Below are positions 1 to 64,000 of a DNA stretch of 64,000 nt, piece after piece (positions within the stretch are counted from its first letter, which is position 1; every line of letters starts with the position of its first letter). Under the pieces are notes generated by a model, which did not search any database, had not been told where the DNA came from, and saw nothing but the letters and a program-made list of their open reading frames with translations. Position numbers and translations under genes: made by a program. The stretch spans positions 3,782,001 to 3,846,000 of the forward strand of contig OZ017746.1 in the NCBI GenBank assembly GCA_963969365.1. The letters run 5' to 3'. The DNA comes from Asterochloris sp. CNOR1. Lineage: Eukaryota; Chlorophyta; Trebouxiophyceae; Trebouxiales; Trebouxiaceae.

Positions 1-1123
1 TTGTAGCCTTGAGCTCCTTCCCTGAAGCTCTACCAGCATTGCATGAAGGCAAGCAGCAGCAAGGATGAGGACCTCTGCCATTCTGGCACCTGTCATGAGC
101 GCCAGCTCTGGCGCGCTGAGATGCAAACTTATTCCAATTGATCCTACTGAGCTGCTGCCCCGCCCTACGCATAGCATGGTTCAATATTGGCTCTCTATGG
201 AGCTGTGGCATAGGCCATAACGTACTGCTTGCAGGCAAGCTTAGATGCTAGGTGGCGAGCAACAGCTAATGAAAGGCTCTTCCTGCCAGTATGTGCAGTC
301 AGCATACTGCAGCATTGCCTTAGACCCATCTATATAGCATCTTTAGTGCTGCTGGCTGCCGTCCACCATGCACCTGGCAGCCCTCCGGTGTGTGTCCCAC
401 TACCATCGCTCCCTGAGTACACGCTTGGGGATGCCTAGAAGATGGGCTGCACACTTGCAACAGGTGGCGCTCAAGCATGGGGCGCGCTTGGCGTAAATTG
501 TTCAAGCATGCAATGCCAGCACACAACATTTCACGCCACCTTGCGCACACACCCCTCATCACCTGCAGGCCACCGTCGTGCGTGCCCTGCCCTGGGTGGA
601 TCAGGAGACAGCTCTTGACCTGAGGCTGTCCACCAGCATGGACTCAGATGACCTGTCTGATGTCGACTTGGATGCCAGCTGGGATGTGGACAGCTACAGC
701 GAGGACCTGGGCCCTGGCCTTGACACTGAGGCGGCCTCAAGTGCCAGCCTCAGCTCAGCAGAGGAGTCCGATGCCAGCTGGGAGGATGCCAGTTTCAGTG
801 AGGACTCTGGCCCTGGGGCTGCCTCAAGTGCCAGCCTCAGCTTGGCTCAGGAGGCAGAAGCACCTGTTGGTGTCCACGCCCCGCGTGGGGCGCCTGCAGC
901 AGGCAGTTCTGAGGGATCCTCTGCTGCTGCGGCTGGCCAGCAGATCAAGCCACATGGCCTCGAGGCCAGCTTCAGTGCTGCTGGATCTGCAGGCGCGGCA
1001 GACCGGGCTGCGCAGCTGTCTGACTCTCATCCAAGGGGCGCCCACAACCAGCATGTGCCGGCTTCCGCGGCATCCACCAGCACCAGCAGTGCCCACCCCA
1101 ACAGCTCTGTGGGCAGCATCAGT
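1..1123. other. Upstream region with an open frame of uncertain status
   Basis: No recognisable gene is seen in bases 1-570. From about 572 a frame stays open on the + strand and runs without a stop into exon 1 of the next gene. Its first ATG is at 638. The stretch 638-1120 would encode a Ser/Asp/Glu-rich low-complexity segment in which a motif like DASW-D-FSEDSGPG-ASSASLS occurs twice in slightly different form. I start the gene at 1124 because the following residues look like a chloroplast transit peptide. Translation from 638 is possible and would place about 160 acidic residues in front. Confidence 0.4.
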
Positions 1124-4100
1124 ATGTGTAGCTCAGGCTGCTTCCCCACCTTCAAAAACAGCTCCAGCACCTTGCCCACCAGCCTGCACACCGGCAGCGC
1201 AGGCACGACAGCAATGCGGCACCATCTGCTGCCCACACGGGCGTCAGCCGGTGCCTGCTATAGCCGACAGGGCCCTGCACAGAGGCGTGGGGCCAGGGTG
1301 GTCACCCGTGCGCGCGGGGAGCAGCAGGCAATCCTGCTGACCAAGCCGGAGCTCGATGCCTTCGCCGGCGGCGACGGCGGCCCCCCAGACGCAGAGGCAG
1401 CCAGCTCAGGGCAGGGTGTGGAGGCTGCTGCACTGCCAAACGGCAGCAGCAGCGACCTCCCAGGCGCTGTCGCAGATGTGGGGGGTCCTGCGCAGGCTGC
1501 CGGCGCCCCTGCCTCAGCAAATGGCAGCGGCTCCACCAGACGCTCTTCTGAGGCCTCCAGCGGGAGCTGGGATGAGCCTGCAGCAGGGCCCATGCCTGAG
1601 TCTGTGCCTGGGACAGCAGACCCCACTCCCAGGGTGGGGTCTGAGGCAGGGTTTATGGCACAGGCCCAGCCTGGTACAGAGCCCATGGCCCCCACAGAGC
1701 TGGGAGATGTTGTGAGCGCCCTCTGTGGGCAGGAGGGCTCCCTGGATGAGGCCAGCATGGATGATGCCCTGCTGTGCAGCGTGGCCTGGTCAGGCAGCGG
1801 CACCTCCCTGGACGCATCCTCAGATGACCCGCAACAGGACAGCGCTCCAGACTTGGCCCTTGCAGCAGGTGGCTGCTGCACTGTGAAGCTGGAAGAGAAG
1901 CTGCTCTGCCAGCAGGGCTGCTTTGCGCTGGGGCGTCCGCGTGCCTGCTGTTGCATGGTGCAGGTGTGAACCTGGCTGCGCAGCAGAATGGCAGCCACAC
2001 CAAAAAAGCTTGGTGGTGCTGCTACAAAGTGTGCTGCCGGGTCTGCATGGCGGTGAAGTCACATGCTACAGATTCGAACCTTGCGCTTGCAGCAGATTGG
2101 CAGGCACTACTGCTAGCCTGCCCACGCTGCCCTTGAGGCGGTACCGCCCTGCTTTTTCCTCTGTCTGGGGAGCCTGCCGCGCAGCCTGTGCTGCAGACTT
2201 CCAGACAGATGCCCCTCATGTCATCTTGCTTCCAGTCGGCCCTGAGGCCTGCCGACAGGTGTTCACGTTGCTGCTTTTCCGCACCTGGCCCCGTCCAGTG
2301 CCTTCCCCCCGGGCAGCATGGTCAGGGCCACAACTGAGATGCTGGCTGGCACTGCAGTCCAAGACATGCCTAACCTCAGCTTGCTGACACCCCGCGTGCA
2401 GATCAGTGAGACGTCTCGGTCTGCTGTGCAGGCCCCGACATGCCCAGGCTCATTGGCAAACCTCAGCTGGCCGAGAAGCCGCTGCGGCCTGACAAAGCCA
2501 GTCAGGACGAGAACTTGCAGCCCCCCACCTTGAGGCAGCCCCAGACCAAGGCCCCAGGCTTTATCAATTTCCATGAGGACAGCAGGGCGACCATGCCCCA
2601 GAACAAGCGTGTGCGTGGCCCCCGGTGAGAGTGCCTACCTGGCATGCTGCATGCATGCTGCATGCATGCTCCAGCCCATCAGTGCTGCTGAGCTGTCTGG
2701 CTCAGTGGCCCGAGCCAGGGACTGGGTGCGGCTGCCCACTTGGCATGCTGCAGGATGCCACTGCTGTGCCTCCCAGCATGGGCGGCCTGGCCTGATCTGA
2801 CGGCCTGCTGGGATCCAGGTGACTACAGTGCCAGCCTGGCATGCTGCATGAGGCAGTCACATGACTGTGCTGTGAGGCATGGACCAGACTCCGCTTGGTC
2901 TTTGGACACAAACAGGGCCCTGTACTCTTGTTGTGCTATGACATCGCAGCAACCCTGCTGCCATCTGGCAACAAGGCAATGCTGGGGCACAGGCGCAACC
3001 CCGCAACATCATTTTGCACGGCAGCCTGCTGGGTCTGCTGCAGCCTGCAAGCCTTAGCTGCTTGGCCTGCGTCATCCGAGGTGTCGAATTGCACAGGTTG
3101 CCATGTTGATGACTTCTGGGCATCTTGCCCGCCCGTATGCCTTGCCTGAGGTCTGGTGGTGCTGCAGGAGCCTGAAATCATACCTACCGCCTCCCAATCA
3201 GACTGCGCGGAGGACCTTCAGCAGCAGTATCAGCAGCGGCAGCAGTGTGGACGACAGCTCGGGGAGGCGGCGCACATATCGCTTGGAAGACAGGTGGGTC
3301 CCATGATGCACTCCTCTGCAGGGCTGCCTGGCAGTTGAGGATGGGGCTGCGATGCAGAACCTAGTTCTGGCCGCACTCCTGTCATTAGATTGGGCCTGGG
3401 GGCCAACCAATGTGCCTGTGATTTTGAGACACCATTGCTGAGGGTTGACTGCACACTTCGGTGTGCCACTGGTCCGGTACCGCTTTGTTGGAAGCCCGCA
3501 AGACCGTTGTGGCTTCCAGATCAGCTTCCCTGCAGGACTTTTCCCATCTCATTGTCAGTGGGCGCCCTGCAGGGCTTTTCTGCTTGCTGTACTGCTCTTG
3601 CTGATGTCCGCCCTGCCGTTAAGCATTGTGTCTTCCAGGTGGCCTCCCAAGCTGGCCCACTGCTGTTGCCTGGTGAAATTCTGGTGCTAAGTGAAGCCTC
3701 TCTGCTGACTTGTGGGCTGGCAGGCTGCCACACATGATAGCTTTGTTGAGCTTCAACAACTGGGCTACTGGGCCTGCTGCAGTGGCACATCTGAATCTTG
3801 CATCTGCCAGGGCTGAGGAGTTGCTTTGTCTCTTGCAGCGTGGAGTGGCTATACCGCAAGGCGAGTCCCAAACGCTACAGGTGGGGCTTCTGCCTTGTAA
3901 ACAGCTGGTGGCAGCCTTTCAGCTCCTGCAGGTGCCTTCCACTTGTTGCGTTGCACTGGTCGTGACCACCTGCTCATGCAGTGTCCTGCTCTTGCAACAG
4001 CAGTCAGCCAACATTCTCATGCAACACACTCAATTTTGCACAGGGGAATGCCAGCCAGCCCGCTGGATTTGGTGGCTTGTGCCCTCCCAGTGCACCCAAT

Positions 4101-7100
4101 GATCTGCTGACTTGCTGAAAGCCAGTCACACATCCTTCTGCAGGCACTTGAAAGGCACCTCTTACAAGAATGTCACTTGGGCCCTGGTGCCCATCGACAG
4201 CAGGGGGGTGGCGCGAGCAGTGGGCCAGTCCCGCAAGCAGCCTCAGCCCGTGCATCTGCCCAACATTGGCCCCTGCATCGTGGGGGCAGACAGCAACGGG
4301 GACGTTGATATCTGGGTGAACTACCCCACCGTGTCGGGGCAACATGCACGGCTGGAGATCCGGATCAAGGGGCGCAAGCCATCGTGAGCGCTCTTTGCAT
4401 GGCTGCACGTGCTGCTGAACTGCAGTCCCAAGTGCCTGCTGTTGGCCTGCAGCGGCAGCTGCACAGCCTGGATGGGCATTGCATGCATGTTGGGCATGAG
4501 AGGGGATGTTGATCTGAACAGCACCCATCTGCGCATACCGAAAGAGGCTGAGTACACCCACTGTCTGCAGCTCTGGCTTTTGGTGTGCAGGTGTCTGGTG
4601 ACGGACTTGAAGTCTCTGAATGGCACGTTTATCAACCGATTCAGAGTCCCTGCCTATGTGGACCAGGAAGCATTCCCAGGCAAGCCCAGCAAAGCAGATG
4701 GCTTGATGCTCCAGAACTTAGAAGGTCCTTGATGCAGGCAATCAGGCCCTGCATTGGGTTATTGTGCAGCTTCAGCGCAATCTCAGAGGGCTGTGCCTGC
4801 AGCCCGAGCTACAGATGGACAGAGTATAACACAAGGTCGAGCTTGTATCCCTCTGACAACCTGCAGGAGACATCATCAGCTTTGGGGAGCATGCCCTCGG
4901 CTTCCACTTTGTCCCTGTGTTTCAACCAGAGGAGCGGGTCGGTGCGGAACACATTGCTCGGCGCCACGCCCAGCTGGCAGCTGGACGCTTCCTGCCCCCG
5001 CCAGACGCCCTGAGCGGCCCAGGGAGCGCGGCTCAGCCCAGCCAGGCCTCAAGCGATGCCGCTGCCAGCTCAGCGGCCCAGCCTTCATCCAGCCAGACCT
5101 CAGGTCTGTCTGTTCCCACTTCAAGGACATGACCTGCTGCTGACTTGACAGCCTGCAATGACCGCTGCCGTGAAGCTGTGATACATCGAGTCAGATGGGC
5201 GGCCTGCTGCTGATACAGGGGACGATGCTTCCCAGGATCGGGCATCGAGGGAGGACCTCAAGGCTGCGCAGGAGGGTCTGCTGAGCCAGCTGGCTGCTCT
5301 GGAGGCAGCGGCTGACTCGGGGGTAGAGGATGAGAGCGCGCTGTGGGCCCAGGTGCGGTTGACAGCAAGTGGCATAAGGGTGCAAGTCAGATGAGGGGCC
5401 AGCTGCAGTGAGGCATTCCTTTGCTCTGCCACCCACCACCCAGCCTTCGCTGTAAGGGTCTGGCTGAAGCTGTTTGCACTATAGGGTGCCTGCTTTGTCT
5501 TCCCAACCCCTGCCCCCAAGCACCACGATTTGGTTCATGTAAGCAACAGCATCTTCCCTTTTTCTTGATATGGGATTCACTGAGATTCTCGACGATGACA
5601 GGATTGCATGCCTGGGTTTCTGCAGCGAGCGCGCATAAGGTGCCTGGCCTCAGGCCTGCCACCACCTCCCCCTCAGCCACTCCACCAGGAGAAGCATGTG
5701 CCTGCAAGCAGATGGTCAGGGGCCAGGCATGCTGCTCATTGTCCACTGTTCACCGCAGCGTGCCTGCAGCTCAGTAATGCACAAAATTTGCACCTTCTTC
5801 ACCCACTGTATCCCTCTCAGCATGCCAGTAAGATGCGCTGCGTGCTTGCAGTTGGCAGATGTTGAGAGGCGCATGGCCCAGGGCTACCAGGGCGGCTCCT
5901 GGTCTGCCGCCCGCTCCTTCTACCGCTGCGCAGCCGAGCAGCTGCTGCAGCGCATGGGCGAGCTGCAGCAGAAGCTGGGCCCCTTGTTAGATCCCAGCAT
6001 TCAGGAGAAGGTTCATGCAAAGGCTAGGGCAGATGTGTACAGGGAGCTGGCTCCCCTGCAGGCCAGCTTCACGCGGCTCATGGCAGGCTGGGGACTATTT
6101 GAGTATGAGCTCAGGTAGGCTGGCTGGATTGCTCCGCCGTGTTCGCTGGGGTGTCTGGCAACACGATCTGAGGTGGCACCTGTGACTCGGCGCAAGGACC
6201 AGGCTGTGCAGAGGAGTTCATTGGGGGCTGAAGTGGCTTACTTTGCTTGAACCCAGCTTGGTGCAAGAGCTGGTGTATTGAGATGGGCTACAGAGGGCCA
6301 TCTCATAAGATTGTTAGATACAAGCTCAGGTGGGCGCATAGCAGGTCTTTCGCAGTAGCAGCTGGCACAGGAGAAGCCTGCAGTAAATACTGTCCCTCTT
6401 TGCTGTGCTGCCTTCAAGGTCCTGAGAAGGGTGATGCTCAGCAAATGCGATGGGCAACATGCTCAAATTCTTCACATGCCATGATGGGCTGCAGACCATC
6501 CTGCCTCTTGCTGCAATGGCGCAGCCCTGACAGCGGCCATCACCTGCTCTGCAGGCATTGGACATGTGCCCGGCGGTTGCTGCGCAGAGGGGCTGAGGCT
6601 GCTGCCGACAACCCTCACGGGCCCAACAGGTCCTTTGGCAGCGTGCTGCTGTGAGTCCATTGTGCACGAAACTCTCCCAGCACTGTCAATTCATAAGCTT
6701 GACCAGTGGCAATCTTGCTGCTGTGGAGATGCACCTAAGCAGATCTGTTTGGTCCATGCTGCTTGGCTTGCAAATGGGTGGCTTGGGTAAGCACATCTTT
6801 TCCAAGTCGCTTCTCTCCATGTCTGCAGGTACAGATGGGCAAAGGTAGAGCTGGACAGGGATGAGGTGTTTCAGGTGCCCAGCTTCTTGTCGTCCGCTCT
6901 TGTGTGTTGCTGTGAAGCCCTTGCCAGTGACCACCCCTGGCGGCCCGAGCCTCGGGCACACGAATGACGATAACAAGAACACACTCGCCCCAGGAGGCAC
7001 ACAAAGAATAACCATCACTCCAGAGAGTTATTGGCCATGTTGCGGGCAGCCACTGCTCTGCTGCACAGGGCGTGGCCTGTCCTGGGCTGACGGGCCCTGT

Positions 7101-8856
7101 TGCACAGGATGGAGTGGTGTCTGTCTGTGTTGTGGCCTTCTAGATGGAGCCTCAGCAAGGGGCAGCCCAGCGTGAGGGGCTGTGACAGCAGGTGCAAGCT
7201 GGCGCCGCGCTGCAGTTTGACAGTGGCCGGCCTCACATGGCAGCTGCGGCAGCCCCACTGCCTCCTCACAGCCGCTTGCTGCTGCTCTCTGCAGGCGCAG
7301 AGCCTGCTGCAGGAGCTTCTGGGGCGGGATCCTGACAACGGGCAGGCCCTGCACCTGCTGGCCACCATTGCTGCCAGGCAGGACGACTGGGAGGGAGCTC
7401 GCACACTCTTTGGGCGAGCGCTCAAGGTAGCAGGGGTGGGCAGGGCCAGTCGCAGGCTTGTGCCTGGGCAGGCTGCAGCATGCTGGCACTTGGGCAATGA
7501 GCACGAGGTGCATGTGCACGAGGTAGCTGCATGCTGTGTGCACAGCGCAGCCTGAGCATGCCTCTGTGTATGAGGAAGGCAGTTTGGCTCAGAGCATGGC
7601 TTCTGATCTTGGTTGGGTCTGTACTGCCAGCGTCCTCCCACATCCTGCCTCACCTTCCACTTGATGGTGTAGTCCACGCCCAGCCACCCTGCCACCCTAC
7701 TGGCCTGGGGCCGAATGGAAGCACAGACTGGGGACCTGCCTCGAGGGCGGGAGCTCTTCCGGGAAGCCCTCAGATGCGGGGGCCACAAGCTGATAGTCCT
7801 TCAGGTGGGCGCCTTTAGTCTTCTGTTGGCGGTGTGCCCTCCTGTCCTGCCTTGAGCTCCACGGTCTGTGAGGGGCGTCTGGTGTACCTATCAGATCCCC
7901 TGGGCATGAGCAGGGTGAGTGAGGTCTCAGGCCTGTCAGTGGGGCCCTGCATGGGCGCATTGCCACATGCTCCCATGCACATCTTGCCTGGATGTCCCAC
8001 CTTGACAAGTGCCCACAGGCACTGCGTATGAACACAGCCTGCCGATGGAGTGCATGTAGCGCCACAGAGGCAGCAGCCACTGGATTCCATTGTTGTAGGG
8101 CCAGGCTGTGATGGAGTCCCCTGTTGTTGTGCAGGCCTGGGGCACTGCCGAGGCTGCAGCTGGCAACCTGGTGGAAGCCAATAGCCGCTTCCAGGAGGCA
8201 GCACGGCTGGACTCCAGCAGCGTGCCGCTGTGGCATGCCTGGGCTCAGGCGGCTGAGCAGCAAGGTAGGGTGGACGATGCCCGTCGCCGCTACCTTGCTG
8301 CTCTGGAGCTGGAGCCACGAAACAAGCTCGTCCTGGGTGAGGCCTGGGCTTGCAGCATGCTGTGGAGGTTGATATCTTCTCTCCCTCAGCAGGCAGCAAG
8401 CAGGTCCCTTGCTTGGCATCAGTGTTGAGAGTCCAATGGCACATCCAATGCAAGACTTCAAGCCAGCCTGCCTGGCGGTGACTGAGCTGTTGCGATTCTG
8501 CTGGTGGTGGTGCTGGCTGCTGAAACCTGGCTGACAGCCTTCTGATGCTCTGTGCAGCCAGTCTGGGTGCGCTGGAGAGGAAATGCGGCCAGCCAGAGCT
8601 GGCAGCGAGTTACCTCAGAAGAGCACTCCGTGAAGACCCCCGCTATCTTATGGCACTGAACGAGCATGCCGAGGCCTGCACAACGCTGGGCCTGTATGCT
8701 GAGGCCAAGTCGCTCAGGTCTCGCGCAATTACGCAGGAGAAGAAACGCAGCAGAAAGTGGGGGAACAAGTCGCAGTTCAGGCGGCCAGCCGTTTCCCGTG
8801 ACCAAAATAACACCTTAAAGAGGGCAAGCCCTGGAGTTGCACTTGGACATCCTTGA
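1124..8856 (+). CDS. FHA-domain and HAT/TPR-repeat fusion protein, probably plastid-targeted
   Basis: Exons by splice sites and phase: 1124-1868, 2432-2624, 3168-3293, 3839-3880, 4144-4383, 4591-4724, 4867-5103, 5219-5368, 5859-6114, 6555-6650, 6829-6874, 7295-7426, 7673-7804, 8135-8336, 8558-8856 (1009 codons plus stop). The N-terminus is rich in Ser, Arg and Ala with few acids, typical of a chloroplast transit peptide, followed by a low-complexity linker. Residues about 390-520 form an FHA domain, with TVSGQHARLEI, VTDLKSLNGTFIN and GDIISFGEHALGFHF in order; it resembles the small plastid FHA proteins of plants. A short acidic helix and coiled coil follow. From about residue 700, HAT/TPR units appear (ARRLLRRGAEA, ARTLFGRALK, GRELFREALRCG, ARRRYLAALELEP, AASYLRRALREDP), as in RNA-maturation factors such as HCF107/Mbb1. 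The C-terminus is basic. Phosphothreonine binding plus RNA binding is an inference. The FHA and TPR halves join in phase with no stop or promoter gap, but two genes cannot be fully excluded. Confidence 0.75.
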
Positions 8857-9301
8857 ATTCATTTGTTGACTACGCGCTTGGCTCACCCCAATTTTGTGCA
8901 AGTTGCTTTGCATGCAGTGATTACAGGCGTGCTTCCTTTGCCAGGCTAATGTGTTACGCTGGAAGGAACTGCACATGACCACAGCCTTGGAATCTGCAGA
9001 ACACCATGTGGTGTTTCCACTGTAGCTAAGGGCTGCCTTGGTCAGCGCATAGAGAAATGGCTGCTCAGAATCGTATGGTGGGCTGAGGAGGGCAGGGGGG
9101 CACCCACCGCAGCGCCCTCACATGTCATGCCTCATGACGTTCTCACGAGAGACCAGCACTTCCAGCAAGACATGATTGTTTGGGCCCCGCAAACAGTGGC
9201 ACATCACATCAACTAATTTGCTGAGTCTCAGCTCAGCAGCAGTCTCCTTAGGTTCCTTATCACTTCTGGGGTTCACTAAAGCATGCATAGCAGAGCACCT
9301 C
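8857..9301. other. Convergent intergenic region (3' ends)
   Basis: The stretch separates the stop of the + strand FHA-TPR gene from the stop of the - strand 2Fe-2S gene and should hold both 3' untranslated regions. No open frame, repeat or RNA gene was recognised. Confidence 0.6.
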
Positions 9302-10099
9302 TCACTTCTTCTGTGGCCTTGTCCTCAGCTTTACCCTGCCACTGTTGGTCCCATCTCCCACATTCAGCTGGCATGAAAGTCTGAAGCTGTCAGGCTTGCC
9401 CTGCACCGCTCAACAAGAGCCTATCACTGCCAGTTCGAGTGCCATGAGACGTCTCAGTTGGGGTACAGGCTTGCCTTGAGCTTCTTGACCTCCGCTCCAT
9501 CCCTCTCTGCTGGGTCTAACAAGCTGTCTGGATCCTCAAGAGCTTCCACTATACATGTCCCACACTGCCCTGCACCACTGCAGCAGGGAGTGGCCTGTCA
9601 CGGACCATGGAAGGGGTGACAGCAGAATAAACTGCTGGCATCAAACAGCAGGAGCAATGCATGCTCACTTGCAATTCGAGATCTTGCCCCAAGTTGTGTA
9701 TATTGGAATGTTGTGTGCCTTCATTGCGTCCCTGCGCGGCACTGACATCCAAGATGAGCAGGCCTGCCCAAGATCAGCAGCCAGCTTGGTGAGGAGCTGC
9801 TCTGGCTCACCGTACAATGTCACCTGCATAGCACAGATGCTTCTACAATTCAAGCACAGACATTTGAGCAACCACAAACAAGTGATCTCACCGCTCTCAG
9901 TCTCGATCTCCTGCTCCTCCCCATCAACCAGGAACTGCAATGTCACCTTTGGAGTGCCACCATCTGTCACACCTTGTGCTTGACTCCTCATGTTGCAGTG
10001 AGGTTGCCGGAGTGGCCTGTGCCTCAGATGTCTGCAACATCCCCAAAGCGGTCTGCTGCAGCACGAGGTGCTGACCCCTGGGCCTGAGGTTCCCAACAT
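9302..10099 (-). CDS. PnsB3/NDF4-like plastid 2Fe-2S ferredoxin-fold protein
   Basis: Four exons (complement): 9892-10099, 9669-9741, 9475-9577, 9302-9400; 160 aa. The first ~45 residues are Arg/Ser/Cys-rich with no acids, a likely chloroplast transit peptide. The mature part reads as a 2Fe-2S ferredoxin fold: a beta strand (KVTLQFLVDGEE), then YTTWGKISNC, CGTCIVEA and FRLSCQL. Cluster ligands are C93, C99, C102 and C138 (C-x5-C-x2-C and a distal C). The spacing, the TWGK-SNC lead-in and the SGRV-PQKK end match plant PnsB3 (NDF4), a subunit of the photosynthetic NDH-1 complex. Intron 3 has a GC donor (AAG then gcaagc). Reading through it would end the protein early and lose the fourth Cys, so I treat it as a real GC-AG intron. 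The gene shares a 72-bp intergenic stretch with the + strand gene at 10172. An unrelated plastid ferredoxin-like role is the main alternative. Confidence 0.86.
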
Positions 10100-10171
10100 G
10101 CTGCTCGAAACAAATGTTGGCCTAGAAGATAAGTAGCTGTGCTGGGAGTCAGCCAGCCTCTTCAGCTAGAC

Positions 10172-13100
10172 ATGCAGATAAGGAAGGGCAAGCAATACGA
10201 TATACCCAAGGCCCGGGTCAAAGCACCTGCCTTCAGAAAAGGCTTTGATGAGAGGGAGATAGCATGTCTGCGGCAGGAGGCTGGCCTGCAGCTAGGGGAG
10301 GAATGCCCCCAGGAGGACAGCAGCAGTGAGAGCGCAAAGGAGGAAGAGGAGGCACTGCGTGCTGCTGCACAGGTGTGCTGCTGTGAGCTAAGACCCCCCA
10401 CCCTGCTTGCGTCAGTTGGCGATCAGATTTAATGCAATGGCGTGAGGTACTTGCCATCAGAGGGAGTGCGCGCGGCTGCTGCATCAGTCCTGTCTGTTGG
10501 GGGATCACAGGGGGGAGCCACGCAGAGCGCTGCACCAAAAGGACCTGCTTCGGTGCATAAGCGTTGTTCTGTGATGCAACACTTGACTCCAGAGCAAGGG
10601 CGCCTGGGTGTGGGACACGTGTTGACTGCTGCGGCTGCAGGCAAAGATTGCAGAGCGCGCCCAGCGCAAGAGCGAGCGGGCTGAGCAGCGCAAACAGAGC
10701 CGTCTACTGCGGCGGAAGGAGAGGGAGAAGAAGAACGAAGAGAAGAGATTGAAGCTTGAGGAGCAGTAAGCTGCAGGCCCAAGTTTGCTTCTGATGCGCT
10801 GCAGTGGCAGAGGGACTCAGGGCAGCAGCTGCCGGTGTATGACACCAGCTTCTGCTGTCGGCTGTGAAGCAAGTCAGCCTTGCAGCGCTATTCACCGCCA
10901 ACTTGAAGTCTCTGGCACAGCAGTGCATCCAGAGGACAAAGGGCCTTTGCGAGCTGACACACAATCTCTGAGACCTCATCCCTCACAGCAAAATGCTGCA
11001 TCAAAGGTGAATGAGTGCGGCACTTCCTGTTGCAGGCGCCTCCTGGCCCAGAAGCGCAGGCAGGACCGCAAGGACGCCCTGCGCCGTCAGAAGCTGGGGC
11101 AGCGCCGCAAGGCCATGCACGCAGAGCGCAAGGCGACAATTGCCGTGCTGCAGGTCCGCCACTTGCCTTGTAAGGCATCAGAGGCTGCATTGTTGTGAGA
11201 GCCACTTCCTTCAGCTGATCAACCCAGAGCTGCAACCCAAGCGCGCAGTGTGTCCCCAATGTGCCCCACCGTACCTCCACATACACCAAGCTCTCAGCCG
11301 TGATAGCTGTCTCTGGGTCTGTGTGACCTGCTTGGTACTCATCTGCAGCAATGCTTGTCCGGCAGTAGAGCAAGCTCTCGTAGACAATTTTGTGCCTCTG
11401 CAGACCACCAAGAACTAGGCGGCAGCCGCACAGCATGAAGTGGTGCATGAGGTTCTGCCAATGTCAATGCCTCCTGTCAGCATCTGAGATGAGCCAGTGC
11501 AGACAGTCAAGCGGCAGCTGCGCCAATGCATCCTTACCAAGTATCAGCTGTGCCTCTGACAGCATGTCAATCATACCGGCCAACAGTCGTCCTGCGCCTA
11601 TGCACACCGCCAGGCAGCAAGCGGCCTTGTCCCCGTCCGTTCGCAGCATTGGGCAAGTAAATGCGGGTTGTGCAGACTGCCAAGCAGCAGGCGCTCTGTT
11701 CCCCCGCAGCATGAGGCAGAGCATTCGAACTGTGCTGCTGTAATCGTGTCACTTCCACCTAGCAACAGTCTCCCGGTGCCTCTGCAGACGGCTGAGCAGC
11801 TGCGCAGCATGAGATGGAGCATGGGGCCTGTGGCTCTGTCATCACATCGGTTCAGCTGGCCATAGTCGTCCTGTGTCTGTGCAGACTGCCAAGCAGCAGG
11901 CGGCAGCCGCACTGGCGGAGCACGAGGCGCAGCAGCCTGAGTCGCCTACTGCACGGCGACGGGCTCTGCAGGAGGTGCAGGAGCAGGCCAGGCTGGCTGA
12001 GAAGGCGCTCACGACTCTTAGGCAGCAGCAGCTGGCGGTGCAGGCACGGCTGCAGCAGGTGGGTGCAGCTGGGGCAGCAGGCGCTAAGGCGTCACAAATC
12101 ACAAAGCTGTGCGATTCAGCTGCAGCCGCTGGGGTCTGGGTGCCTGCTGCTGGACAGTCTGCAGGCCCAGGGCACTGGCGTTTCACTTTGGGCAGATAGG
12201 CTGCAATACTTGCGCCTGGGTGGACCCGGTGCAGCTCTGCTGCCACGCATGATGCTTGCCTCACAGAGCAGATCTGCAAATCCTGGTTGCATGCTGCAGG
12301 GCAGCCTGCGGGCCCGGGGACTGGGGCCTTGCAGACTGGCTCCTGTGAACTGGCTGTGCCGGTGGGGCCTGCATAGACCCGGTGCAGCTCTGAGGCCATG
12401 TATACTGCCAGGCAAGTGGCCAGCACAGCAGAGCCAGACTTGTGGGACCTGCCCAGTGACGTGCCTAGGAGCAGTGGCCCATCTGACAAGGCTAGCATGA
12501 CGTCAAGGGTGAGGCACCTGCTGGTGCGGGGTGCAGGTAACTGAGCTGGAAGCTAGGCTGCGTACCCAGGAGCAATCCCCAGCAGAGGAGGGCGAGTATC
12601 ATGGCCCCCCACCCAGCAGCAGTGCAGCACCGCCACCGCCGCCACCCCCGCCAGCCGAGGGAGAGTGCCTAATGCCCCTGGACGGGCCTCAGGGGCAGCC
12701 AGGAGTGCAGCAAGGAGTGCCAGATGGGGCTGCGCCGCCCGCGCCGCTGCCCTTTCAGCCACATTCGGGGGGAGCAATGCCGCCGCACCTGTCCAGAAGG
12801 TGAGTGACATCTGCTGCAGCCAACCTCCTGGGACCAAGGCAGCTTACTGCAGGTCTGCAGACAGACACAGCACCAGCCAGGTATGCCAAGCATTTTAACT
12901 GAGCTGGCAGCAACCATCATGACCCATCATCGCTGGGATGCAGGTCACCCAGTTCTGACGGACTGCCTGCATCGCTGCCACCACATCTTGTGAGACCCAG
13001 TGCACCACCTGCGGTGAGTAGCCGCCCAGGAGAGCTTCATTGGTGTGTGCACAGCACTTCATTGGCTCTGCTGCACCACGCCCCAGGCAGCTTCTCTTGG

Positions 13101-13200
13101 CAGTTGATGCTGCAGCCAGCCAGCTCTGAAGGCCGGTGTGCCCATGCTGCAGGCGCCAAGACACCGCCCCCGAGCTCCCCCTGCAGCTTTCCACTACTGA
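10172..13200 (+). CDS. Basic coiled-coil, proline-rich protein of unknown function
   Basis: Seven exons: 10172-10372, 10641-10765, 11036-11153, 11885-12058, 12537-12799, 12944-13013, 13153-13200; 332 aa, phases consistent. I do not recognise the family. The N-terminus (MQIRKGKQYDIPKAR, then FRKGFDEREI) looks folded and may be the conserved part. An acidic patch (ESAKEEEEAL) follows, then about 80 residues extremely rich in Arg, Lys, Glu and Gln that should form a single alpha helix or coiled coil. Next comes an Ala/Gln coiled coil, and finally a Pro-rich tail with a run of eight prolines. Composition suggests a nucleolar or RNA-associated protein, but that is only inference. Intron 3 (11154-11884) carries several decayed copies of the 5' edge of exon 4. 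The last two exons are short and proline/arginine-rich, so the exact C-terminus is the least certain part. Confidence 0.62.
11391..11940 (+). repeat. Junction-echo repeat array at the exon 4 acceptor
   Basis: The true acceptor and exon 4 start (about 11875-11935) has diverged copies at 11391-11446, 11668-11722 and 11776-11820, and a weaker one near 11588-11625. Each keeps the pattern pyrimidine-TGCAGAC followed by a CAG-rich exon-like stretch and an imperfect GCATGAGG/GCACGAGG end. Spacing is about 80-200 bp. The copies lie inside intron 3 and contain stops or frame breaks. Confidence 0.75.
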
Positions 13201-13398
13201 TCAACTGCACAGCATTACATGCCCATTTCATGCTTTCAGTTCCCTTCCTCCGCCAGCCAAGTGCTCGTCTGTTCTGCTTCGGCCCAACAGCTGTGCATGC
13301 GTCTACTCTCTGAACACATCATCCATTGGTGAGATTATCAGCTGGACGACTGGCAGCTGGCATTGGTGCTGCACTCCAATCTGTATCAGCAGGTGCCC

Positions 13399-14961
13399 TC
13401 ATGCTGTGCGCTGGTGCTTAGGCTTCCCATTGGGCGGGCGCCGCGAGACCTCCGTGAGGTTACCGGTCTGGACATCATACCTGCAGGGAGGAAAGACAGC
13501 AGTGGATGAGATTTTGAGCTGCGGCAGGGCATGCAGTACAGAGACACAAACATGGGCTTCAACATGTAATACCTGAGCCCATAGATGTCAGATGCTTTGG
13601 ACAGCAGCCGGCTGTTGTGCAGAGCATCCACATCAGTGATGATGGACTGCCTGCAGCACCACACCAAGAATCAAGCCAAGGTCTGCCTGCAACTGCTGCC
13701 ACAGTGTCAGGAGAAGCTGTACCTCAGACCGTTATCGTCAGGCGGTGTGATGGGCTGCATGAACCACTGCACAGAAGCAGGATATGGGCATATCAGCAGT
13801 GGAGGGAAGAAGCCTAGCGTGAGAGTGATTTGGCTGCAGACAGTGCATATCAGTGTGAGGAACCTCACCTTGTCCAGACCTGTCATGGCCACAATTCTGT
13901 AGAGGCTACCCCTGAAAGCACAATGCTTGACAAATTGCTGTTGCAATCGGAGAGGCTTCCGCAGCCCCCAGACTATAAGCAGAAGTTTGCAGACACAGCA
14001 GTAATTGCTATGCTCACCACACAAAGCCCAGGCGCCTGGAGAGCAGCCTGACAAGCTCAGGGTGCCTCCTGGCAGCATGCTGGCCCCCGCAGTCTGTGTG
14101 GTGAATCAGCTGCAGCATGGCAGAGAGCATGTGAAACTGCAGGGTCCTTTGTTGTAAAGCCTGATTCATTTGCATGCAACCAGTGATGTCCATGCAACAG
14201 AGTCCCAGAGCTGTCATGCGCAGGCAGCAGTACTTGCTGACACAATCCTTGCAGCTCAGGGGGCTGCATGCCGCTCCCCTTCTGAATGCTTGCGCAGACA
14301 AGTATAGTGAGTCTCACCAGTACAATCTTGGGCTCCTTGGCGTTCTCCTCAACCAGGTCCTGGGCAACGACGAGGGACCTGCAGCAGAGCCTCCTGTGTG
14401 AAAGCACGCTACACTGCAGGCTGCTCTGGCAGCCATAAGGCGCAGAATGCTAGTCAGCACAGCAGGCTGCAAAGGGCAATGAGCAGCACTGGCACACATG
14501 AGCAGGCCAGACATCAACCAGCAGGGAGACTGCGGGGACAGCAAGGTGGGATGCAAACCTGATGACATCACTGTTCACCCTGCCTCCCGCATTGCGAATG
14601 ATCTCTGCATCCCCCAGCTTGAAGCCAAACATGTTCTCAGGGATGAGCCTGCTGTCCATGCATGTCACCTGCATGTTGTTGAACAAGCATATGCTGAGAA
14701 GCGCAGGCGCACTCAGCAGCAGCAGCCTGCCTCGATGCTGCTGAGGGGGATTGGACCTGCCCACTGCTCCTGCCCACATGCATTGCATAGCATGCTGGCA
14801 GATCACCTGGGAGCCACTCAGCAGGCAGCAGGGGCAAGCAATACAGAGGCAAAGACATCCCTTACCACCGACACGCCTGAAGGAGCACCCAGCCCAAGGG
14901 GCTTGAAGTGCTGACGCTTCCACTCCTGCTCGTTGGCCAGTAAGTCCTGGATGTTGGACAT
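13399..14961 (-). CDS. Beta-class carbonic anhydrase
   Basis: Eight exons (complement): 14866-14961, 14559-14668, 14318-14378, 14018-14109, 13869-13911, 13723-13766, 13573-13650, 13399-13480; 201 aa. The enzyme interconverts CO2 and bicarbonate. Zinc-site motifs are CMDSRL (C35, D37, R39) and HHTDCG (H93, C96). EIIRNAGGRV and VRSLVVAQ-type helices follow the first motif, as in the bacterial/algal beta-CA clade. The C-terminal part (SIITDVDALHNSRLL, then YDVQTGNLTEV) matches the usual DV-LR-SPL and YDV-TG-L-EV end of this clade. Exons 4 and 5 add a basic stretch after HHTDCGG (ARRHPELVRLLSRRLGF) that I do not recognise from the family. I see no clear targeting peptide, although an upstream exon could exist because the ATG directly follows a CAG. 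Divergent from the ABM gene at 15304. Confidence 0.88.
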
Positions 14962-15303
14962 CTGCAGGGCCAGCAATGCCAATGAAGGGACCCATTGGTG
15001 CGTTGAACCAGGACAGCCTGCTCAGAAGGGCTTCAGGGAGGGTACACAGCTCAAGGCAGGCATGCCAAGGGGCAGCAGCTGGATGCAGGGCCCACTTCAT
15101 GTCAGTCCTAATCAGCATGTTGTAAAGGCGCAGGGAGCTTGCCTTGGGGCTCTGCACTGATAGGTGTGAGAGAGTGCTGCTTTTGATACTTGGATATGCT
15201 GCACTGCAGAGGCTCTTTCACAGGGATATTTGGTGGAATGCACCTACAGAGAATGCAAGTGGCATCCACAGATCGCACTTGCTTCCCACATTGCATTGCC
15301 ATC
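14962..15303. promoter_or_regulatory. Shared divergent promoter region
   Basis: These 342 bp separate the start codons of the carbonic anhydrase (-) and the ABM-domain gene (+). An open frame on each strand overlaps it, but neither looks coding. It should hold both promoters and 5' untranslated regions. No canonical box was identified with confidence. Confidence 0.4.
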
Positions 15304-16427
15304 ATGATGCACGCACAGGGACTCAACAGGTCATGCCTTTTCAGCACACCAGCTCGAAGAGCCAGCCTTAGGTGCCACGCTTCAGGAGGCCTGCCATTCC
15401 AAGCTTTCAATCAGTTCAAGGTGACAATCAGCTACAGGTACCATCCTGCAAATATCTGCTGTTGCTGGTGCAAGCATGATTGTTGCACACATGATTGACA
15501 TTCCCAGCTGGCTGCAGCTCAGAAAGTTGTGGTCTCTGCAAAAGCTAGATACACGCTGTCTTGCTCATCTGTCAGCATTGGCCTGCAGGTGAAGCCTGAT
15601 AAATGCGAGGACTTTGAGGAAATCTGGAGGAAAAGGGAGTCTAGGCTGAAAGAGGTTGGCTACTGTCTGACATGTCAGAATGCTGAGTCGCCTCCCTCCT
15701 CTCTAGATTGCCGCCCCCATGCTGATCATCCTCCGGCATGTGCAGACCCCGGGATTCATTAGATTCGCCCTGCTGCGTGGTGATGAGGCTGGTGACTACA
15801 TCTCACAAAGCACCGTACGCTCCTCCGAATAGCCTGAGCTGTCTTTGCCTGCCTGCTTGCATGCATGCATGCACAGAAGCCAAATCATGTTGTCCAGCGC
15901 TCTTATGGCCTCTGCCTGCCCATGCAGTGGGAGTCCAGAGACGCTTTCAAAGCGTGGACTTCCTCCTCTCAGGTGTGATTTTTACATGTGCATCAATTCT
16001 GTCTGACCCAATTGACAGCAGCTCTGCCGGCTGTGTCACATGGTGTGCGCTGCGCCTTTCCAAATGCACTGAGTACGATCTCTGCTGCAGTTTGCCAAGG
16101 CGCATGGTGCCAAGCAGGGCGAGGAGCACAAGCCTGCTGCTCAGGAAAAGCGGCAGGGCATGGCAGACCTGCTTGAGGGGCCTCCCAAGCCCAAGTGGTA
16201 AGTCTTGACCAGCCTGACAGGCACACTTGCGGCTAGCTTGTGCCGCTCCAACTGAAGTGTGGGCTGCCAGCACCAGCCACATCATCAAGCCGCCCTGCTA
16301 TTGCTGGCCTGTGTTACTCCAGACTGGAAATGCTGTGCGCTTGTTTTATATGAGCACTGTCCCAGAGTGGTGGCTGAAGTTGCCCCTGCCTGTTTCCAGG
16401 TATCAGGCAGTCACTGTCACTGAGTAG
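15304..16427 (+). CDS. ABM-domain protein, plastid-targeted, IsdG/LFO1-type heme oxygenase candidate
   Basis: Six exons: 15304-15437, 15576-15654, 15746-15814, 15928-15972, 16091-16197, 16400-16427; 153 aa. The first ~30 residues (MMHAQGLNRSCLFSTPARRA) look like a chloroplast transit peptide; in-frame ATGs at 15256, 15304 and 15307 leave the exact start open. The rest is one antibiotic-biosynthesis-monooxygenase (ABM) ferredoxin-like domain: QFKVTISYS, then VKPDKCEDFEEIWRKRESRL, PGFIRFALLRG, YISQSTWESRDAFKAW, and FAKAHG. The W-ES-AF-AW segment and the His in KAHG fit IsdG-family heme-degrading enzymes, where that His binds heme iron. The alga Chlamydomonas has a related protein, LFO1. Heme degradation in the plastid is an inference from the family. 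A generic ABM monooxygenase is the alternative. Confidence 0.8.
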
Positions 16428-16801
16428 GGAAGCGGCCCAACAGGACATGGCATGGCAGGCATCTAAGCGTTTTGGAAGACCTGCTTGGCCGGGCATTTGC
16501 CAATCTCATAAGGGATCCCAATGCACAAGTGACGCCAAGCGCCCACACACTATCCCGCCCATTGACAACTGAAAGACTTGGGCATTGCAGCACCCGGTGT
16601 GAGTAATGTGAATATGCACTTCATAAACTCAGCAAGACAGGGACTCTTGACTGGCAGGACCACCTCGACCCAGTCCGTGGACATGAGCCCAGATCCCAGA
16701 GAGAGTGGCATTTTTCTGAATCAACTAAGTGGACCTGTTACTGCCTTTTCCTGTCAGATAAGGTGCTCGTGGCATTCTGAGCTCCTATGGGTGTCTGATG
16801 C
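16428..16801. other. Intergenic spacer and REV7 upstream region
   Basis: The stretch lies between the stop of the ABM gene and the start of the REV7-like gene, both on the + strand. It should hold the 3' end of one and the promoter of the other. Nothing coding was recognised. Confidence 0.5.
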
Positions 16802-18349
16802 ATGTCAGCAACCTTCCGAAATGAGCTGATCGCAGTACTTGTGGAGTTCTTGGAAGCAACAGTTCACCAGGCAAGTGCACATCACAGCATGCCGGGAAGG
16901 TGCTCAGCTTTGCAAAGCACCCTCACCATGCTGTGCTGCGGCAGGTCCTCCACCTGCGACAGCTTTACAGGCCAGAGCTGTTTGAGAGGCAGCGCCTCTA
17001 CGGTATCACAGTGCACAAGTCTCGACATCCTGGCTTGAACGATTACATTCACAGCGTGGTGACCTCTCTCAAGGTCAGACCTCAGCTTTGGAAAGCTCCC
17101 TCTCCAGCAGCTCCTGTAGCAGGGAGTAATGCAGCCAGCATCAGACAGCATTGGCATGCCTTCCCAGACCTGAGCGAGCCTTGAGCTGTCCATCTTGTCA
17201 GGACTTGGATGCAGCTGATGTGAATCCCTGCACTGGGTTAAAGGAGGAAGTTTGCCTGCTAGTGGTGGCGCCTGTTCTGGCACTCTATTCCCTTGGTCCG
17301 CATTGCAGGGTGCTTTGCACAGCAACACCCTGCTGCACTGAATGACAGACTTACGGTGCCCACTGCACTTCCAGCTGACCAGCTGGTTCCACAATGCAGG
17401 ATGCTCTGCACAGCAACACCCTGCACAAGGTGGCCATCAACATCCTGGATGGCAAAGAGGGGCTTCTTGTGGAGCGCTACTGGGTGCACATGCAGGTGAG
17501 GTGGCCTTGCTGGCCTCTGAAGGGTCAGATTGTGCAGCATCATGATGAAGATGCAGCTCAGGCCACGTGCATATTCTGTGGTAGCACACACTTGAGCAGG
17601 CAAGATGCGCGCCCCAGCTCCCACATCAGGAGGACTCTGCAGCATCCTGCCCTTCTTCTCTGCCTGGCGGAAAAGCCTCTGCCCTGCAGAAAATGAGACA
17701 GGCACGACTCCAGCCGTTACCTGCACTCCTGACCTCCTGTCTGACACAGACGCTCTGTTTCTGCAGCTGGGCCCAGCCGCTTCAGATACTCTGCTGGATG
17801 GGCTAGACCTAGAGCACCAGCTGAGGGGCTTCCTGCTCAAACTACAGTTTGCAGACGCCTGGATGAAGCCCCTGCCGCAAGGTTTGCCTGCAGGATATCT
17901 TCTGTCTGCAGGTCTGGTCATGTATTCAAGGCCCTGCCACACCAGCAGTGTGCACAGCTGATGTCAATCACAATTCTGCTTGAGTGTGCCAGCACTCAGC
18001 GGAGCCGCCTTACCCTGGAGGCCTTGAGCATGCACAGCAGGTTCCTGCCGCAGGCTGGTTTCTTGTAAAGATAAGCTGCCCGGCTTGCGTGGGTGCGCAA
18101 CACTGCTGATCTCGGACCACTGCAGCTCCGGTCACTGATGCTCAGGCTCACTGGCCACTGCATGCTGCAGGGTGCACCTTTGAGGTGGCAGCCTACACCT
18201 CAGACCGCCAGGCTCTGTCCCTGCAGCTGTGGGCTGAGGAGGTGGAGGCCGAGCGCCGCCTGGGGGCCCCCGAGCCCCTGCTCACGCCCATCAAGTCTGC
18301 CAATGTGGGGAAGGGTGTGCTGCGCCTGCAGCTGCTGGCTGAGTGTTAA
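16802..18349 (+). CDS. REV7: REV7/MAD2L2 HORMA-domain protein
   Basis: Five exons: 16802-16870, 16945-17073, 17400-17495, 17767-17881, 18171-18349; 195 aa, close to the ~210 aa of other REV7 proteins. REV7 is the accessory subunit of DNA polymerase zeta and an adaptor in DNA repair and mitotic control. The HORMA fold is visible throughout: EFLEATVHQVLHLRQLYRPE, HKSRHPGLNDYIHSVV, the strand VAINILDGKEGLLVERYWV, LEHQLRGFLLKL and the C-terminal TFEVAAYTSD with a final basic-hydrophobic strand. The order and spacing match MAD2L2 rather than MAD2 (SRHPELN and FE-AAYT are REV7 features). Intron 1 is only 74 bp and has a GC donor (CACCAG then gcaagt). Intron 2 contains a 38-bp copy of the exon 3 acceptor. 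Confidence 0.92.
17301..17428 (+). repeat. Direct repeat: junction echo of REV7 exon 3
   Basis: Bases 17301-17338 and 17391-17428 are near-identical, 90 bp apart. The second copy is the real acceptor plus the first 29 bases of exon 3; the first copy lies wholly within intron 2. Both share TGCACAGCAACACCCTGC. A preceding GGT(T)CC-CA-TGCAG block is also shared. Confidence 0.85.
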
Positions 18350-18703
18350 GCGGCCGCTGCAGCAACAGTGCCTAAATTGGAGCGTGCCAGAGGGCTTGCA
18401 GCATCCCTATACTGGAGGGGATTGCCGCACGCACCTCTTGCAGGGGGCCTGACTGTTGGCACAAGCGAGGGCATGTTGTGCAGGCAGCTGCGGGTCAGAG
18501 CTGGTGTTGAAGAGAGCCCATTAGATGCAGGAGCAGGCTACAATGCGGCACAACACAAGAGCATGTTACTGCTTTCTGCGTACTTTGACATGTTCACTGT
18601 GCTGGGCTAACTTTGCAACATGAAAACAGGTTTCGTTGCACTCTCGAACAAATTTGAATCTCGAGGCGAAGTGCTTCCAGCATGGGTCAAAGGCAGCGCG
18701 CCA
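18350..18703. other. Convergent intergenic region (3' ends)
   Basis: The stretch separates the stop of REV7 (+) from the stop of the long coiled-coil gene (-). It should hold both 3' untranslated regions. No feature was recognised. Confidence 0.5.
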
Positions 18704-21700
18704 TCAAGAGCCTGTCTTGAACAGCCTGCTCAGGCGAGACTTGCCCAGCTTGACATCATCTCTGCGGCTGTCAAGGCTGTCCCGAGGCTGCTCCACAGAC
18801 CTAGGCTTGGCTGGGATAGCGCTGCCCAGCCGGCTCATTGAGTTGGCGCTCTGGCTGGACCTGCTCACAGTCAGCCCCTCTGTGTCCGCCATCTGCACCG
18901 CTGCAGCCTTCAGCTTCCTGCCTGCACTGCTGCCCACGGTCGATGCGCTGGAACCAAACCCCAGGGGCTTCCCAGCGGCACCCTTTGCTGCAGGGACGGG
19001 CGCTGGGGACACAGGCACCTGGCGGCCGGCAGGCTGCTGGCTGCGAGCTGCTGACTTGGGAGGTGCCCAGGTGGGGGTGATGCCAGCAGTCAGACTGTGC
19101 CCACTGGGGGACTGCTGGGCTGCCAGCAAGTCTGCTAGGGCGGCCTCCAGCCTGCAGGCACGGTCTTACATGATTGATGAGGGAGACAGGCGTGTTGGCC
19201 CATGTCTTTGCGTGGTACAGCTCAGACAAGCTACAGCACAGGCAGGCTGGGCAGCGGTGCAGCTGCAGTAAGTCCCAAGCTGTTGCCCCATATGTAGGCC
19301 TCGGACCTGCAGCACCCTCAGCTCTGGCCCGCCCTGCCTGTGGCTCTCAAGCAAGTTTATCATGCCCTCCTGCAGCAGATCGCGCCTTCCACGATTAGAC
19401 CAGGCCATACCACCCCTGACACATGAGGCTGCAGCTCCCAACGCACAGCTGCCAGCACTACTCACGCTGCAGGTTTGTGTCCAGCAAACCAGCAGACTCG
19501 GAGTACCCCAAGCTGTGCCCACTGCAATCTCAGGTTGCCCTGGCATGTGCTCACCTCTTGATGGTCACCTCTTGGGCCCTGACAGTCTGCTCCAGACTGT
19601 CGCACCTCGCCTTCTGTGAGTCCAGCTCGTTGCAGATGACCCTCTGCAGCGGGTCCACTGTGAGAGGCTGTGGGGACCGCGCCTGGGCTCCGGCAGCCCC
19701 GACCACTCCACTCACCCCGCCGCCTGAGCTGACCTGCATCTCCAGCACATTCAAACTGATCAATGCCATTGATGCATAGACGTCTAGATGCATTTTAGCA
19801 GGATAGTGCTGCCTCACTAGATGCCAACGAGACAGCTGCAGTAGACAACAGCCTGCACTGAGCTTATCACATGCAGAGGCACCAGCCAGGCCTCAGAAGG
19901 TTTGAGAACGCAGCCTGCAGCGCATGCTTGTTTCAATGCAGCCTCAGGTGTAGTGATGCAACAATGAACTGGTCTTGCTGGCAGAGCGGAAGCGGCCTTA
20001 TGAGAAGCGCTGCAGCGGAAGGTGTGGGTGGGTGGCATGCACTGCAAGCCCAGCTGCAGCGACTTTGTGCCGGAGATGTCTGCGATGCAGGCGTCATGCA
20101 ATGCCAGGCTGCCTGTACCCACCACGGAAGGGCGCCTGCGGCGATGCTGGCCCCCGCTGGAGTCCGCTGCGGTGCGCAGGGGCGTCCCGCTGCCAAGCGT
20201 GGCCACACAGGGGGACGAGAGGGGATGCGCCACTGCAGCAGGAAATGAGCTGCCATTGCCTACCCTCGTCACACAGCGGCCCGATGCGCATCTGGACTAC
20301 GGGCACCATGCTGTTCACTGGTGTATGTTCCAAGAGATAGGGTCAACATTGACATGGAGCTGAGGTGTCAGCATGCAAAGCAGGCCTCTGGGAGCTCCAG
20401 CTATGATGTTCTGGCCCAGGCTAGCACTACGGTCAACGACGCTGTGTGCAGGCTGACCTAGCCCTAGGCGCCCTCCCACGCTGAGGGGCCGCGCCGGCGT
20501 CTGATAGCCTGTCATGCTGTTCCCCTCCGGCTCCTGCAGCAGCTGCTGGAGCCCCCTGGCCTGGCTGCGCCTGTCTGGGGACGTGCTCTGTTGTGGCTCC
20601 TGCAAGGCAGGCCCCCAGCAAGACGTAACACATGGGAGCGCAGCCAGCCTGCAGCGGTCAGGACGTGAGCAGCACACAGCCAGCAGTGAAGGGCTTGGCA
20701 CCAGGACTAGCAGGCTCTCTGCCTGCTGCTGTCCTGAGCGACAGCCCTTGTGCAGATGCAGCCCTGTGCTGTCGGTGATGCTGTTGGGCATTGAGCACTC
20801 AAGAGTGCCTTGGATGTGCAGAACCTGTGGCAGTGCTTCACGACAGGCTAGACCTGCGATAGGGCGCCTGCACCTCCTTCTGGATGCTTCGAGTGACCTT
20901 ACCGGAACCTCCACGGTGGCCATATCCATGACAGACTCCGATGAGCTGCGCAGACTGCTGCTGCGTGTGTCCAGGGAGCAGTCCTGCAGCTGCTGCACTG
21001 AGGCCTGCCAGTGTGCAGGCAGGTCCCCTGTGATCGGCTCTGCAGCGGCTGCAGCCACCATGTCGCGCAGGCTGCTGGGACGCCGCCTGCGAGGAGCCTG
21101 CTCCTGCTGCTGGGCGGCAGCCTCTGCCTGGGCCACCCTGCTGCGTAGGTCGGCTAGCTCCTGCATAGAGGGGAACTGGCAGCTGCATGGGTGGTATGGC
21201 CTGCTTCACAAGTGGCCTGCATTGAGGAAAGAGATTGATGTGTTCAGGTCATTGCGCCCACACAAGGCTGAGGGCTGCCACAATCGCATGACCCCTGCTC
21301 TTGCTGCCAGGGAGCAGCCTCTGCCTGGTGCAGCATGCTGCACAGGTTGTTTGGCACCGCAGAGAAGGAGTTGCACCAGTGCACGCTCAAACAGATGCCT
21401 CGCTGAGGCCCAGAAGAGGCTGAACATCAACAGTAAACATGCCTACAAAGCCCTGCAGCATGGCAAGCTCCTGCAGAGAGCACAACTGATTGCTGTGGAC
21501 AGGCCATGCCGCCGCCTGCGTGGCCTTTGCTCCTGCTGCATGGCGGCAGGCCGCATGGGACCAGTCTGCTGCGCAGCAGAATCACCACTGCGTGAATGTG
21601 CTGCACAGGCAGCCCTGGGTCGTTGTCATGGCCGCTGGTCATGGGGCGTTGGGTTGCAACCATCGACCTCAGGACGCGATCAGCTTTCCATGTCAGCAGC

Positions 21701-24700
21701 ATCAGCTTGAGTGCGGCACGCAAGGCTCAAAGTCTTCTTAACTCTCATGGACAGCCTGCAGCTTCCCTGCCGCTGTCATTGATGCCAGGTCAACAAACAT
21801 GCCAGCCTTGAGACTGTCATGAACAAGGGCTTCCCCTGTGCTACCCAACTGGTGATCTACAGACCTTGCTCTGAGCCTCCCGCAGCACAACGCCCTCCTG
21901 CGCTGCAGCTCGCAGCTTCTCCACGCCCGCTGCCAGCTCCTGCAGCCTCTCCTGCAGCCCCTGCATGGGGCAGGTGCAGGTTAGGAAGCTGTGCCAAGCT
22001 GGCATTTGGCACCAGTTGGGCAGCTGCAGCATGTGCAGTGCCCTGGACATGCTGTTGGCAGTGCGTGTGGCAGTCACTGTTCTGTGGAAGCAAGCAAATC
22101 TGCTCTGGTGCAGCAGACAAGCGGCCAATGCTTGCAGTCATTTTGCCCCACCTGGAGACTGCACCCCGCAGCAGGGACTGCAGCTCTCTGTGGCAGTGCG
22201 TCGCAGAATGCACTTCACCTGCACAGGGGTGAGTACCTGTCACTGGGCCCCACCTGGTGGCTGCGCTCTGCAGCAGCAGCCGTTTTCACGCTGCGCTGCA
22301 CCGCAGCCCTCAGCTGCGACGCCGTGGCTGCGTCATGGCGCCGGTCCGCCGCCAGCTGCCCCCCTTCGCCGCTCAGCTTGGTCAGCTGCTCACCACACGA
22401 CTTGGTGTGCACAGCCAGCTGGTGGCTGAGGGCTGACAGGGAGCGCTCCGCGCGGGCCACGCGGTCAACCAGGCTCTTGTGCCCTGAGGACACCCTGGCC
22501 AGGTCCTGCTGTGCACGCTGCTGCCCCCCGCTCAGCTGGCCCAGCATCTGCAGGAAACCAGTCAGAATCTATCTTCACCAGCAGGCGAAGGTGACGCAGG
22601 CACGCTTTCAAGAGGGACTTGCAGGAGCTAACAAGAAGATTGAGGAGGCACAAGTGATGTGCATCGCAGTTCCACAGGCAGAGCAGTCCCCGAGCTTGCC
22701 CCTGAAAGCTCCGGGACCCACCGTGCGTAGCATCCCCTCGATCTGCCTGTCCAGCTTCTGCATTGTCCCGTCGATGCGGTGCACCTCGTCCACAATGGCC
22801 AGCTGCTGGTCCTCCAGGACTTCCACATCTGCCAGGGTCACGCCCCCACCCGACTGGGCAGCGTTGGCCTCCAGAGAGGCATGAGCTGCCTGCACCTGCA
22901 GGGGCCATGCACTGAAAGTTAGGGCTGCCAGGCTCGCCACCCTGTCAGAGTGCGCAGCAGCTGCCTCTGAAGCCGGGGGCTGCCAACGCCTGCAAGGGCA
23001 AGGGAGACGCTGTTCAAGCGAATCTGCCACTCTTGTCGGATTGAGGTCACATCCCCAGAGTGGAAGGCATTGACCTCATGAGAGGCACGGACTGCCTGCA
23101 CCTGCAAGTGATCTGAACAGCATTGTGTAGTTCTCGAGTGAGCACTGCGCTGGCCTCCGGGCTGCCTGCACCTGCAGCAGGCAAGGAGTGCTCTGGTGCT
23201 GGACAGCTGTCACCCCGCCAGCATCGGGTGCGCGGTGCCAGGCAGGGGATGCTTGCCCCTGCATAGGCAACATATATCTCCCGGGCTGTTCCAATGCTGG
23301 CAGGTGACCTTTGGGGCCACAAGATCCCCAATGCTCGTCCCCAGCCACCCTTCTTTACAAAGCAGCATCTGCCGCTGAAGCTTGCCACAGGCACGCCCTT
23401 CGCTGCATCCTGAGACGGCCGCTGCCAACTGCTCTGCCCCACCCATCCTGCTGCTGCCCCATGCCACCTCAAACAACCCTTTACAGAGGTTTCATAATTG
23501 CTGTACAGGCAGGCGGAATGCCCCTACCAGGTTTACAGCACAGGGATCCAGCAGGCAGGCACAGCAGCCTGACCACAGCTGTCAGTAGTGTCCTAGCCTG
23601 AAGGGCCCAAAGATTGCTCATCCTGTGCTGCGCAGCAGATGCGCTCCTCATGAACCCTCACAGGGTATTCCCTGGCTTACCCGGGCCACCTCTGCCTGCA
23701 GGTCCTGCAGCTGCTGCTGGCAGGTGGCCTTGAAGGCCGCCAGATCCTCCGCGCTCATCCCAAAACCCCCGCCCCTGCCCGTCCCCGGCCGAGCCTCCTC
23801 ATCCCAGCAGCTGCTGCTGCCCACGCTGCGCTGGCTGTTCTGGGCTTGGCGCTGCAGCTCATCGATCTGGCTCTCCAGGCGCGCCCAGTTGCTGTGCAGA
23901 CCCTGCAAGGTCTGCTGCACCTGCCCGCTGGCACTCTCCACATCCTGGCGCCACTCGTCCAGGTCGTCGAGGCGGTCCCTGCAGCAGCACCAAGCACTCT
24001 CTTATCACGATGCCCAGATTGCAGAGCCCTGCTGCCTGCCCGTCGCAGCAGCATGCCCCACATGTCTGGTGCTCCCAGGGGCCTCACAGCTGCACCAGCA
24101 GCACTGGGAGCGACAGAGACAGTTGCGGTTGCCCAGGCGGTCCCTGCAGCAGTGACAGCAGCAGTGAGCTGACTTTGACAAAGCCTGTCACACTTGGCAA
24201 CTGCTGCAGGCTGGTGGCGCTCTCCGCGCCCCAGCGGACACAACAAGTCAATTAGGCAGTCCCTGCGGTGGTGAATAGCACTTGGCTGCAATTGTGAGGC
24301 CGCTGCAGAACTTGCTGCTGTGCAGTCAGACTGGATTTTGAAAGCTCCTGCAGCAGCATTGGCAGCGGCTGATATGAAGCAGCTGCAAACTTCATGTTCA
24401 CTTCACATCCTGGCATCTCTCATGCAGGTCATTCAGGCAGCATCATCAAGTTGTGCCAACACATGCATACAGGCAGGGACTGTCTGCAGTTCAGGTCAAC
24501 CTGAGCGTGCAGTGTCACACTATGACGAGATGCCACTGCAAAAGACCTTGCAGAAGGCTACCATTCTCATGATGCCTCACGTTCATCCATTCAGCTGGAC
24601 CCTGCAGAATACCGAGGCTGCTCTGCTGCCTGACGGCCTGCATGTGCAGGGGCACCCTGCCACAAGTGGGTGCTCCCTTGTTGAGAGGTTTGTGTTCCTG

Positions 24701-25687
24701 ACTTGCCCCATGTCTGCCGGCCCCAGGGTCAGCACAGAGGCATCTTGCGTGCATGTCCTGCACCTTTCATGGCACCCCTCGCACCCTTTGGGGGTGCACA
24801 GCTGCAGGGCCCTTGCCCAAGTGGACACCCTTCTGTGCAGACCTGTGCACAGCCAGCGATTGTAGCCTGTGCACGGTCTGCAGGCCCCTCACCTGACCTG
24901 CCCTGTGTCGGCCGTCACCAGAGTCAGCACAGTGGCTGCCTGTGCACTGGCAGCGTCCATTTCCTGACGCCATGCCTCGATGGTGTTCCCCAGGCCCTTG
25001 ATGGTGTCCAGCTCGCCGTGCAGGTGGCTCTGCGTCGCCTCCAAGTTCTGCAGCCTGCAGGACAGACAGGTGCCCTAGTGGACAGGGTTTGATGGCGGTA
25101 TTAAGTGGCTTTTGGGTGGCACAGTGCTCTGAGTGGTACCCAGCTCCTGCAGGCTGCAGAACCTGCTTCTATGGGCAGGCATTCCTGCCTACTGACTCAG
25201 CAGTGCTTGCACAGCTTGGCTTCCACGTCCTGCAGCCTGCAGAGCTACATGTGACATTTCTGAACGATCATGGGGGGCACCTCTTTGCGGCTGACTGCAG
25301 CAGAGGCAGCTGGTGGTGGCAAGATGTGCATGTCCCAATTGCAAAACCGCATGCTGCACCAAGAGCTGAGACAGGAAAGCGGAAGCGTGACGGGTACGAG
25401 CGGAATCGAGACATGACTCTTGTACAGACCCACCTGTACTCCACCTCCACAGCTCCAGAACCAACAGGTCCCAGGGCCTGCTGCCCCAGCCCCTTCCCAC
25501 CGCTGAGCGCGAGGCGGTTCTCCTTGCCCCGCCCGCCGCTGCCACCTGGCTGCGCTGCTAGGGCGCGGCAATGGCTGGGAGAGCTCGGCGTACCAGGCGC
25601 TACTGAGGGCCTGCATGGCCACAGGAAAATAGCTGGACAGCCTGCAAGAATTTCAGGGCAAACCAGACATAGCTCCAAGGCTGACAT
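18704..25687 (-). CDS. Long coiled-coil protein of unknown function
   Basis: Twelve exons (complement): 25434-25687, 24898-25054, 24843-24877, 23681-23978, 22722-22895, 22254-22547, 21865-21960, 20903-21160, 20458-20599, 20123-20232, 19555-19733, 18704-19151; about 814 aa with consistent phases. After a Gly/Pro-rich start, most of the protein is predicted coiled coil: DDLDEWRQDVESASGQVQQ, EDLAAFKATCQQQLQDLQ, VLEDQQLAIVDEVHRIDG, LQERLQELAAGVEKL and LADLRSRVAQAEAAAQQQ are examples. The C-terminal 300 residues are Ser/Gly/Ala/Pro-rich and disordered, with one more helix (CDSLEQTVRAQEVTIKRLE) and a basic end (KLGKSRLSRLF). I recognise no catalytic domain; a cytoskeletal or centrosomal scaffold is a guess. 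The start (ATG at 25687) and the 35-nt exon 24843-24877 are the weakest points. Introns hold several echoes of exon edges. Confidence 0.6.
22865..23180 (-). repeat. Junction echoes of the exon beginning at 22895
   Basis: Reading on the - strand, the acceptor plus first codons of the exon that begins at 22895 (cag then GTGCAGGCAGCTCATGCC) recur in the upstream intron at about 23104 (GTGCAGGCAGTCCGTGCC) and 23174 (GTGCAGGCAGCCCGGAGG). The 23104 copy keeps similarity for about 65 bp (protein level VQAVRAS-EVNA against VQAAHAS-EANA). It then loses the frame needed to join the next exon. Confidence 0.7.
23955..24275 (-). repeat. Junction echoes of the exon beginning at 23978
   Basis: On the - strand the acceptor and start of the exon at 23978 (gcag then GGACCGCCTCGACGACC) recurs upstream in the same intron near 24144 (GCAGGGACCGCCTGGGCAAC) and near 24262 (GCAGGGACTGCCTAATTGAC). 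A similar echo of the previous exon's 3' end (24898-24945) occurs near 24712-24765. Confidence 0.65.
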
Positions 25688-25718
25688 GCACTGTCACATG
25701 GGCTCCGCTCCAAGTGAC

Positions 25719-27381
25719 TTAAGGACTGTGAAGCACCTGTCTTTTAGGACTGTAAAGCATCTGTGCGGGCATACCCAACATGGCGCCAGACAACATTATT
25801 GCGCCCTTAAGGGGCTGCGGAGCATGGTGAACAGGCTCAGTGCTGTAGCTCACGGGTGTCGGGATTGCTGGGTGAGGCACAGGCAGCTGCGCTGCAGCAA
25901 CAGGCATGCACTGGGACAGCACGTGCCAGGGCAGAAGGGAAGTAGTGACTGCAGGGTCCCAACCGCTGGTGATGCACACAGCAGCTGCACTGAACATAGC
26001 TGACCTGCCGCTGGCTGGCCCGGGGCTGCCCTGCGCCTCAGGCACCACCCAGGCAGAGCATCTGTTGCGCTGCAGAGCGAGCTCTATGGACTGCAGGATG
26101 GCGGGAGCCTCCTGCTCACAGGGGTTGCCTGCAGCACATCCTCTGATGCGTGATCGTGCAGCATTCTGACATGGTGCATCACAAATAGCACCTCTGCAGG
26201 CACCTGCTGCCAGACAGCCCTGCATGCTGAATGGGTAGTCTGCCTGGCAGCAGGGCTGCACAGCCCAGCGCAAACAGCCACGGCTCCAGTCTGCTGGCTG
26301 AGATGCCAAACGGATGTCCAGTGACGATTGCATAGCTACCAGCAGCCCCCAAAGGCGCAAAATCACCAGACAAGTCCAGGGCTGTCAGCCTCCCTGTGCT
26401 GCTGCGCACAGCCTGCAGCAGCGCCTGAGCACCAGCAGCTCCAATGAGGTTCCCTGCGGGTGCGCAGTGCATGCTTGCTGTCAGCTGGCTGTAAGCAGCA
26501 GTCACGGCATTCCTACCAGCACAGCAGACACCTTGAGCTCAACAGCTGCAAACCCTGTTTGCAAAGCAAGGTGGAATGCAGGAACGCCAGCCTCTGTCAC
26601 AACATAGTGTAACGACTGTGACGGCTTGCATCACATACCCTTCGCTCATGAAGACAGCATCATCGCAGCTTCAAGAAGAGGAGAGTTGAGGCCTGTGAGG
26701 CAAGCAGGCAGGCAATACTCTTTGCATCCTCACCTGGCAATTCCAGTCCAGTAAGGGAAGTGTTTGATGCAAGGCTGTCTGCCAGAGCCCTGGCGTCAGC
26801 ATCCCCCAAAGAGCAGCCTGCAGCACAGGATGCTGCGGCTGGTTGCTCCCCAACAGTTGCCATTTGAGCTTTGCCAGGCTCTTGCGCAGCAGCGCTGCCA
26901 TGTTCAATCAGATAGAGCACAGCAGATGCAGAAGCAAGCAATGTGCTGGCTGGCCCCGATTGCTGGACTCTGCTGAGTGGGCGCAAGCTGGATCTGGGAG
27001 TGCAGTCACCTTCGAGCCTCAGACAGCCAGAGTAGCTGCTGTATCCAAGCTTTGCCAGGGCTGCCACATCCACCTCTGAATGCTTCAGCACCATTCGCTG
27101 TGAAGTGGGCGGGGCTGCTCTGCCTGCCAAGACATCCATGACCTCTGAGACATTTGCCATTGGGTTATGTACAGTCTTTGTCCCAACCACAACTGAACAC
27201 CTGCAGAGTCACAAGGGCCTCTGGCCTTCACTGGCCGTGCAGCAATGCTAGAGGGTGCATGTTGACGTGCAGCCCTTGCCAATGGACCCCCTTCGGCAGG
27301 AGGCCTTTGAAGCAGGCACCCAGATCCTGTAGACTGAACGGACTCAAGGGTCAAAACACAGTGCCGAAGACGCTCAGTCAA
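25719..27381 (-). CDS. Leucine-rich-repeat protein (ribonuclease-inhibitor type)
   Basis: Five exons (complement): 27201-27381, 27010-27144, 26734-26817, 26367-26453, 25719-26128; about 298 aa. Two consecutive exons each encode one LRR unit in the same phase (1 to 1): DADARALADSLASNTSLTGLELPG and GAAGAQALLQAVRSSTGRLTALDLSG. A third exon begins with the usual LRR end GNPCEQEAPAILQSIELAL. One repeat per exon is typical of the ribonuclease-inhibitor subclass. The N-terminal ~100 residues are Ala/Arg/Pro-rich with no recognised domain; the C-terminal ~100 residues look disordered. The last exon may be shortened by a donor near 26017 (GGCAG then gtcagc), so the C-terminus is uncertain. Its stop lies only 31 bp before the start I chose for the next - strand gene, so one of these two ends may be wrong. 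Function unknown; protein-protein interaction is the family norm. Confidence 0.62.
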
Positions 27382-28031
27382 AGCACTAGAAGCCTGCCAT
27401 GTGTATGTCCAGCAGCGCTGTGCCCTTGCGGGCTTGACGTTTGACCATTTTCAACTCAGACCGCCATGGCCACTGCAACCCATCAATTGGGGGTTCCTAC
27501 GCCTTCTGTTTGGCATGGATCTGTCAAGCACAGTGTTGGAAGCTGGCTTTACAGCTGCACCATCTTCATGGCAAATGTCATGGGAGCTTTTTTTGAGCCA
27601 TCTCGTCATGAGCAGCATGGTCTTGGCACCCAGCAGCAGGTGCCAGAGCGCTTGCTGTGGGGCCGCACCTCAATAATCTGCGGTCCCTGCCATGGAACAG
27701 CAGCTGCATATGGTGGCCTGCCACCGGGGCTGGAGAGTGCCGGAACTATTTATCACATTCCCAGACCGTGGTCACTTGCAAAACGCTTGTCAGCCTGCAC
27801 CCAAGACTCTTGGCAGCTGAAAGCACAAGCTGGATCCCTCAACGAGAGTGATGGTGATGGGACCAGCTGGGTCACCCCATGGGGCAAGTCTTTGATGAGC
27901 AGTATCTGTGTATTGACTGCAGGCCCTGAAGGGTTCAGAATATACCTTTACAGCAAACCCACACAAACTTCTCTGCCTTGTGCAGATTGCTGTTCCTGAG
28001 GAAGCAGAGGCCAGACAAGCCAGAGGCAGCC
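27382..28031. promoter_or_regulatory. Divergent intergenic region between the LRR and C2 genes
   Basis: These 650 bp separate the LRR start (-) from the C2-protein start (+) and should contain both promoters and 5' leaders. A 177-codon frame opens at an ATG at 27466 on the + strand and runs to 27999, but its product has no recognisable domain. I do not call it a gene. Confidence 0.45.
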
Positions 28032-29316
28032 ATGAGCTTCACCATCAGCAACCTGCAGCTGGAATCTCACCATGATCACGATTTGTTTGGGCAAGTCTCA
28101 CTGTGTGCTGCATGTGATACTGCAGCAGCAGCCTAAGCAGGCGTTGCAGCCCCACTCATGGCTGGATTCCATCAGCAGCTGGCTGGTAGCTGATGCCTTG
28201 CAGCATGTGGCATCCATCATGCAGGCTCAATGTGCCTCACAGCACTGCCTGCACAAAGGCATTGCTGCAGGCAGCTTGAGGCCATCTCTTGCGCTGCGCG
28301 CACTGTCAGCTTTGCGCTGAAGCTGCCAGCCATTCTCCGTCTGTCATCATGCACCCTGCTTTCAGCTTCCTTGCTCGATCTTGTGGGTGGCGTGCTGTGT
28401 CCCAGCCAGCTCCTGCCATCCTGCTGCCTGCCTGCGTGCATGCCCTCAGGCTTGCTTATTGTCTTCTTGTATCACCTCCCAATGTCCATGCCGACGTCTT
28501 GATGCCTGTGTCTGCAGGAAATCTGACCCTTATCTGTTGTTCGAGAGGAGCCGCATGATTGGCCACAAGACGCTGCTGAAAACTCCCACAGGTGTGTTGT
28601 TGCAGAGTCTGGAAGAATCGCCACCGCTGTCGGCAGCTTCTCAGATGACTTGATGCCTGCCTTCCTCTGTCAGGGCTCCCCATGATGAAGCAGCCAGGCA
28701 ACAAAGCTCCTCTTTGTGTGTGCTGTGCAGCAAAGGGAGGTGGCAAGCGTGTGGCATGGCAGGAGACCTTCAACCTCGAGAAGGCATCAGCTGGTGATGA
28801 AGTGGAGGTGCAGGCCTGGGACAAGGACATTGGCTCAGGCAGGTGGCACTGCACCCATCACTGATGCTGTTGCATGCAGAGGGGCTGCCCCTGCAGCTGC
28901 CGCTGATGTCATCATGACACACCTCCTTCCAGCCTCCGCTTGGCTGACACTAGCGCTCGCTGCATCTGCCCAAAGTCGTGTCAGTGACATGAGGGGCCAA
29001 TGAATTTTTCAAAACTGGCTGCTTGCAGATGACTCCCTTGGCAAGGCAGCATTCAGCCTGAACCCCGGCCAACAGGAGGTCACTCTGATCAACAAGGACG
29101 GCAAGCCAGTAGGTGGGCAGTGAAGAGAGCTGCTGCGCCTGAGAGGACAGCCACACCCCCTGCCTTGCATGCTTCTGTGTGCACTGAGAGGCAGGTGGAG
29201 CGTCTTTTGAGTGCTGTGATGCCACAGGGTACCAACTGAAGCAGTGATCAGCAGGCATCTGTCTCCACATTGCTGCAGGCATGGTGAGCTTTGTGGTCAA
29301 TGACGGCAGCTACTGA
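28032..29316 (+). CDS. Small single-C2-domain protein
   Basis: Five exons: 28032-28090, 28518-28591, 28674-28838, 29029-29112, 29279-29316; 139 aa. The whole protein is one C2 domain, a beta sandwich that binds phospholipid, usually with Ca2+. Visible elements are MSFTISNLQLESHHDHDLFG, KSDPYLLFE (D23), VAWQETFNL, VEVQAWDKDIGSDDSLG (D94, D96, D101, candidate Ca2+ ligands) and a final strand MVSFVVNDGSY. Size and pattern resemble plant small C2 proteins such as elicitor-responsive protein 3 and phloem 16-kDa proteins. Introns 1 and 3 use GC donors (TTTGG then gcaagt; TCAG then gcaggt). In both cases only the GC site keeps the C2 reading frame. Residues 46-68 form an unusual Cys-containing insertion encoded at the start of exon 3; a further intron hidden there is possible. 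Confidence 0.88.
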
Positions 29317-29657
29317 TGACAGAAGAGCTCAGCATTTGTGAATTGTGAGACCAGCACTCCATTGGTGCTGGACATTACCCCCTTCAATTAACATGCCTCT
29401 CTGATCAATTGAAATGTGCATCTTCCACTGCGTAAACTGCAAAACATAAAAGGCTTTGTAAGCTGCAAAATAAGTGAAAGATTGGAGGAGCAGGCAGCCC
29501 TACTTCCCTTTCCACCTGTGCTGCCCAAGCAAGTTCCACTTGCTTTCTCGCTAAGCAGCCCATGTTGAATGTCTGAATGAGTTCGCTGTATCGGCTGCAA
29601 AGAGATGTGCACAGTATTAACCATCACCTGCACCACTCACCTTTGAGCCCATCAAGC
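29317..29657. other. Intergenic spacer and transporter upstream region
   Basis: The stretch lies between the C2 gene stop and the start codon of the transporter, both +. It is relatively AT-rich near 29390-29470, as expected for a 3' untranslated region and promoter. No open frame of interest was seen. Confidence 0.45.
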
Positions 29658-32600
29658 ATGAGCAGTAGTCCCCTGGCGCCAGCTGTGCAGGAACCCCCAA
29701 ATGAGAGTCCTACACGTGCCTTGGTCTCAGCTGTCTTCACTCTCACTTTATCAATCCTTGGCAGGCAAGGTTCCCATGACCCTGCAATCTGCTGCACAAT
29801 CACGTCTATCCTCACTCTGCCTTGAAGCTGACACTAGGCCTGTCCCCTGCTGCAGCTCCCTGCTGCCGCTGCCCTATGCCTTCAGCAAGACAGGCATTGT
29901 GGTTGGGCTGTTTCTGATGACCGTGTCTGCGCTGACCAATGCATTCACAGCCCGTCTGGTGCTGGAGGCAGGCCATGCCACTGGCCGCAAGTCGTATGAG
30001 GGCGTGGCAGAGGCTGTTGGAGGCAGGCGCTGGAAGGTGAATCGTCGGCTGTGATGGCAGCCATGCGGCTGGCCTGCAAGCCACTCGCTGCATGACAGGG
30101 GTGCTGGCAATCTGCGCAACCCACCATGTCAGTGCTGTAGCATAGGCAGTGTTTGGCAGGCCTAAAATGCATGCTGGAAATAGTGTGGGGCTTCGCACGC
30201 TGCAGGGTTGCCCAGGTAGACATCGACCCGACAGGATGCATGCTGCAAGACCCTCCACCATCTGCTGCAACAGTGCTGTCTGTGCCCTGCCGTTCACCCT
30301 TGCCTTTTCAGGCAGGCACCTGCTCCTGTAGCCACCACCTGCAGGATGTTCCCCGCACAGGAATTTTTCATCAGCTGTGTATGTGATGGTGGGGACTGCA
30401 CATCAAGTGACTGCTGTTACTCTTGATATGCAGGTGGCGCTCATGTTGCTGCTGTCCATTCCTGCGCTGCCATTCGCCGCGGTCCAGCAAGCGCTGCCAC
30501 CCTCTGACCTGCAGGTTGTGACCCAAGTGGCCCTGGTGCTACTCCTGTTTGGCACCATTGTTGGCGACTTTGCCCTGATTGCCGATGTGTCCACACGGGC
30601 CGTATCAAAGCTGTCCCAGCCAGGGCAGGCGCCCTTCTGGCTGGTGGCTGGGGGCGGGCGAGGGGCCATGACGGTGGTGGCTCTGGCCATCGTGTTCCCG
30701 CTGTGCCTGCTGCGGGGCATGCGTCAGGTGGGCAGGTGTGCGTCACGAACGGGCGCTGGGGAGGCATACACCAGTGAACCCCCAATCCATTGCTTGAGAC
30801 GCTGTCACGTGGCCAGTGTTGACAACAAGATGGTGGCTCTATCCCTGCCTGTTGTAGCTGCGTCATGCCCATGCTTTGGCCCCAACAGGTGGATGTACGC
30901 TGGCCCAGCTCGCACCTCCAGCCTGACACAGCATCGCAGCGATGCCTGCAGGCGCCTTCTTGCTGCGCATGGCCACTCCCAACTCTGCTGCCACTGGACG
31001 CTCCCGCCCCTGCTGCGCCTGACTGACGCCCACACCTGTTGCACCTGACAATCACCACCTCTCTGCTGCCCCGTGCTGCTGCACGTGACTGCTTCCACCC
31101 CTGCTGCAGCTTGAGACGGTGGCCACTGGCGGAGTGGTGGTGATTGTGGCCATTCTGGTTGTGGTGGTACGAGCAGCAGCCCAAGCAGGCTTCCCTGCTG
31201 TGCGGGACGGCGCTCTCCCCTGGTTCGGAGTCCCAGAGTTCTCCAAGCTTCCTGAGAGGTGGGCTCGCCAGCCGCCATCTGTGTACGCCCAGCTTGCTGG
31301 AGCTTTGGCAAGCATAGTTCACAGCGTCTGTACACAGCCTGGGATGCAGTGGTGACGCGCAGCAGCAGCAGTCTCCCAGGGCCCATGCATACCAGGGCTC
31401 TCAGTGCGATGTATCAGGAATCGGTCTCTCCAGTTGCTCAACTGTGGAAGACCTCTGCCAGCGCTTCTGATACCGCTGGAAAGGGTGTCTAGTCCTGAGG
31501 TCTGTGTTTCTGGCTGTCCTTGTCAATTTGGCCCTGGCTTCCTGAGGTGCAGGCCCAGCAGCATGCATGATGCGTCCTACACCATCATGCTGGAGCACGC
31601 TGCATGCATTGGTCCACATCTTTGCTTCACAGCCTATGACCTGGCTCATTCTTGAAACTGTGGGCGCAAAGTGCGGTTTGAGAGGGTGTACTGGTTGTGT
31701 TAGCCTCAATGAGATGGGCGGATGCTGACGGCAGCTGTTCTTCCCTGCAGGCACTGCATGTCTCTCATGGCGTCCCAACCTGCCCACCACACTGCTGACA
31801 GCAGGGGAGCTCACTGCTTTGCCCACCATGCTGCCAACAATGAGGGAGCTCACAGCTTGCACAGTGCTGCACCCTCCTGTCTGCAGCTGAGGTGCTCAAG
31901 ATGGCGGTCCTTGACTGATATTTGCGATCCTCACTGGTCCCGCCCTGCCCTGCAGCTTTGCCATTGTAAACTTCGCCTTCTACCTCCACCCCATGCTGAT
32001 GCCCCTGCTCCACGAGATGCCTGCGGGGCGCCTGGGAGTCACGCTGACAGCCTCAGCTGTGGACATCGTGGTGCTAGGTGAGCGTGAGGTCGTAACACCG
32101 CCCTTGCAAGAGGCTTGTGAGTGACGTCGTGCTGCGCTGCCAGCAGGGTTCTGTGGTTGGTGTGAGGAGAGCAGGCAGGTGTGAATGATGAAAGTGTTTG
32201 GAAATGATGGTGACAAGCTGTTGAGGATATTCTGGTGCTGGGTTAGCAAAAGCGCTTCAGGTGCTGCCTCTGCTGAAGCTGCCTGTGCGGAGTCTGGCTG
32301 GGGCCTGCGCGCTGTAGTGTGGCAGCTGACACACCTCTGGAGGCCCCTGAGCTGTGCTGAAGAAGAGGTCAGGTGGACTGTCACCCCTGGGGCACGGCTT
32401 TGCTAACCAGAACGGGTACATAATGCTGAATCTACCCACTCGTACTGAGGCGTGAACTGGGTCTCACGAGAGAGCTGAGAGGGCATGCACAGCCTGTGAA
32501 AACTGCAGGGTTGACCAAAAGCCTGCTGGAGGGGGAGTGGCTGGACACGGGACCCCTGCCCCCGCAGCTGCTGCAGAGCACAGCTGCAGAGAAGCACAGC

Positions 32601-33942
32601 AAGCCAGATACCCTCTGGCCTAGCATGTCCAGAGTCAACTTGCACGGGAGCAGCACACATAAATCTGTCATGTCTGCAGGCGTGGCCACGACCGTGTATG
32701 GCATCATCGGCATCTTTGGGGCAGCCCGCTACGGCCACGAGACGCAGGGGGACTGCCTCGTCAACAGCTGGCTTGGGGGCAAGGCAGACGGCGTCCTAGA
32801 TGCAGCCATGGCTGTCTACCTTGCCATCTCCATCCCTCCAATGCAGGTGAACAGTCTGACGTGTTCTCCTGGACTGCAGCCCAATTGGTCGGAGATGCCC
32901 ATAGTCTCCATGCTTGCCTGCCTGGTTGCGTGCTTGCCTGTCCCCATGTGTATTCAGAGGGAAACCTTTGCCCAGCTGCACTCCTCACGTACAGGTCTGG
33001 GGCCCTGAAGTCTGCACACTGCTGTTGTACTTGGCTCGCCGAGCTGCCTCTGTCTGCTGCATGGCCCTTAGCAGTATTGTGTACCAATGGGGACTTGAGC
33101 ATGGGCACTGCTCTTGTATTAGCTAGCCAGGTTGTGTGGTGCTACCGCTCATGCTGCAGAGGCTGAGTGTGTGCTTGCCTGCGTGCAGCTCAGCCTGCGT
33201 TACACCCTGGACTGCCTCATAGCAGGTGAGAGCAATGCTGTTCACCTGCCTGTGCCATGCGCCTGAGCACGACTCTAAGCATGCCTTGTGTGTCACCCCT
33301 GCACTCTTGGCATGCATGCTGTGTGCAGCTTTGCCATGCTGCTGATGCGCATTGGTACTGCAGGGGAGGGTGCCCAGTGGTCGAGGCAGCGGCAGGTCCT
33401 TGAAACAGTTGGCATCATTGGAGCATGCCTGGGGACTGCAGCTCTCTTTCCAAGCTATGCAGAAAAGATCTTTGCAGTCACAGGTGAGCCTGTGAAGCAG
33501 CCGCAGCATTTCATTTGTGCTGTTTCATCCGCGGTAGTCAAGTCAGCTTGACAGCCTGCTGGCTGTGTCAGACATACTGCACTGTGCCAGCAGCAGGCCT
33601 GCCATTGCTTGCTGTATGCAGAGCTGACAGAATCTGTGGTCTGCTGCAGGCGCCACAGCGGTCTGCCTAGTCTGCTGCGTGCTGCCCGTCCTCATACACC
33701 TGCGCCTTACCTGGAAGGGCGCAGCACCACCGGCCACAGTTGCTCCTGCTGAGATTGATGCAGCCCAACCTCTGCTCAGTGGACTGGACCAACACACCGC
33801 AGACCAGCAGAAAGAGGGGAGCAGGTGGCAGTGGTGTCAACAGGTCTTGTTGCCCATCCTTGTGGCGCTGTTGGGCACCGTCCTGAGTGGGGCAGCCTTG
33901 TGGTTTGCATTGAGAGATCTGATGAGAGCACAGAGTTCTTAA
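29658..33942 (+). CDS. Amino acid/auxin permease (AAAP) family transporter
   Basis: Nine exons: 29658-29764, 29856-30036, 30515-30727, 31110-31258, 31956-32077, 32680-32846, 33189-33225, 33364-33483, 33650-33942; 462 aa with phases intact. This is a multi-pass membrane protein. Helices include SLLPLPYAFSKTGIVVGLFL (helix 1, with the LPYAF signature), VVTQVALVLLLFGTIVGDFA, AMTVVALAIVFPLCLL, VATGGVVVIVAILVVVVRAA, the FAIVNFAFYLHPML segment typical of AAAP carriers, GVATTVYGIIGIFGAARYG, and a last helix VLLPILVALLGTVLSGAALW. About ten to eleven helices fit. The N-terminus is short, soluble and Pro-rich. Substrate cannot be told; neutral amino acids with proton symport are usual for the family. 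Intron 1 has a GC donor (GGCAG then gcaagg). Exon 7 is only 37 nt. Confidence 0.92.
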
Positions 33943-34285
33943 GAGTCATCCCGTCCGCGTGAGTTGTTCATTTGCATCTTAAGTCAATCACTAGTCCACC
34001 ACAAGAATTGATTATAGGGTACCTTGCCCAACATTAACCTTTGATGTATGAAAGCCTTCTATGTGGTCATCAAGGGCTTGAGCCTAGCTTTGATGGACCA
34101 AACGCCTCAGAGAAAGCAGCAAGTGAATTTCAGAACGAACACTCATAGATGGATTTGAGGCTGTGCATGCACTGAACATGAACAGTCAGGTCGCACGTCA
34201 TGTCAGGCTTGTTCCACAGTCAAGAATATTGTCAAAAGTCTAGCGGGGAGGGGGGCCAGAAGTGCATGAGGGCAATACGTTGACG
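33943..34285. other. Convergent intergenic region (3' ends)
   Basis: The stretch lies between the transporter stop (+) and the methyltransferase stop (-). It is clearly more AT-rich than its surroundings (for example 33960-34150), as expected for 3' untranslated sequence. No gene was seen. Confidence 0.55.
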
Positions 34286-37200
34286 TTATGACCGGTGTTG
34301 TGCAAGGTAGCGCTGCACCTTCTCCTCAGCAAACTGCTCAATCCTTTGCCGCGTGGCCTCCCGACTGATGGGTTTGTGCACATTCTGGCGCTTGCGGTCA
34401 TTGTGCGCCTGCAGGCAGGGGGTGTCCTGCTACGTGAACCAGGTTGTTGGCGGACAACAGCTTGTCAGGATGCCTATGGCCGATGCCTCTGTCAGGTGGT
34501 TCATGGCTGTGTGGTAGTGTATAGAGCGGCAGAGACAAGCCAGGCTGCGACTGACTGCTGGACATTGAGCTGATGGCGTGAAATCAAGGCAGGCAGTCAA
34601 GAGTCAGGCTCAGCAGCAGATTGTGGCTTTGTCCTGCCCAGGCATCGCAGTGGCATGCATTCTGTAGCAAAAGGCAGTCTCCAACAGGCACAGCAGCAGG
34701 CGGCCTCAGAGGGTTGCTGAAGTCATCACAGCAGGCAGCCATTGCAGCAGGCACCCCCTGTGGTAGAGCCTCTCTGACAGCATTGCTATGTGGGGCAGCA
34801 GCAGCAGGCAGTCACCTGAATTTCCCGCTCCAGGATCTCCTTGCACAGCTGTTTGTACAGGGCTGTGGCACGATCCTGGCCGACATAGCGCAGGCCCCCC
34901 TTGCTTTTGAGGGGCACCAAGCTTTGCTTGACAACCAGCTTGACAAAGAAGGTAAACTTCTCATCAGGTGCTGCCCACTCGTCGGGTAGGATGACCTCAT
35001 CTGCAGCAGCATGGCAGGGAGCTGGAATGTGGTCTCACAGACTTGCTCGGCGATGCCCACAGCAGCTGTTTGATGTTGGAAGGGGAGCACAAACAGACCA
35101 GCGGTCTGCCACCCGTGTCCAGAATGCGGCAGGGGCCGAGCGCAGGGCCTTCATGTCACCTGAAACCTACACAATGCACAGAAAGAACATGCCAGCTGCT
35201 GGTACTGAAGCCACAGGGACTCAAGGCAGGCTGCCTCAGTGAAGTGGACCTGTGCTGAGGCCGCTCAACTGGACTCCGGGTGTGCTGCTGCTCCCTTTAT
35301 GGTCGCCTCCCCCTGCCTTCAGGCCCAGCGTAGTCAGCAAACATAAGCGGCTGCCTACCTGGATCCATTGCTCTCCCCTCCTCACCTTCTAGTGTCTGCC
35401 AACCCCAGCCCGCTAAATTCTTTTCCCCTGCTGCCAGGCCAGGTCAAGTCCACACCCACCACAGACCACCCACCTGGATCCTTGGTGCGCCGCTGCCCAT
35501 TGCGGGGCATCTCCCCCTGCTGCCGCGCGCTGCCCGGCCGAGAGCCCGGCAGCGACCCTGCTGTGGGCGGGGCGGCAGCGCTCCCGCCGTTCTGCCAGGG
35601 GGTGCCCGCCTGGAGCGGCGGCGGCTGCTGGTACTGCTGCTGCAGGCGGCTGCCTGCCAGGGACAGAGCCCCTGGGTTGCTGACGCCACCAGCAGCACTG
35701 TTGTCTTGCAGGGCGCCCTGCCAGCGGCTTGGGTCCACCATGCCTGCCGCCCCTGCCGGCTGCTGCAGGGGGTTGTTGACTGGGGAGTAGGTCTGATGTA
35801 CAGGGGGGCTGACGTGGATGCCATCCAGATGATGCTGGGGTGCCGCTGAGGGGGATGGTGGGGCGCTGTGGCCGTACACCCCATTGGCAAAGCCAGTCTC
35901 CATGTCGAAGGCTGCTGCTGGCACGCCCTCTGGACCTGCAGGAAGCCAGCCCAGGCTTGAAAGTATAGATGGCCGCTGAGTGTCGCATGCCATGGATTAG
36001 GTGGATATGTGGTACTGTATGGAATCAGCCTGCCCTGGCAATCTGCATTTGCAGCAACAGGGCAGTGTACCACCTTGAGCAGTGCAGAATGGCCAGGAAG
36101 GGGCAGGTGGAGGCACCATGTCCAGGACAACTCAGGCCAAGCAAGCAGCGCCCTGCCCTACAGCAATGTCTGGGCCAGCAGATGCATGCATGTGCACTGG
36201 TGCCTGCTTTGCATGGGACACATGCGAGTCTCCGCTGGGGCCTGCCTTGCATGGGAGGTGTTTGAGTAATGCAGAAGCGGCTGGCCATAGACTCTTCACA
36301 GTGACCTTGTGTGCACGCCCTTTGCTCTGCTAGGGTCTCACCTGACAGCACCACTCCTGACAGCTCCTCAGCAAGGGGAGGGGGAACCTTTGCCGCCTGC
36401 CCTACACGGGGCATGCTTGGTGTGCCTCCAATACCTGCAGAGAGGACATCAGCATGAGCCAAGCCATTGCACAGCAGCAGCTGAAAGAAGCCATGCCTGC
36501 ATGACAGTGCATCCCTGCTTGTACCAAGAGACAGTGAGCACAACAGATCAAGATGCTGCCAGCTTTCTCCTGCAGGCCTGCAGCACCATATGTGCTGAGC
36601 AAGCAGAAGCAAGACCCTACTCTACAGGTGTAGAGCATGACCACATAGAAAGATCGACTGCTTCTTGGAGTACTTCAAATTGCAAAGCACATGCGAAGAG
36701 CACTGCCTCCAAGTGTCCTAGGATGCCACTGTGGTAGCAGCATGTGCAGAAGAGGGAAGCGTCAGGCCCGTCACCTGGCGGCAGCGACAGTCCTTGGATG
36801 CTGGCGGGTGCCTGTGCCCGGCCGCCAGCTGTGGGCACAGCTACAGCATCCCTGGACGGGCCCTGCGCGACGACGGGAGCCTGCTGCACAGCTGTGGGCC
36901 CTGCTGCGGGCACCTCCCCCTGCTCCACATCCTCAAACTTCCGCTTGACCCGCGCGCTGGGGGGGCGCGAGGCGGAGCTGCCAGGGGCCTGCTGCACGGC
37001 AGCAGCCTGTAGAGCAGGGGTGAGCCAGCAAGTGAGCTCGACAGGGGAGTGCAAGCAGCGCTGGAGCTGGCTGTGCGGCGCGCAGTAGAGCCTCAAGGAG
37101 GAGACGACAGTAAGCGCTGAGTTCTGAGATTGGTCCAGGAAGGGCTCAGCAGTTGATGCATGGTGCACCTACCTACATAGCCACAATCCCACTGCCAATG

Positions 37201-40200
37201 TGAGACAGCCTCTGCATGGCAAATAGCATTGAAACAACACATCTGGAGCCTCGCACTGCCACCTGCCAGGCTCTGGACTGCAGGCACAGCAAGCTAGCAC
37301 GTCACCAGAAGGAAAGGGGCTGACCTGTCTGGCAGAGGAGTAATCTGCTGCCGGCGTAGCAGCAGGCTGCGCGCCAGCAGGCTGCGCACCAGAGGGCGTG
37401 GTGGCGCTGCCCAACTGGACTGGCGGTGGCGGCAGCGGACTGTTGTGCCCCGGCAAAGAGGCCGAGTGCAGACGGTGCAAGCGCTGAGCGCCGCCGGCAG
37501 GCTGCAGGGCAGAGCACTGAGCACACTATGGTGGTGCTTGCGGGAAAGGTGGTTGCAGTGCACAATCGCACAAGACCCCAAGCACGGGCAGAGCATGCTG
37601 CAGATGAACAACACGTGAGAGAAGGAACACACCGACCAGACTGGCAGAAAATAACTTGTGGCCCCTTGATCATGCAGGCTGTGAAGTGCAAAGTAATGCA
37701 AGCACTTCACGACCACCAGACCCCAGGCTGGCCGAAGTCATCAGCAGCACTCACTGCCATGTCAGGCCCCAGACCTTCCAGCAGAGCCCAGCAAGGCGAA
37801 GCACAGCACTGAAGCCCTGTCTGGACAGCCCCTGCACGAGGCCCCATCACCACAGAAGCATCTCCGTGGCACAGGTCTGCACAGCATCAAGAGCAGCAGA
37901 ACCTCACCGCCACCGCCAGGTCCGCGCCTGGGCTCCCCCCCAAGCCGCCGCTCACGCGGTGGGGCAGCGGCGTTCCCACTCTGCCATCCCCTGGCACGGC
38001 TGCTGCCGCGTGGTCCCCTCTGGACAGGGGCATTGATGATGCATGCAGCAGCCCCGGGCTGGCCTGCGCTGGAGAGAATCCCGTCACCCTGCTGTGGCTG
38101 CCTGCCTGCACTGTGTGGTACCCGGGCGTGTGCTGGTACTGCCCATACTGCGCCTGCTGCCCGCCCCTGCGCTGCACGTCTGAGTTGTAGCGGGACGGCA
38201 TGGGCTTGGGTGACTTCCAGTGGCCTGCAAGGGCAGTGAGAGGCATTGATGGAAGCATGATGGGAGCACTGGCACACAAGACTTGCTGCTTGATGGCTTC
38301 AGCAGGTTCTGGTCCATTGCAGCGGTCTGCAGGGGGACCCACAGGGCACTGCCAGCAGGTTGCCTCCTAGTTTGGCAGCTTGCAGTAGCCGGCAGAAAGT
38401 GTACACGGGATTGCTGGGAACAGCTTACAGGAAGTCAGTGCCAAGAAGCCAAGAGTGCCCGGTAGCTGGGTGCCTTGTGTTACTGCCTGGTCGCCTGTGA
38501 GGTGTGCTGGAAGAGGAGATCACCAGAAAGCAGCAGGTGCAGCAGTCATCAGCTGCCGATCGGCCTGGGAAGTTGCAACTGCCTAGCGCTGTGCAGGTGT
38601 GCAAGTCTGCAAAATGCATTCTGCAAATCACACATAGTCAGCCAGGTGCCATCACCCTGCTGACAGCAGGCCATGGCAAGCTCCCCTCCTCCGGTCTGCT
38701 TTGCAGGAGGGACGGCAGCGGAACTCACCTCCTCGGCTGGGGTAGACCATTCGAATGTCCCGCGCCTCTGGGGGCTGTGAACACAGCTCCGGCTTGTGGC
38801 GCTCCAGCAGCTGCTGAGCCAGTGGCTGGAACTGCGTGTCCGCCTGCACCATGCAGCCAGGTAGAGAAAGAGCGCTGGTGGGTGATGGTCATGAAGGTGC
38901 GGCATCTGCTGGCACCACGCAGCCAGGTGGAGAGTAAGCACTGGCTGGTGGAGGTCATGAAGTTTTGGCATGCTTGCACCATGCAGCCAGGTAGAGAGGG
39001 AGTGCTGCTGCACGAGGTAAGGGCACGGCACACTTGGGCTGGCAGCCAGGGACACATTGAGCGCTGCTGCAAGGTGGGAGGCAGCCCAATGCAGTTCATT
39101 GTGAGTTACATGCTGGCATGCATGCTTGCAACGTTGCAGCCAAAAACCCGATTAGCGTTGGTGCAACAGGTGAAGGCATGGCACAACTGCGCCATGCAGC
39201 CGGGAAGAGAGGAGCACCTGAGCAGAGGCTGGGAAAGCAAGCAGGCATGCCAAGAGCCAAGGTTGTGTTGCCACCAGCTGTGCCATTGGCGCAGAGACAG
39301 ACTCACCGCAACCCTGCCATGCGCCACCCGCAGCCTTGCCAGCTGGGCAAGAGCGGCAGCAAAGGACCCCTGGGCTGTGCGGGTGTGCCAGATGTCATCC
39401 GTGGTGAAGGGCAGTTTGAGGGTGATCTCCAGCATTTTTCTCACTGCCACGCTGAACTGGTGCATCTGGGGGCCTAGGCACCGTGCCAGCACTGTCTGCA
39501 GCTGCCGCAGTAGCCCACACCTCACGAACACCTGGGGCGCCCTGCAGCAGGGCCACATCCAACCCTGAGGGGATGTGTTCTTGTTGTTGATGCAGGCAGT
39601 GGCAGGCGTGGCTAGCATCTCACAGACCATGCGCCTAGAGTCAGGAGCGCCTCAGTGACAGGAGGCATGTCATAGTGACAGCACCATGTAAAGGCTGCCT
39701 GTGCGGGGTGGATTCACTGCATAGAGAGCCTTGCAGGGACAGCTTTGCAGGGACAGCCTTCTGGCAGGTAGGCGAGGCGCGCCACAAGAGGAACACTGCC
39801 CAGACTTGAGCAACTGCAGGTCTCTGGCTGGTGCAGCTGCCAAACTGCCGACCCTGAAAGTGTGCCAGCTGTTGACACCCGAGGCAACTGCTTTGTACCA
39901 GTCACCAGAAGTGGCCATCAAGGACTCCCCACCACTAGGACAAGCCGGCTGGTAACAACCAGACATCTCTGTGCCAGGCAGGCCAAGGCAGGCACTCACT
40001 GGCCCTGGTTGGTTGCCAGGATGGTGTTCAGTAGCAACACGAGGTCAGCTCGCCGGGCACTCTGCCGGGGGGTCAGCTCCAGCTGCACCCCTGTGGCATC
40101 GTGCGCGGGGGCTGGCACAGGCGGTGGCCGGCGCTCCCCGTCCTCAACGTCATCCTCTCTGCTGCTGCTGCGGCCTCGGCGATCCCGGCCCCCATCCCGT

Positions 40201-43200
40201 GACCTGCTGCGCCTCAAGCGCTGCCTACCTGGCCTGCACAAAAAGTCGTAAGCTGAAAATTGATGTGCTAGAGGCCGGGCACACAGATCAAGCCATGATG
40301 AGGCTGAATCAAGCACGGTCTAATGCGTGCTAATGTACTATAGATGCACCTCATTCCCTGAAACTCTGCAGCACCTTGGTCATGCCTTCAGGCCATGTCA
40401 ATCGGTGCACACCTGTCCTTGCTCTGACGCTCTGCTGTTCTGAGCATGTCAAGCTCTGGCCCATCCTCAACTCCCTTCTCAGGTCGACTGGAACTGGCCG
40501 CAGATCCAAAAGGCTCCTGCTGCCTGGCGCCATTTTGTGTGGCAGGACCCTGCAGTGCAGAGCGATGGAGGCTTCATGGGATCTTGCTTGAGCTTGGAAC
40601 GTATTGCAGCTGCAATGCATCCGCACTGTCCCAAGGCTGGCCTGTGGTCACCAGAGCCGCCCCTGCTTTGCAGACAATACGTGCTGAGCTCCCCGTAAGG
40701 TTGGGGCTGCCAAGCACAGTGACAAGGAGGGAGGAGGGCAGATGTGCCGCACCCCTGCTTTGCGCTTTATGCCCAGTCTGGACGCGCCAGATGACTGGCT
40801 GCAGTGCCCTCTCACCTCAGCCTGCCCGCCATCTGTGCTGAACAGCACCACCGGCTGCGGCCGCCCGTCTGAACCTTGATCCGTGAGGGGCCGTTTGTGC
40901 ACAGGGCTGATCTCAGCAGCTGTGGTGGGCCCCACATCGCACAAGTTGAACAAGCGCAGGAAGCGCAGGATGCCCTGGGGGCTCACATCCCGCAGCACGT
41001 CGTGGGACTTGAACAGCAGGAAGGACAGGCGGCGGTCCACCTCGCTGCGGCGATCGCTCACATCGCGGCGCTCAAATCTGTCCAGCTCCCGCTGGTAGGC
41101 CGACTGCCTGCAGCATGGCAGCGGGGCTTAGTGAGAGTCACTTATCAGGGAGGCTAGGGACCAGAAGGGCTGGAGAGCTAGCTTTGGAGTTTGGCGCGGT
41201 CACTCACACTGCAGCACCCGCTGGCAGGCGGCCAGCCTGTGTTACAGAGGAGAATGATGTGCAAGAGACAGAATGCACTATCTGGAGGCCATGGATAACA
41301 AGTGGGTGTATGCCTTGACTCTTGCTGCCAGGCACACAGGCAGCCCAAATCCTTTTTGCTGTTGAGGGAGAACAGGCAAGACAGACAAGTCCCCATTGCC
41401 GCACTTGCAGTATCGCAGGGCTCATGTGTGAATCAACTTGTGAGCAGGGGCTTGCAGCTCAACGTTCATAGCTGGTTTGCCAGCTGTATATTCAGGTAGA
41501 AGAAATCAACCCTGGCCATCAGGGATGTGGCAGCCGTGCATTCTCTACGGCTCTGCTCCTCGCTTGCTCTCAGCCAGTTCAGCACCTGCTAACCCTCACA
41601 ATACACACCAGAACCCTGCCGCTCATGTGAAAGCAGCCTCCAGCGGAGCGGTGGCGTCACTCAGCCTTTCTCCCCTCGCAATGCTGTGGTGTCACTGACT
41701 CGTTCTTCAGGACAAGGCCCCACAGGTCTCCGCATCAGGCAGTCCTGAGGGCGTGCAAGCCCCCATGTCCCAGCCTGTCTCAGACCTCAAGGCTGTTGAT
41801 GTCAGCACATTGTAGCAGCACAAAGGTGTGATGTGCCCACCTGGCAGTCTCCTTCGTGCGCCGGGGCACGCTGGTGGCCCCTCCCTCAATCCGCGACCCT
41901 CGCCGCTCAAGAGGGCGCTGAGCGGATGAGCTGCTGGGGCTGCTGTCACGCATCTGCTTCAAGCGCTTGCGCCCCGGCACATTGACGGCTGCTGCTGCCG
42001 ACGTGTCGGCCTGGGCCTTCACGTGAACCCTGCAAGCAGCAAAGACGGGCTCTTGTGAGAGCACTGGCGTGTGGCAGGACTTCTGGAGTCAAGCGCCTGG
42101 CCGCTGCTGTAGGCCGTCATGGTGTGAGCCATCACACAGAGCTGGTCAAGCAGGGCTGCAATCAGACTTGTCACCAAGACAGACAAGGGAGAGTTGCAGC
42201 CTTGGAAGCCGCATGACAACCTCCAACAGTTTCAGAAATGGGTAGACGTGGCTCAGCGCCCTGTTGTACAGTCCTTACATGACAGGCTGCCATCAGGCAG
42301 ATTGGGTCTCCACTTACTCTGAATTGAGCCAAACCAACATGCAAACCATGTGCAAGCAGGCGCAAGCCCCTGTCTGAGGCAGAGGTGGCCCTGTAGCGCT
42401 GCCTATTGGGCCTTGACTTGCAGCGGCAGGCACATCAGCCACGCCCAGGTGGGCAGGTTTCTGCAGTCCCTGCAACATCAACCCCTCGCTGCCAGCATGG
42501 CCTGAGAAGCACTGACAGCGAGGACCTGCACCTCACCTCAGCAGCATGCTGTCATCTGTGCTGATGGAGCACCGACAGCAGCGTGCTGCACATCCAGCCC
42601 AAAGTACCCTCACATGGAGCAGCAGGCACAAACCTGCAGACTGTGCTTGATGCGTGAGTGCACCCCTGCAGCGGCAGACCCGTGTTCACAAATGCTGCAT
42701 GCCCTACCTCTTGGCAGGCCGCCTGGACCCTGCCTTGCCCCGCGGCGGCTGAGCAGGCAAGTCAGCCTCTGTCTGAGTCGACTGCTCTGTCTCTGCATCA
42801 CTCAGAATACGCCCTCCGTCCGCCTGGGACTTGGAGCCCCGGCTCTCCTCAGCATCATCCTTGCTGTCTGCCACATCCCACTCCAGGGGGATGTTGTGTT
42901 TGGCAGCCAGTCTCTGCACCCTGCAGGGGTCAGTAAGCTGCTGAGGTGCATTCTGTGCTTAGCACGGCAGCCTGGGGCATGCAGGTGCCTGCAGACTGCT
43001 CCCACCCCAAAGCAAAGGCTCTGGACAGTATTACCTGCTGGGGGACTTGCGCGTAGCAATGTGCTGCTGAGCAGCATGCAAACAGGAAGGCAGATACAGG
43101 TGACAGCCAGGATTGGTGTGTTGTAGACCAGAGACAGGGCAGGCTGAAATCCTGTGTGCTATAGCGCCCCACCTCTTGGCCCGCAGGCCCACATTGGCGT

Positions 43201-46200
43201 CCAGCAGCCTCTACTGACTGCCTCGTCAACAGGTCAGGCACCCATTCTGCTGCAGATGCACTGCCCCCCATCTGGCAAATGATGAGCCCAGCCTTGAACC
43301 CCTGCGCATCCTGTTATCCCACTTCTGTGCCCGCAGCCGCAGTTTAGGTCCAGCAGCCTTTCTGACGCACAAGCGCAACCTGACTTCCTGTTGGTGTGCT
43401 TGTTCCCATCTGCAACCCCTGCTATGATTCTCTTCTGAGACCTGAGCCATACTAAAGGCAGACCTGCTCACCGCGAGTGGCGGCGTCCCACCTTCTCTGC
43501 TCGCAGCCTCGATCCAGTAACCTCCAAGGCCCCTTTGCACACAGGCACAGCAACCAGATGCACCCCAGCTACCTCTGAGCCCAGCCTCACCTCCTGCGGG
43601 TTGCGTTGTCCCACTTCTCTGCCCGCAGCCCCACTTTGGCGTCCAGCAGCCTCTGCACCAAGCCATCCTCCTCATCCTCACTCACCATGATGGGCTCAGG
43701 CTCATCAGAGACGTCTGAGGCAGCATCCACGTCCCTGCAGGCAGGGGGGTGGCAGTCTTTACAGACAGCCCCTGTTTGCTCTACCTGAAGGCAATGGCTG
43801 GCAGGGTGTAGACATAATGCATGGCAGACTCGCAGTTCCAAGGTTCAGGAGGTAAATGAGGCAGCATGCTCAAGGATGGGGCCATCTGCAGGACAGATGT
43901 GTGGCACATTGCAGGCAGCCTCAAGCTGAAGTTGTTGCTGCTGGCAACCAAGCAAGCGTTGCAGTCAAATTTGGCAAGTCTGGGTGCCAGGCTGCAGCTG
44001 GAAGCTCTGTGGGTCCCTGATGCAGTTCAGTACAGCTCACTCTGCCTCTGATGGGTCAGCAGCCCCTCTCTCTGTCGGCGCCACACCGCCTATGACGCCT
44101 CGGCAGGTCTTGGACCCGCACAGGCACTTGAGGGGCTGCACCAAATAGGGTGCATGGGTCAGTGATCTGAGCTCACTAACAACAAACATCACAGCACCCT
44201 TGCCGCACATGCCTCCTTGCACGTTGGCTGTGGCCCTATAGCCCTATAGCCTGCAACCCCAGCCAATAGACTCAGAGCCCAGTGCTGACTCTCACAGCCA
44301 GCAGGCATGCTTGGCACACCCAGCTCTGCACAAAGCAGCAGAGCTGCCTCTCTGCCCTGCCAAGCTGTTGCAATGCACAGCCAGTGCCATGCAAGGCTGC
44401 CCACTGCTGCGACTGCAGGCCAACATTGCCAGTGTTGAAGTCCACTGACCTTGTCGCCATAACGCTCAAAGTTGTAATCAAATGTCAGCTCGGTGCCTGC
44501 TGGCACGGCCTTCAGAGTAAACAGGCCAATGGCCAGCTCCCCCCTCACAATCCACTTCTGCGTCTCGCAGTTGGGGCTGCAGGAGTGATTGATGAAGCGC
44601 CCCAAGCCGCCCTGCAGGGACGGCACTGTTTGACTTGGTGCAACCCCGGATTGCTCATCAATTTGATTATCTGTGTGCTGTCTGCACAGAGTTGGGGCTG
44701 CTTGTGTCCAGTATCATGCGCTGCAGTTGGGGCTACAGGAGTTGCTGATGTGTTGCCCCAGCTTGCCTTGCACAGGTGGGCAGAGGCGTTCTATGTTGTG
44801 GCGCAGACTGTGGTAGGAGGCAGCTCCCTGCATGCTTTTGGACCAAAAAGCATGTTGAGCATGGGGCCGCTCAGAGCGTCCCACAGGGGTGCACCTTGGC
44901 TTTATCTAGATCCTGAGATGTGCAACCCTCAACTGGCATGCAGCCCACCCTTCACGCAACTAACATGAGGCCAGCCACAAGTGTGGGAGCCACACCACAT
45001 GGCTGCTGCAGGCTAGCGTCAGCTGGCTTCAGGTGAAGCCCAGCAGATTGCTGGATCTCATGCTGCAAGCCCCCTCTCACTACCCTGACTGCTTCAATGA
45101 CCTCCCCGCTGCCCTGACCAAGCAGGCATCGCGGCTGTGCAGTCAGAGCATACTGTTCAAAGCTGGTGCCAATCCCCATCTGGTTTGCCAGCAGCAGCAG
45201 CAGGAAGGCGCTGGCTGCCAGCTGACATGCTGCAAGCCCCTTCCTCACCATCCTGGCTGCATCGATGACCTCCCCATTGCCCACATTCATGAAGTAGTAG
45301 TGGCGCTGTCCTGTGGCTATGTAGTACTCCTTTCTCCTGAGATACTCAAGGTCCTCCAGCACCTGCAGGCAGTATTGAGGTCTTGGTGACGGCCTCTTGC
45401 ATGTTGCCCTGCACGTGAGGGGCGTCGGCAGCATTGCCTCCAGCATGCCTCCCTCGTGTATGTTCGGAGAACTTGGCTGCCTAGAAGCTCAGGGGCTGTT
45501 TGGGGGGCTGATAACAGCAGCAGGGGCTCCAGCCACCCTCTGACCAGAAGCAGCTGCTGCTTGCAGAGGAATGCAGGCCCATGCAACGGTAGTGGAGCTG
45601 CTGCAGCAGTTGTCAGGCCATTGGCGATGCTTTCAGATCCCTCTGACTGTCCCTCACGGAGGGAGGTGGCAAGCGCACCTCGCCAATGTACTCTATCACA
45701 AACTGTCCCTCCTTCAGATCCTGTTCTGCAAATAAGCCGAAGCCTTTCTGGCCTGCCCGCTCCTGCAGGGGGTTATAGAGACATGTCAGCTCACTCAGCA
45801 TATGGACCTGCAACCTCTCCAGCTTTTCTCTGGTCTCAGGGCTTCTGAGTGCTCAGGGCCCCACTAAAAATAACATCTGCCAGAGCCGCACTGCACACCG
45901 CACTGCACAGGCCGTCCTGGCTCACCGTCTTTATCTTGGCATACCGCTTTCTGGCAAACATCTGGTTGCTGCACTGCTCTCCACATGGGCACCAGTCCTG
46001 CAGCAGCCAGTCAAGTGTCAGCCAAAGTGCACAACCAACTCAATGAGGAACACTTGTGGGCAAGGCTCCTGTTTAGGCAGTCCCCTGCAGCCTGGCCGTC
46101 CATCAGATGGCACTGTGCAACGGGGATTCCCTTTGCAGTCGCCACATGCCCCTTAGACTCTCAGCATGTCACCTTCTCAGCCTGGTCCTTGAAGGCTGCC

Positions 46201-47749
46201 TCAAGCATCCTGCCCACTCACTGGGTGGCACTCCTGAGCAAGACTTCTGTTGAGGCAGTCCTCCCCGCAGCCTGGGCGCCCATCAGATGGCCGCTTGCAA
46301 TTGCAGATCATAATGTCGTCCTCCTTCTCCACTTTGGGGGCCCGATGAGTGATGATGTTGCCCTGCACATGCTGCCAGATGGCCGGCCTCTTCTTGCTGC
46401 GCTTCTGCAGCAGCAGCAGTCGAGGACTTGAGGCCAAGCAGGCGGCACCACAGGGCATTGGTTGCAGACCAAGTAGTATGGCCGCCTGAACATGCTGCGC
46501 GATGACTGGGCGTCTCTTGCTGCAACTCTGCAGCAGGGAATGGGAGGAGTTGCAAATGGTGTGGGCAGCGTTGCCCTGTGCATTCAAATGCTCCCCTGCT
46601 GCCAGACAGCAGGCCGCTTCTTGCTCCGCTTCTGCCGCAACAGCAGACATGTTGCAATGAGGATGCTCGCCTGGACATGCTGCCAGATGACAGGCCACTC
46701 CTTGTTCTGCTATTGCAGCAGTTGGGAGGTGAGCTGCAGGCATGTTACAGCATTTGCTGCGTGGCATATGATGCTCCCCTGCATATGCTGCGCACTTTCG
46801 AGGCTACAGACTCCGCACCAATGTGCGGCATGCAACTAAGCCTGCTATAAAGGTGAAGCGCTGCAATGCGATGGGCAGCAGCAGGGGCTGGGGATAACTG
46901 CAGGCTATGCAGTGCGTGATCCTGCATGTTTGGCTGATCGTGCAGCCCACCGGCTGCCACATTCCTCGCCGCTGTTGCTGTAGAAAGCCAGCACTGCAGG
47001 TCATGCACTGTGTGACCTCAAAGCATGGCCTGATGCTGGGCCACCTCCTGCTCTGCATCTATTGCCGCAGCGCAGCAGTAGGCGGCGAGCCAGGTCAGCC
47101 AGATAGCGTGTGCTATGCGATTGGGGCCAGTCTCCCCTGCAATTGCTGCCAGATGTGCGAGGTGCCCCTAGCTCAGCAGCCAGGCACAATTATTATCTGC
47201 AAACCCATCTGGGGTGGGAGGGTGCAAGGTTGACGTGCATGTGCAGCCCGCACAGGGCAACGTCAGACTGTACAGCTTGTGCTGCAGTGACAGGAGGAAG
47301 GCGCAGGCTGCTGGGTGCCCCCCAAGCAGCTTGTGACGCCTGAGCATCACTGTAAACGCTCTGGCCGCCGTCAGGAAACAGCATGCAGGCTGCAGGGCCA
47401 CTGCGGAGCCTCACCAACTCCAGGGCTTCAGCGCGCCTGAGCTCCCTGTCAATGTCGTCATCTGACAACTCCTGCTCAATGCTGCAGGTGTTGAACTTGG
47501 TGTCTGGGCTCATACTGCAGTACCTACAACGAAAACTTGCGCTGATCAGTCCTCTGGCATGCACAGGCGCAGCAGGAGGACAACTAAAGCGCTCCCGTAC
47601 CATGGCTGCGTCTCATCAACAGCAGCATGCTGCTGCCTGCTGAGCCTTCTCCACTTGCTACAGGCCTCGCACTGCACCCAGAGAGACCCAGCAACCTCGT
47701 TTTTGGGCATGCTGGGAGGTTGAGCTTGCAGTGAAGCTGAGCTTTCCAT
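34286..47749 (-). CDS. SET-domain histone H3K36-type methyltransferase with CW finger and SRI-like C-terminus
   Basis: Twenty-two exons (complement): 47601-47749, 47415-47523, 46222-46362, 45926-45997, 45679-45762, 45249-45362, 44450-44611, 44041-44135, 43591-43734, 42708-42920, 41841-42029, 40816-41107, 40000-40220, 39307-39541, 38729-38843, 37908-38224, 37325-37501, 36775-37006, 36342-36434, 35474-35935, 34816-35000, 34286-34408; 1307 aa. In order: a CW zinc finger ([14 protein letters not shown]50, C52, C63, QELSDDDID), which reads H3K4 methylation; an AWS Cys cluster ([31 protein letters not shown]); SET ([59 protein letters not shown] with catalytic-site Y269); and post-SET ([11 protein letters not shown]). 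Residues ~491-740 are helical and resemble the TFIIS-N-like part of plant ASHH2/SDG8. Residues ~1206-1307 ([48 protein letters not shown]) look like an SRI domain, which binds the RNA polymerase II tail. The role should be H3K36 methylation during transcription in the nucleus. A further small exon between 46363 and 47414 is possible. Confidence 0.92.
38847..39020 (-). repeat. Tandem 64-66 bp intronic repeat, about three copies
   Basis: Copies at 38847-38912, 38913-38976 and 38977 to about 39020 (partial) share the block CACCATGCAGCCAGGTAGAG and a GGTCATGAAG segment. On the - strand each copy is a polypyrimidine tract plus acceptor-like end; the lowest one directly abuts exon 15 (38729-38843) of the methyltransferase. 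A fainter copy lies near 39190. The array sits in intron 14. Confidence 0.8.
43166..43660 (-). repeat. Junction-echo array: four copies of the end of methyltransferase exon 9
   Basis: The coding 3' end and donor of exon 9 (43585-43660, [20 protein letters not shown]) recurs in the following intron at about 43468-43530, 43293-43365 and 43166-43220. Protein-level traces such as [18 protein letters not shown] are legible in the 43293 copy. Intervals are about 120-175 bp. Copies have indels and substitutions; the 43166 copy keeps the core GGCGTCCAGCAGCCTC (on +) intact. Confidence 0.85.
44572..45280 (-). repeat. Echoes of both junctions in one intron of the methyltransferase
   Basis: Intron 6 (44612-45248) has an echo at each end. 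The exon 6 end and donor (45225-45280) has a copy at 45058-45112, still readable as [13 protein letters not shown] against [13 protein letters not shown]. The exon 7 start and acceptor (44572-44620) has a copy at 44718-44775. Both copies are degenerate. Together they fill a good part of the intron. Confidence 0.8.
46038..46735 (-). repeat. Echoes of the AWS exon 3 edges
   Basis: Exon 3 end (46222-46310) has a decayed copy at 46038-46115 in intron 3, sharing GGCAGTCC--CGCAGCCTGG and CCATCAGATGG. On the other side, the acceptor and intron end (46360-46430, with TGCTGCCAGATGGCCGGCC) recurs in intron 2 at about 46480-46540, 46590-46645 and 46665-46730, and more faintly near 47020-47060 and 47140-47165. 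Confidence 0.7.
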
Positions 47750-48020
47750 CTCAAGTCACTACTTGCAAAGTCTGCTGCAGCCTGGCCCCAGGCAGTGTGA
47801 TTGGCATGGTCAAGCGAAGAGCGGGTCCGATGGATGGCAGTGTGGACCGTATAGAAGACGGAATATGCAGAGCAGCCAGCTCCTACAGCAGCTCTCTTCC
47901 TGACTGGCCAGCCGGTCGTGCTCGGGGACCGCCGATCGACCGTCCAGCCAGCGTCAGGAAGCCTGAACCACCACCGTCCAGCTCAAGTGATTGCAGTGAT
48001 TACCCATGGAGGCTCTTCTG
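47750..48020. promoter_or_regulatory. Shared divergent promoter (methyltransferase / ACHT)
   Basis: These 271 bp separate the ATG of the SET-domain gene (-, 47749) from the ATG of the ACHT gene (+, 48021). Both 5' leaders and any promoter elements must fit here. No specific element was identified. Confidence 0.5.
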
Positions 48021-50284
48021 ATGCAGCAGCGGGTCCTAAGCCATCACTTGGCTGGCCCTCGGTTGCAAGCCCCAGCACCCCTGACTGCACTTTGTCCCCG
48101 GCCAGCGCTGCAGAGGAGGGCCAGGGCTCAGGCCTGGGCGCCCAGCTATCAGAAAGGCCGCAAGTGAGTACCCCAACACAGGGTTTGCCGTGCATGTTTG
48201 TCTGCCTTGCTAGTGCTGATAATCAGCCCTTGCTCAATGCAGGTCGCTGCACATCTGTGCTGCTCGCGGCGCATCTGGAGAGCCCTGGTGGACGAAAAAC
48301 AACCCTGAAAACATGAAGGACGTGCATTCTGTCCAGGAGTTGGTGGATGAAATGGTGTGTCCCTGTGCTGCACGTTCCATGCCTGACTTCAAACCAAATG
48401 ACAACTTCTCATGGCTGACCCAGTCTACCTTTGTTGCAGGCTGACGCAGGCGACAAGCTTGTGATAGTCGACTTCTACGCTCAGTGGTGCCATGCTTGCC
48501 GCTCTCTCTTCCCTAAGGTGTGCATCTCTGATTCTGTGCTTGAGAAGCCTACAAGCATTTGCCGGCCCTACCTTGTCAAAGCGCAGCACCTGTCTGGACT
48601 GTGGAGTGCGAGGCATCTGCTGCTGTCTGTCTGTCTGGTGGTTGCTTGATGGCCTTTGCTTGTGGGATTATGGTCTGATAGCAGGCATGGTCTGATTCCA
48701 AGCAGGCAACTGCCTGCTTTACGCTGCACTGAGAAGCGAGTGAAGCCCGTCCCCACAATGCTGCCGCAGGGGAGGCTGCAGGCTTTTCAGGGCTGAAGCA
48801 CTGCCTGATGCTTTGCGGTGACCAACTCTTGCCAGGCTTGCAGCTGTGTACCAGCTGCAGTGCCTCTGGGCCTTCAGATTGCAGCACTTGCCTGACGCTC
48901 TGGCCTGATTGCTTCTTGTCCTGCTACAGTTGTGTAAGTTGTGCGATGAGAACCCAGACATCAGAGTGCTCAAGGTGGACTGGGATGCAAACAAGTCCAT
49001 TGCCAAAGCACTGAATATCAAGGTAATTCCTGAGGACGACAGCACAAGGATTGAGTTGCAGCCTTTTCTTGGCTTTAGAGTGCAACTCAATGCTGCCTAC
49101 TGTTGCTGTAGCACTGGGCTGCCATGCCGCAAGTCATGCTACTCCACGCGCTGTCTGCAATGTAGCGGTGTGCAGCACAGTTGAAGCTGCATGTCTGAAG
49201 GAAGAGCAAAGCCATATTGCCCTGGCGGCCACAGCGCACAGCATTGGCCTCGAACGGTACTCTCCAAGTCTGCGGTCTCTATGGCCAGTGCTGCTGTTGC
49301 CTCTGGCTGCCCCGTCGTGCATGCAGTGCCATGTGGCATCTGCACAGCAGCATTGCTGCAGCTTCGATGCTGCTGAGTGCTGCGTCCAGGTGCTCCCGTA
49401 CTTTCATTTCTACCGGGGGTCAGATGGGCTGCTAGCAGCCTTCTCCGCCTCAGTTTCAAAGGTGCAGCGTCTCAGGTGAACATCTTCTCGTACCCTAAAA
49501 AGGCTTGCCTACCCTGCAAGCACACCTGGCCGGGAGGTGCCTTTCCTGCACAGCCAGAGTGCACAGTAATAAGTGATGCACTTTGATAGCTGCTGGACAT
49601 ATCAGTGCCATGCTCTGGTGGCTGGTCTGTAGCTGCTGGGACACTATCTGCATGCATGCAAACAAGCACTACTCTGAGCCTGTGACCACCCCCATCACCC
49701 TCTGCCGGTGCAGCATCTGGGGCTGGCATGACACCAGCACAGCCAGCACCTGCAAGAAGCAAGAAGCAACTCACTGGAGTCTGCTTGACTCCCAAGTTCC
49801 CTGCCCATGCAGGGATGCTGTGTCAGAGCACAACACACCCCGCTGCTACATGGAGAAGCCATCCAACACCAGTGGCATGGCAGCATTCCCAGGCGTCAAG
49901 CCCCACGTACAGGTGCACTGCAGGCCAACTCTGCTTGCTCTGGTCATGACTCAGCAGATGGGTCTTGTGTGGCAGCCGGCTTGCTTAGGCAGGGCTGTCT
50001 ACATCAGCCTTCAGAGTGTGACTCGTCATGACACGCCTCCTGGCACTGAAAGCTAGGCCTGTGCTGCTCATCATCTGCGCTGCTAACAACAAAGGGTTTC
50101 ACCCATTGCTGACCTGCCACGATGCTCTCTGCTGACAGTAAGGGCTGCTCCTGGCTTTCGAGAGTTTTCTTGCCTGCAGAGCTATGACGACCACCCTGAT
50201 GACGTGACTCATCTCAGCAGGGATGAGCTGCATCAGGAGGACCAGTCAGAGCAAGAGCAGCAGCGCGAGCCTGCTGCAGTGTAA
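48021..50284 (+). CDS. Atypical Cys-His-rich thioredoxin (ACHT), plastid
   Basis: Seven exons: 48021-48163, 48243-48354, 48440-48517, 48930-49022, 49390-49475, 49813-49912, 50180-50284; 238 aa. The first ~45 residues are Arg/Ala/Pro/Leu-rich without acids, a clear chloroplast transit peptide. The thioredoxin fold follows: [40 protein letters not shown] with redox Cys C102 and C105 in [40 protein letters not shown] with the cis-Pro, and [15 protein letters not shown]. The non-WCGPC active site, the LCKLC pair and FSAS-SK-QR mark the ACHT family, which passes oxidising signals from 2-Cys peroxiredoxin to plastid targets in the light/dark transition. The C-terminal ~70 residues are acidic and Gln/Glu-rich. 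Divergent from the methyltransferase. Confidence 0.92.
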
Positions 50285-50475
50285 ATTAGCAAGTTTCATG
50301 CAGGAACTCGAGCACAACCTGTTGCCCGCCGCCTTCTCGACTTTGCGGCAGCAAACCCCTGTTGAGACCAACAATCAAGTGGTCGCCACAATCACTGTCA
50401 GTGGTCAAATGCCGCTTCTGAGTGCGAACACCTGGACTGTAAACTGAGCAGCTTGTTTCATACAGGGCAAGAATG

Positions 50476-50548
50476 TCACCTGAATAACAGACCCTAGCAG
50501 CACTAGTGTACCTCAATGGCGGCCTGCTAGGGTCTAATATTCAGATGA
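50476..50548. repeat. Inverted repeat, 25-bp arms, 23-bp loop
   Basis: Arm 50476-50500 pairs with 50524-50548 at 22 of 25 positions, including a perfect 12-bp core AGACCCTAGCAG / CTGCTAGGGTCT. The loop is 50501-50523. It sits about 190 bp after the ACHT stop, at the end of a decayed kinase-like fragment. It could be a transcript-end hairpin or the remnant of a small inverted-repeat element. Confidence 0.8.
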
Positions 50549-50940
50549 CAGCTGAGGTACAAAGCAGACAGCTGGCTAGATTGGGCTCTGTGCTCAAAAT
50601 GGAGCTGTGAGGGGCAAGGTGAGCTGGATTGACATTATCACAAAAGAGTGTTCTGCCAGGCCTGTACAGTAGGATGTGCAGCTTGGGGTTGCAGCGCTGC
50701 AAACCACGCTTGTGAACAGCACGCACAGCAGCCAGAGCCTGTAAGCAGAGCTGCTGCGGGAGCTCCACTGCTCGCCTGGGCTCCCCAGAGTCTACCAAGG
50801 CAATGACCACCAGTGCGCCATGGAAGGTGCGACCTGCTGCCAGCAGTCCATGGATATGCTGCCCCTGCAGGACAGAGCAGACTTCATCAGCATAGTCAAC
50901 CTCTGCCACAGATTGATCGTGTGTCAAGCTGGCAATCCAA
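50541..50940 (-). pseudogene. Decayed protein-kinase-like fragment
   Basis: A - strand frame without an ATG encodes about 125 residues that read like the middle of an algal kinase-like protein: VLQGQHIHGLLAAGR, HGALVVIALVDSGEPR, LQALAAVRAVHKRGLQ, HILLYRPGRTLF. The position after AVHKRGL should hold an HGD/HRD catalytic motif but reads RCNPKL, and no DFG-like motif follows. There is no N-lobe, no start codon and no flanking exon that joins in phase. I read it as a relic of a kinase-family duplicate; similarity is by eye only. Confidence 0.35.
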
Positions 50941-51196
50941 GCAAATGGGAGTAGGTTGACCTGATGCGCTCAGCTCATCTAGCTCACGCTGGCGCCGCCA
51001 TTCGGGCGCTCATGCGTTACGCTGCTGCCCTGATTGCTCTGGGTACTCGACTGCCCCCATGCAGACGGCATGCCATTCTCTGCAGCTCTGTAAGCTCAGC
51101 TAGGCTCGTCACTTTCTGCGAGGTATACCCTCATCCGACTGGAACACCATCAGACAACCACCCCAGATCGGTATGAACTGACCTCGACTCCTCAGG
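50941..51196. promoter_or_regulatory. Upstream region of the dehydrogenase gene
   Basis: The stretch precedes the start codon at 51197 and should contain its promoter. No element or coding frame was recognised. Confidence 0.35.
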
Positions 51197-53834
51197 ATGG
51201 TATCACAGCAAGTTTCCTTCCTCGGCTTGGGGGCCATGGGCCTGGGTAAGTCTGGTTTACATCAGGCATTGTTGATGCATGGCAGCGAGCAATGCATGCA
51301 TCCATATATGCACTGAGCCTGATCTTGCCAGCCTTACTGCAGGCCTTGCCACCAACCTGCACAAGCACCTGCATGACCAGGGCTCAGCCCTCCATGTCTG
51401 GAACCGCACTTCTTCAAAGGCCAAACCCCTGCTGGCCGCTGGTGCACAGCAGCTGGGCGCCCCTGCAGAGGCTGCACAGGGTGAAGGCAGCATAACATTC
51501 TCCATGCTGTTTGATGGTGAGGCGCCCTGCTACAGCTGCACCCCTGGCTCTGATGCCAGCTTTGCACAGCTGAGTGACGCTGGGTTCCCCCAGGCTGCAC
51601 TTGTGTTGCTCAGCTGGGCATGGCTGCTGCACCGCAGGAGCCACTCTGGCACAGCCTGCAACCATTCTGACACAGCCCCACTCCTGCGTGCTGCATGCAG
51701 ATGCTGCGCTGCGAGACAATCTTGAGCATTTTCTCGGGTCCAGGTCGGCCAAGGGCAGCGTTTACGTCAGCTGTTCCACAGTCAGCGCCTCACTCGTCAA
51801 GGTGTGCCCTGGGTGTTGCTCCCCGCTGGCAAGCTTGGATCTCCTGAGAGGTCCAGCTAGAACGACGGGCAGGGCAGGACTGCCCATAGCTGACAGCAGC
51901 AGTGGCTCTGCCTGCTTGCACGCATGCGGCTGCTCTTGCCCCAGGACGACGGCTCTCGCCGCACGGCAGGCACCATGAGGGCCCTGTGGAGTGTGGTCGC
52001 CACCTGGCCACTTTAGGTGCACTCTAAGTCAAGTCGCGCACTACCAGTTGTGGCCTGCTGCTGGGCTGCTGCCTGAACTGCACTGTAGGGACTGCCCCGC
52101 CCTGCCAAGACCACAGCCTCACAGAACTCCCCTGCGCTGCAGGACCTTGCCGCCAAAGCGCAGGAGGCCGGTGAGATGCAGCCCGCCCATGTGTTTGCGG
52201 GGCTGTGCGCAGTGTGCTGGTGCAGCCTACCAGGGGATGTCTGGTAGCTGCTGTGGGCCTCTGTGCATGCTGCGTGCGCTGGCAAGGAAGCCTGCATGCT
52301 GTTGTGGGGTGCACAGTGCGCCTGTGCAGCCTGCTGAAGTGTGGTGCTGCAAGCTCTTGCACACAGGGGTTCTTGCCGTGTACCCACCTGCAGTCACCAG
52401 GAAGTCCATAGTTGTTTGACATGCCGAGTTGCCCACAGTGTCCAAGGCCCAGTCCCCGCCTTGCAGGCGTGATTTTTGTGTCTGCCCCAGTGTTTGGCCG
52501 CCCTGACGCTGCAATGGAGCACCGGGTGACCTTTGCTGTAGCTGGCCCAGCTAAGACCAAGGAGAAGCTGCAGCCCCTGCTGGAGTCGATGAGCAGAGGC
52601 GTCCTGGACCTGGGGGAGCAGCCCCAGCTGGCCAACGTCATGAAGATCACAGGTGATAGCAGCCCCACGGAAGCGCAGCCCACGGAAGCGCTGGACAACA
52701 GCGTATCTTGCAGGGAAGGTGGGGTTAGTGGGAGGGAGTCGACTGCAAGCACGCTGGAACAGCATGCAGGGCTGCGCATGCTGCAGTGGGCAAGATAAGG
52801 GGAGGCAGCTGGCGAAGTATGGGCAAAATCAGGGGGAAGCAGCCGGCGTGAACAACTGGCCTGAGCAGCAGCCGGCTTGCAGGGCTGCACATGCTGCAAT
52901 GGTGGCTGGCAAGAGTACAGGGGTACTAGCGTGAGTGATTGGCCTGAGCAGCAGCCCAGCTTTGGTGCTGCGCACTCTCTGGGGGTCTGGCTCTGGCTGT
53001 ATGCAAGATCTGTTGTTGCTGAATTGAGCAACAGGCCTGAAGTGCCTGCTTGCGGTGCTGTACGCTCTGTGGGGGCCGGGGTTCGCAGCAGCCTGGATGC
53101 TTAGCCACTGCAGAATCATCCTCAGATCAGCCTGGCCTGCCCAACAGCTCTTAGCCTGGTTGAGAGCAGCAGCAGCGTTGCACCTTATCAAGAAGGAGTC
53201 CGACCGTTTGCTGCAAATGAGGGCATCTCTTCAATGCCCAAGGCAGTGCACCCACCCTGAGCCTGGCTGCGTGAGCAAACATTTACGTCATGACGAGACC
53301 TGCAGGCAATTTCATGATTGCCAGTTGGATTGAAATTCTGGGAGAGGGGATGGCTTTGGCAGAAAGCAACGGCGTCAGCAGGCAAGCCAGCACTTTGCGA
53401 TGTGCAAAACATGTGGCATGCTACTTACTCGGCTAGCTGACGCTGGAAAGCCCTTGATGCAGGGACCAAGTGGCTGCCTACATGAAGAATGCCTTCATTC
53501 CTGCCATTGCACCTGGCTATGTGGACAGAATAAACGCGCAGACTTTTGAGATAGGACCGGACTCACCAGGCTTCCCAGTCGCAGGTGTGTGCTGCAGCCC
53601 ATCAGGTGTTTCGCGTGCAGCCCAGTTGGCCATGATGTGACTATTGAGCGCCGTGCTGCAGGCGGGATGAAAGATGTTGGTCTCATGCAAGACTTAGCTA
53701 AGCGGTCTGGGGCCTCTCTGCCGACTGCGGACACTTTGAGCAGAAATCTCAGCAAGGCAAAGCAAGACGGGCTGGGGGACAAAGACTGGGGTGCCATCGC
53801 TCTGGTGCTGCGCCAGGAGGCTGGCTTGAACTGA
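51197..53834 (+). CDS. NAD(P)-dependent beta-hydroxyacid dehydrogenase (3-hydroxyisobutyrate dehydrogenase family)
   Basis: Eight exons: 51197-51245, 51343-51516, 51701-51801, 52143-52170, 52467-52652, 53306-53381, 53463-53584, 53662-53834; 302 aa, the usual family length. The N-terminal Rossmann motif is VSFLGLGAMGLGLATNL, followed by HVWNRTSSKA (cofactor ribose region). The substrate-binding strand VYVSCSTVSASLV, the segment FVSAPVFGRPDAA and LANVMKITGNF with K177 and N181 in catalytic spacing are all present. The C-terminal helical domain ends with GGMKDVGLMQDLAKRSG. The family reduces or oxidises small beta-hydroxyacids (hydroxyisobutyrate, tartronate semialdehyde, glyoxylate, succinic semialdehyde); the exact substrate is not readable. 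No targeting peptide is visible. Exon 4 is only 28 nt, and intron 6 has a GC donor (AGCAG then gcaagc). Confidence 0.9.
52850..53090. repeat. Degenerate tandem repeat in dehydrogenase intron 5
   Basis: Three diverged units begin near 52850, 52931 and 53018 (period about 81-87 bp). They share GGCCTGAGCAGCAGCC or its variants, then a GGTGCTG-(CG/TA)C(G)CTCT-TGGGGG block in the second and third. They lie within intron 5 (52653-53305) and do not encode anything recognised. Confidence 0.65.
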
Positions 53835-54807
53835 CCAACGATCAAGACAGCTGCCCATGCATCCAGTTCCAATCTCAATAGATTTCTGTATAGAAGAGTG
53901 TTCAGCTGCCGAGCCCAAATGAGGTCTTGGAGGGGGCAGGCCAATGGATCCTGAGAAGTGATGCTCGCCTGAGTTGGGTTGAGTTGAGGCTGCGACCAAG
54001 GCTCCAAAAGGAAAGCTTCATCAGCCAGGACCTGGTGAAGCAACAGACACAAGCAGTGAGCCGCATCATGTGAACATTGGCACATAGCTTGATGAGCATG
54101 ACAGTATGACTTAAACGTCACCTGGTCCAGACTGGTCTGTGCTCTGGTCGAGAGCAATGTATTTGACTTGCCTGCTAGACACAGATTCATGCAGCCGGGC
54201 CACAGCACAAGTCTGTTGTGAAAGCAGTGAGGGCCTCAGCTGGCACCCCTTGAGCGCTATTCAGCAGGGGGCCAAGATGGCAACAGCAGCTGCCGGCAGC
54301 CTTCAGGGGCATTCACGTGCGAAGGCAGCATTGGCACCTGGCGAGGGTGGTGGAGAGCGCAGCAAGTCTATTGTTGCTGCAGTGAAGGGCAGCTAGCTTC
54401 ATTGAGCAGTACTGTGCCCAGCCAAGACTGCCACTGTCAATACATGGCTAACGGGCCTGCATTGGCAGCAGGCACGAGGACAGTCTAGCACTATACAGGC
54501 CAGCAGTGCTAGACTGGCTGAGCCAAACATAACTAGAACACTTCACGCCCCCTGCAAACAGACTTGGCCGGGGGAGAGCTCAAGCAGGCCCATTATATGC
54601 AGACTCCAGACCTGCCACTTGACACTCCCAAGTTGAAAACCTCTTCTCTGTGTTACACAAACAAAAATTCATCAATACTAGAGATTGACGAACGTGCCAC
54701 ACAACAGAACAAGATGCCAGCGTTGTGTGATGGGTGCATGGGGGGGTACACAAGTGGGTGCTGAGCGTTCAAAACTGCCTGCTCTGGCAGCAGCATTCTC
54801 AAGATGC
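53835..54807. other. Convergent intergenic region
   Basis: This 973-bp stretch lies between the dehydrogenase stop (+) and the RbcS stop (-). It is more AT-rich than the genes around it from about 54540 to 54720. It contains a perfect hairpin at 54481-54516. No convincing coding frame was found. Confidence 0.5.
54481..54516. repeat. Perfect 12-bp inverted repeat (hairpin)
   Basis: CAGTCTAGCACT (54481-54492) pairs exactly with AGTGCTAGACTG (54505-54516) around a 12-nt loop. It lies about 650 bp after the dehydrogenase stop and 290 bp from the RbcS stop. Possible roles are a transcript 3'-end structure or an element remnant. Confidence 0.85.
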
Positions 54808-56263
54808 TTAGACGGAGCGCTCCTCAGGGGCACGGAAGTCCCTGGCAGATGAGGGCCTGTGGACCAGGAAAGAGCTGACCTGCACCTGCCTCACGTTGTC
54901 AAAAGCGACCAGCCTGATGTAGGCGTTGGGGAAGGACTTGGTGGCGTTGGAGATCTCAGTCAGCACCTGCAGCAACCATTGGGCAGAATGTAGAGCACAG
55001 CCAGTGGCAGCTGGAGGTGAGGCAGGCACACAGAAGGGCTCCAAAGTGTGCTAGGCGAACAGCACAGCCAGGCTGAGCAGGCAGGCAGAGAGCAAGTGCA
55101 ATATGTGGAGGTAGCTGCTAAAAGCTTTGAAGGCAGGCTGCAGGCTTTACAGGCAGGCTAAAAGCTTTACCGACAGGCATCGTGTGATCACAAGGCACCA
55201 CCCCTGGGCTTCTGCTCAAACAGCACTGCTTCACCTGAAGGCTGCACGCATGCCAACCTGGCTTCAGTGGTGCAGCAGGGGCTGCTGCCTCACCTGGCTG
55301 GGGTCGGTGCAGCCAAACATGGGCAGCTTGTACATTGTCCAGTAACGGTTGTCAATGTAGTTGGACTGGTTGGTGCCGCGCACACGGATGGAGCTGTCGC
55401 TCTTCACGTATGCGAACTCAGGCTCGGAGAACTCCAGGCTGCAGACAGCCGCGACTTGAGCAGGTCAGAGGGCTGCATCAGACAAGCTGGCTGGAGCAGC
55501 CCACGAGCCAGGCAGCGGGCCGCATACTGCAGCCCCCATTTTACTGCTACACTGCTACCACATGCGTCGGTGCTGGCTCCCTCAAAACCATCAGCTTGCT
55601 GGCAAGACAGAAGTTGGGCCGGCAGGCAGGCTGCAACAGAGGAATGGCCCAGAGAAGCAGGGTGGGCCACTTGCACCCACTGCAACTGTCGCCCAGACGC
55701 AGACAAGGCTGCTCAGGCAGATTTGCTGGTTCAGCAGACTCCAGAGAAGACCAGGGTGCACCCCGAAGCCAGGTTGCAGAGCCGGTTACGAGCCGCCAAC
55801 CGGGGCCCGGCGGTACTATCTGGCCCGACCGCGCAACTCACCAGGGCACACGGCCGTTCTGCACGATGTAGTCCACCTGCTTGGAGATCTGGTCGGTGGT
55901 CAGAGGAGGCAGGAAAGACAGGGTCTCGAACATCCTGCAGCATGAGGGCACTGGGCTCAGCAGCCGGCCCCAGGTGTGATCCGTCCAGCTTGAGGCCTGC
56001 CAGAGGCCTGGGCACGCCACCTAGAGCCTGCAGACAGGCTGTGGGCCCCTGAGCAGGCTGGGCCTGTGCGGGTCATGCGCAGCCACTCACTTGTTGTCTG
56101 TTGGCTGCCACACCATCATCTGCCTGGTCTTGTAGCCATTGGACACGGTCTTCTGGGCAAACTTGTTCTGCACCTGGGTGAGGGCAGGCCTCAGGGACCC
56201 CTGGCGGGGTGCAGCAGCCCTGACGGCGACTGGGGCGGTCTTAGCGCTCAGGCAGGTCTGCAT
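54808..56263 (-). CDS. RBCS: Rubisco small subunit precursor
   Basis: Four exons (complement): 56091-56263, 55842-55934, 55294-55438, 54808-54966; 189 aa. The product assembles with the plastid-encoded large subunit into Rubisco, the CO2-fixing enzyme. Residues 1-48 form a chloroplast transit peptide ([20 protein letters not shown] at the start). The mature protein begins near MMVWQP and shows all family landmarks: [66 protein letters not shown] and the algal C-terminus RPSSARDF ending in RSV. The loop between the first strands has the longer algal form ([16 protein letters not shown]). All phases are consistent. It is the only copy in the window; algal genomes often carry more. Confidence 0.97.
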
Positions 56264-56682
56264 GGCGACTAGTTGTGTGTAGCTGAGAAGAGGGGGGGCT
56301 GCTGCACCAGGAGGAGAAAGTGAAGGAAGCAGATAAAGTGATCTTTTCCTATTGATTGACCTAGACCAGATGGCTGCTCGGCGGTCAGTTCTGACTGGCC
56401 TCAGGTGGAAGCAAACATCTGGTCAAACCCTCGGCTTGGGCTGAGTACAGACCTCTGAGCTGAGATGGCAGCAACATTTGACTCCAATGCCTGTGTCCCC
56501 AGGCTCCTGGCTGCTATGGGAAGACTGCGCTGAGGTGATTGGGAGTGCAGCTTTCACGGACAAAGGCTTGTACTCTGAGCCTGCATCAGCCCTAGATGAT
56601 CATCAAAAAGTGCATTCTCTCTTACATGATGAAATTTGGCCTTCAGACACGGGGCAATGGGGGCATTCAGCAGTGGCTGAGA
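56264..56682 (-). promoter_or_regulatory. RbcS upstream region
   Basis: These 419 bp lie between the RbcS ATG and the stop of the Nup88 gene, so they hold the RbcS promoter and the Nup88 3' end. A G-run lies at 56292-56298. On the - strand a CTTTATCTG stretch (56331-56339), about 70 bp before the ATG, might be TATA-like or a light-responsive GATA-type box. This is a weak suggestion. Confidence 0.35.
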
Positions 56683-59600
56683 TCAGGGCAGCTGCACAGG
56701 CTGCTGAGCGTGGACAGCTGCAACTGCATCCTCCACCAGTCTCAGGCTCTCCAGGCAATGCCTGATGCCTTCGTCCTGAGTGTGCAGCATGTCGTGGCAG
56801 CGTATCAGAAGCGCATCTGCAGGTTTGATGGGTGACAGCCTGGCACGCCTCGCCTTCGCTTGCGTGACAGCTCCGTTTGCCGCCCCTTTGAGTTGCTGCA
56901 GGCAGGCACTGTGCTGAGAGACCTGCCATGTGCATGCAGAGCAGCAGTCAGTGGCCACCGCTTGGCAAGGGCAATGTGGGACCTGTCTCTGACTCACTGT
57001 CACGTGTGCTTTGACAGCACTAGCCTGCTCTTCCAGCTCTGGCAGCTGCCGGTCTCGCAGGTCTGCCTCAGCCTGGCTGAGCTGCCCCGAAAGGCCCCAG
57101 TGCAGAGCTGACAGCTCAGTCAGCCTGTCTTCCATGATGCTTTGCAGCTGCACACACAGACGGCAGTCTGTCAGCAGCACGTGAAGCACGTGGCCTACAC
57201 AGACCGCATGCGGCTCCTCCAGCTGGCAGCCATGCACATAAACGATATGCAGGGCAGCACCTGGCCACAACCCACTATACATATCATGTGTACTCATCGC
57301 ACTCAGGGCTGGCTGGCGCTGGCTTGCCCAGGGAGCTATTCCTGGCGGGCAGCATGTTGCTCAATGCAGTGCTGGCAGTTCGCTGCTCTCTGGCTGGCAG
57401 CAACAGGAATGGGTGAATAGTCTCACCTCTCGAGCAGCCTTCAGCCGCTGAACAATGGCCTGCTGCTTGTCCTCGCACTCCTTGAGGGCCACCTGCTGCT
57501 GCCTAGCCTTGGCAGCAGAGTTGCCAGCCTCAGCATGCATTTCCTCCAGCCTCTGCGCCAGCCGCATCAGGACTGTCAGAAGCAGGGCTGCCAAACTGTG
57601 AAGCACATACATGACTTGCAGCCATGCTGCGTGCGTCTAGAGAAGTAGCAAGCCTCCTCGCCTGTTTTCATGAATGCAATTTTAGACATCGGCATGCCAG
57701 AACAGGCAGGCCCTTCCCTGATTACGTCTTAGCACTCTGCATGTGGAGCTGCACAACCTTGCATGTCTGTGCGCCAAAAGTGCTGCGCCCTGCCCACCTG
57801 CTTCAGATCATGGTTGGCGGTGTGAATGTACAGCACATGAGCCTCCCTGAGCTCCTTGATGCTGGCAGCCAGGAGGTGCTGACCCTCAGGGGTTTTGGAT
57901 CCTGTGGGCCCCGCTGCCTCAGGCATACGTAGCAATCCAGTGCCTGCCAGCAGCTCCCCATAGCGGCTCTGCAGGCTGCGGCTGATCTCTGCTGGCACAT
58001 TGCCTGCGCGGCCCAGTGGGCTGAGCAGCTGCTCTGCCACCTGCACACAGTAGTCAATTGGAAGGCCACCCTGCCACTAACCCGCATTCAGGGAGTGGCC
58101 TGTTGGAGAAGTGCATCACTGATGTAGCAGGCTGCAGAACCTCTGCCTCAGGCATGAGTGGCGCATGACGCATAACAAAAGACAGGGCGATGACTAAGCC
58201 ATGCGTCCAGCTTCATCAGGCAGGCCCCAGATCAGGCGCAGCAACAGACTGGCAGATGATCACTCAGCAGGCATGGACTAGACCTGCAGGGCAGCAGAGT
58301 GCGCCTGTGGGTGCAGCCAGCTGGCGATGCCATCAGCTGTGACAGTCACCAGCACGGCCTGCGTCCAGCTGTCCCCCACTACAGCTGCCCCCACAATCTC
58401 TGCACCTGCAGCAGAGGCAGTGCCAGGCTGGGTAGCAGCAGCCTGCTGTTAACATCATCTCGGCTTGTCACTGATTTTGGGAACGGCAGCATGTCAGGTG
58501 CGGGCTGTGCAGAGCACTGTGATGATGTTGCGCGTGTACATGGCAGCCAGCCCCCTCTCCCCAAAGCTGTGCAAGCAGTGCCCATTTCCAATCGACTGGA
58601 CGGCGGCTGCTTCAATGGGATCTGCCCAGTGCCACAGGCGCCTTACAAACCAGCAGCAGTGGTGCACAGCTTCTCCTCTGTGGCAGGGGGCAGGTGGCTG
58701 AGCTCCTTGCCACTGACACCTGCCAGGTGGGCAGCCAGCACTGGCAGCCAGGGCAGGGTCAGCACATAGGCGCCTGCAGGAGAGCAGGGGATGCTGAACT
58801 TGGCATTCCACAGGGTGCAACACAAGCCCTGCTGCTCAAGGCCATTATACACAGCTTGGCTTCAGCAACGGCAGGGTATGCAGGCGCGCTGCAGCACGAA
58901 AACTGCAGCAGCCACTGGACCGGCGTGAGCATGAGCACTGGACCAACGTGAGCATGGGGGCTTTCGAGATCACCCCTTGCACGACTTGTACTGCAGCAAT
59001 TCCGGCAGGTGTTTCTGCAGCCGGCATGCAGCTACGGCAGCACCACTGGGTTCAGCGTGCTGCAATCGACACTCAGCTGATATTGAGTAGCAGCTGGGAC
59101 AGTGCCACTGGGCTCACCGCGCTGCAGGATGCAGAAGATCTGCTCAGGAACTGCGCTGGCTGCCAGCAGGGCAGGTCTGCTGTGAGCTAGTGGCACTGCA
59201 GCCCCCTGCAGCTGCAGGCAGTCCATCTGCAGCAGCGAGAGGGTGTGGGAGGGCTGCATGCGAACCTGCAGGTCCACAGTCGAGTCAGCTTGCGGCGCAG
59301 GTGGCTTCCCTGAGAGAATGCAGGCAGGGGCACTTGCTTCACCGCCCCCAAAAAGCTGTGGCAGCTGTGACCACTTGAGGAGCCACATGGCTTCCCTCAG
59401 AGGTTGCCAGTATGCAGGAGCAGACAAACGGTCCACTGTCTCTGTCAGCACAAGGGGGAGCAGCAGTCACTTGCCGTGCAGCTTGACGCTGCTGCTCCGC
59501 AGCAGCTCGGCTGGCCTGGAAATGCCGTGCAGCAGCTATGACCACATGCAGCGGAGGCGAATGCGTAGCTGCATGCAGACTGCACCCCCTGCCAGGTCCC

Positions 59601-62600
59601 CGCTTGGTCTTAGCTGTCGGCATGCATGGGCATGAAGACTCACCTCTTGCTGGGTTGCCACTAAGGTGTTGCCGCTGAGCTGGCAGGCCGGGAAGCCTTG
59701 TGCAAAAGAGGGCTGGACATTGCCAGCAAGCACGAATGTCTGCGCAACGCCTGCTGCACTGAGTGTGACCACGGCTGTGCAGGCGTCTCCATACCTGCAC
59801 AAACACATGCAGTCATTGGGTTCTGATCATCCTGCCCTGAAGGGCCAACATCAAGTGCAGCCAATGAGCAGGCAATGCACATGAGCTCACAGTGACATCC
59901 TCACAGCTGCAAGCAGCTTGCCTGGTCACATGAATGCACTTGGCTGGGTCCTGGTGAGAGGTACGTGGAGCCTGATCAGTCTGCCCAGTGACCTGCAATG
60001 CAGCATCCTGTCACTGCAGTGATGGGCTGCAGGCGTTTGGTTCACAGCCAGGAGGACACAGCTTCGGCCGCCAAATCGGGGGCCCAGTCAGCAAGTCACC
60101 TCTAGGGGTCCTTGGAGTACAGGGATATCCGCGTCTAGGGCATGTGGGCAGGCCGGCACCAGAGCTGCCGGCCCAGACCTGTGCTGCATGTCTCCCAGCT
60201 GTGGAAAGGCCTGCAGGTGGCAGCACAGGGCACCCCTGATGCCACATACTTACATCTCCACAGCAGCATCACCCTTTAGGGGGTTGCAAAAGCTGCATGC
60301 ATCGTGCAGGAGGCAGGCACTGCAGCAGAGTGGGGCGAATGCATGGATGCTTGGCATTCACCGTTTGCAGCCAAGCCTGGCCCGTGGCGTTCCCCTCTGT
60401 GGTGCTTTGGAGTCTCGCCAGCTGGCTCACTGGGAGAGTGACACCAAAAGGGACGACAGGGCAGAAAGCCAGCACAGAACTGTCTGCACACACAAAAAAG
60501 ACCTGCACGCGCAGAGCAGCAGAAGGGTACCACTCCGGAAGTCTTCATCCAGCGGCATTGCTCACATCGAGCCAGGCCATGAACAGTGCAGGTTGCTGCA
60601 AGACAGCTGCGCTGAATGCCCAGCCAAGGCTGCCACAGGCAGGGCTGGGGTGCATGTGAGCGCCACACACCCTGTGCTTGGGAGCAAGTCTGTCGTAAGG
60701 TATACCTCAGCAGTCAAGGCATCTGTCGCTTGCTGGCATGTGCCTGCAGTCTCACCGTGAACCGCTCCCATGAGGATGAGGCGCCAAAGGCAAAAGCCAC
60801 AGGGCGAGCGACAGGGTTCTCGTCCTCAGCTGAGATTGCTCGCCTCCTGCAGCAGGCATGAGCTGGCCAGTCTTGTGACGCCAGTGCATTCCAGGAAGGC
60901 AGGCCTGCCGTACTGAGTCCAGCAAGGGTAAGCAGCATAGCACCTGGCTCTGCTGTGTGCAGCAGGCTTGCTGCTTGGAAGCCAGCAAGCGCAAGCATAC
61001 CTCCTGGCAGTAAGGAGTTCAGTCAAGACAAAGTGATCCCAGGAGTTTCAGGAGGCAGGCAGGCTGAGAATGAGCTCAACAAAGTGGCAAGGGACCCCTT
61101 GGCTGTGGTAGCAAGGCAGGCAGGCTCGCCCAGAGCTGCAGCGCTTGTACACTGTACAGAGCAGAGCATCCTGCCATGTCACACATGCAACATGCTGAGT
61201 TTGTCAAGCCTGGTTGCAGCGCACCAGCGTGGCGCCAGCTCAAAGATCTGCTCAGGGTCGCTGAGCCGCTCTGTGTGATAGAGGCGCCAGGTCTGGTCTG
61301 AGGTGAGGAGCGCAAAGTGGGTGTAGCTGCCTGCAAGCATGCACCATTGGGCTGCACTACATGCCCTGCTCAGGGCAGCATGCATGTGTCTGACTTCAGT
61401 GCCAGGATGAATTCTTGGGGCGCTGCTGCATGCTTTTGCACACCCCATTGGGCCAGGCCATTAGATGGGGCTGGCCTCAGCATTCTGCTCACTGACACAG
61501 CCTGGGGACGACAAGGACCAGCCTGTGGCGGAGGAAGGCCACCGGCATGGCAGTAGCAGGCATGCTGTCCCAGCAAGGACCAGAAGCGATGCCGCAGCGA
61601 CATTGGACGGTGCATCAGAGCCACGGAAGGCAGGATGTTGAATTGCATCAGTGAGTCGCTCCCCGGCACAGATGCGCAGGTGGGGTCTCACCTGGGTGCC
61701 AGGCTGCGTGGAGCAGCTTCAAGCCGGGCCGGCTGCTGAAGAGCTTCCTGTCTACTGGAAAGCTTTTACATTTTGCAGGAAGGTGGGAGGAGGAATGTGG
61801 TCTTCCTAGCTCCACTACAGCCACCTCAGGACTCTCCAGGCCCTGCAGTATGGAGTTACAGGGCCTGGTACAGTCATGAGCAGCACTGAGGCCTTGTTCC
61901 AGCAAAGTATGCTGGTGCTGCAGAAAGCAGGCCCCTGCTCAGCTGGCCGGTGCAGGTGTACAGGCACAGCTGATAGGGGGCAGCCTTGGTGTCATCTGGC
62001 AGCAGGGGCTGAGGCTGTTTGGTGCACAATGTAAAGCATTCGCACTGTGCGGGCAGCCTTGTGCAGCTGCCATGCCTCTACTTGTTGCAAGCCCCTGTTG
62101 AGCAGCCGGTGATTGCCGTGTGGTCTTGAGGCTGAAGTGCATGGGGCCGCAAGCAGCATGGCACTGCGTTTGAAGCCTGCCAGCATGCTGCAGGCTGGCA
62201 CTATGTTGATGAGACAGCTGCAGGCGTGCCGCACCTGGATCGTGCAGGTGCCGGTCACCAGCGCAAGGCTGCCGCCAGCATTGATGTCAAGCCAGCTGGG
62301 GCTGGCTGGCAGAGGCAGGACTGTCTCCAGCTCCTGCAACTGCAGCTCAGCTGGCGCCTCTTCCTGCAGCAGCAGTGACCTTCTCAGCTTCCAAACTCAC
62401 TTACTGCAGCAGGTGCACCTGCTCTGATTCAGAGCGTGTCGTCTACCTGGGATGTGCTGAAAGCCTCTCTTGCATCTACTCGCAGTATCTTGCCATTGGC
62501 CACCCCATATCTGCATGACAGTAATGCCTCAGTTGCATTCCAACTCTATGGTATTAGCTGTAGGGCTCTGAGGCCACTCACAGCAAGCCAGAGGCCTCAT

Positions 62601-62652
62601 AGGTCAGCAGATGGGGGCCTCTGCACCCCTTGAACTGTGCCCAAGCAGACAT
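56683..62652 (-). CDS. NUP88: Nucleoporin Nup88 / MOS7
   Basis: Seventeen exons (complement): 62582-62652, 62447-62510, 62235-62363, 61692-61842, 61225-61330, 60756-60846, 60362-60502, 60100-60210, 59922-59992, 59644-59794, 59118-59439, 58651-58773, 58405 down to 58284, 57798-58040, 57427-57552, 57004-57147, 56683-56895; 792 aa, near the 741-810 aa of animal and plant Nup88. Nup88 sits on the cytoplasmic side of the nuclear pore and tunes protein export. The N-terminal part is a beta propeller (SWLDINAGGSLALVTGT, LKLLHAAWHPGSYTHFALLTS, DPEQIFELAP, AFGASSSWERF, CADSSVLAFCPVVPFG). The last ~250 residues are coiled coil (RLEEMHAEAGNSAAKARQQQ, RLTELSALHWGLSGQLSQAE). All sixteen junctions keep phase. 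Intron 9 has a GC donor (GACCAG then gcaagc). The ATG at 62652 nearly coincides with the start of a + strand gene, so the first exon may need revision. Confidence 0.85.
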
Positions 62653-63407
62653 GAACACACGGATCTGCCTTGCTCAAGGGCCTTTCTCATCGACATCTGT
62701 GATTGCAGTGCGGAACCTCATGCTGGACTTTCATGCTGCGCTTCTCAAGTTCACTCTTCTTCTTGCAACTTTCAGGCAAGCACAGATTGGCGGTCAATCA
62801 CACATCACTGTGATGGTCACGGTAGGCAACTCTCATGCCCAGACCCACTGGCTCTACGTGCTTGTGCCTTGAGGTTTGATGCTGTCTGCAGATATGTCTT
62901 GGACCTGTATGTGTCCCTCTCCACCTGCTCCTGCCCTTCCTGGTCGGTGTGATGCACCGCTGGGGCTGGTTCAGATGGTTCAAGCAGGTGACCAATCCTC
63001 TCCCAGCGCATTTTCAATATGCCCTGTCTCTGCTGCCTGGCAGCCTGCATGACTGCCCCCTGCTGGCTGCAGGAGTGGGTGACTCTGACCTATTGGAAAC
63101 GCAGGCAAGCTCAGAGGCAGCCGCACTCAACCTGCTACCAAGATCCTCTGCTGCATTTAAGCCCAGCATGCTGTGTGTTGCTCAATGCAGATGGCATGGC
63201 ACTGACAGCGTCAAGGTGTCAGCGGCCGGGGCAGAGGGTGACAGCACAGTGCCTGAGGTCCGGGAAGCAGATAAGCTTGTGGAACGCCAGCAGGAAGCAG
63301 ACCACAAACAGAAGCACCAGCAACATGAAAGGGTCCAGCCCTCACAAGCAGGCGCCAAACATAGACCCTGGGCCGGGCCAGACAAAGAGTGTGAACCATC
63401 CATCTGA
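62651..63407 (+). CDS. Small two-helix membrane protein, unknown function
   Basis: Four exons: 62651-62821, 62892-62987, 63073-63104, 63191-63407; up to 171 aa, phases consistent. Exon 1 encodes a hydrophobic helix (LMLDFHAALLKFTLLLATF). Exon 2 encodes a second one (ICLGPVCVPLHLLLPFLVGV) followed by an aromatic-basic loop (MHRWGWFRWFKQ). The 32-nt exon 3 gives EWVTLTYWKRR, and its intron has a GC donor (CGCAG then gcaagc). The last ~70 residues are a charged, disordered tail rich in Glu, Lys, Gln and His. I do not recognise the family. The ATG at 62651 overlaps the Nup88 start codon on the other strand; a later ATG at 62720 is the more likely start. The model rests on splice logic and composition, so it is tentative. 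Confidence 0.45.
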
Positions 63408-63634
63408 GTGTCCCTCACAACTGCTGAGAGCCGCCAAGTAGGTTGAAGCCAGCCCCCAAACCTGGTGCAGCACCGCGTGCCAGACTTTTGAATCAAGTGC
63501 TAGAGTTTACAACATGATGTGGCAGAATCGATTTTAGCAGGCATTGTGTGCCTTTACTGTTTGAAGAGTGTCATTGCAATGCCTCATGGCTTCTGATGGG
63601 CCTCCTCTGGTGATGGCCCCCATAGTACTCCGTC

Positions 63635-64000
63635 TCAGTACCCCACCCTGATGGCAACGTTGGCCACAAAAGCCTCATCTCTTGCCTGCATGACACGGGC
63701 GCGTCCTCCAGCGACGCATGCAGCGCTGGCAGTCACGTAAGCAGGCGGGCGCTGTCTCACACCCTGGCAGCAGGCGCATCACTGCGGCGCAGAGCAACGC
63801 CAGACCCCTGTGCCGACTTTTGATGACAGCGTGCCACAATGCAGTGCAGGAGCGCAAAGCTGCTCCCATAGGCATGAGACTCTGCTGGTAGCGGACCCCA
63901 GTGCTGACTTTCGATGACAGCGTGCCACATGTCAGTGCAGGAGCGCAAAGATGATCCCATGGGCGTGAGACTCTGCTGGTAGCACATCAAAGGGCCACGC
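63635..64000 (-). CDS. 3' end of a gene running off the window (partial)
   Basis: The exon at 63635-63685 (complement), preceded by a good acceptor, encodes ARDEAFVANVAIRVGY and a stop. Upstream, a plausible exon covers part of 63810-63890 (SHAYGSSFALLHCIVARC), but it overlaps the 91-bp tandem repeat and its junctions are not settled. Nothing is recognised about function. The rest lies beyond base 64000. Confidence 0.35.
63806..63985. repeat. Tandem direct repeat, period 91 bp, two copies
   Basis: Units at about 63806-63896 and 63897-63985 share TGATGACAGCGTGCCACA, AGTGCAGGAGCGCAAAG and GAGACTCTGCTGGTAGC with scattered substitutions, including a two-base shift near ACAATG/ACATGT. The array reaches the window edge and may continue. 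Its size and position beside a probable exon match the junction echoes seen elsewhere. Confidence 0.85.

Follow-up and report, generated by a model that had tools for sequence, protein, structure and literature searches.

The 64,000-nt window, the whole stretch of Asterochloris sp. CNOR1 DNA analysed here, contains nine predicted genes, among them a SETD2-like methyltransferase gene on the minus strand. Gene models were the output of our own predictor, and all exons and introns are predicted ones; a Pfam check covered six of the nine predicted proteins. Exon 9 of the SETD2-like gene (43591..43734, minus strand, donor GT at 43590-43589) lies outside the domain that was checked by homology and is followed by intron 9, which spans 670 nt (42921..43590, minus strand) according to gene prediction and edge scoring. 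The initial annotation had described three degenerate copies of the exon 9 end within this intron, and self-comparison recovered all three, downstream of the real end, local and on the same strand. Copy 1 (43473..43508, minus strand) aligned to 43596-43630 with 83% identity (E 2e-4). Copy 2 (43283..43359, minus strand), which includes the exon end and about 15 nt beyond the donor, was 81% identical to 43576-43652 (E 1e-13). Copy 3 (43168..43212, minus strand) was 89% identical to 43610-43654 (E 2e-11), and a longer alignment of 43140-43212 with 43582-43654 gave 75%. Over the exon part, copies 1, 2 and 3 agreed with the exon at 0.65, 0.73 and 0.71 and with one another at 0.56-0.62. Copies closer to the exon than to each other are what a frozen exon and independently decaying copies would produce.

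Copies of exon edges were also found elsewhere in the same gene. Intron 7 (44612-45247 on the minus strand after correction; 44612-45101 as predicted) carries a donor-side copy at 45059..45114 (minus strand; source 45226-45282, 84%) and an acceptor-side copy at 44723..44772 (minus strand; source 44567-44616, 74% over 50 nt, score 44). The cryptic donor of the donor-side copy had misled the gene predictor; two SETD2 chains skip the copy-bearing stretch (query 120-168) and support the first donor. The intron at 45998-46221 holds a donor-side copy at 46035..46111 (minus strand; source 46213-46291, 78%), and its flanking exons are almost contiguous in the SETD2 alignment, with a one-residue gap. 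Acceptor-side copies, with converted coordinates, were detected at 46655..46710 (minus strand, score 45) in the intron at 46528-46950 and, more weakly, at 41195..41236 (minus strand, score 35) in the intron at 41108-41840. The predicted gene at 18704-27094 showed one copy on each side: donor-side at 24697..24741 (minus strand; source 24892-24936, 82%, score 57) and acceptor-side at 21294..21347 (minus strand; source 21097-21150, 80%, score 56). On the plus strand, acceptor-side copies were present at 11676..11723 in a gene with Pfam FHA and TPR matches (exon edge starting at 11885; score 41, coordinates converted) and at 17297..17333 in the predicted gene at 15922-18349 (source 17388-17424, 89%, score 42). 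Recurrence in other genes, as initially proposed, was thus observed, with matches scoring at least 34 in four of the nine predicted genes.

We then scored exon edges against introns in a 343-kb sample, which excluded two loci overlapping others (L038 and L048) and one that is a duplicate of the window (L003). Of 624 predicted introns with a length of 120 nt or more, 53 scored at least 34 against a flanking exon edge (null 0.08-0.22% per edge). At a score of at least 40, the own intron was matched by 20 of 464 donor-side and 13 of 463 acceptor-side exon edges (null 0.00%, and 0.00-0.01% when more replicates were run); reverse-complemented edges gave 0 of 464 and 0 of 463. In exons of at least 150 nt, near ends matched at this cut in 14 of 198 and 10 of 198 cases. 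Of the 198 far ends examined in each direction, upstream and downstream, none matched, showing that only the near edge of such long exons is copied. In the null comparison, exon edges matched their own intron and not the introns of other genes. About one intron in twelve of this sample therefore carries a clear copy. At a weaker cut the excess came to 9.6% for each donor edge and a further 9.5% for each acceptor edge, which suggests a share near one in five.

The copying takes place at the DNA level, since intron sequence beside the exon edge is carried along: homology extended over the intronic portion of the unit (z 10.2 for the mean), and 17 of 52 cases lay above the 95% null. The claim that every copied block spans a splice site agreed with most matches in the sample, where a lax alignment ran across the site in 26 of the 31 matches on the donor side and in 22 of the 24 on the acceptor side. 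It held only in part for intron 9, where similarity beyond the junction was clear in copy 2 only (0.49 over 51 nt; 0.33 in copy 1 and 0.31 in copy 3). Frame and splice sites of the copies are lost as in decaying DNA. Mismatch rates by codon position were 0.194, 0.173 and 0.252, and 25 of 55 copies carried a net frameshift. GT was kept in 10 of 26 copies and AG in 11 of 22, below the 0.57 and 0.59 expected from decay alone, and the stock of cryptic splice sites imagined in the initial annotation is thus not preserved.

Local duplicates were present inside introns as well as at exon edges. At E<0.01, 149 direct and 15 inverted local repeats were counted in 264 kb, compared with 3 and 5 after first-order shuffling, and the signal is therefore beyond chance. 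Repeat lags fell mostly between 50 and 300 bp, with a peak at 75-100 in the genome sample. Lags of 123-180 in the SET gene had seemed regular, and a nucleosome-size spacing was considered and rejected on the peak and spread of the genome sample.

Taken together, we consider that the exon-edge copies are best accounted for, with a probability of about 0.7, by frequent short local direct duplications in non-coding DNA, some of which cross junctions. The genome would undergo such duplications with lags mostly of 50-300 bp and, because predicted exons are short (median 103 nt) and introns have a median of 237 nt, an intragenic segment of this size would often cross an exon-intron junction. A junction-crossing duplication would leave the protein unchanged, and would be tolerated, as long as splicing continues at the junction next to the intact exon; the other copy would become intron sequence, lengthen the intron and decay. 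As the exon copy is held by selection, exon and copy would diverge at about half the rate of two intron sequences, and exon-edge copies would then be the traces of a general process that can be recognised best and longest. The exon-side splice site is probably the one used, with homology support for intron 7 and the intron at 45998-46221 only, and the structure of the introns suggests that copies produce net intron growth. The duplications may originate from error-prone double-strand-break repair or from slippage, either head-to-tail or with a spacer. In forward simulation, the model-based rate for non-coding DNA was about 1.4-1.5 events per kb over the time of one substitution per site.

Other readings of the copies were weighed against this one. 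It is very unlikely that they serve as functional exons, whether alternative or mutually exclusive: some copies retain GT and the predictor accepted the donor of the intron 7 copy, but the far ends of long exons are uncopied, net frameshifts are frequent and splice dinucleotides are kept in only 21 of 48 cases. The uncopied far ends and the frameshifts also led us to reject tandem exon duplication for alternative splicing. Still less credible are dispersed intron-making elements that resemble an exon edge by chance. Such introners are reported chiefly for lineages that evolve fast, green algae among them (PMC9860276), but exon edges match their own intron rather than those of other genes, and exon 9 with intron 9, the one intron searched genome-wide, matched only itself in 56.4 Mb. 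A tentative variant within the local-duplication reading, with a substantial minority chance, is that nearby DNA was captured at double-strand breaks together with unrelated spacer, instead of being duplicated head-to-tail. It is favoured by strong blocks of tens of nt that often lie tens to some 250 nt apart with no clear homology between them, and by the description of proximal repair-mediated duplications in vertebrates (PMC2671141). After removal of redundancy 92 pairs remained (E<1e-4, lag 60-300); in 58 of them 40 nt or more of the unit stayed uncovered, and flank homology exceeded the 95% null in 14 of these 58. Against capture, in-register homology over the last 20 nt of the unit exceeded the out-of-register control (z 4.9), and clean head-to-tail examples exist, such as 63803-63983. 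At a distance of 60-80 nt from the junction no register signal was seen (z -0.4), nor was there any at 60-100 nt ahead of the unit end (z 0.8 and 0.6). Head-to-tail contiguity is evident in some pairs only, and most single pairs leave a stretch of the unit with no visible homology.

Duplication might also be targeted to exon-intron junctions or favoured there, for example by splicing-coupled breaks, or kept there by selection, and form a main route of intron growth; we regard this as unlikely. With matched geometry and a score of at least 34, intron-internal windows matched at 4.8% and 6.1%, nearly the rate of exon edges (7.8% and 6.8%; Fisher P=0.26), and the observed edge-to-intron ratio was 1.03-1.28, when 1.23-1.58 was predicted by simulating uniform events at window level. 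On the other side, strong matches were rarer in two-sided mid-intron windows than at edges (6 of 505 at a score of at least 40), and the comparison of repeats with shifted exon edges suggested in the initial annotation came out modestly positive: 43 of 101 pairs, made non-redundant before the straddling tests, flank tests and simulations, straddled a junction when 31.6 were expected (P=0.0125). This straddling share of 0.43 compares with 0.24-0.32 in forward simulations (P about 0.009 against 0.31). The share with one arm exonic, 48 of 80 (0.60) when 21 pairs with both arms exonic are left out, compares with 0.38-0.46, one simulated set being a division of reported fractions. With stricter exon cuts of 0.05 and 0.08, which keep 379 and 244 of 663 exons and set aside 13 and 32 of the 101 pairs as ambiguous, the overlap of repeats with exon edges was 1.4-1.7 times that obtained for shifted positions (0.59 versus 0.41, P 0.003; 0.53 versus 0.31, 0 of 300 shifts). 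A cut of 0.15 was unusable, with 20 of 663 exons left and pairs divided into 4 one-arm, 32 neither and 65 set aside. All in all, because intron-internal windows show near-equal self-similarity, most of the signal can be explained with no junction-specific process; a modest junction bias may exist, because forward simulations with uniform events and frozen exons explain only part of the edge excess. Of the junction process initially proposed, local DNA-level duplication across junctions in many genes of the sample, with copies decaying as intron and adding to its length, stands, but junction specificity is not supported. We likewise doubt the bolder proposal that intron sequence in this lineage derives mainly from local duplication, with junction enrichment from a splicing- or transcription-linked cause and conserved exon edges as a clock of intron turnover.

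Tandem duplication across junctions is already documented, for example in potato, with a few earlier reports from other organisms. In the known boundary-crossing case, the exon piece of the upstream copy became intron sequence, as it does here; that duplication made a new intron, whereas here decayed copies occur in many genes with no new-intron signal. In the 343-kb sample, donor and acceptor neighbourhoods had a mean in-register identity of 12.19 of 40 compared with 12.17 in the null, and the highest value was 22, reached once with 0.65 expected at 22 or above. Intron creation by tandem duplication (the AGGT model) was therefore rejected, as the two neighbourhoods are not in-register copies. 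Intragenic duplications that take in splice signals (as cited in PMC3443670 and PMC4974935) resemble the present ones in occurring inside genes, but the exon edges in our sample were copied into introns already in place. The vertebrate report lists 824 proximal repair-mediated events of up to 619 bp, four with partial exon/intron donors (PMC2671141); like the copies described here, these are short and close and some copy exon-intron borders. Small tandem duplications from Pol alpha-primase fill-in and end joining (PMC8355091 and PMC5730883) may be a candidate mutational source of the local direct duplications. No report of the pattern in a green alga was found among literature titles and abstract openings, which leaves its absence unproven.

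Intron lengthening and turnover are hard to date because intron sequence leaves no reference. An exon-edge copy supplies one, in that its original survives almost unaltered as the exon and the divergence of the copy dates the event. Copy-bearing introns, clear in about one in twelve and perhaps present in about one in five, are numerous enough for quantitative study. For annotation, a decayed copy can present a believable false splice site, as happened in intron 7.

The gene of the finding lies on the minus strand, encodes AWS and SET domains (Pfam) and has SETD2 as its top match among solved structures. As the initial annotation had claimed, intron 9 (42921-43590) holds three degenerate copies of the end of exon 9 (43591-43734), located at 43473-43508, 43283-43359 and 43168-43212 (lags 123, 293 and 442; copies 1 to 3). 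The exon parts of these copies agree with the real exon 9 at 0.65-0.73 and with one another at just 0.56-0.62, a star-shaped similarity that fits a frozen original with copies decaying independently. The intron part of the duplicated unit was detectable in copy 2 only; thus, in intron 9 the claim that the copied block always straddles the splice site is clearly supported by this copy alone. A search of the genome (56.4 Mb, 21 contigs) with exon 9 and intron 9 returned no match elsewhere, which argues against a dispersed element found away from junctions as the source of intron 9 repeats.

Further edge copies, that is, local duplicates inside an intron of the donor-side or acceptor-side end of a flanking exon, were found in the same gene. 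Self-comparison and edge scoring revealed one in intron 45998-46221 and one per edge in intron 7 (44612-45247), and edge scoring placed another in intron 46528-46950 and weaker ones in introns 41108-41840 and 35001-35473. In intron 7, SETD2 alignments (two chains) skip query 120-168, the stretch that the predictor had called exon, and join the residues flanking it, indicating that the first donor is real and the second is a donor-like copy. Beside the predicted exon 38729-38843 of this gene model lies a tandem repeat (38845-38998; unit 66 bp, 2.4 copies, 78% matches).

We then analysed how common such copies are, using exons and introns from our own two-strand gene-finding model, trained on 343 kb and seeded with codon use of domain-anchored exons and with a preset splice consensus (AGGTGAGT-like donors, TGCAG acceptors). 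It predicted 75 genes and 789 introns, with a median length of 237 nt for introns and 103 nt for exons; the models are predictions and contain errors, among them the intron 7 read-through and what are probably fused genes. In 264 kb, local repeats at E<0.01 were direct in 149 cases and inverted in 15 (3 and 5 after shuffling), and at E<1e-4 in 74 and 1. When 60 nt of exon edge were aligned to their own intron, with introns from other genes as null, scores of at least 40 were reached by 20/464 donor-side and 13/463 acceptor-side edges (null 0.00-0.01%) and by none of the reverse-complement edges. Lowering the cut to 26 gave an excess over the null of 9.6% for donor edges and 9.5% for acceptor edges. 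The pattern does recur in other genes: 53 of the 624 predicted introns considered in the 343 kb (introns at least 120 nt, exons at least 30 nt) carry a copy of either edge at a score of at least 34. In exons of 150 nt or longer, none of the 198 far ends on each side scored at least 40; what gets copied is therefore edges, not entire long exons.

Whether the process is linked to junctions, as had been proposed, is a different matter. In matched one-sided windows (60 nt against 240 nt, cut at least 34), the cut was reached by 7.8% and 6.8% of exon edges, 4.8% and 6.1% of intron-internal windows, 5.6% of within-exon windows (n=71; 2.8% for their reverse complements) and 2.0% of intergenic windows (n=205). 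The difference between edges and intron-internal windows was not significant (P=0.26), and their observed ratio, 1.03-1.28, compares with 1.23-1.58 predicted by a simulation of uniform events and frozen exons; some events are common to both sets, since intron windows lie close to junctions. Two-sided mid-intron windows gave 13/505 at a cut of at least 34 and 62/505 at 26, compared to 30/464 and 21/463, and 63/464 and 61/463, for the edges. Overlap with exon edges did exceed that at displaced positions, as 43 of 101 non-redundant repeat pairs straddle a junction against 31.6 with shifted annotation (P=0.0125). One arm was exonic in 48 pairs (41.7 shifted, P=0.12), both in 21 (13.7) and neither in 32 (45.7). 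With stricter exons at two settings, the one-arm-exonic share of the one-or-no-arm pairs was 0.59 against 0.41 and 0.53 against 0.31. Simulating events forward in time on the gene structures of our model yielded one-arm-exonic shares of 0.39-0.46 and straddling shares of 0.24-0.31 with larger indels (straddling 0.28-0.32 with small ones), both below the observed 0.60 and 0.43. Taken together, matched windows, shifted annotation and simulation indicate that random local duplication accounts for most of the pattern and that a residual junction excess remains, roughly 1.3-1.8 fold depending on measure and setting, which may stem from errors in the annotation, from selection or from a true bias.

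Edge copies include the intron sequence adjoining the exon edge (z 10.2), which argues against spliced RNA as template. Two kinds of DNA event were considered: head-to-tail duplication, and break repair that captures DNA from close by. Capture is a live alternative, as many individual pairs consist of short strong blocks with an apparently unrelated spacer, and in-register homology was absent 60-80 nt from the junction (z -0.4) and 60-100 nt before the unit end (z 0.8, 0.6). Against it, the final 20 nt of the expected unit show more homology than the out-of-register control (z 4.9), and we favour head-to-tail duplication on average. A clean head-to-tail case lies at the window's end (63803-63983), where a 91 bp unit is duplicated in tandem at 89% identity. 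At an ABC transporter locus outside the window (L033), a 50 nt block matches at 92% between 1644-1693 and 1844-1893, both arms ending at similar possible donors; with 1740-1786, this locus may hold three copies of one exon end.

Mismatches between copies and exon by codon position were 0.194, 0.173 and 0.252, the third-position excess (P=1.3e-4) being consistent with silent change in the exon itself. A net frameshift was present in 25/55 copies, and splice dinucleotides were retained in 10/26 (GT) and 11/22 (AG), that is, 21/48 pooled against 0.58 expected (P=0.03). Given the spread mismatches, frameshifts and GT/AG loss, the copies do not look maintained as exons, nor do their splice sites, which were if anything lost slightly faster than expected, contrary to the suggestion of a stock of cryptic splice sites. 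We infer that duplication lengthens introns. Intron creation by duplication was not seen when the donor and acceptor surroundings of predicted introns were compared in register (12.19/40, against 12.17/40 for random pairings). When duplications are modelled as uniform and accepted at 1.40-1.48 per kb of non-coding DNA and per substitution per site, 87 detectable pairs are expected, compared to 101 observed; this rate is a rough figure that depends on the model.

The event type itself is not new. Earlier studies describe a potato gene in which tandem duplication over an intron-exon boundary made a piece of exon intronic (PMC4974935), repair-mediated proximal duplications in vertebrates that occasionally include exon-intron borders (PMC2671141), intron gain through tandem duplication (reviewed in PMC3443670) and mechanisms of small tandem duplications (PMC8355091, PMC5730883). 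What may be new is the frequency with which decayed edge copies are visible in a single genome, and that they could serve as a reference.

In the 343 kb sample, predicted 3′ splice sites hardly deviate from TGCAG (T in 92%, G and C in 95% each, with AG imposed by the model), a pattern that may be partly self-reinforced because the predictor was seeded with this motif. At 54808-63685, a longer predicted protein, probably the result of the predictor joining two genes, ends in a Rubisco small subunit domain; its best structural match is a Chlamydomonas chain, and the domain suggests that the DNA comes from a green alga. Outside the window, a near-complete protein kinase domain (profile 3-263 of 263; G000:C19:10167-10916) lies in a single open frame of 713 aa, unlike the remaining kinase matches among those listed, which are partial; the gene may lack introns, or the contig may be foreign.
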